This document shows, piece by piece, positions 1 to 32,099 of a DNA stretch of 32,099 nt. The notes beneath the pieces are model-generated. The model saw only the letters and a list, made by a program, of their open reading frames with translations. It did not search any database and had not been told where the DNA came from. The stretch covers positions 1-32,099 of the forward strand of contig CAKZPH010000298.1 of the NCBI GenBank assembly GCA_937138605.1. The letters are read 5' to 3'. This DNA is from an uncultured Ignavibacteriales bacterium (GTDB lineage: Bacteria; Bacteroidota; Ignavibacteria; Ch128b). How positions within the stretch are numbered: the first letter of the stretch is position 1; every line of letters begins with the position of its first letter. The position numbers were made by a program, and so were the translations under genes.

Positions 1-392
1 AACTTGGTAAATTTGGACTTTATCTTGGTATAGCTTTTCAGTTACAAGATGATCTTCTGGATTTAACTGGTGAAGTTAAAAAGTTTGGTAAACCTAAAGG
101 AAATGATCTTGTTGAAGGAAAAAAAACTTATATCATTCTAAAAGCATTACAAACCGCACGAGGTAAATATGTAAATGAAATAAGAAAACTTATTGAAAAG
201 AAAGGAATTAAACCTGAGCAAGTTGACGATTTTATAGATATGTTAGAAAATCTCGGTATTTTCGATGATACAAAAAAAGAAATTGATAAGTACTTTAATT
301 TAGCTATGGAAAGTTTACAAAATATTAGTAATAGTAAAAATTTGAATAACTTATATCAATTTGCTCATAAAGTACTTAATCGAGATTTCTAA
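1..392 (+). CDS. Polyprenyl diphosphate synthase, C-terminal fragment (5' end outside window)
   Basis: Open reading frame from nt 3 to TAA at 390-392. Translation LGKFGLYLGIAFQLQDDLLDLTGEVKKFGKPKGNDLVEGKKTYIILKAL contains the second Asp-rich motif (QDDLLD) and GxDLxEGKxT typical of trans-isoprenyl diphosphate synthases. Confidence 0.9.
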   Translation, partial: LGKFGLYLGIAFQLQDDLLDLTGEVKKFGKPKGNDLVEGKKTYIILKALQTARGKYVNEIRKLIEKKGIKPEQVDDFIDMLENLGIFDDTKKEIDKYFNLAMESLQNISNSKNLNNLYQFAHKVLNRDF

Positions 393-395
393 AAA

Positions 396-662
396 ATGAT
401 TGAAAAGGAAGTGACAATTTTAAATAGAGCTGGGTTGCATACCAGACCTGCAGCCACGTTGGTTAAATTAGCCTCTAAATTTAAATCGGACTTTTACTTA
501 ATGCAAGATAACTTAGTAGTAAATGGTAAAAGTATTATTGGTGTAATGACACTTTGCGCGGAGCAGGGGAGCAAGTTAAAACTTCGTTTCGATGGAGAAG
601 ATGAAGAAGAGGCTGCAAAGGAAATAGTTGATTATTTTAACAGGGGATTCGATGAACTTTGA
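396..662 (+). CDS. ptsH: HPr phosphocarrier protein
   Basis: 88 aa; GLHTRPA (His15 site) and NGKSIIGVM (Ser46 region) are HPr signatures. Confidence 0.95.
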   Translation: MIEKEVTILNRAGLHTRPAATLVKLASKFKSDFYLMQDNLVVNGKSIIGVMTLCAEQGSKLKLRFDGEDEEEAAKEIVDYFNRGFDEL

Positions 663-2424
663 TTTAATTGAAAAACTAAAAGATAAAGATACAGTCATAT
701 TAACAGGAATACCTTCGGCGCCAGGGTATGCCATTGGAAAGTGCCTCAAATATGAAAAAGAAAAGTTTGAAGTTTATCCTTCGGTGGTTTTGGATGTAAA
801 TTCAGAGTTAGAAGATTTCCAGAATGCTATTGAAAAATCAAAAAAGGAATTAAGAAAGATTATCGATGAAGCAAAAAAGAAAATTTACGATGATAAAATG
901 GTTTCTATTTTTGAGGCTCAGTTGATGGTGCTCGAAGATCCACAATTAATTGATGCCATCAAAAATGAAATCATCAAAAACAAGCATTCAGCAGATTATT
1001 CCATACATTCAGAATTTTCTAAATATATAGAGCCATTGCAAAAATCAAATGACATATCACATAAAGAAAGAGCAAAGGATATTGAAGACATCAAACTTAG
1101 AATAATTAGAAACCTGAGAAAGAAAAGGTGGGAATCGAAACTCACACAATCTAGAATTATTTTTGCACATGAACTTTCAGCTGCCGATGCACTGCTATTT
1201 GTTCGAAATGAAGTTCTTGCATATGTTGCTGAGGGTGGCTCACTTACTTCTCACGCTGCCTTAATTGCAAGGGCATTAAATATTCCAGCTGTTTTTGGTA
1301 TCGAAAATGTGTTAAACAAAATCTCATCCGAAGATGAAGTTATAGTTGATGGATTTCATGGGTTAGTTATTAAAAATCCTGGTCCTAAATTTATTGAATA
1401 CTATAGAAAAAGAATTATTGAATATGATAAACTGAAAAAAGACTTATCGGAACTTATTAATGTAGAATCGAAAACAAAAGATAATGTAAGAGTCAAATTA
1501 TATGCTAATATGGATTTACTTTCAGAGATTCCTTCTTTAATTGCATTTGGCGCTGAAGGAATTGGTTTATTTCGTACGGAAAATCTATTCTTTGATCTGG
1601 GAGATTTTCCTTCTGAATTAGAACAAACTGAAATTTATTCTTCACTTGCGGAAAAACTTTATCCAAAAATTTTAACAATTAGGACATTCGATCTTGGTGG
1701 AGATAAAATTAATCTCATGAATTATAAAGAGGCCAATCCTTTTCTTGGTTGGAGAGGGATAAGAGTATTACTTGATAATAAACCGATATTGAAGAATCAA
1801 CTAAGAGCAATTCTTAAAGCATCAATTTACAAAAATGTTAGGGTAATGATTCCAATGATTTCCTCGGTTGATGAAATTGTTATGACGAAGGAGGTTTTAG
1901 AAGAAGTTAAAAATGAGTTAAGCATGGAAAAAGTTAGATTTGATGAAAACATTCCTTTCGGTATTATGATTGAAGTTCCATCGATTGTATGTTGTTTGAA
2001 TGAAGTTGCTCAATTAGTTGATTTTGTAAGCGTGGGTACGAATGACTTAACACAATATTTACTTGCTGTCGATAGAGCTAATCAAAAAGTATTTAAACTT
2101 TATCAACAATTTCATCCTTCGGTTTTCCGTACCTTGAAAGTAATATTAAATGATTTAAAGGAAACAAAAATTGAAGTTAGTATTTGTGGAGAATTAGCAT
2201 CTAATTTTATGGCAATACCACTTTTGATTGGCTTAGGCTATCGATATTTAAGTGTGAACGAATATTTACTGCTTCAAATCAAAAAATTAATTTTATCTCT
2301 CGATGCTTCTGAATGTGAAGATTTAGCTAACAAAGTCTTAAATGCCTGCACTCAGGATAAAATCATCACAATAATAAATGAATTCATGCAAAAAATAGAA
2401 GGAATAGACTATGAATCCTTATAA
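652..2424 (+). CDS. ptsI: Phosphoenolpyruvate-protein phosphotransferase (PTS enzyme I)
   Basis: GGSLTSHAALIARALNIPAVFG phosphohistidine domain; GAEGIGLFRTE and SVGTNDLTQYLLAVDR PEP-binding motifs. The ATG at 652, preceded by AGGGG, is preferred over the TTG at 628; overlaps the ptsH 3' end. Confidence 0.95.
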   Translation: MNFDLIEKLKDKDTVILTGIPSAPGYAIGKCLKYEKEKFEVYPSVVLDVNSELEDFQNAIEKSKKELRKIIDEAKKKIYDDKMVSIFEAQLMVLEDPQLIDAIKNEIIKNKHSADYSIHSEFSKYIEPLQKSNDISHKERAKDIEDIKLRIIRNLRKKRWESKLTQSRIIFAHELSAADALLFVRNEVLAYVAEGGSLTSHAALIARALNIPAVFGIENVLNKISSEDEVIVDGFHGLVIKNPGPKFIEYYRKRIIEYDKLKKDLSELINVESKTKDNVRVKLYANMDLLSEIPSLIAFGAEGIGLFRTENLFFDLGDFPSELEQTEIYSSLAEKLYPKILTIRTFDLGGDKINLMNYKEANPFLGWRGIRVLLDNKPILKNQLRAILKASIYKNVRVMIPMISSVDEIVMTKEVLEEVKNELSMEKVRFDENIPFGIMIEVPSIVCCLNEVAQLVDFVSVGTNDLTQYLLAVDRANQKVFKLYQQFHPSVFRTLKVILNDLKETKIEVSICGELASNFMAIPLLIGLGYRYLSVNEYLLLQIKKLILSLDASECEDLANKVLNACTQDKIITIINEFMQKIEGIDYESL

Positions 2425-3439
2425 AGAATTCGATTCTGGCGACATGTATCTTGTTCTTAAGGATTATCATAAACAAGTAAAACATATCATTAATTCAAAG
2501 ATTGAGATTGAAAAAAAATTGTATTCTTCAATCAATAAAATTGTCGTCACTGGACTTGGAGGTTCAGCCATTTCAGGTGATGTTGTTTACACTTTATTTT
2601 ACGACCAAATAACAGTGCCTTATTTTGTTAACCGAAACTATGATCTACCAAATTTCATTGACGATAAAACGCTCGTTATAGCATGCAGTTACTCAGGAAA
2701 TACGGAAGAAACACTTTCAGCATTTCATAATGCTATTTCTAAAAATTGCAAGGTTATTACTCTTAGTTCCGGTGGAAAGTTGAAAGATATGGCGAATGAA
2801 CTCGGTGTACCCCATTTCAGTGTTCCTTCAGGTTATCAACCAAGATGTGCAATTGGATTAATGCTTACAACTCTCATAAGAATTTTTGAAAAGCTAGAAT
2901 TATACCGTCTTTCGGAGGATTTCTATTCTGAGGTACTAAACTTGTGGTCCAGAAAATCTAATGAATATGCTCACGCAGAAAGTAAACCGTATGATCTTGC
3001 CACCAGATTATTGGGGCGATTTCCAGTGATTCATTCAACTGAACTATTACAATCAATTAACGTAAGGTTTCGTAGTCAACTCGCAGAAAATTCTAAAGTT
3101 TTATCCTACAGTGGGTTTATTCCAGAACTTAATCATAACGAAATCATTGCTTGGGAAAAGTACGACGAAAAATTTTTACCTGCTATTCTTATTCAAATCA
3201 TTGACGAAAATGATCATCAAAGAAACAAATTAAGATTTTCCATAACACGTGAAATACTGAGTGAAGTGAAACTGGAAAATATTGTTTTACAAAGCACTGA
3301 AAAAAGTTATCACTTACGAATCTTCGACTTGATTTATTTTGTTGACTGGGTTAGTTTTTACCTGGCCGTTATGAGGAAAATTGATCCAACACCAATTAAA
3401 AATATCAATGTGCTTAAAGAAACTTTGTCGAAAAATTGA
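2411..3439 (+). CDS. SIS-domain sugar-phosphate isomerase, bifunctional phosphoglucose/phosphomannose isomerase-like
   Basis: GLGGSAISGDV and SYSGNTEETLSAF SIS motifs; C-terminal region resembles the archaeal-type bifunctional PGI/PMI family. Confidence 0.85.
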   Translation: MNPYKEFDSGDMYLVLKDYHKQVKHIINSKIEIEKKLYSSINKIVVTGLGGSAISGDVVYTLFYDQITVPYFVNRNYDLPNFIDDKTLVIACSYSGNTEETLSAFHNAISKNCKVITLSSGGKLKDMANELGVPHFSVPSGYQPRCAIGLMLTTLIRIFEKLELYRLSEDFYSEVLNLWSRKSNEYAHAESKPYDLATRLLGRFPVIHSTELLQSINVRFRSQLAENSKVLSYSGFIPELNHNEIIAWEKYDEKFLPAILIQIIDENDHQRNKLRFSITREILSEVKLENIVLQSTEKSYHLRIFDLIYFVDWVSFYLAVMRKIDPTPIKNINVLKETLSKN

Positions 3440-6254
3440 TTTACTTATTCTTTTCCTTCTCCTCATTTTTTCAGAAGGACAGGCTCAATTTACATATTTT
3501 GGAAAGAATAAAGTTCATTACGAAAAGTTTAACTGGTTCGTTCTAAAGACTGAACATTTTGACATCTATTACTATCCAGAAATTACCGAGATTGCTGAGA
3601 TTGGGGCTTTAATAGCGGAAGAAGGTTATAATGAGTTGAAAGTAAAATTTAATCACCAAATACTATATCGAATTCCACTTATCTTTTACAATACTCATAT
3701 CCATTTTCAGCAAACTAACACCATTCCGGGACTTCTTCCTGAGGGTGTAGGAGGATTTTTTGAGTTTATTAAAGGTCGTGTCGTAATTCCGTTTGAGGGT
3801 TCGATTGAGAAATTTCGTCATGTCATTAAGCATGAACTGGTTCATGTTTTTATGTTAAACAAAATAAGAAGAATACAACAAGATTTTAGATTAACTTCAG
3901 AAACACTACCACCACTTTGGTTTGTTGAAGGACTAGCTGAATATTGGTCTACAGACTGGGATTCCCAAGCTGAAATGATTCTAAGAGATGCTGTTTTAAA
4001 TGGTTATGCAGTTGGATTAAATGAAATAGATAAGGTTTCCGGAACTTACTTAATGTACAAATTAGGACAATTGCTGATGCATTACATTTCAAAAACATAT
4101 GGCGAACATAAGATACTGATGTTAATGGAAAACTCATGGAAATCATCAAACTTTGAGGATGTCTGGAAATATACGTTTGGTGTAGACTATAAAGAATTTG
4201 ATCGAGATTGGTTGTATTATCTCAAGAAAAGATATTATCCCATTATTTCTGATAGAGATTTACCCGGGTATTCAGTTAATAAATTGACAAATTCCGGATT
4301 TAATTTCAGTCCTGTTTTTTACGAAAAGAAAAATGAATCCTCAATTTACTATTTAGGTAATATTCGAGGTTATACTTCAATCTATCGAATTCCTTTTGTC
4401 AAAGAAGGTGAAAGAAAATTCTCCGAACCACAACTTGTACTTCAAGGTGAAAGCTCAGATGAATTTGAATCATTACATCTTTTTAGAACCAGTTTTGGTA
4501 TTTCAAGAGATGGGAGAATAGTCTTTACTTCCAAATCCAAAGGTCGAGATAAGATATACATTTTTGATATCAATCAAAACAAAATTACTTTAAAGCTTTC
4601 TTTTGATGAGATTACAAGCATATCCAATCCTTCATTTTCACACGACGGTAAGAAAATAACTTTTTCGGCCATTGATAATAAAGGTTACAGCGATATTTAT
4701 GTTTATGAATTTAATCGTTCTAAGTTAATTCGATTAACAAACGATCTTTATGATGATAAGACGCCCGCTTTTTCGCCAGATGACAATATAATAGTTTTTA
4801 CATCAGACCGGATGATTTTCAATGGTAAAACCTTCTATAATCTTTTTTCAATCAAAGTTGATAACTTTGAACTTACTCCAATCACAGCTTTGAATCAAAA
4901 TTTTTCTTATCCCAAGTTTACAAGTTCTAAAATTTTATTTACTTGCGACTATGATAACGTGAATAACATTTGGTCACTTGATTTTAATACTGATGGTAAT
5001 GGCAATTTTATTTTTGACGACAAAATGAAAAAAGTAACCAACTTTTCCACCTCAACTTTCGATCCTTTCATTATTAACGATACAACATTAATCTTTTCAG
5101 CCTTTGAAAAATTTAGCTTTCAGATTTTTTCTATCAACAATTTCATATCTATGATGGATTCTATTAACTACTATGTATTAACTAAAATTGGCGGAATGAA
5201 ACTTCACTGGTTTGTTTCTAAAATTGATGGTATCAGGATTAAAGAACGATATAAATACGAAAGAGAGTACACGTTAGATTTTGCTCAAAGTCAAATTTCC
5301 ACCAATCCTGTTTATGGAACAACAGGAGGTGCAATTTTCGCAGTCAGTGACTTGTTAAGTGATGAATATTATCAATTTTTAGTTTTCAATACTGCTCAAT
5401 CGCGTGATGAAATTTTGAAAAGCTTTAATGTATTGATATCTCGAATTTCATTGGCGCAAAAGACAAATTTTGCTTACGGTGTATATCACTTCTCTGGTAG
5501 AAGATATGATATTAGAGACTCTGACGAATATTTTTACGAAAGAAGTTTTGGTGTTTACTTTGCGTTGAGTTATCCGTTTTCATTTTTCCGTCGCTTGGAA
5601 GCTAGCGTAATGCTTGGAAATTCAAATAAGGAAGTCTTCTATTCTTTCAAAAATCGCAAAGCACTTTTACTGACCAATACCATCTCTTACATTTTTGATA
5701 ATAGCCTCTGGGCATCCACCGGACCAATTGATGGCTCGAGACTTTTAATCCTTCTTGGCCAAACTAATGATATAAAATTTTCAAACGTTAATTACTATAG
5801 TTTTATGCTTGATTATCGTAATTATTTACGACTGGGAATGAAGAGTGCATTTGCTTCTCGCTTTCAGTTGTTTATTAATGAAGGAAAGGAAGCACGACGA
5901 TTTTTTATGGGAGGTAACTGGGATTTGCGAGGTTATCCAAGATGGTCTATCAAAGGAGAAAAATTATGGTTGTCTTCTTTCGAATTTCGATTTCCTTTGA
6001 TTGATCAAATATCTTTAAAATTCCCATTTTTAACGGTTAATCTATATGAATTCCGTGGAGCAACATTTTTTGATATAGGAAATGCATGGGATGTAAAATA
6101 CAAAGAAACTCTTGGTAGCATCGGTTTTGGATTAAGAATGAATTTGTTTGGCGTGCTTGTTTTACGGTACGATATTGGTAAACGAATAGAGGATAGCTTC
6201 AGAAGATTACAAGATAGAATGTTTTATCAGTTTTTCTTCGGATGGGATTTCTAA
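3408..6254 (+). CDS. Peptidase MA-like gluzincin + TolB-like (PD40) beta-propeller + Omp85/surface-antigen-like C-terminal barrel
   Basis: ATG at 3408 gives a signal peptide (LLILFLLLIFSEGQAQ). HELVH at 3831-3845 with WFVEGLAEYWS downstream; PD40-like repeats (FSHDGKKITFSA, FSPDDNIIVFTSDR); FFMGGNWDLRGY near 5900-5935 resembles the Omp85 L6 motif; C-terminal Phe as in a barrel beta-signal. Confidence 0.8.
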   Translation: MCLKKLCRKIDLLILFLLLIFSEGQAQFTYFGKNKVHYEKFNWFVLKTEHFDIYYYPEITEIAEIGALIAEEGYNELKVKFNHQILYRIPLIFYNTHIHFQQTNTIPGLLPEGVGGFFEFIKGRVVIPFEGSIEKFRHVIKHELVHVFMLNKIRRIQQDFRLTSETLPPLWFVEGLAEYWSTDWDSQAEMILRDAVLNGYAVGLNEIDKVSGTYLMYKLGQLLMHYISKTYGEHKILMLMENSWKSSNFEDVWKYTFGVDYKEFDRDWLYYLKKRYYPIISDRDLPGYSVNKLTNSGFNFSPVFYEKKNESSIYYLGNIRGYTSIYRIPFVKEGERKFSEPQLVLQGESSDEFESLHLFRTSFGISRDGRIVFTSKSKGRDKIYIFDINQNKITLKLSFDEITSISNPSFSHDGKKITFSAIDNKGYSDIYVYEFNRSKLIRLTNDLYDDKTPAFSPDDNIIVFTSDRMIFNGKTFYNLFSIKVDNFELTPITALNQNFSYPKFTSSKILFTCDYDNVNNIWSLDFNTDGNGNFIFDDKMKKVTNFSTSTFDPFIINDTTLIFSAFEKFSFQIFSINNFISMMDSINYYVLTKIGGMKLHWFVSKIDGIRIKERYKYEREYTLDFAQSQISTNPVYGTTGGAIFAVSDLLSDEYYQFLVFNTAQSRDEILKSFNVLISRISLAQKTNFAYGVYHFSGRRYDIRDSDEYFYERSFGVYFALSYPFSFFRRLEASVMLGNSNKEVFYSFKNRKALLLTNTISYIFDNSLWASTGPIDGSRLLILLGQTNDIKFSNVNYYSFMLDYRNYLRLGMKSAFASRFQLFINEGKEARRFFMGGNWDLRGYPRWSIKGEKLWLSSFEFRFPLIDQISLKFPFLTVNLYEFRGATFFDIGNAWDVKYKETLGSIGFGLRMNLFGVLVLRYDIGKRIEDSFRRLQDRMFYQFFFGWDF

Positions 6255-7411
6255 TGTTATGTAATAAATGTTTTCGTTATAAGAGCCTGATCTCGTTTTC
6301 AATAATGACATTAATATTTTTTATATCCTGCACGAAAAAGATCCAGATAGAAAAATATTTGGAACCTGAAAATAAGTGGCAGTCTTTTGGATATGATTCT
6401 TCAAGAAATTTTTACATACGAAGCGATCTTAAATTACCACTTAAACAGAAGTGGGAAGTAGAGTTAGAAGCTGGTATCAGTCATTCTTCCATTACATCAA
6501 TCTCGAATTTTGTGTGTGTCGCTGATCTTAAAGGTAACGTATATTTTCTTAATCCTGAAATTGGTAGAATTCTAAGCAAAATTTCATTAAAGCAACCAAT
6601 TCTTACAAGTGTAATAGTCAGGGAAAGAGATTTAATTATTTCACTTGCTGAGACTAAAAACAAAAAATCTCAGCTTGTTCTTTACGACTTGTTAAACGGT
6701 AAGGTAAAAAAAACCTTTGAGGTTGAAGGTTCAATAGAACGAGAGCTTGTTTTACACAAAGATTTTCTTATTGCTACTACTACAAGTGGCAGAATTTATT
6801 CATTAAAGTATGACTTAAACAAAATTTGGGAAATTCAACTCAATGAAGAATTAAATTGTCATCCTGCTTCTTCTAATAATTTATTTGTTACGGTTTCATT
6901 AAAAGGAAATTTGTTTTTAGTTGATATGATGATAGGTAAAGTTTTAAAAAAGATAAAAATTAGCTCAGGAGTTAATTCAGGTATTTCGATAAGTAATAAT
7001 TTAATTTATTTTGGAAATTCGGATGGTAATTTCTATTGTTTCACACTTGATGGATCAAAAGTTTGGCAAGAAAAATTAAAGGCAAGTGTTAAAGCAATTC
7101 CTTCAATTGACGATTCAAGTGTTTTCATCGGTGATTTGCTTGGTAATGTTTATGCTTTTGATAATAAAACAGGTAAGAAAAAATGGGAAACTTCATTTGG
7201 TGGTATGATTAACAACTCAATTCTGGTATTGAATAATCAACTAATCGTTCCTGATTCAAAGGGATTTATTTATGTTTTGGAAAAGTTAGATGGGGGATTG
7301 GTTCAAAAAATTGAATTAAAGGGTAGAGTCAAATTCTCTCCCGTTTTAGTAAAAAACAAAGTATTTATCGGTTACGATGATAAAAAGATCGCTGCTTATG
7401 AGAATGATTAA
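6242..7411 (+). CDS. BamB-like PQQ-repeat beta-propeller lipoprotein
   Basis: Lipobox-like FFISC near the N-terminus; repeated blades such as VFIGDLLGNVYAFDNKTGKKKWETSFGG and IYFGNSDGNFYCFTLDGSKVWQEKL. Confidence 0.8.
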   Translation: MGFLMLCNKCFRYKSLISFSIMTLIFFISCTKKIQIEKYLEPENKWQSFGYDSSRNFYIRSDLKLPLKQKWEVELEAGISHSSITSISNFVCVADLKGNVYFLNPEIGRILSKISLKQPILTSVIVRERDLIISLAETKNKKSQLVLYDLLNGKVKKTFEVEGSIERELVLHKDFLIATTTSGRIYSLKYDLNKIWEIQLNEELNCHPASSNNLFVTVSLKGNLFLVDMMIGKVLKKIKISSGVNSGISISNNLIYFGNSDGNFYCFTLDGSKVWQEKLKASVKAIPSIDDSSVFIGDLLGNVYAFDNKTGKKKWETSFGGMINNSILVLNNQLIVPDSKGFIYVLEKLDGGLVQKIELKGRVKFSPVLVKNKVFIGYDDKKIAAYEND

Positions 7412-8102
7412 GTTGAAATACATTTTACTCTGGATACTTACGTATTCATACATGAGCGCTCAAAATGATTATGTGCGATTACAGGTCAAACTTGATAATG
7501 ATTATGGCATTTTTATAAATCAATACTTTTTAGGTGAATCAAAATTACTTGACACAAATCTTAAATCAGGTATTTATGAAATTAAATTAGTACGAATTAG
7601 TGACTTTTCATTATTAAAAAAGAAGATAAATTTTGATAGGGATTCAAAAATTGAAATAAAAAGTCTTCGCTCAATTCTAATTTCGACAAGTCCTGTAAAC
7701 GCTCATGTGTATGTTGATTCAATTTTTTATGGTTATACTCCACTCAAGATTTTATTTAATTCGTCAGATCAAAAAATTGAAATACAAAAAAACGGTTTTA
7801 AACCAGTATCACTAAATACATCTGAGATCAACCAAGATTTTTTAGATATAAGTATGGAACCTGAATATAGTTTGAAGAAGCCAAATTCAAGTTTTTATAA
7901 GTTTCTTACTTTGGGCTCAATGATTTTAAGTGGAATAATTTCTGTTCAATTCAAAAACAAAGCCAATAAACTTTACGAGGAATCAAAAATAAATCCAGAT
8001 TTAATGAAAAAAGTCCGAAAATACGATACCATTTCAGCTATATTTTCCATCAGCTTGCAAATTAATTTTGGTATTTTTACATATTTGATTTTAACGGAAT
8101 AG
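7398..8102 (+). CDS. PEGA-domain exported protein
   Basis: Signal peptide (ILLWILTYSYMSAQ) and PEGA-like STSPVNAHVYVDSIFYGYTPLKI...IEIQKNGFKP. Confidence 0.65.
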   Translation: MRMIKLKYILLWILTYSYMSAQNDYVRLQVKLDNDYGIFINQYFLGESKLLDTNLKSGIYEIKLVRISDFSLLKKKINFDRDSKIEIKSLRSILISTSPVNAHVYVDSIFYGYTPLKILFNSSDQKIEIQKNGFKPVSLNTSEINQDFLDISMEPEYSLKKPNSSFYKFLTLGSMILSGIISVQFKNKANKLYEESKINPDLMKKVRKYDTISAIFSISLQINFGIFTYLILTE

Positions 8103-8112
8103 TCAAAAATAA

Positions 8113-8685
8113 ATGAGGAAAAGAATGAAACAGCTAATCTTTTTGATCTCTGTCGTAACTCTTGTTTCAATTTTAGTTAGTTGTTCAAAAAATGATGAAG
8201 AAGATTTGTTCAAAACAGCAAAGGAGGATTTACAAAATCAAAATTTGGAAGGGGCAAAAAATAATTTAGAAAAACTTGTTAATAAAAATCCCTATTCTGA
8301 ATTTGCACCTGAGGCATTTTTTATCCTGGGTCAAATTTATCAATCAATGGAAACAGATTCAATTCACCGAATTGAATACAATAAAATTGCAATTGATTAT
8401 TACAATCAATTAATCAATAACTTTCCCAACCACGAAAAAGCTCCCGAAGCACTTTTCATGGTTGCCTTTATTAATGCAGAAATTTTCAAAGATTATAACA
8501 CGGCGGGATTGAATTATAGAAAGTTTTTGAAAATGTATCCAACACACGAACTTGCCGAATCTGCGAGATTGGAACTCGAATTTTTAGGAAAATCACCAGA
8601 GGAAATATTAAAACTTCATGGCATTGGTGATGAAAGCAAAGCAAGTAAATTGAAATCAATGAAAACAAAAGCTACGAATAAATGA
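8113..8685 (+). CDS. TPR lipoprotein, BamD-like outer membrane assembly factor
   Basis: Lipobox-like SILVSC; tandem TPR-like helices with BamD/YfiO features (NPYSEFAPEAFFILGQIYQ, YYNQLINNFPNHEKAPEALFMVAFI). An ATG at 8125 is an alternative start. Confidence 0.7.
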   Translation: MRKRMKQLIFLISVVTLVSILVSCSKNDEEDLFKTAKEDLQNQNLEGAKNNLEKLVNKNPYSEFAPEAFFILGQIYQSMETDSIHRIEYNKIAIDYYNQLINNFPNHEKAPEALFMVAFINAEIFKDYNTAGLNYRKFLKMYPTHELAESARLELEFLGKSPEEILKLHGIGDESKASKLKSMKTKATNK

Positions 8686-9584
8686 AAATCAGAACAGATT
8701 ATAGAGAATTACTTTCACCTGAAATTATTTCAAAAATTGCACGACTTGATTTAAGAGCAAGATTTATTGTAGAAGGGTTTATGATTGGGCTTCACAAAAG
8801 TCCATATCACGGATTCAGTGTGGAGTTTTCAGAACACAGGCAATATATCCCGGGTGATGATGTTTCCAAAATTGATTGGAAAGTTTTTGCTCGAACGGAT
8901 AAATTTTTTATCAAGCAATACGAAGAAGAGACTAATCTAAAAAGCTACATTTTAATTGACATAAGTAACTCAATGTCCTATACCAGTAAAATAATTACAA
9001 AATTCCAGTATGCAATAACCTTGGGTTCAGTTTTGGCGTATTTATTATTCGATCAAAATGATTCAGTTGGACTAGTACTTTATTCTGATAAAATTGAACA
9101 TCTCATCGAATCACGTGCGTCAAAATCGAATTTGAAAGAAATTTTCAAAACACTCGCTACCTGCAGTACAAAAGGTAGAACCGATATATCTACTTGTCTT
9201 GACGTAATTGCCGATAAAATCAAGAAAAGAGGATTGATAATTATTATTTCCGATTTTTTTGATAGTCTTGATAACATAATTGCATCTATTAAAAAATTTA
9301 AGTCTAAACAAAATGAAATTATTGCATTTCAAATTCTCGATGAGCAGGAGATTAAATTTGATTTTACAAGTGATTTCATTTTCAAAGATCTTGAGTCCAG
9401 TGAAGAATTAATCACTCAACCGATGCAAATAAGAGGTTCTTATAATCAACTTGTAAAAGATTTCCTTGAGGAGCTAAATCGAACTTTGCTAGATAATAAG
9501 GTCGACTATAATTTAATAAAAACGACGGACTCGTTCGATAAGGCACTACTTGAGTTTTTAAAGAAAAGGAAAAGATTACATTAA
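8682..9584 (+). CDS. DUF58 family (vWA-like) protein
   Basis: EHRQYIPGDDVSKIDWKVFARTDKFFIKQYEEE is the DUF58 signature; MIDAS-like DISNSMS; 4-nt ATGA overlap with the upstream gene. Confidence 0.9.
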   Translation: MKIRTDYRELLSPEIISKIARLDLRARFIVEGFMIGLHKSPYHGFSVEFSEHRQYIPGDDVSKIDWKVFARTDKFFIKQYEEETNLKSYILIDISNSMSYTSKIITKFQYAITLGSVLAYLLFDQNDSVGLVLYSDKIEHLIESRASKSNLKEIFKTLATCSTKGRTDISTCLDVIADKIKKRGLIIIISDFFDSLDNIIASIKKFKSKQNEIIAFQILDEQEIKFDFTSDFIFKDLESSEELITQPMQIRGSYNQLVKDFLEELNRTLLDNKVDYNLIKTTDSFDKALLEFLKKRKRLH

Positions 9585-10928
9585 TTTCTTAAGCAACTTT
9601 TTATAATGATTCATAAAGTGCTGGGCTTGTTCAGGTGTTTTAGCTTCTACAATAAGTCTTATAATTGGTTCGGTGTTTGATTTTCTCAAGTGAATCCAGT
9701 GATCATCAAAATCAATTCTCAGTCCATCTTCTTTATTTATTTTTTCATTCTGAAAGTTATCGATGAATTTTTCAAAAAGTTCATCAAAGTTTGTATCTGT
9801 AGTTTCAAATTTATCTTTTAGAATAAAATATTGAGGAAGTTCTTTTTTTATTTCACTTAATTTCTTTCCAGTTTCAGCGAGAAGATTCAGCACAAGCGCT
9901 ATTCCAACGAGTGCATCTCTTCCGTAATGTAATTGGGGATAAATAACACCTCCACTTCCTTCACCACCGATTATTGCTCCTACTTGTTTCATTTTTTCAA
10001 CCACATTTATTTCACCAACTGGTGAGCGAAATACTTTTGACGAATATCTCTGGGCCAAATCTTCAATAGCTCGAGTTGTAGAAAGATTGACACAAACAGG
10101 TCCAGGATTTTTCCTAAGTACAAAATCTGTTGCCAGTACAATTGTATATTCTTCAATAAAAGGTTCACCATTTTCTTGAAGTAGAACAAGACGGTCCACA
10201 TCAGGATCAACAATGATGGTGAGGTCAAAGTTATGTTTCTTTGCAAATTTGATTGTTTCAGTCAGATTTTCCGGTACCGGCTCAGGGTTTCGTGGAAAAA
10301 TTCCATTCTCATCACAATTAATTTTTGTTACTTCACAGCCTAACTCTTCCAATAATTTTGGCAAAATCTTTACTCCTGCACCATTGACTGCATCAACAAG
10401 TACTTTAAATTTCTTGCTTCTAATAACTTTCGTGTCAATTATGTCTAAATTCAAAACTTTTTTAATATGTAGATTATCTGCATCATTTATAAATTCATAA
10501 CTGCCAATTTCATTCCATTTCTTGTAAACAGGTTTTATGGAAGTTTCAATTTCAAATAATTGTTTTGCTTCCGATGGTCTAAGAAAAGTTCCATCGGAAT
10601 TCAGTAACTTTAATGCATTCCACTCGTTTGGATTGTGACTAGCAGAAATTACAATTCCACCATTAGCTTTAAGTTCTTCAACATAAATCTGAACAGTTGG
10701 AGTTGGCACAATTCCAACATCAATAACTTGACAACCATTTGCAACCAGAGTTCCGCATAAAATTTTGTTTACGTACTCACCTGTAATTCTGGTATCTCTT
10801 CCAACAACGATTTTCCCATAATCACAAAATTTTGCAAAAGCTGAAGCAAATCTTACAATCACTTCAGGTTCAAATCCATCACCAACAATTCCCCTTATTC
10901 CTGAGATACTTTTGATTAATGTGGGCAT
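9576..10928 (-). CDS. glmM: Phosphoglucosamine mutase/phosphomannomutase family
   Basis: ISGIRGIVGDG, ISASHNPNEWNALKLL active-site loop, DPDVDRLVLL metal-binding loop, GGEGSGGVIYP, RKSNTEPIIRL. SD AGGAG upstream of the ATG at 10928 (tracked ORF begins at a GTG, 10937). Confidence 0.85.
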   Translation of the reverse strand: MPTLIKSISGIRGIVGDGFEPEVIVRFASAFAKFCDYGKIVVGRDTRITGEYVNKILCGTLVANGCQVIDVGIVPTPTVQIYVEELKANGGIVISASHNPNEWNALKLLNSDGTFLRPSEAKQLFEIETSIKPVYKKWNEIGSYEFINDADNLHIKKVLNLDIIDTKVIRSKKFKVLVDAVNGAGVKILPKLLEELGCEVTKINCDENGIFPRNPEPVPENLTETIKFAKKHNFDLTIIVDPDVDRLVLLQENGEPFIEEYTIVLATDFVLRKNPGPVCVNLSTTRAIEDLAQRYSSKVFRSPVGEINVVEKMKQVGAIIGGEGSGGVIYPQLHYGRDALVGIALVLNLLAETGKKLSEIKKELPQYFILKDKFETTDTNFDELFEKFIDNFQNEKINKEDGLRIDFDDHWIHLRKSNTEPIIRLIVEAKTPEQAQHFMNHYKKLLKKLM

Positions 10929-10971
10929 TAAATTCACTCCTGAATTCTGTGAGCGATTTTAAATGATAACT

Positions 10972-12600
10972 TTATTGAATTTCAATTATCTGATGATCAA
11001 AAATTTCGATATTTAGATTATCATAGAGAAAATCGATAAAATCAAGTGAATATTTATTAGCGAAGTAAATAAAATTTATTTCCCGCTCTTGTAAATTTCC
11101 ATCAGGATACAAAATATTACCAGCTTTGTAAATCTGACGAAGTACTATTTCGTTTTTCTTTTGATGAGCGGCTATGGTTTTTTCTTTTACCACGTTAAGA
11201 TATGTTTCGGTTTTTTGTTTAGCGTTTTCTACAACATCTCTAAGTGTCTGCTCTATTGTAATTAGTGTTTCTTTTAAATGTTCGTATGATTTATCAATTT
11301 CACTTTTTACTTCATCAAAAATTGAACTAATAGAAATGTTAAGATTTTTTTCTGCTACATTCTTTACCAATACTTCAATATCGCCATAAAAATTCGATAC
11401 ACTTAAATAGTATTTTTCGAGTATACTTTTGACTTTACTTTCCAGAAGAGTTGCACTTGCACGGGGATATAAGATTGGTGGATGAAGATTATGGAAACTA
11501 TAATAAGGATAAATTTGAGCGTGATAATTTATTTCTGAAGGACCAGCAACGTAATATGCAGTTGGAAGTAAATAATCTTGACAGATGGGTCTCAGTACCA
11601 CATTTGGGCTAAATTTTTCTGGTGAATTTTCGATTTCGCTTAGAAGCTTTTCGTAAGTGAATTTTTTTCTCTTATTTTTTAATCTAAATTCGTTATTTAA
11701 GTCAGGTTCAATTAAATACCTTCCACCATCTTCGAAGTAAAATAAGTTTATGGGCTTAATTTTTACTTGGGCAGAGAACTGTTCTTCTATTTTCGCACTT
11801 CTTAAAATTAATTCTTCTGAAATAAATGAAAATTTTTCAATGTCTTTTGCAAAAATTGGTGAGAGCCACTTTTTTACTTCTAAATCATTGGAATCAAGTA
11901 AAATTAAACCATACTTATCGAAAAAATGTTTGACCAATCCAACAAATGCGGACTTAAACGTTGCTCCCGGGAAATAGTAAGACTGAACGATATCCATTAA
12001 TTGTGATTGGAACTCTGTGTCTCTTAGAGATGAACGAAGAGTGATGATAAAATCATTAAAACTTAAATTAAATTGATTCTCACCAATTGGACCACGATTT
12101 GTTTCAGGTTCCTTACCATCGTTGTATGTTATTTTAACAAGATTATTCTGGTTATCAAGAATTTTTATCCAATTAACTTCATCAAAATCGTGATCTTCAC
12201 TTTCGAGCCAGAAGACAGGTACAAATTTTAGTTCAGGATATTGAATGTTTAACTTTTCAGCTAGTTTTATTGTCGTAATGATTTTATAAAAAGTATAAAG
12301 CGGTCCACTTAAAATTCCAAGTTGTTGACCTGTTACAATTGCAAAAGTATTCTCAGATAGTAGATGATTTAAATTTTGAATTGTTTTTTCGGAGCTATTC
12401 TCTGTAATATTTTGTCTTTTTAAGATATGGACGAGTTTTTCACGATGCTCTAAGTTTTTGTTATAATTTTCAAGATTTTTTACTAACTCCTGTTCATCAC
12501 GGAAATTGGTTGGGTAAAAATCCCTTACGTTTTCGTAGTTGTAAAGAAAATTAAGAAATAATGCCGAGGTTTCTGGAATTACAGAAAATTTGATATACAT
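10972..12600 (-). CDS. bshC: Bacillithiol biosynthesis cysteine-adding enzyme BshC
   Basis: TGQQLGILSGPLYTFYKIITTIKLAE and VPVFWLESEDHDFDEVNW are characteristic of BshC; ATG start at 12600. Confidence 0.93.
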   Translation of the reverse strand: MYIKFSVIPETSALFLNFLYNYENVRDFYPTNFRDEQELVKNLENYNKNLEHREKLVHILKRQNITENSSEKTIQNLNHLLSENTFAIVTGQQLGILSGPLYTFYKIITTIKLAEKLNIQYPELKFVPVFWLESEDHDFDEVNWIKILDNQNNLVKITYNDGKEPETNRGPIGENQFNLSFNDFIITLRSSLRDTEFQSQLMDIVQSYYFPGATFKSAFVGLVKHFFDKYGLILLDSNDLEVKKWLSPIFAKDIEKFSFISEELILRSAKIEEQFSAQVKIKPINLFYFEDGGRYLIEPDLNNEFRLKNKRKKFTYEKLLSEIENSPEKFSPNVVLRPICQDYLLPTAYYVAGPSEINYHAQIYPYYSFHNLHPPILYPRASATLLESKVKSILEKYYLSVSNFYGDIEVLVKNVAEKNLNISISSIFDEVKSEIDKSYEHLKETLITIEQTLRDVVENAKQKTETYLNVVKEKTIAAHQKKNEIVLRQIYKAGNILYPDGNLQEREINFIYFANKYSLDFIDFLYDNLNIEIFDHQIIEIQ

Positions 12601-12648
12601 TTTTTTATCCAATCATTGTTTATTTATAACAGGTGTATTCAATCGTTA

Positions 12649-12656
12649 CAAAAATA
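12649..12656 (-). promoter_or_regulatory. Candidate TAnnTTTG -7 element upstream of bshC
   Basis: Reverse complement reads TATTTTTG in the divergent bshC/flippase-like intergenic region; AT-rich background makes chance matches likely. Confidence 0.25.
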
Positions 12657-12764
12657 ACAATCAAATAAGAATAAAATAATCGATTAGAACCACAAAATTA
12701 TATCTAAAAAATATAGCAATTAATCAAATCATAATTTTTTATATTCGAATAAATTAAACGGTAT

Positions 12765-13769
12765 TTGGACTTGAAATATTTAATTTCATTTAGCAATACA
12801 TTGCTATTACTTTTCAAAAAATACGGAATTTACTTACTTAAGGTATTTGTAACCGTTGGATTGTTAGCATACTTTTTAACTCGAATTAAATTTGAAAAAA
12901 TTCTTTTTGGATTGAAGTTTGTTGATTTTTCTATATTCGGTGTTGTTGTGTTGTTGTTTTTTGTAAACCTTTTTCTTCAATTCGTTCGGTGGAAAACACT
13001 TGTAAAGACAGTAGCAAAGAATGTTCAGACTAAAGAGATTCTGGAATCGTTGCTCATTGGAATTTCAGCGGGGTCTTTTACACCAGGCCGTACAGGTGAA
13101 TATTTTTTACGAAAATTACCATTGAAAGAAGTATCATTTTCAACAGTTATAACATTGACTTTTATTGATAAAATGATGCTTTTAATTAATGTCATTTTTT
13201 GGGGCTCGATTGTCAGTTTTGGTATGATGATATATTATTATAATGTTGATTGGTTTATTGTCTTTTCACTTTTCATAATTTTTGTTTCTGTTTTTGCAGG
13301 CTTATTTTCATTACTTTACTCTAAAAGGTTTTATAACTTTCTGAAAGATATCATATCAAAATTGCCAATGAAATTTGAATTGGTAAAAAAACTCATAAAA
13401 CCTTTAGCTGAGTTAGATAATAAATTAATCTCAAAACTACTTGTTCTTGCTTTTTTGAATTTTAGTGTAATAATTTTTCAATTCTCACTAATTGTTTTTG
13501 CTTTCGATAGTCACTTAAGGTTTGAAAATTTAGTTATAGCTTCAATCCTGGTTTTCTTTGGTAAAACTTTAATTCCAGCTATCTCCTTGGGAGAAATAGG
13601 AGTTAGAGAAGGAGCTTCAATATATTTCTTTGGTATTTTTGGATGTAGTGAATCATTTGCATTCAATGCATCTCTTCTTCTTTTCGTTGTGAACTTATTT
13701 CTTCCTTCTTTAGTCGGTTTAATTCTACTTCTAAAACTCAAAAGAATAGATAGAAATTGGCAAGTATAA
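12765..13769 (+). CDS. Flippase-like/lysylphosphatidylglycerol synthase TM-region family membrane protein
   Basis: Multi-TM protein with SAGSFTPGRTGEYFLRK and SLGEIGVREGASIYFF, typical of the UPF0104/LPG_synthase_TM family. TTG start, uncertain. Confidence 0.8.
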   Translation: MDLKYLISFSNTLLLLFKKYGIYLLKVFVTVGLLAYFLTRIKFEKILFGLKFVDFSIFGVVVLLFFVNLFLQFVRWKTLVKTVAKNVQTKEILESLLIGISAGSFTPGRTGEYFLRKLPLKEVSFSTVITLTFIDKMMLLINVIFWGSIVSFGMMIYYYNVDWFIVFSLFIIFVSVFAGLFSLLYSKRFYNFLKDIISKLPMKFELVKKLIKPLAELDNKLISKLLVLAFLNFSVIIFQFSLIVFAFDSHLRFENLVIASILVFFGKTLIPAISLGEIGVREGASIYFFGIFGCSESFAFNASLLLFVVNLFLPSLVGLILLLKLKRIDRNWQV

Positions 13770-14905
13770 CTTTATTCCCCAATCTAGTTTGGCTTCTTTT
13801 TTTGATTTATATACTTTTTCTAATTTTTTTGTTTACAGGAATGTTTCGGCTGAAAAGCAGGAAATTTATCAATAATCTAAAAGCCTCAGTTATAATACCA
13901 TTTAGAAACGAAGCCGAAAAACTTTACCGATGTGTTGAATCAGTTTTAAATCAATCACTCTCAAAAGTTAGATATGAAATTATACTCGTGGATGATCATT
14001 CAACAGATGATTATGAAAATTACATCAAGCATTTTATAGATCAAAATATGGTGAGAATAATAAAATTAAAATCCGATTTAGATGGATATGGGAAAAAAAA
14101 TGCTATCGAGAAAGGAATTCAAGTAGCTAACAACGAAATTATTGTAACCACTGATGCGGACTGTTATCATCAAAAAGATTGGCTGAAAACGATGATTGAA
14201 AGTTTTGATGAAAAAACAGGTTTTGTTGCAGGTAAAGTCATATATGATGGATGTAAAAATTTTTTTGAGGAAATTCAAAAAATTGAATTTGCCAGTCTTG
14301 TTAGTATTGGAGCATCTTTCATTGGAAATAAATTACCATTAATTGCAAATGGTGCAAGCTGTGCATATAGGAAAGATTTATTTTTGAAAGTCGGTGGTTT
14401 TAAGGATAATTCTAATCTTGTTTCGGGCGATGAGGAATTTTTGATGCAAAAAATATGGATGCAATCTGATTATAAAATTGTTTTTAATAGGTCTGTAAAC
14501 AGTACAACAATAACAGAACCAATTTCGAGAGTAACGAGATTCATTAATCAAAGAAAAAGGTGGGTATCAAAAGTGCTTCACTACAAAAATTTTTATGCGA
14601 TACCATTGCTTGTTCTTCTCTACTTGTTCTATTTATCCCTGCTGATATTAATTATTTCAGGTCTTTTTGATAATAAAATTTTAGAACTGAGCATAATAAT
14701 TTTGTCGATGAAAACATTTTTTGATTTTTTTTATATGGCAAATGCGTATAGATTATTATCACTTTCAGAATCAAAACGTAATTTGATAAATCTAATCTTT
14801 CTTTTTCCTGTTGCAGAAATTGCTCATATTATTTATATAACAGTTGTACCAGTACTGAGTGCGTTGACTGGATTTGATTGGAAAGGAAGGGCATATAGAA
14901 GATGA
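13757..14905 (+). CDS. Family 2 glycosyltransferase, membrane-associated
   Basis: ASVIIPFRNEAEKLYRCVESVL, TTDADC, GDEEFL, QRKRW (QxxRW) and C-terminal TM segments. TTG start. Confidence 0.88.
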   Translation: MASITLFPNLVWLLFLIYILFLIFLFTGMFRLKSRKFINNLKASVIIPFRNEAEKLYRCVESVLNQSLSKVRYEIILVDDHSTDDYENYIKHFIDQNMVRIIKLKSDLDGYGKKNAIEKGIQVANNEIIVTTDADCYHQKDWLKTMIESFDEKTGFVAGKVIYDGCKNFFEEIQKIEFASLVSIGASFIGNKLPLIANGASCAYRKDLFLKVGGFKDNSNLVSGDEEFLMQKIWMQSDYKIVFNRSVNSTTITEPISRVTRFINQRKRWVSKVLHYKNFYAIPLLVLLYLFYLSLLILIISGLFDNKILELSIIILSMKTFFDFFYMANAYRLLSLSESKRNLINLIFLFPVAEIAHIIYITVVPVLSALTGFDWKGRAYRR

Positions 14906-15534
14906 GATTTATTTTTATTCATCCACCAAGAATTGTTCAATTACTTTTTAGTAATGTTATCTGGACGAATGTAACAAAAGAAATTCTTCTTACATTTGAT
15001 GATGGACCAAATTCAGAGACAACTGAAATTATTTTAAGAGTTCTAAATAAGTATAAAATAAAAGCATTGTTCTTTGTTAACGGTAAAAATGGAAAAGAAA
15101 ATTTTTCCTATCTGGAAGAAATTTCATCAGAGGGACATTTTTTTGGTAATCATACTGAGAATCATTTGAAAAACTTGAACAATTTATCAATCGGAAAAAT
15201 TCGAGAAGAAATTTTAAGAACTGATGAAATAATTTCACATTTTCAAAATAAAACTAATTTATTCAGACCCCCATATGGTAGAATAACTTTCAAACTTTAT
15301 CGAATTTTAAAGTCACTTAATCTAAAAGTTATGATGTGGACACTTTTAACAGAAGATTATCTTGGCGACTTAAACATAGTTAAGAGAAATATTGATCGTT
15401 ACTTAATGGAAAAGTCAATTATAATTTTCCATAATAATCCCAATGCTAAAAATATTTTACACGATTCTCTCGAATATTTAATTGAAAAATTAAACGAAAG
15501 GGGATTGCGAATTGGAGACACTTTCAGTTTTTGA
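14902..15534 (+). CDS. Polysaccharide deacetylase (NodB/CE4 fold)
   Basis: LTFDDGPN, GNHTENH and RPPYGR motifs in order; ATGA overlap with the upstream GT2. Confidence 0.9.
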   Translation: MRFIFIHPPRIVQLLFSNVIWTNVTKEILLTFDDGPNSETTEIILRVLNKYKIKALFFVNGKNGKENFSYLEEISSEGHFFGNHTENHLKNLNNLSIGKIREEILRTDEIISHFQNKTNLFRPPYGRITFKLYRILKSLNLKVMMWTLLTEDYLGDLNIVKRNIDRYLMEKSIIIFHNNPNAKNILHDSLEYLIEKLNERGLRIGDTFSF

Positions 15535-16642
15535 AATAAGCTTTGGTTTTGTTTTGACTTTTTATGTTTTGCAGCAAGTAATTTTTCTGTATGGTTTTTA
15601 TAAGAAACTTCCTATTAACAAAAACTATGAGCCATTTGTGTCTGTAATTGTAGCAGCAAGAAACGAAGAGAAGAACATACGCAGTTGTATAGAGTCCCTT
15701 TCTAAATTGGATTATCCTGAGGATAAACTTGAAGTGATAATCGTCGACGATTTCTCAACTGACCGGACAGGTGAAATCATAAGTGAATTTACTAGTCAGT
15801 TTAACTTTATAAAAAAAATTGTTCCACAAAAAAATATTATTAGTTATCCGGGTAAAACTAATGCTATTGCTAATGGTATTGAGTTATCGAAAGGAGAAAT
15901 AATCTTTACTACAGATGCGGATTGCGTAGTTAAACCTGAATGGATTAAAACTACTTTGAAGTATTTCAATGAAAATGTGGGAATTGTTCCAGGATTTACT
16001 TTCCAAAAATCGTATTCACAGTTTACAGGTATGCAAAACCTTGATTGGATTTACCTGTTAACAGTAGCAGCAGGTAGTATTAATCTAGGTGTACCGTTAA
16101 GCTGTATTGGTAATAATATGGCTTTTAGACGTGATGCATATGAAAAAGTGGGTGGTTACAAAAATATAAAGTTTAGTATCACCGAAGACTTTGCATTACT
16201 TCATAAAATTAACCGTAATACAAATTACAAAGTCGTTTATCAATCTGAACCTGAAGGGACTAATTTTAGCGAACCTTGTTTAGATTGGAAGTCTTTATAT
16301 CGGCAGAAGCATCGTTGGGGTACGGGTGGAATGGATGCACCTTTAATCGGTTTTATCGTGATGCTTTGGGGCTGGGCAACTCATCTTTTCATTTTACTTC
16401 AAGTTATTTTTGGCACTATGTTTACTTTAACTCTTACAGTTATAAAGTTTTTAAGTGATTTTATATTTTTATCTCTTTCACTCAAAAAATTCAAAATGAT
16501 GAAAGAGTTAAAATATTTCTTTGCATTTGAGATATATTTTATTTTGTACGTATTGATTTTACCTGCAATAGTTTTCTTTGATCGCAAAGTCATTTGGAAA
16601 GATCGCCAATATTCTAGTGATAAATATGTTAATTCTCTGTAA
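15512..16642 (+). CDS. Family 2 glycosyltransferase, membrane-associated
   Basis: VSVIVAARNEEKNIRSCIESL, TTDADC, TEDFAL, QKHRWGTGG (QxxRW) and C-terminal TM helices. TTG start preceded by AAAGGGG. Confidence 0.9.
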   Translation: METLSVFEISFGFVLTFYVLQQVIFLYGFYKKLPINKNYEPFVSVIVAARNEEKNIRSCIESLSKLDYPEDKLEVIIVDDFSTDRTGEIISEFTSQFNFIKKIVPQKNIISYPGKTNAIANGIELSKGEIIFTTDADCVVKPEWIKTTLKYFNENVGIVPGFTFQKSYSQFTGMQNLDWIYLLTVAAGSINLGVPLSCIGNNMAFRRDAYEKVGGYKNIKFSITEDFALLHKINRNTNYKVVYQSEPEGTNFSEPCLDWKSLYRQKHRWGTGGMDAPLIGFIVMLWGWATHLFILLQVIFGTMFTLTLTVIKFLSDFIFLSLSLKKFKMMKELKYFFAFEIYFILYVLILPAIVFFDRKVIWKDRQYSSDKYVNSL

Positions 16643-17615
16643 TTATTACGTAACATATAGATGTAACGCCGATTGTGAATTCTGTCATTTTGGTTACTCT
16701 TCTGACTTGAATAAAACTGCGTTTGCAAAAGAAGAGGATGTATTTAACAATCTCAGGCAAATTCGAAAATTAGGCGTAAAATTCATTGACTTTACCGGTG
16801 GAGAACCACTATTACACAAAAGTATTCATCTATTTGTGGAAGAAGCAAGAAAACTCAGGATGCAAACAAGCATAACAACTAATTGTTTGCTTTATCCAAA
16901 GTTCGCTGAAAAATTGGCAGGCAAAGTTAATCTTTTGCATTTCTCATTAGACTCGCCTGATGAAGAAGAACACAACAGAATTAGGCGAATAAATTGTTAT
17001 AATCATGTTATTGAATCAATAAAAATAGCAAAGTCCATAGGTGAATTCCCCGATATACTCTTTACAGTGACCAATGAAACCTATAAGAAACTTCCGGCAA
17101 TGTATGAGCTGGCAAGAAAGTACGAATTGATATTAATAGTAAATCCAGTTTTTAGTTATTTTGGAAATCTTGGACTTTCAGAGGAAACACTAGATTTTAT
17201 TGAAGAATTCTGTTATGGTAAAAAAGATATATATATTAATCCAGCTTTTATTGAATTAAGAAGAAAAGGGGGCAATGATATTAATGCACCATTATGTAAA
17301 GCAGTTAGTAGGGTAATTGTAATTTCTCCTTACAATGAGATTATTCTACCTTGCTATCACTTTGGGTTCAAGAAAATTCCAATTGATAGACCGATAGTTG
17401 AAATCCGTAAATCAGCAGAAGTTGAATATTTCAAAAAGATGGAAGGAAGATTTGATTTTTGTAAAGGTTGTACAATTAATTGTTATTTTGAACCGTCGTT
17501 TGCTTTTCCAACTAATTATTTTGCGTTTATAAGCGTTCCATCAAAATTTTATTACAGCTTCCACAAATTAATTAAACAGAAATTTCTTAAATTGAATAAT
17601 AAATTTCAGGTGTAA
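16626..17615 (+). CDS. Radical SAM protein with SPASM-like C-terminal cysteines
   Basis: CNADCEFC (CxxxCxxC), DFTGGEPLLH; C-terminal cysteines PLCKAVSR...LPCYHFG...FCKGCTINCYF. ATG at 16626 overlaps the GT2 end by 17 nt. Confidence 0.88.
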   Translation: MLILCNYYVTYRCNADCEFCHFGYSSDLNKTAFAKEEDVFNNLRQIRKLGVKFIDFTGGEPLLHKSIHLFVEEARKLRMQTSITTNCLLYPKFAEKLAGKVNLLHFSLDSPDEEEHNRIRRINCYNHVIESIKIAKSIGEFPDILFTVTNETYKKLPAMYELARKYELILIVNPVFSYFGNLGLSEETLDFIEEFCYGKKDIYINPAFIELRRKGGNDINAPLCKAVSRVIVISPYNEIILPCYHFGFKKIPIDRPIVEIRKSAEVEYFKKMEGRFDFCKGCTINCYFEPSFAFPTNYFAFISVPSKFYYSFHKLIKQKFLKLNNKFQV

Positions 17616-17623
17616 ACACAACG

Positions 17624-18478
17624 ATGTTTAAACGGATTTTAATTTTGAATTTGATTTTAATAACATTCGCTTTTTCACAAGAAAGTTTCTTGTACAGAGA
17701 AAGTAGATTTACTCTATTCCCGGCATCAAAACTTTTTCTGGCAAATTCATCTAATGTTTTTGAACCAAAAATTGGTGTAGGATATTTTTTGGAAAAAAGC
17801 GAACTAGCTATGAATATTGGAGTTAGTAGGGATTTAATTCATTATCATTTTAATCCACGATATTCTTTTGGCTTTGGAACTGAATTTTTTTCATGGTCAT
17901 TACTTGAACAAAAATCAAATTTCCGTTTTCCAGTCAAAGCAGTAGACTACATGTTTGGTAGTTATTTTGTTTTAAACGCGAAGTACAAATACTTCAACAT
18001 CTCAAATCGATTACGAATTAATCACATTTCTGCTCATCTTTCAGATGGATCGTATGATAATCTTACTGACAAATGGTTAGCTAATCAAGAACCTTCAACT
18101 TATAGTCGAGAATTCTTGCAATGGACCTCATCCATCATTTATCGTCAAATTCGGGGTTACATTGACTTAACTTACATTTTCCATACAATTCCAGAAATAA
18201 AAGGTAAGAATATTTATGGTCTTGGTTTCGAAGCTTCAATTTTGCACTTACCTTCTGTTAGATCTACCTTTTTTGCAGGATTTGATATAAGCTTACAAAA
18301 GCGCCTATCTAACAAATTCATAGCTGATAGAAATTTCAGCACAGGATTTTTTATTGGCAATCCAAGATTTACTCACCTTAGAATTACATATCAATACTTT
18401 AATGGATATAACTTCTTTGGCCAATTTAATTCAGAAAAACTTAACCGTTCATCAATTAATGTTAGTTTAATTTTGTAA
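17624..18478 (+). CDS. Predicted outer-membrane protein, possibly DUF1207-like
   Basis: N-terminal signal sequence; alternating hydrophobic/aromatic strands; INHISAHLSDGSYDN resembles a DUF1207 motif (family assignment tentative). Confidence 0.55.
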   Translation: MFKRILILNLILITFAFSQESFLYRESRFTLFPASKLFLANSSNVFEPKIGVGYFLEKSELAMNIGVSRDLIHYHFNPRYSFGFGTEFFSWSLLEQKSNFRFPVKAVDYMFGSYFVLNAKYKYFNISNRLRINHISAHLSDGSYDNLTDKWLANQEPSTYSREFLQWTSSIIYRQIRGYIDLTYIFHTIPEIKGKNIYGLGFEASILHLPSVRSTFFAGFDISLQKRLSNKFIADRNFSTGFFIGNPRFTHLRITYQYFNGYNFFGQFNSEKLNRSSINVSLIL

Positions 18479-18479
18479 T

Positions 18480-19487
18480 ATGAGTGAATTCTATTCTATA
18501 GGAGAAAACCAACCTTCAGGAGTAAAAAGATTATTTACAGGAAAGTACTCTTTTATTATTAACATATTGCTTTTAGTAATTACGTTCTTTACAACAACTG
18601 TGGCTGGTGTTGCTTGGATTTTAGGACCAGCGGCAGCCTTTGATCTAAGTAACTTTTCTATTGGATTACCATATTCCATTTCTATTCTTTTTATCCTTAG
18701 TAGTCATGAATTTGGACACTATTTTGCTGCGCGTTCACATCGTGTTAAAGCAACCTTACCTTACTTTATTCCTTTTCCTTTGATGGAATTTTTTTTGAAT
18801 TTTGGTACACTCGGAGCGGTTATCAAAACTCAATCACCTGTTCCTAATAAAAAAGCTATGTTTGATATAGGTGTTGCTGGTCCAATTGCAGGATTTATTG
18901 CATCAATCATTGTTTTGATTTATGGTTTTACTCATTTGCCTGGAATAGAATTTATTTTAAGAATTCACCCCGATTACTTTTTGAGAGCAGAGGAACCTGG
19001 AGGTCTTGCGTTGGAGTTCGGTCCAAGTCTGATGTATTTGTTTTTAGAAAAATTATTTACAAATCCTTCCTTAGAATTTGTGCCGCCAATGTCAGAAATT
19101 TATCATTATCCATACCTTTGCACTGGTTGGTTTGGTATGTTTGTTACGGCAATGAACTTGATTCCAGTTGGTCAACTTGATGGTGGGCATATTTCTTATT
19201 CTTTGTTTGGTTCGAGAACCCATCGTTTAATTGCAAATATTAGCTTTGCTTTACTCGTCGCATTAGGAATTGCAGGTTTAAGTTCCGAATTATTTGGATT
19301 AAATATATCATTGGGATGGACGGGTTGGTTGCTCTGGGCTTTGATACTAAAATTTGTTGTAAGATTATATCATCCTGAAATTCTCAGTCCTGAAGAACTT
19401 GATCCAAGAAGAAAGTTGATTGGTTATCTCGCAATTTTAATTTTTATTCTTTCATTTATACCAGTTCCTTTTTACATATCGTTTTAA
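18480..19487 (+). CDS. Site-2 protease family (M50) intramembrane metalloprotease
   Basis: HEFGHYFAAR (HExxH) and NLIPVGQLDGGHI (NxxPxxxLDGG) within a multi-TM protein. Confidence 0.92.
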   Translation: MSEFYSIGENQPSGVKRLFTGKYSFIINILLLVITFFTTTVAGVAWILGPAAAFDLSNFSIGLPYSISILFILSSHEFGHYFAARSHRVKATLPYFIPFPLMEFFLNFGTLGAVIKTQSPVPNKKAMFDIGVAGPIAGFIASIIVLIYGFTHLPGIEFILRIHPDYFLRAEEPGGLALEFGPSLMYLFLEKLFTNPSLEFVPPMSEIYHYPYLCTGWFGMFVTAMNLIPVGQLDGGHISYSLFGSRTHRLIANISFALLVALGIAGLSSELFGLNISLGWTGWLLWALILKFVVRLYHPEILSPEELDPRRKLIGYLAILIFILSFIPVPFYISF

Positions 19488-19510
19488 TAAATTTAATATG
19501 AATTAATATT

Positions 19511-20011
19511 ATGGAACAAAACCAAACTAAAACTAAAATTAAAACATTTTATCTCAAGTTCTATTCAATAATTAAGATTTTTGTTTTATTGATACTTTTT
19601 TTGCTTACATCCTGTGAGAAAAAATATGATAAAGTTATCGATCCAATTCAAAATAAACCACCGATTATAAGCAATCTCATAGCTCCAGATACATTAAATT
19701 TATCGACTGACACATTAAAGATAATTATTTCAATCAGAGCTATTGATTATGATGGGAAAGAAGATATTCAAAGTGTATTTTTTAACTCATACTTGCCAGA
19801 TGGTTCACCTTCAAGAAGTAATCCGATTTTAATGTATGATGATGGTAATTTGATTGTTAATGGCGACCAAATAGCCAATGATGGCATATATTCAAGAATT
19901 ATAATTCTTCCACCAAATACAACAAAAGGAAAATATCGTTTTGAATTTCAGGCTATAGATAAGAAAAACGCACGAAGTAACATAATAAATCATTTTATAG
20001 TGGTGAAATGA
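19511..20011 (+). CDS. Putative lipoprotein with Ig-like domain
   Basis: Lipobox-like LLTSC; beta-rich sequence with DDGNLIVNGDQIANDGIYSRIIILPP. Confidence 0.65.
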   Translation: MEQNQTKTKIKTFYLKFYSIIKIFVLLILFLLTSCEKKYDKVIDPIQNKPPIISNLIAPDTLNLSTDTLKIIISIRAIDYDGKEDIQSVFFNSYLPDGSPSRSNPILMYDDGNLIVNGDQIANDGIYSRIIILPPNTTKGKYRFEFQAIDKKNARSNIINHFIVVK

Positions 20012-21573
20012 AAAAAACTTGGTTATTATTAATCTGCATATCAATTAATCTTTTTGCTCAATCAATACCATATTTTTATTGGCTGGAGAGCAACAATCGC
20101 TTGTATAAATCATTACAAACTTCACCTGTACCAATCAGTAATTCTATCACAGATATTGTTTGTGTTGGGGATACTGTAATTCTTGGAACAGGTCGTGGCT
20201 TAAGCATAAGTTTTAACCGCGGAGAAAGCTGGATCAATTTTTATAAACACCCTGATTTCGGGACTGAAAGCATTTCTGCTTTAGCATATAAAAATGGATA
20301 CATTTGGGTTGCCACTGCCCATTCAGTTTTCAGGGATAATCAAACCTTACCAGAGGGGAGTGGTTTGAGATATTCATCTGACGGTGGAAAAACTTGGAAA
20401 AAAATTGACCAACCTGTTGACCATAAAGATAGTACAAAAGTTCGTTATGGAATTAACATTTTAAATGCTCTGCCCATAACAACAACTATAAATAACATTA
20501 CATATGACATTGGAATTACGTCCAGAGAAATTTGGATTGCATCTTTTGCTGGTGGATTAAGAAAAAGTTCAGATCTGGGTAAAACTTGGGAACGTGTTGT
20601 TATTCCACCCGACAATCTAGATTCAATCAAACCAACTGAAACATACAATTTTGACCTTTCACCGGTTAGTGGTGGGTATGGATTTCAAAGCAATTTAAAC
20701 CATCGAGTTTTCTCTATTTATGTTCAAAATGATTCAACAATTTGGGTTGGTACAGCGGGCGGAATTAATAAAACAACAGATGGCGGTAAAAGTTGGGTTA
20801 AATATAATAAGCAAAATCAAACAAATCACATTTCTGGAAATTTTGTTGTAGCAATTGGTGGAATGAAAATTTCTATGAATGATTACATCTTTGCAGCTAC
20901 CTGGAAAGCAGAAGACTTAACAGAAGAATATGGAATTAGTATCACCTCTGATGGTGGGAATAATTGGTCTATTTCAAATAAAGGCGAACGAATACATAAC
21001 TTTGGATTTCTATCACCATTTGCATATGCAGCCGGTTCGAATGGCCTTTTTAGGAGCGCTGATTTAGGTCAAAGCTGGATAAAAGCTCCAGAAATAGTTG
21101 ATTCACTAACTAACCAAAAATTGTGGACTAATACTTTTTACTCCGTGAACACTCAAGGTAATACAATTTGGGCGGGCTCGAATGATGGACTTGCGAAAAC
21201 AATTGAAACGGGTTTTCCTTGGTCCGCTGCTTGGAGAGTATATCAAGCTTTTGTTCCAGTGAAACGTAAAACGGAAGCTTATGCTTACCCGAATCCAGTC
21301 GACCCTGAAAATGATATTTTAAGAATTAAGTATACAACTGAAGGTAGAGATGAGAGAGTTACAATTAGGATTTATGATTTTGGAATGAACTTAGTGAAAA
21401 CCTTGATTCAGAATGCTCCCCGATCGGGGTTGATAGATGAAAGAATTCAACAAACGCAAATTTGGGATGGTAAAGATGAATTTGGAAATTATGTTGCAAA
21501 TGGTGTTTACTTCTTCGCCATTGAAATAGGAAACAATGAACCCGTATTTGGAAAAATAATAGTAATGAGATGA
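20008..21573 (+). CDS. Asp-box (BNR) beta-propeller exported protein with FlgD/T9SS type A-like C-terminal domain
   Basis: Signal peptide; about six SxDxGxxW-like motifs (FNRGESW, SSDGGKTW, SSDLGKTW, TTDGGKSW, TSDGGNNW, SADLGQSW); C-terminus YPNPVDP...VTIRIYDFG...NGVYFFAIEIG...GKIIVMR. Confidence 0.85.
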   Translation: MKKTWLLLICISINLFAQSIPYFYWLESNNRLYKSLQTSPVPISNSITDIVCVGDTVILGTGRGLSISFNRGESWINFYKHPDFGTESISALAYKNGYIWVATAHSVFRDNQTLPEGSGLRYSSDGGKTWKKIDQPVDHKDSTKVRYGINILNALPITTTINNITYDIGITSREIWIASFAGGLRKSSDLGKTWERVVIPPDNLDSIKPTETYNFDLSPVSGGYGFQSNLNHRVFSIYVQNDSTIWVGTAGGINKTTDGGKSWVKYNKQNQTNHISGNFVVAIGGMKISMNDYIFAATWKAEDLTEEYGISITSDGGNNWSISNKGERIHNFGFLSPFAYAAGSNGLFRSADLGQSWIKAPEIVDSLTNQKLWTNTFYSVNTQGNTIWAGSNDGLAKTIETGFPWSAAWRVYQAFVPVKRKTEAYAYPNPVDPENDILRIKYTTEGRDERVTIRIYDFGMNLVKTLIQNAPRSGLIDERIQQTQIWDGKDEFGNYVANGVYFFAIEIGNNEPVFGKIIVMR

Positions 21574-22610
21574 AAATGAAAAAACTAAAATTAAGTCTTG
21601 TTATTTTTTTTATACTTTTATTTGCTGATATAAATTTTTCATTTGCTCAGCCTGAAACTTCCAAAATTTCTTCGAGTCCTGGAGCTTTCTCTCGAATGGG
21701 ATTTGGCGCCAGAGGAATGGCCATGGGCAATGCCATGACATCAGTAATTTCTGGAAGTGTTAGTCCTTACTACAATCCTTCACTTAATGCATTCGTTGAT
21801 GATAATTTAATTCATTTAGGTTACTCTTTTTTAGCTTTAGACAGAAAATTAAATTTTGTTCAATTGAGCAAAAAAGTTCTTTTATATAAACGCGATGAAC
21901 TTGGCAACAAAACTGACGAAGTTTATTCTTCAGCGGGAATCTCAGTAGGATTAATTAATTCTTCAGTTGATAACATTGATGGAAGAGATAGAAGTGGTAT
22001 TCAAACAAAAACTTACTCCACATCTGAAAATCAATTTTTTCTATCAGTAAGTATAAGTCCATTTGACAGGTTGACTTTTGGAATAACTTCAAAGTATTAC
22101 CATTACTCTCTTTTTGAAAAAGTAAGTTCAAAATCACTCGGATTTGATTTTGGTATGATTTACAGAGCAATAGAAAGTGATAAAATTGGAAAAGTAGTTG
22201 TTGGTACATTTATTGGCGATATAAATTCAAAATACAGATGGGACACTGCACCCGTATACGAACAAGAGGGGAAGTTAACAATTGATAAGTTTCCATTACT
22301 TACAAGAATTGGAGTCAGTTACTACTTACCAAATGAAAACTTGATTGCAGCTTTGGATTTCGAATCAACTAATTTAGGTACAAAAATTTTAAGATTTGGG
22401 ACTGAATTAGTTTTAATAGATTTTGTAAGAATTCGACTTGGTATTGATAGATTGAATCTGGAAAATTCAGATATGATTCCTAAGATTTCCTTGGGATTTG
22501 GACTAAGGCATAATCTTTACGACTACGATTTTGAATTAAATTATGCGTTTGTAACTGAACCTTATTCACCTATGAATCAGCACATTATTTCACTCGGAGT
22601 TAAATTATGA
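21570..22610 (+). CDS. PorV/PorQ family outer-membrane protein
   Basis: Signal peptide; GFGARGMAMGNAMTS...SPYYNPSL typical of the N-terminal region of PorV/PorQ-like barrels; ATGA overlaps on both sides. Confidence 0.75.
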   Translation: MKMKKLKLSLVIFFILLFADINFSFAQPETSKISSSPGAFSRMGFGARGMAMGNAMTSVISGSVSPYYNPSLNAFVDDNLIHLGYSFLALDRKLNFVQLSKKVLLYKRDELGNKTDEVYSSAGISVGLINSSVDNIDGRDRSGIQTKTYSTSENQFFLSVSISPFDRLTFGITSKYYHYSLFEKVSSKSLGFDFGMIYRAIESDKIGKVVVGTFIGDINSKYRWDTAPVYEQEGKLTIDKFPLLTRIGVSYYLPNENLIAALDFESTNLGTKILRFGTELVLIDFVRIRLGIDRLNLENSDMIPKISLGFGLRHNLYDYDFELNYAFVTEPYSPMNQHIISLGVKL

Positions 22611-23503
22611 AAAATTTCGTGTTTGGTTTTTTTATAATTACAAATATTGTTTTTGCACAATCAGCAGGAGAAACGGGGTATTCTGTTCTTAAAATTGGAA
22701 CAGGTGCTAAAGAAATGTCCATTGGAACTTCTACAACTTCTCGATTAAACTCAACTTTTAGCTTAAATTATAATCCTGCCTTAATAACTGATTTTAATTT
22801 CACTTCATTTGGTTTTTCTCACAATGAATGGATTGAAGACCTTAGAAACGAATCAATTATCGCAAATAGTTTTCTTTTCAATATACCGTTTTTCATCTCA
22901 ATTAATTCAACAAATATTTCTAATATAGAAATTCGCACAGTGCCTGGTGAACCTGAAGGTGTGTTTGATGCACATTACTTTAGTTTTGGATTTGGTAGTG
23001 GATTTAGAATCACAAGTAGAATTTCTGTTGGAGTTCAAGCAAAATATCTTTATGAAAATATTTACGTCGATGAATCTAATGGATTTGCATTTGATGTTGG
23101 ATTATCTTATAAAAAGTTTCTCGATTTTTTAGACGCAGGATTAAGTTTACGAAACTTAGGTAAAACCGATAAGCTTAAAGAACAAGCAACTAAATTACCA
23201 ACAGAATTTCGTTTTGGTTTTAATTATGCAAATTTGATTCAATCAAATGAGTTTCAATTTTATCCTAGCTTTGAAATTCAAAAATTTATTAGAACAGATG
23301 AAGTTAATTTTCTGTTGGGTCTTAGTATAGAATTTAAGAAGTTATTAAGTTTTAGCGGTGGTTATAAAATCGGTACGGGATTAAATAATTTTTCTTTTGG
23401 AATCGGAATTAATTATAGAATGTTTCAAATCGATTATGCTCTTCTCCCATTTACTAAAAGTTTTGGAAATGCAAACATAATTTCAATTTCAGTTACTTTA
23501 TGA
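22607..23503 (+). CDS. PorV/PorQ family outer-membrane protein
   Basis: Signal peptide; KIGTGAKEMSIGTSTTS...FSLNYNPALI and FGFSHNEWIEDLRNE match the PorV/PorQ-like pattern; ATGA overlaps on both sides. Confidence 0.8.
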   Translation: MKNFVFGFFIITNIVFAQSAGETGYSVLKIGTGAKEMSIGTSTTSRLNSTFSLNYNPALITDFNFTSFGFSHNEWIEDLRNESIIANSFLFNIPFFISINSTNISNIEIRTVPGEPEGVFDAHYFSFGFGSGFRITSRISVGVQAKYLYENIYVDESNGFAFDVGLSYKKFLDFLDAGLSLRNLGKTDKLKEQATKLPTEFRFGFNYANLIQSNEFQFYPSFEIQKFIRTDEVNFLLGLSIEFKKLLSFSGGYKIGTGLNNFSFGIGINYRMFQIDYALLPFTKSFGNANIISISVTL

Positions 23504-24474
23504 TAAAATTAATTGAATACTCGAAAAGCAAAATCACTGACAAACTATGGGATGATTTCGTAGAAAAGTCAGACAACGGAACGATTTTTCATCGGAGAGA
23601 TTTCTTAGCTTATCATCCACCAAAGAGATTTAAAGACAATTCACTAGTATTTCTAGAAGGTGAAAAAATTTTTGCCTTATTTCCGGCAGTTGAAATTGAG
23701 ATAAATGGAGAAAGAGTTCTTTATTCTCATCGTGGAGCTAGTTATGGTTCATTCGTTTATCAATTATCTCATAATATTAAAAATGCCTTCAATTTAGTCG
23801 AATTGCTTGTTGATTATGCAAGAAAAAATAAGTTTGATAAAATTATTTTAACTCCACCACCTATTATTTATTGCACAAAGTTATCGAATTATATTGATTT
23901 TGCGTTGTATAGAAATGGATTTCAATATCTGAAACGTGAAGTTTCAAGCATTGTTTCTTTAGATTTTGAAGATGATAAGTTGTTAAACACCTACAGACCT
24001 GAAGCACGCACTGCTCTTAAAAAGTCATTGAAACTTGGAGTTGAAGTTGCTGAAACGGATCGATTTGAGGAGTATTACGAAATCTTAAAGAAAAACTTAA
24101 AGATGCGTCATAATGTAAATCCAACTCATACTTTAGACGAATTACTCAAGTTAAAATCAACTTTTCCCACACGAATTAGACTTTTTGGAGCATTTGTAAA
24201 ATCAAAGTTGATAGCGGGAGTGTGCAACTTCTCAGCTAATTCAAAAGTTGTATTGGCATTTTATATTTCTCATAATGAGGACTATCAAGAGTATAGACCT
24301 ATTAATTTGCTCTTTTATGAAATTATGAGAAGATACAAAAATGAAGGGTACAAATATCTTGATTTTGGAATTTTCACGGTTAATATGGAGCCTAATTGGG
24401 GATTGGGACGCTTTAAGGAAAATTTTGGTGCTCGCGGAATATTTAGAGATACATTTCAATTAACTCTTAAATAA
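23500..24474 (+). CDS. FemAB-like/GNAT-fold acyltransferase
   Basis: Start WDDFVEKSDNGTIFHRRDFLAYHP, YSHRGASYGSF and the C-terminal YKYLDFGIFT...NWGLGRFKENFGARG are typical of FemAB/Acetyltransf_6-like proteins. Confidence 0.75.
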   Translation: MIKLIEYSKSKITDKLWDDFVEKSDNGTIFHRRDFLAYHPPKRFKDNSLVFLEGEKIFALFPAVEIEINGERVLYSHRGASYGSFVYQLSHNIKNAFNLVELLVDYARKNKFDKIILTPPPIIYCTKLSNYIDFALYRNGFQYLKREVSSIVSLDFEDDKLLNTYRPEARTALKKSLKLGVEVAETDRFEEYYEILKKNLKMRHNVNPTHTLDELLKLKSTFPTRIRLFGAFVKSKLIAGVCNFSANSKVVLAFYISHNEDYQEYRPINLLFYEIMRRYKNEGYKYLDFGIFTVNMEPNWGLGRFKENFGARGIFRDTFQLTLK

Positions 24475-24477
24475 CCC

Positions 24478-25566
24478 ATGTTAAAAATTCTCCACATTGC
24501 TGTTGAAAATTTTGCCGGTGTACCTTATTCATACGTACAAATGCACAGAGCTATGGGTGATAAATCTCTATTGGTTACATTTTATAAAACAGCCCAACAA
24601 TTTCCTGAAGAATTATCACTTGATTTTAAGATACAAAGAAATTTTTGTGCAAAATTCTGGCGCCAAATCAAGGTAGCTCAAAATATCAAATCAATCGACA
24701 AAAAAGAAAAAACCTATCCATTTTATTTTGAACCAAAAAATTTTTTAGAGTCACTATTTTTTGACTTAAGAGAATCTTTCAGGCGAAAAAAAATCCTCGA
24801 ATTCATAGAGAAACATCAACTTTATGAATATGACATAATTCATTACGATGGGGGAATGGATTTCTTTCGTGATTCTCACATTGCAAAACAATGGAAGATA
24901 GATGGGAAAAAAATTGTTTGTGCATACTATGGAAGTGACCTACGCTCTCGTGGTTTAATGAGAGAATTAGATAGAATTTCAGATTTAAATATCACATCAG
25001 AATACGATCATCTTCAAATGCATCCTGATATTCATTATATTTTTTATCCATACAACGCTGACGAACTTCCACCAAGAATTCCAAATGAATCATCAAAAAT
25101 TAGAATAATTCATTCACCAACAAATAGAATTTATAAAGGGACTAATTTAATATTAAAGGTAATTAAACAGTTAAAACGAGAAAGAAATTTTGAATTCATT
25201 CTTCTGGAAGGTGTCCCACGCTCAAAAGTTCTTAAAATTAAAGCAACGTGTGATATATGTATTGATCAAGTTGGTGGAAAGATGGGCGGAACTGGTTACG
25301 GAAAAAGTGGATTGGAAAGTTTAGCTTTAGGAATTCCTACCATTACAAACATGACAGAAGAGTATCAAAAATTCCTTCCAGAAAATTCATTTGTAGTTGC
25401 TAACAATGAAAAAGAGTTAAAAGAAAAATTAATTGAGTTAATAGATTCCAGAAATTTACGCGAAGAAATAGGGAAGAAGTCTAAAGAGTGGGTAAAGAAA
25501 TATCATTCCTATGAGAGTGTTAATGCTCAACTTATAAAACTTTATAAAGAACATGGAATCCTCTAA
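24478..25566 (+). CDS. GT-B glycosyltransferase (GT1/GT4-like)
   Basis: C-terminal IIHSPTNRIYKGTNLILKVIKQL and GYGKSGLESLALGIPTITN resemble GT-B nucleotide-sugar binding elements. Confidence 0.75.
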   Translation: MLKILHIAVENFAGVPYSYVQMHRAMGDKSLLVTFYKTAQQFPEELSLDFKIQRNFCAKFWRQIKVAQNIKSIDKKEKTYPFYFEPKNFLESLFFDLRESFRRKKILEFIEKHQLYEYDIIHYDGGMDFFRDSHIAKQWKIDGKKIVCAYYGSDLRSRGLMRELDRISDLNITSEYDHLQMHPDIHYIFYPYNADELPPRIPNESSKIRIIHSPTNRIYKGTNLILKVIKQLKRERNFEFILLEGVPRSKVLKIKATCDICIDQVGGKMGGTGYGKSGLESLALGIPTITNMTEEYQKFLPENSFVVANNEKELKEKLIELIDSRNLREEIGKKSKEWVKKYHSYESVNAQLIKLYKEHGIL

Positions 25567-26995
25567 ACATAAGATAGGAGTATTCAGTCACACACTAATT
25601 TATTCCGTCGGCAATCTTATCTCCCGTGGACTAAGTTTTATTCTTCTCCCTATTTACAGCTATTATATTTCAACACAGGATTTTGGAGTTTATTCTTTTA
25701 TAGTCTCCGTTGCTACGATAATTTCAACAATATTAAATTTAGGCTTTCCATCAATTTTTATAAAACATATTTCCGAGTCTTCGTCAGAATTAGAGAAGAA
25801 ACGAATCCTATCTAATGTGATTTCATTTGTAATAATAATTACACTTCCAGCTATTCTTATAACGAGCATGTTTGCAAATCAAATTTTGATTTTAATATTG
25901 GGAGATGCAAAATATGTGAGTGAATTTATATTAGGAATTTTCTCTCTTCTAGTTTTCAATTATGCTTACTATTTCTCTTCATTTTATATTGCTTTAGAGG
26001 AATCAAAAAAATATCTGAAAATTACTTCTATCTCCGCAGTTGTAAATTTTTTCTTAAACCTGATTTTAATTGTTATTTTACAATCAGGCATTAATGGAAT
26101 TTTTATAGCGCAAATTTTAAGCTCCTTTGTTTTAATCATTTTAGCAACTGATGTCGTAAAAAATTATTTCCGATTTATCATCGAATATGAATTCATAAAA
26201 AAAATTATTTCTTTATCATATCCACTTTTAATTTCTGGTATTTTCGCAATCTTAGTAGAGGTTATGGATCGTATTATAATTATAAAATTTTTGGATGAGT
26301 CTGAAGCTGGAATTTATTCCTTTGGATATAGAGTGGCAATGATTTTTAATTTATTCATTCTATCCTTTAAATCTGCATGGATCCCACATTACATGCGTTT
26401 GAAACAATCAAATGCAACAGAATTAGATTTACACATTGGACGAGTTTTTACAAAATTGGTTTTCCTTTCAGCATTGATAATTTTGTGTGTTGAAATTTTT
26501 ATTGATGATTTGTTTGAATGGAAACTTTTTGGCATATCGATTTTTGATAGTAAATATTCAACTTCTCAAAATGTTGTAATTTATGTTCTGGTCGGATACT
26601 TCTTCAGTCTTTTGATGGGTTTCTATTCCCTTGCACCGTATCTAGAAAATAAAACTAAACATTTTCTCTACTCTGACTTACTAGCATTTGTTTTTAATCT
26701 TACATTAAATCTAATTTTAATACCAAGGTTAAAGATTATTGGAGCTGCTCTTGCTACACTTTTAGCGTTCTTTGTTGCAGCAACCTATTTGTTTGTTTAT
26801 AGCCGAAATAGAATTAAAGTAAAATATGAAAAAGGGAAGGTTTTATTTGTAATAATTATTTCGACTTTCATTTACTTTTTAAGTGTTAATGCACAGAACT
26901 TATTGATTGATTTGACGATGATGTTATTTTTTATATTGTCAGGATTTTACTTGAAAATTGTAAAAAAAGATTTACGATCATTCCGAATCATTTAA
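25553..26995 (+). CDS. Oligosaccharide flippase/polysaccharide biosynthesis membrane protein (Wzx-like)
   Basis: N-terminal HTLIYSVGNLISRGLSFILLPIYSYYIS and about 12-14 predicted TM helices. Confidence 0.88.
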   Translation: MESSKHKIGVFSHTLIYSVGNLISRGLSFILLPIYSYYISTQDFGVYSFIVSVATIISTILNLGFPSIFIKHISESSSELEKKRILSNVISFVIIITLPAILITSMFANQILILILGDAKYVSEFILGIFSLLVFNYAYYFSSFYIALEESKKYLKITSISAVVNFFLNLILIVILQSGINGIFIAQILSSFVLIILATDVVKNYFRFIIEYEFIKKIISLSYPLLISGIFAILVEVMDRIIIIKFLDESEAGIYSFGYRVAMIFNLFILSFKSAWIPHYMRLKQSNATELDLHIGRVFTKLVFLSALIILCVEIFIDDLFEWKLFGISIFDSKYSTSQNVVIYVLVGYFFSLLMGFYSLAPYLENKTKHFLYSDLLAFVFNLTLNLILIPRLKIIGAALATLLAFFVAATYLFVYSRNRIKVKYEKGKVLFVIIISTFIYFLSVNAQNLLIDLTMMLFFILSGFYLKIVKKDLRSFRII

Positions 26996-28120
26996 AGTTT
27001 CAAGAACTTTTTTGATTTCCTGTTCGCAAACATTCCAGTTAAAAATTTTTTCTACAGCTTTGCGTCCATTAATTCCTGCTTCTTGAATCTTATGAGGGTG
27101 ACTTATCAGGTTGATTGTATTTTCAACAATGTCATAAAAATTTTCAGGATCAACTAAAACACCAAACCTCGCTATATCAAAAATTATTTTAATAGGTTCA
27201 TAGTTTGATGCTATTATACACTTACCTAATGCCATATAATCAAAAATCTTTATTGGTAGTGATCGCTCATAAATGCCATTTCTCGGGCGAATATCAAGAC
27301 ATATATGTACGTTCTCTAAAATCTTTGAAAATGATTTATAATCAGTCCACTGATGATATTCAAAATTTATATTTATGGAATTAAATTTTTCGAGATATTC
27401 TTTCTCTTCTTCCGTCTCAAAACGACCAGCCAATACGAATGTAATTTTTTGTGATAATGGTAGCCTATTTCTAAGTGTTTTCATCAGTCTGTAAAATATT
27501 TCAAGTCCACGTGAAACGGAAATCACACCAGCATAACCAAATATGATTTCATTCGTTAATAAATTTGGTGGAGAAAAATTATAATACTCTAAAACTGGGT
27601 AATAGGAGATAATTGAAAAATTTTTCTTTGGTGAATAAAGTCGATATCGCTTAAGTTTCCATTCTTCACCAATAAAAAGATAACTTGAAAAATTAGTCGC
27701 TAAAAAATTTATAATGTGACCGAATAAGATTGTTAAATATTTAATTAAACCGTATTTTTTGTTTGCTATATTTTCTGGATACCATTCTGTTATATCATAG
27801 ATGATCTTGACTTTATATTTAATTGTTATCTTATAGACATAAGAAAAAATGACAGGTAATGGTTCAGAACAGATGACTATTTCCGGATGAAAGAGCTTTA
27901 ACTCGTTAACAAAAAATTGTAACTTTTTTATTAACGGATTTTTCAAATTATTAAAGAGAATTCCTTTTATTTCGATGTTATCTTGTGTCCACTCTCCCTG
28001 TTGTGTTGTGCAGATAATTTTTACATGGTAGCCAAACTTAATTAAACTATGAGAAATTTTGTAAAATATTCTATCATCAAGCGGAGGATGTCCTGTCGTA
28101 AGTATTGCAACCTTTTTCAT
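26978..28120 (-). CDS. Glycosyltransferase family 4
   Basis: N-terminal KVAILTTGHPPLDDRIFYKISHSL; ILENVHICLDIRPRNGIYERSLPIKIFDYMALGKCIIAS. Confidence 0.85.
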   Translation of the reverse strand: MKKVAILTTGHPPLDDRIFYKISHSLIKFGYHVKIICTTQQGEWTQDNIEIKGILFNNLKNPLIKKLQFFVNELKLFHPEIVICSEPLPVIFSYVYKITIKYKVKIIYDITEWYPENIANKKYGLIKYLTILFGHIINFLATNFSSYLFIGEEWKLKRYRLYSPKKNFSIISYYPVLEYYNFSPPNLLTNEIIFGYAGVISVSRGLEIFYRLMKTLRNRLPLSQKITFVLAGRFETEEEKEYLEKFNSININFEYHQWTDYKSFSKILENVHICLDIRPRNGIYERSLPIKIFDYMALGKCIIASNYEPIKIIFDIARFGVLVDPENFYDIVENTINLISHPHKIQEAGINGRKAVEKIFNWNVCEQEIKKVLETLNDSE

Positions 28121-28188
28121 TTTTTTTCATCTGATTAGTAGAATTAAAATAATTATTAAAACGTTTCTCTCAAAAGGTAGGTTTGATT

Positions 28189-28710
28189 ATGGAAAAAATT
28201 GCAAAAAAATCATTGTCGTTAATAATTCTATTTTTATTCATAGCACTAGTTTCAGAATCATGGAGCGTAGAAAAATCAAAATCTAAATTTAATAATAGTA
28301 GTGTTAAGAGTTTTAATGAAGCTTTAACTATTGCAAAGAAAGAAAAGAAAAAAATAGTAATCAACATTTACGCTGACTGGTGCATTTGGTGTAAAAAAAT
28401 GGACAAGGACGTGTTTCCAGATGTAAACGTTCAGAAAGAATTAAATAAGAATTTCGTTTTCTTTAGAATGAATGGTGAATCAAATGCTCTGATTGAATAT
28501 GATGGAAGGAAATTTACGCACGCTCAGTTTGTCAAAGCTTTTGGAATCAGGGGGTTTCCAGCGACGTTATTTTTGAATTATGATTCGAAGCCGATAACAG
28601 TTCTACCTGGTTATGTTGATGCTTCAATGTTTGTGAATGTGTTGAAGTATATTGCCGAAGAGGCATATCTTAGGGTTAATTTTGATGAATTTTTGAAACA
28701 AAAGAAATAA
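28189..28710 (+). CDS. Exported thioredoxin-fold protein
   Basis: Signal-like N-terminus; YADWCIWCKKMDKDVFPD (CxxC) and cis-Pro region GIRGFPATLFLN. ATG at 28189 with AAAGGTAGG upstream is preferred over the TTG at 28183. Confidence 0.85.
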   Translation: MEKIAKKSLSLIILFLFIALVSESWSVEKSKSKFNNSSVKSFNEALTIAKKEKKKIVINIYADWCIWCKKMDKDVFPDVNVQKELNKNFVFFRMNGESNALIEYDGRKFTHAQFVKAFGIRGFPATLFLNYDSKPITVLPGYVDASMFVNVLKYIAEEAYLRVNFDEFLKQKK

Positions 28711-28713
28711 ATT

Positions 28714-29661
28714 TTAACTCTTAGCTACTTTTTTCTTGAAATACTCAAGTGTTAATTTAAGTCCATCAATTCTGGAAACTTTGGGTTCCCAGTTCAGTAT
28801 TTTTTTTGCCAGCGTGATATCAGGTTGACGAACTTTTGGATCATCTACTGGTAACTCCTTAAAAACAATTTTGCTTTTGCTTAATGTTAACTTTAGAATT
28901 TCTTCAGCAAATTCAAGGATAGTGATTTCGTCAGGATTTCCTAAATTAACCGGCTCATGAAAATCTGTTTCAAGGAGTTTTATAATTCCTTCAATCAAAT
29001 CATCAACATAACAAAAGCTTCTTGTTTGACTACCATCACCAAAGACAGTTAAATCTTCGTTTTTCAGTGCTTGACTTATAAAAGTTGGAAGAACTCTACC
29101 ATCATCCAAACGCATTCTTGGTCCATAAGTATTAAATATTCTAACGATCCGAGTGTTAATTCCATGATAACGATGATAAGCCATAGTCATAGATTCAGCA
29201 AATCTTTTAGCTTCATCATAAACGCCACGAGGGCCAATTGGATTAACATTTCCCCAGTAGGTTTCTGGCTGAGGATGTATTTCGGGATCACCATAAACCT
29301 CTGAGGTTGAAGCTAAAAGAAAACAGGCTTTTTTCGCTTTTGCAAGACCCAAAGCTTTATGAGTTCCCAAAGATCCAACTTTAAGCGTTTGGATTGGATA
29401 TCTTAAATAATCAACTGGTGATGCGGGTGAAGCAAAATGTAGTATGTTATCAACTTTTCCCTCTACATGAATGAACTCAGTTACGTCATATTTAATGAAT
29501 CTAAAATTTTCATTTCCAAATAAATGAGAAATATTTTCAAGGTTGCCTGTTATAAGGTTATCTAAACAAATAACCTTGTGACCTTTTTCAATTAGTTTAT
29601 CACAAAGGTGGGACCCGAGAAAACCCGCACCGCCAGTGACAACAGTTACTGGTTTATCCAT
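28714..29661 (-). CDS. UDP-glucuronate decarboxylase (UDP-xylose synthase) family SDR
   Basis: [59 protein letters not shown] (YxxxK) match UXS proteins. Confidence 0.9.
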
Positions 29662-29664
29662 GCA

Positions 29665-30111
29665 TTATTTTGAATATTCTTTCAAAAATCCCAAAAATGT
29701 TGCTCGATGTGATTCTTCATCGGCTAGCAAATCAATGGCAATATCTTGAGTTACATAATCTTGTCCTTCACAAGCTTTTATCAATTCATTATAAGTTTTT
29801 ATAGCATCTTCTTCTGCTTCAATTACTCCTTTGATCACTGTAACAACATCAGTTGTATCAGCCGGTGGCTGTAATGATTTTTGCTCGGGTTTAAATTCCA
29901 TCGAACCAGGAACATGCCCACCAAGCTCTTTAATTCTTTTTGCAAGAGTTTGAGCATGAGTTAATTCTTCCGTTATATCACCTGCAAGAGCTTTTTTAAT
30001 TTCTTCAGCTCTTACACCTTCAAGATTAACTGAATTGGAAAGATAATTTTGAATTGTTTCTAATTCTTTCCAGTAAGCTTTGGTTAAGATCTCAATGATT
30101 TTTTCACGCAT
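29665..30111 (-). CDS. Ferritin-like/bacterioferritin-type diiron protein
   Basis: Four-helix pattern with YWKELETIQNYL, EELTHAQTLAKRI, VIEAEEDAIKTYN and DEESHRATFLG carboxylate/His ligands; SD AAAGGAG upstream. Confidence 0.85.
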   Translation of the reverse strand: MREKIIEILTKAYWKELETIQNYLSNSVNLEGVRAEEIKKALAGDITEELTHAQTLAKRIKELGGHVPGSMEFKPEQKSLQPPADTTDVVTVIKGVIEAEEDAIKTYNELIKACEGQDYVTQDIAIDLLADEESHRATFLGFLKEYSK

Positions 30112-30135
30112 AATTAAACTCCTTTAATTTCTTTC

Positions 30136-30143
30136 ACAAATAT
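30136..30143 (-). promoter_or_regulatory. Candidate Bacteroidota-type -7 element (TAnnTTTG) for the ferritin-like gene
   Basis: Reverse complement reads TATATTTG upstream of AAAGGAG and ATG; no clear -33 TTG found. Confidence 0.35.
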
Positions 30144-30221
30144 AAGAGAAAAGTAAATAATTTAAGTCAGTTAATTCTTAATTATAACTACACACTGCTA
30201 ATTTAATCACTCAAATTTTTT

Positions 30222-30229
30222 TAATTTTG
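30222..30229 (+). promoter_or_regulatory. Candidate Bacteroidota-type -7 element (TAnnTTTG) for the MFS gene
   Basis: TAATTTTG 11 nt before the ATG; no SD visible between it and the start codon. Confidence 0.3.
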
Positions 30230-30240
30230 TTTTATCGAAA

Positions 30241-31419
30241 ATGCAAGAGTGGAAGAAAAATCTTTACGTTATTTGGATTTGTCAATTTATTGCTATGCTT
30301 GGAATGAGCATGGTTGTTCCTTTTCTTCCATTATTTGTAAAACAATTAGGTGTTACGGATTCATCTGATGTAGCAAGGTGGAGTGGTCTGGTTTTTTCTG
30401 GCCCATTTTGGTCTTCACTGTTTTTAACTCCTGTTTGGGGCTACTTAGGGGATAGATACAGCAGAAAGCTAATGGTTGTTAGAGCAATCTTTGGACTGGG
30501 CATTGCCCAATTAATTAACGGTTCTTCGGCGAGTGTTTATCAACTTTTTACAGGAAGATTAATTCAAGGAATAATGAGTGGATTTATTCCAGCATCGATG
30601 GCATTAGTTTCCGCAACTACGCCTAAAGAAAAAACCGGTTACGCACTTGGTTTGTTGCAAATGGCTACATCGGGTGGCATTGTCATCGGTCCCTTTGTAG
30701 GTGGCTTTTTGTCTGATATCATAGGAATTAGAGCCATTTTTTACATTACTTTTGCTCTCTGTGTTTTAAGTGGACTTCTTGTTTTAATATATGTAAAAGA
30801 AGAAAAGGAATACACTTACGAAAAAAAAATTACATTACTTGACAACTACAAATTTGTCTGGAAATCTTTGCAACTTCGGCTAATAATTTTTATGGTTATT
30901 CTTTCCCAGATTGCAATAGGATTCAATCAACCATTTTTTGCTCTATATGTTGAATCACTTAAAATTGAAAGCAGATACTTTGCTACAATTGCAGGATTTC
31001 TCTATGGTATAATGGGCATTTTTACCATGATAGGTTCACCATTGTGGGGAAGGTATAATGAGAAAAACATCATTAAAAATTCACTTGCTGTAGCTAGTTT
31101 AGTTGCTAGCATATGTTATGTATTGCATTCCATAATTTATGATCCAGTATTAATCGGGATTGTCAGGAGCTTTTTAGGTTTAGCACTGGGCGGTTTGATG
31201 CCAGTACTTTTTACTTTAGTTAGTAATAACACTCCGCTTGATAGACGAGGTGGATTGATGGGGATTGCAAGTAGTGCTCAAATATTTGGAAATTTAAGCG
31301 GTCCCATAGTAAGTGGCTTGTTTGCATCGGAATATGGAATTAGGAGTGTTTTTATAGTTTCATCAATTATTTTGATGTTTGTTTCCATTTTGAGCTACAA
31401 AAAAATTCAAGCTAATTGA
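30241..31419 (+). CDS. MFS transporter, multidrug efflux-like
   Basis: Twelve-TM MFS pattern with GYLGDRYSRKLMVVRAIFGLG (motif A) and PFVGGFLSDIIG; two similar halves. Confidence 0.9.
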   Translation: MQEWKKNLYVIWICQFIAMLGMSMVVPFLPLFVKQLGVTDSSDVARWSGLVFSGPFWSSLFLTPVWGYLGDRYSRKLMVVRAIFGLGIAQLINGSSASVYQLFTGRLIQGIMSGFIPASMALVSATTPKEKTGYALGLLQMATSGGIVIGPFVGGFLSDIIGIRAIFYITFALCVLSGLLVLIYVKEEKEYTYEKKITLLDNYKFVWKSLQLRLIIFMVILSQIAIGFNQPFFALYVESLKIESRYFATIAGFLYGIMGIFTMIGSPLWGRYNEKNIIKNSLAVASLVASICYVLHSIIYDPVLIGIVRSFLGLALGGLMPVLFTLVSNNTPLDRRGGLMGIASSAQIFGNLSGPIVSGLFASEYGIRSVFIVSSIILMFVSILSYKKIQAN

Positions 31420-31562
31420 TAAGTTGATTACTTCCTTTCATTTTACATTTGATAAGACTTCTTCTTAAAGTGATTCAAGAGTTTAGAATTTATTCATTGA
31501 GTTAAGGAATCGTTTGTTTTTATGTTCAGTTATTTCAAATTTAAAACAGAACTAATTTTTAC

Positions 31563-32099
31563 TTATAAAGAATTTTTCCATTTTCCAGCTTTGAATTCAT
31601 AGTAAAGAATCGCAGCATATGAAATAATATAAATTGGTAGACTTAACCATGTTTCAGTAAATCCCAGTTTTAATATTGAACCCGTTAAAATTACCAGGGG
31701 AACAAAAATTAACCAATTAGTCATTACTTCTGCCTTCATTACGAAAAAAGTTCTTCCAGTAGCTTGAAGAATATATGCAAGTACTATGGCAACACCATAA
31801 AAAATCTGGGAAAATCCGGCAATTTGCAAAGCGGGTACGCCTGTATTAATTATGGAAGAATCATTTGTCACAACTAAAAGAACAGTTCTAGGCATTGTAA
31901 TGAAAACCAAAGCAATAAAGTATGTAAAAACACTTACTAATTTTAATGTTTCATACCCATAAACTTCTGCTGTATTGAATTTTTTTATACCAATGTTATT
32001 ACCAACAAGAGTTTGTGCGGCAATTCCAAATCCAAAAGATGGAAGAAGTGAAATAAAAATTATTGACATCACTGTTTGCGTTGCAGCTTGTTCAAGCGT
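31563..32099 (-). CDS. MATE-family efflux transporter, C-terminal part (5' end outside window)
   Basis: Frame stays open to the window edge (TLEQAATQTVMSIIFISLLPSFGFGIAAQTLVGNNIG); TLVGNNIG and multi-TM pattern are MATE-like. Confidence 0.85.
   Translation of the reverse strand, partial: TLEQAATQTVMSIIFISLLPSFGFGIAAQTLVGNNIGIKKFNTAEVYGYETLKLVSVFTYFIALVFITMPRTVLLVVTNDSSIINTGVPALQIAGFSQIFYGVAIVLAYILQATGRTFFVMKAEVMTNWLIFVPLVILTGSILKLGFTETWLSLPIYIISYAAILYYEFKAGKWKNSL

Follow-up and report, generated by a model that had tools for sequence, protein, structure and literature searches.

A putative zinc peptidase joined to a TolB-like propeller and an Omp85 barrel in Ignavibacteria, encoded beside a BamB-like lipoprotein gene

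Introduction

Where the function of an Omp85 protein is known, it is mostly protein assembly or translocation. Omp85 barrels carry two lid-lock motifs: RGY/F lies in L6, and the other, on strand 13, reads FxDxG in the insertases TamA and BamA and GxDxG in FhaC (PMC4490367). POTRA domains are usual in Omp85 proteins, not universal, and the main text of PMC4104836 accepts subfamilies that lack them. One of these is the WD40-Omp85 subfamily of Heinz and Lithgow (2014), in which a TolB-like propeller stands before the Omp85 barrel without a POTRA domain; according to the same main text, it occurs across various lineages and can be likened to a fusion of BamA and BamB (PMC4104836). PlpD, too, has an enzyme domain ahead of its Omp85 barrel, and this patatin domain was shown by experiment to remain periplasmic (PMC11116518). 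At the BAM complex, the way in which stalled clients are selected by proteases has yet to be settled (PMC13067283).

Here we analysed a gene for a protein of 948 amino acids that appears to join a peptidase, a propeller and an Omp85 barrel in one chain. Our literature search for an already described protein of this kind returned PMC4104836 as the sole relevant paper, in whose main text the word "peptidase" is absent. A search for experiments or later functional studies on any family member found none. The "Metallo" subfamily named in the main text of PMC4104836 was set aside as a match because it is defined by PF00149, which is a different domain.

Results

The window, that is, the whole stretch of 32,099 nucleotides analysed, holds the gene at positions 3408–6254 of the forward strand. 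Its frame is open up to the stop at 6254, its translated product ends in ...FFFGWDF, and its 5' end overlaps the upstream gene for a bifunctional phosphoglucose/phosphomannose isomerase by 32 bases. Orthologues share 44–67% identity over almost the full length. The N-terminus is a hydrophobic segment ending in GQA/Q, with a helix at residues 3–21 in the AlphaFold2 model, and was read from the sequence as a signal peptide (3408–3485, forward strand) with predicted cleavage after GQA (residue 26). All features that the initial annotation had listed, namely the signal peptide, HELVH, EGLAE, PD40 repeats, FFMGGNWDLRGY and the terminal Phe, were found on re-translation. A PHROGs search of the protein gave no match. 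By profile, model and conservation, it is nearly certain that the protein consists of a signal peptide, a zinc-peptidase domain, a TolB-like propeller and an Omp85 barrel, with no POTRA domain; the three-domain reading first proposed for it, including the identity of the barrel, held up against profiles, conservation, the AlphaFold2 model and fold comparison.

The gluzincin-type metallopeptidase domain spans 3528–4283 on the forward strand (residues ~41–292), and Peptidase_MA_2 was matched in 19 of 19 family members scanned. On the whole 948-residue protein this Pfam match had an E-value of 1.9e-7 and 31.5 bits, slightly under the cut-off of 32.4; in a genome scan the same gene reached 33.7 bits, above the cut-off, and the scan returned exactly three matches, namely the 3408–6254 gene and its two large paralogues. 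M61 was matched weakly (Pfam, E=7.4e-5). HELVH, the predicted zinc-binding and catalytic motif, lies at 3831–3845 (forward strand, residues 142–146), and EGLAE at 3927–3941 (forward strand) contains Glu178 and Glu174, the presumed third zinc ligand by comparison with gluzincins. The resulting spacing is HExxH-x27-E, which collagenase G probably also has. Modelled alone, the domain had a pLDDT of 79.8 and a pTM of 0.80, and its best Foldseek matches were collagenases G, H and T and M1 aminopeptidases, at probability 1.00 and with modest E-values, from 2.6e-3 (best) to 1e-2. M9, M1 and M61 peptidases led the matches, with probabilities up to 1.00. The protein thus has the conserved HExxH, the downstream Glu and, according to Foldseek, the fold that mark gluzincins (clan MA). 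Taken together, motifs, conservation and fold matches point to a putative gluzincin-type zinc peptidase, its function being predicted from sequence and model.

A TolB-like beta-propeller of about six blades follows at 4293–5183 (forward strand, residues ~296–592). PD40 was matched in this protein with E=3e-11 and in 19 of 19 members scanned, and TolB profiles matched as well. The AlphaFold2 model of the whole protein, built from a 67-sequence alignment, had a mean pLDDT of 82.9 and a pTM of 0.72, with low confidence at residues 101–123. Foldseek ranked TolB first for this model (1.8e-10), followed by TamA and BamA (~1e-9 to 1e-8); the TamA barrel alone (8us4) gave a TM-score of 0.70 by target length.

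The C-terminal region (5244–6251, forward strand, residues ~613–948) was assigned as an Omp85 barrel of about 16 strands by PF01103, by the strand count in the model and by the Foldseek matches to TamA and BamA. PF01103 missed the whole protein, scored 39.1 bits against a cut-off of 24 in the genome scan, and matched 10 of 19 relatives scanned. Sixteen strands were counted in the model between residues 621 and 946, which bears out the barrel that had been expected at the C-terminus. In the model, strands 11 and 12 flank the L6 signature LRGY (5925–5936, forward strand, residues 840–843), and the strand-13 signature FxDxG is present as FFDIG (6066–6080, forward strand, residues 887–891). Both occupy the lid-lock positions of BamA and TamA in the model, and the motif pair is intact. 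No POTRA domain was matched in Pfam and no alpha/beta segment stands between propeller and barrel in the model, in agreement with the earlier proposal that peptidase and propeller replace the POTRA domains. Accordingly, the protein has the BamA/TamA-related 16-strand barrel and the lid-lock motifs of an Omp85 protein and lacks the POTRA domain.

Across 67 aligned relatives, eight residues were invariant: H142, E143, H146, E174, G175, E178, R841 and D889. The HELVH/Glu constellation singled out in the initial annotation (H142, E143, H146 and E174) is among them.

The first search covered the window's genome and 40 relatives and found a match in all 41. When the peptidase domain served as query, 102 of the 149 genomes sampled from the phylum, and 72 of 84 genera, had a match, almost always in frames of ~950–1200 residues. 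The named contigs with matches belong mainly to Ignavibacteria, plus Kryptonia and two bins labelled Calditrichota, so that the window's genome is most likely from the Ignavibacteria as well. The same domain order, which it had been proposed to seek in relatives, was present in at least five subfamilies of peptidase-propeller-Omp85 architecture, with three such genes in the host genome. The two paralogues in that genome have the same architecture and are ~1069 aa (C301, L049:3580-6789) and ~1032 aa (C210, L050:1984-5082) long. The C210-type paralogue has HEFTH and frequently lacks a clean RGY motif, with MRSY or MKSY in its place. In a FastTree phylogeny of 73 sequences, HExxH was present in 65; the other eight formed a single clade with support of 1.0 beside subfamily B and are from genomes of other classes in the phylum. 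They keep the RGY/F motif and FxDxG; PD40 was matched in one of three scanned, and the profile of the 3408–6254 subfamily covers the propeller region in most. These eight (L182, L183, L184, L185, L186, L197, L198 and L214) appear to be natural pseudopeptidases.

A gene for a BamB-like PQQ-propeller lipoprotein lies at 6242–7411 on the forward strand and overlaps the 3408–6254 gene. Its signal peptide ends in ...FFISC, it is the best PQQ_2 match in the host genome, and it matched the BamB equivalog TIGR03300 with E=8.8e-32 and 110.2 bits, under the cut-off of 285.2. Among 71 loci on named contigs with at least 700 bases downstream, a homologue was next on the same strand in 62 and absent from nine. 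The predicted frames, with start codons called mechanically, overlap in 51 of these 62 loci, which suggests translational coupling of the barrel and BamB-like genes. A strict lipobox pattern was found in 35 of 60 BamB-like proteins, and most of the misses listed also have a Cys at the expected site. Within the stretches fetched, no BamB-like neighbour was found beside paralogues B and C.

The third gene of the conserved cluster encodes a secreted PEGA-domain protein (7377–8102, forward strand; PF08308, E=2e-9); of the 58 loci whose downstream sequence reaches far enough, 34 have it next. Upstream of the subfamily loci, 41 of 68 had the isomerase and 45 of 60 had PtsI; in the window, the genes for PtsI (PTS enzyme I) and the isomerase lie directly upstream at 628–3439. 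A gene for a BamD/YbgF-like TPR lipoprotein at 8113–8685 was rejected as a possible third partner: its score falls under the BamD cut-off, the genome encodes a stronger BamD on C291, and the gene adjoins the cluster in close relatives only. Farther downstream, positions 12765–26995 hold genes for glycosyltransferases, a radical SAM protein, a polysaccharide flippase-like protein and an LPG-synthase TM protein, resembling an envelope polysaccharide cluster.

The host genome also encodes a separate BamA-type protein on C76 (835 aa), identified from its sequence, its length and the highest PF01103 score, so that the 948-residue protein appears to be additional to BamA. Further Omp85 genes lie on C21, C167, C193 and C25, and there are three separate M48 matches. 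A PD40 protein of 1083 aa on C187, a weak match, was rejected as a family member when it proved to be a tricorn-type protease (L051:8372-11623), which has PD40 propellers, PDZ and S41 domains.

Discussion

The reading that we favour, tentatively and with a little less than an even chance, is that the peptidase faces the periplasm, attached to an Omp85 barrel, and works with the BamB-like partner in the assembly or quality control of outer-membrane proteins. The N-terminal peptidase and propeller would hang in the periplasm, a placement that we infer from the even-stranded barrel and the precedent of PlpD (PMC11116518). The propeller would take the docking or gating place of the POTRA domains and, with the BamB-like lipoprotein, might present outer-membrane or exported clients, and the peptidase could then, at the mouth of the barrel, trim or destroy clients that are stalled, misfolded or still precursors. 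The protein may in this way work beside the canonical BamA, forming a specialised branch of assembly or quality control. The adjacent BamB-like gene suggests such a built-in protease for the handling of outer-membrane proteins. Counting against this reading, BamB-like propellers are generic and the 6242–7411 protein is below the BamB cut-off; moreover, the BamB-like neighbour is missing from nine of 71 loci, and the clade of eight has no HExxH although its barrel is retained.

A possible, if rather doubtful, alternative is a dedicated processing enzyme, which would mature a single class of exported protein or peptide, with the barrel chiefly an anchor or exit channel. The fold is nearest to the domains of M9 collagenases and M1 aminopeptidases, enzymes whose substrates are peptides or extended chains, and the parallel subfamilies, several to a genome, suggest that substrates differ; however, both lid-lock residues are invariant, which would be needless for a mere anchor. 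It is improbable, in our view, that the protein is an assembly factor in which catalysis is secondary and the peptidase fold mainly a client-binding module. The well supported clade of eight, which keeps RGY/F and FxDxG without HExxH, speaks for this and suggests that catalysis is dispensable in some lineage, whereas HExxH in the other 65 tree sequences and its invariance in this subfamily argue that catalysis is under selection here.

It is quite improbable that the protein is a secretion device of the type formerly suggested for PlpD, with a barrel that would move either the peptidase and propeller or a partner out to the cell surface. HExxH proteases are often found among secreted enzymes, and Omp85 relatives such as FhaC do translocate proteins (PMC4490367). 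Nevertheless, a peptidase passenger is hard to reconcile with the large folded propeller that separates it from the barrel and with the overlapping gene for a lipoprotein, and we lean to assembly or quality control over secretion because strand 13 carries FxDxG, the form seen in the insertases TamA and BamA, and not GxDxG, as in FhaC. The initial annotation had offered a PlpD-like architecture secreting a protease passenger, and this idea is weakened by the finding that the PlpD domain remains periplasmic (PMC11116518). A chance motif or a mis-assembled fusion of unrelated genes can be dismissed, since full-length orthologues occur in many genomes and contigs and nothing was found in its favour; judged by sequence, the observation is far beyond chance, with residues invariant in 67 relatives and motifs that recur in distant subfamilies.

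Extending the assembly or quality-control reading, the family might form a widespread and unrecognised branch of outer-membrane biogenesis with insertase and protease in one polypeptide. The barrel would insert or hold clients, and the protein's periplasmic zinc peptidase, gated by the propeller and the BamB-like lipoprotein, would choose between assembly and destruction; we regard this larger picture as unlikely.

Protease and barrel in one chain are kept in at least five subfamilies, and the natural clade lacking HExxH offers a built-in control. The WD40-Omp85 class of 2014 gains a predicted enzymatic domain and, in this subfamily, also a candidate partner gene, which makes its function directly testable. 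The five-plus subfamilies, the phylum-wide distribution, the HExxH-less clade and the BamB-like neighbour of this subfamily are new in this analysis.

Among known systems, clostridial collagenase (M9) and M1/M61 domains have the gluzincin fold and the HExxH...E pattern in common with this protein; they differ in having no fused outer-membrane barrel, and identity in the fold alignments is ~9–17%. BepA with the BAM complex likewise places a zinc peptidase at an Omp85 barrel, but BepA is a separate M48 protein, whereas the Peptidase_MA/gluzincin domain here lies within the barrel chain, where Pfam matched no Peptidase_M48. The comparison with BepA and BamA made in the initial annotation thus stands solely as a functional analogy, the genome having separate M48 and BamA-type genes. 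PlpD also carries an enzyme domain N-terminal to its Omp85 barrel, but the enzyme is a patatin, there is no propeller and the POTRA domain is kept; no patatin domain was matched by Pfam in the 948-residue protein. TolB has the propeller fold in common but is soluble, belongs to Tol-Pal and has an N-terminal domain of its own, and BamB is a PQQ-type propeller lipoprotein similar to the neighbouring gene product, which falls under the BamB family cut-off. With WD40-Omp85 the protein has in common a propeller most like TolB that precedes the Omp85 barrel; the main text of PMC4104836 has neither a peptidase domain nor a partner gene for that subfamily, whereas both are present here. The protein is not a one-off fusion and fits the WD40-Omp85 class of 2014, here with a peptidase domain.

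Follow-up and report, generated by a model that had tools for sequence, protein, structure and literature searches.

Four consecutive genes in an uncultured Ignavibacteriales bacterium (Bacteroidota; Ignavibacteria; Ch128b) encode proteins that recall BamA, BamB and BamD, and raise the question of whether they form a BAM-like complex and, if they do, whether this is the housekeeping BAM or a dedicated system beside it. The window is the whole stretch of DNA analysed, 32,099 nucleotides of contig CAKZPH010000298.1 (assembly GCA_937138605.1, positions 1-32,099, forward strand). The relevant genes, with the evidence for each, are as follows.

628-2424, + strand: PTS enzyme I-type phosphotransferase, upstream neighbour (Pfam/NCBIfam domains)
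2411-3439, + strand: bifunctional phosphoglucose/phosphomannose isomerase (PGI/PMI), upstream neighbour, conserved only within the class (Pfam/NCBIfam domains)
3408-6254, + strand: gene 1 (BAR), signal peptide, peptidase-MA metallopeptidase, TolB-like PD40 propeller and POTRA-less Omp85-type C-terminal barrel (Pfam/NCBIfam, motifs, model, Foldseek, hhalign)
6242-7411, + strand: gene 2 (BAMB-like), PQQ/BamB-type beta-propeller lipoprotein (domains, lipobox, model, Foldseek)
7377-8102, + strand: gene 3, secreted PEGA protein (Pfam PF08308, homologue alignment, hydropathy)
8113-8685, + strand: gene 4, TPR lipoprotein, YfiO/YbgF-like, judged to lie outside the trio of genes 1-3 (domain profiles, gene order in relatives)
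8682-9584, + strand: DUF58/VWA protein, found with gene 4 as a conserved pair (Pfam)

The four open reading frames of the original prediction are all present, on one strand and overlapping or tightly spaced. The start of gene 1 overlaps the PGI/PMI stop at 3439, and an internal ATG in gene 2 at 6254, which creates a TGATG stop-start overlap with gene 1, is likely to be the true gene 2 start. A fifth gene, for the DUF58/VWA protein, overlaps gene 4 and had been missed. The four-gene "cassette" in fact consists of two modules with no relation to each other, which lie side by side only in this bacterium's family. Gene 2 follows gene 1 at 69 of 70 testable named Ignavibacteria-type loci, and PEGA is present at 56 of 63. 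Seven other Bacteroidota families supplied 11 loci from outside the class; gene 2 comes after gene 1 at 10 of them (the eleventh is weak, E 6e-4) and PEGA is found at all 10 loci with sequence. Gene 2 and PEGA at loci L200 and L201, and PEGA at L208, were located by a six-frame profile search together with a genome search, so that families f31 and f38 do have gene 2. The TPR gene adjoins the trio at a single one of 54 named loci, that is, only in this bacterium's family, and at none of the 11 out-of-class loci. For genes 1-3 the conserved order goes far beyond what chance would give, whereas for gene 4 it does not, and the expectation of a conserved four-gene order held for the first three genes and failed for the last.

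By domain profiles, gene 4 encodes a TPR/YfiO-like protein of 190 aa with a lipobox cysteine, and to that extent it does resemble BamD. We took as BamD a protein of about 240 aa scoring above the curated cut-off of TIGR03302; gene 4 reached 57 bits against 81.4, and the true BamD of the genome, at 101.6 bits, is encoded at G000:C291, so that the TPR protein is not the sole housekeeping BamD. The TPR-DUF58 pair recurs at unrelated loci (L217-L219). Gene 4 was rejected as the BamD of the trio on account of its score, the real BamD elsewhere, the lack of synteny and its pairing with DUF58, and we judge gene 4 and DUF58 to be a separate module. A canonical, POTRA-bearing BamA was found in an uppS-bamA-skp-lpxD-lpxC-lpxA operon, on another contig than the trio. 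Both of the separate canonical genes for which a check had been proposed are thus present, and the four genes do not include the only BamA or BamD of the genome. Because canonical BamA and BamD sit on other contigs, the trio is not the housekeeping BAM.

Domain profiles of gene 1 gave PD40/TolB-like propeller and Peptidase_MA_2 matches in addition to the C-terminal barrel. The N-terminal metallopeptidase, which had escaped the earlier description, retains an intact HELVH...E site (HELVH...WFVEGLAEY); the HExxH motif and downstream Glu are invariant in 24 of 24 orthologues, which places the protein among predicted peptidases of the MA/gluzincin type. PF13485 matches 23 of these 24 orthologues, and the window's own protein falls just below the peptidase cut-off (31.5 bits against 32.4). 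The predicted Omp85-like barrel is borne out, although by an indirect route: PF01103 matches 17 of 24 orthologues (best 7e-16) and gave no match to the window's protein, so the barrel is established through orthologues and profile comparison. Alignment with hhalign against the genome's own Omp85 proteins gave a probability of 96% covering the C-terminal half of the barrel, and Foldseek searches with the AlphaFold model (pLDDT 76.7) returned TolB as well as the barrels of BamA. The modelled barrel is of moderate confidence only (blocks about 53-88) and does not fix the strand count of the 16-stranded barrel that, with Omp85 motifs, defines the superfamily. Among the orthologues there is hardly any variation in the Omp85 signature segments GGxWDLRGW, FFDxGxxWD and LRYDxGKR or in QFFFGWDF at the C terminus. 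A profile search for a POTRA domain in gene 1 found none, the N terminus consisting of peptidase and propeller; at least one POTRA domain is usual for Omp85 proteins, though not in all subfamilies.

Gene 2 is a PQQ/BamB-type propeller by domain profiles, and its lipobox cysteine is invariant in 41 homologues. The best natural Foldseek matches of its model (pLDDT 90.5) are to BamB, with TM 0.70-0.76; other PQQ propellers also match, and the fold is not unique to BamB. It combines a BamB-type propeller with a lipoprotein signal, as originally described, and scores 110 bits with the BamB profile TIGR03300, far below the curated cut-off of 285 bits. Of 61 genomes, 37 carry both gene 1 and full-length gene 2 and 24 carry neither; no genome in the set has just one of the two. 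The identification of gene 3 as a PEGA protein is confirmed by PF08308, and it carries one degenerate and one canonical PEGA domain. An alignment of 28 homologues revealed a conserved hydrophobic C-terminal hairpin (FKxKAD...YD...FG..Y.LL), coincident with a hydropathy peak at the C terminus, that probably anchors the protein in the membrane. PEGA is missing from 10 of the 37 genomes with genes 1 and 2, and this third member is therefore not obligatory.

Because genes 1-3 are conserved and inherited together as a unit, separate from the canonical BAM, we infer a dedicated accessory system; the idea of a dedicated assembly, quality-control or secretion complex is a fair one for these three, with the TPR gene left out. 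Our preferred reading, to which we give slightly less than an even chance, is a protease-bearing Omp85 maturation and quality-control system working in parallel to BAM with a dedicated BamB-like partner. Gene 1 would sit in the outer membrane by its Omp85 barrel, with the zinc metallopeptidase and TolB-like propeller held in the periplasm; PlpD is a precedent for an Omp85 protein whose N-terminal enzyme domain, not itself a POTRA, remains in the periplasm (PMC11116518). The BamB-fold lipoprotein would be its obligate partner and the PEGA protein, probably anchored by the hairpin, a frequent third member. The substrates of the trio would most likely be some of the outer-membrane or surface proteins, which the propellers may bind by strand pairing; the peptidase may trim or remove those that stall, and the barrel may act as anchor or insertion site. 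The role would be comparable to the one that BepA plays alongside BAM in E. coli, except that here the peptidase would be part of the Omp85 protein itself. BepA has TPR, not a propeller, belongs to a different peptidase family and is not fused to a barrel. This M48 enzyme is a zinc peptidase of the periplasm with a link to the assembly of outer-membrane proteins (PMC8423444).

An unlikely but serious alternative is that the barrel is a mere anchor, and gene 1 a tethered periplasmic or surface metallopeptidase with the other two proteins as regulators. The targets would then be envelope or nutrient proteins, on the model of the tethered patatin domain of PlpD. The fully conserved peptidase site and the lack of a POTRA domain are consistent with this, as is the PlpD precedent: PlpD, like gene 1, fuses an enzyme domain to an Omp85 barrel, but is a homodimeric lipase with a POTRA domain (PMC11116518). 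The near-invariant Omp85 segments and QFFFGWDF, however, exceed the needs of a passive anchor, and an obligate BamB-fold partner is left unexplained.

Slightly less probable is TAM-like trans-envelope transport or insertion, in which the barrel would sit in the outer membrane and the PEGA hairpin in the inner one; the propellers would lie between the two, and substrates would be received by the peptidase domain. The conserved hairpin is in keeping with this, and BAR2, a paralogue of gene 1 that likewise joins peptidase, propeller and Omp85 barrel, has the genes for RNase R and a TamB-like protein as neighbours in families f1, f10, f12 and f3; in three genomes (G001, G005 and G032) this neighbouring gene is the sole TamB-family match. 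The trio itself has no TamB-like protein, however, the BAR2-tamB linkage appears at roughly half of the paralogue loci retrieved, only a single segment of the two in the hairpin of the window's PEGA protein passes the hydropathy cut-off, and a mere receptor would not need a conserved active site. TamA/TamL-TamB is likewise an accessory Omp85 system, but TamA and TamL carry POTRA domains (PMC12045153). A broader proposal is that Ignavibacteria and related Bacteroidota possess a second machine for outer-membrane assembly or secretion, coupled to a protease, in which the trio forms a stable trans-envelope complex and BAR2 serves a tamB-linked pathway; we regard it as similarly speculative.

It is very improbable that genes 1-3 are simply co-transcribed neighbours with no functional link. 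Synteny alone is weak within the class because conservation there extends to the upstream metabolic genes (PGI/PMI at 59 of 72 loci, PTS at 52 of 58). However, in at least three of the out-of-class families, f21, f26 and f27, a search of the trio loci found no upstream PTS/PGI gene, yet genes 1 and 2 remain adjacent in all three; nor did the isomerase turn up close to the trio at the out-of-class loci. Their co-occurrence also holds in f8, f13 and f6, where the two are unlinked, and some f8 members lack both; Fisher p is 1.7e-17, a value that ignores shared ancestry. The housekeeping-BAM reading, which the BamA-, BamB- and BamD-like folds of the four genes suggest, is dismissed on the separate POTRA-bearing BamA and BamD, a BamD above cut-off in 31 of 31 relatives and the absence of the trio from 24 of 61. 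The trio does share with the BAM complex an Omp85 barrel and a BamB-fold lipoprotein, but has a metallopeptidase in place of POTRA and no BamD. The BAM of Bacteroidota comprises BamA, BamD, a FadL-like barrel and four surface lipoproteins (BamA, D, G-K); it resembles the trio in phylum and in its accessory envelope lipoproteins, and BamB use in this phylum is called unclear (PMC12578637).

Judged by its domain architecture, an N-terminal TolB-like propeller and an Omp85 barrel without POTRA, gene 1 appears to fit the WD40-Omp85 subfamily, proposed as a BamA-BamB fusion-like platform by Heinz and Lithgow (2014; PMC4104836). For this subfamily the accessible part of the survey is silent on a peptidase domain, on partners of the BamB-like or PEGA kind and on a paralogue near tamB. 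No member appears to be characterised, and the type was still listed in 2024 as not well characterised (PMC11116518). Our literature search found no published report of a peptidase domain or obligate partners of such an Omp85 protein, nothing on a PEGA and BamB operon and nothing relevant on a PD40/Omp85/peptidase combination. The exact co-occurrence of a WD40-type Omp85 and a BamB-fold lipoprotein provides a specific, testable pair; if our preferred reading is true, the pair would show that a factor for outer-membrane assembly can carry its own protease, and it would join TAM and PlpD among the accessory Omp85 machines. Gene 1 was also considered for the 'Metallo' Omp85 group and rejected, since its peptidase differs from PF00149, which is a metallophosphoesterase family. 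It is by PF00149 that the 2014 survey defines that group (PMC4104836).

The four open reading frames that the original prediction grouped as a BAM-like accessory cassette (window positions 3408-8685) lie where it placed them; all are on the same strand, and their overlaps range from a few bases to tens. With the gene that follows, they are:

Gene 1, 3408-6254, + strand: Peptidase_MA-like domain, TolB/PD40 propeller and C-terminal barrel
Gene 2, 6242-7411, + strand: lipobox, then a PQQ/BamB-type propeller
Gene 3, 7377-8102, + strand: PEGA domain
Gene 4, 8113-8685, + strand: TPR repeats of the YfiO/YbgF kind
DUF58/VWA gene, 8682-9584, + strand: overlaps gene 4

Here and in homologues, gene 2 starts inside the codons for the conserved C-terminal GWDF of gene 1 (ATGGGATTTYTGA; window 6240-6256), and a TGATG or TAATG stop-start overlap of the two genes also occurs at many loci. 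These overlaps suggest that genes 1 and 2 are translationally coupled.

Scanning the contigs of GTDB r220 returned 464 relatives of gene 1, of which 80, labelled Ignavibacteria, Kryptonia, Melioribacter, Bacteroidetes and similar, were kept, and gene order was counted at loci with enough downstream sequence. Gene 2 follows gene 1 at 69 of 70 loci and the PEGA gene comes next at 56 of 63; gene 4 and DUF58 follow at 1 of 54. Because upstream genes are also kept within the class (PGI/PMI at 59/72 loci, PTS enzyme I at 52/58), we examined gene order outside it, at 11 loci from seven other Bacteroidota families. There gene 2 adjoins gene 1 at 10 loci (at the eleventh the match is weak, E 6e-4), and all 10 loci with sequence carry PEGA; gene 4 is found at 0/11, and families f21, f26 and f27 yielded no upstream PTS or PGI gene. 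Genes 1-3 are therefore a unit of their own, and the predicted four-gene order holds for these three but not for gene 4. In several families (L061, L069, L071, L207, L209 and other loci) the PEGA gene is followed by a Crp-like or PHP-domain gene, a lumazine synthase-like gene and then a 750-aa propeller protein that by eye resembles PorZ of type IX secretion.

Presence lists for 61 relatives, assembled by hand from search tables, place gene 1 in 37 genomes and full-length gene 2 in the same 37 (Fisher p = 1.7e-17, uncorrected for shared ancestry); in the remaining 24, gene 2 matches are partial at most and lie in longer proteins. The PEGA protein is present in 27 of the 37 and in none of the 24. 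Gene 2 lies at a different site from gene 1 in families f13, f6 and f8, still adjoining PEGA in f13 and f6. In f8 two genomes carry both genes, unlinked, and two carry neither; high-completeness genomes lacking both also occur in f10 and f3. At the f8 loci L224 and L225, the unlinked gene 2 directly precedes an apparent lipid A acyltransferase and an apparent heptosyltransferase (both judged by N-terminal sequence alone).

The barrel of gene 1 is an Omp85 barrel, as predicted: PF01103 matches 17/24 orthologues, hhalign pairs it with POTRA-bearing Omp85 proteins of the same genome at 96% probability, and Foldseek matches the model's barrel to BamA and its propeller to TolB. The fold is moderately certain at most, given a pLDDT of 76.7 and pTM of 0.68. 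No POTRA domain is present in gene 1. All 24 orthologues share the zinc motif HELVH and, further along, the glutamate of WFxEGLAE, so the peptidase is probably active; 22/24 end in QFFFGWDF. Confidence is high for the gene 2 model (pLDDT 90.5), whose top natural PDB matches are BamB (TM 0.70-0.76). However, tetrathionate hydrolase and YxaL fit the model equally well and the sequence scores far under the BamB cut-off. All 41 homologues keep the lipobox Cys. Gene 3 has one degenerate and one canonical PEGA domain, followed by a conserved C-terminal hydrophobic hairpin. In the window protein the second segment of this hairpin clears a simple hydropathy cut-off but the first does not.

The gene 1 barrel has the architecture of Heinz and Lithgow's WD40-Omp85 subfamily, for which they proposed a BamA-BamB-like platform (PMC4104836); such proteins were still listed as not well characterised in 2024 (PMC11116518). 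Searches of the open-access literature turned up no description of the peptidase domain, an obligate BamB-like partner or a PEGA member. The 2014 survey also describes a 'Metallo' Omp85 group, named metalloprotease and defined by PF00149 (PMC4104836). Metallopeptidase-Omp85 fusions like gene 1 are distinct from that group. PF00149 is a metallophosphoesterase family.

By analogy with BepA (PMC8423444), we propose that the trio may form an accessory station in which an Omp85 protein carrying its own metallopeptidase works with a dedicated BamB-fold partner; some outer-membrane or surface proteins would be matured or quality-controlled there. The main rivals are a TAM-like transport role and a PlpD-style tethered peptidase (PMC11116518). 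The former draws on BAR2, a paralogue of gene 1: in families f1, f10, f12 and f3 its gene lies immediately behind those for RNase R and a TamB-like protein (~1,500 codons), an arrangement not seen in other families. BAR2 (L073:3580-6789 on contig C301 of the source genome; also L084, L171-L173, L176, L181 and L182) is ~1,050-1,070 aa long, shares the peptidase-propeller architecture of gene 1 and keeps HExxH in 13/13 copies.

That the trio and gene 4 are the canonical BAM complex was rejected, a canonical BamA (four POTRA hits) being encoded on contig C76, in the order uppS-bamA-skp-skp-lpxD-lpxC-lpxA (flanking names from reading of their sequences), and BamD on C291. BamD is above cut-off in 31/31 relatives searched. 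Gene 4 scores under that cut-off and in other families its homologue adjoins DUF58 far from gene 1, so it was rejected as BamD and falls out of the predicted cassette. The TPR lipoprotein and DUF58/VWA gene (window 8113-9584) are conserved together as a pair of their own at unrelated sites (L217, L218, L219), also in G014, a genome without genes 1 and 2.

Two further features lie downstream in the window:

10972-12612: BshC-type bacillithiol gene, immediately ahead of the next feature
12765-28120: surface polysaccharide cluster, with several glycosyltransferases, a polysaccharide deacetylase, a flippase, a radical SAM protein, an M50 peptidase and a FemAB/GNAT-like protein

Four open reading frames of this cluster (17624-18478, 19511-20011, 21570-22610 and 22607-23503) gave no Pfam matches.
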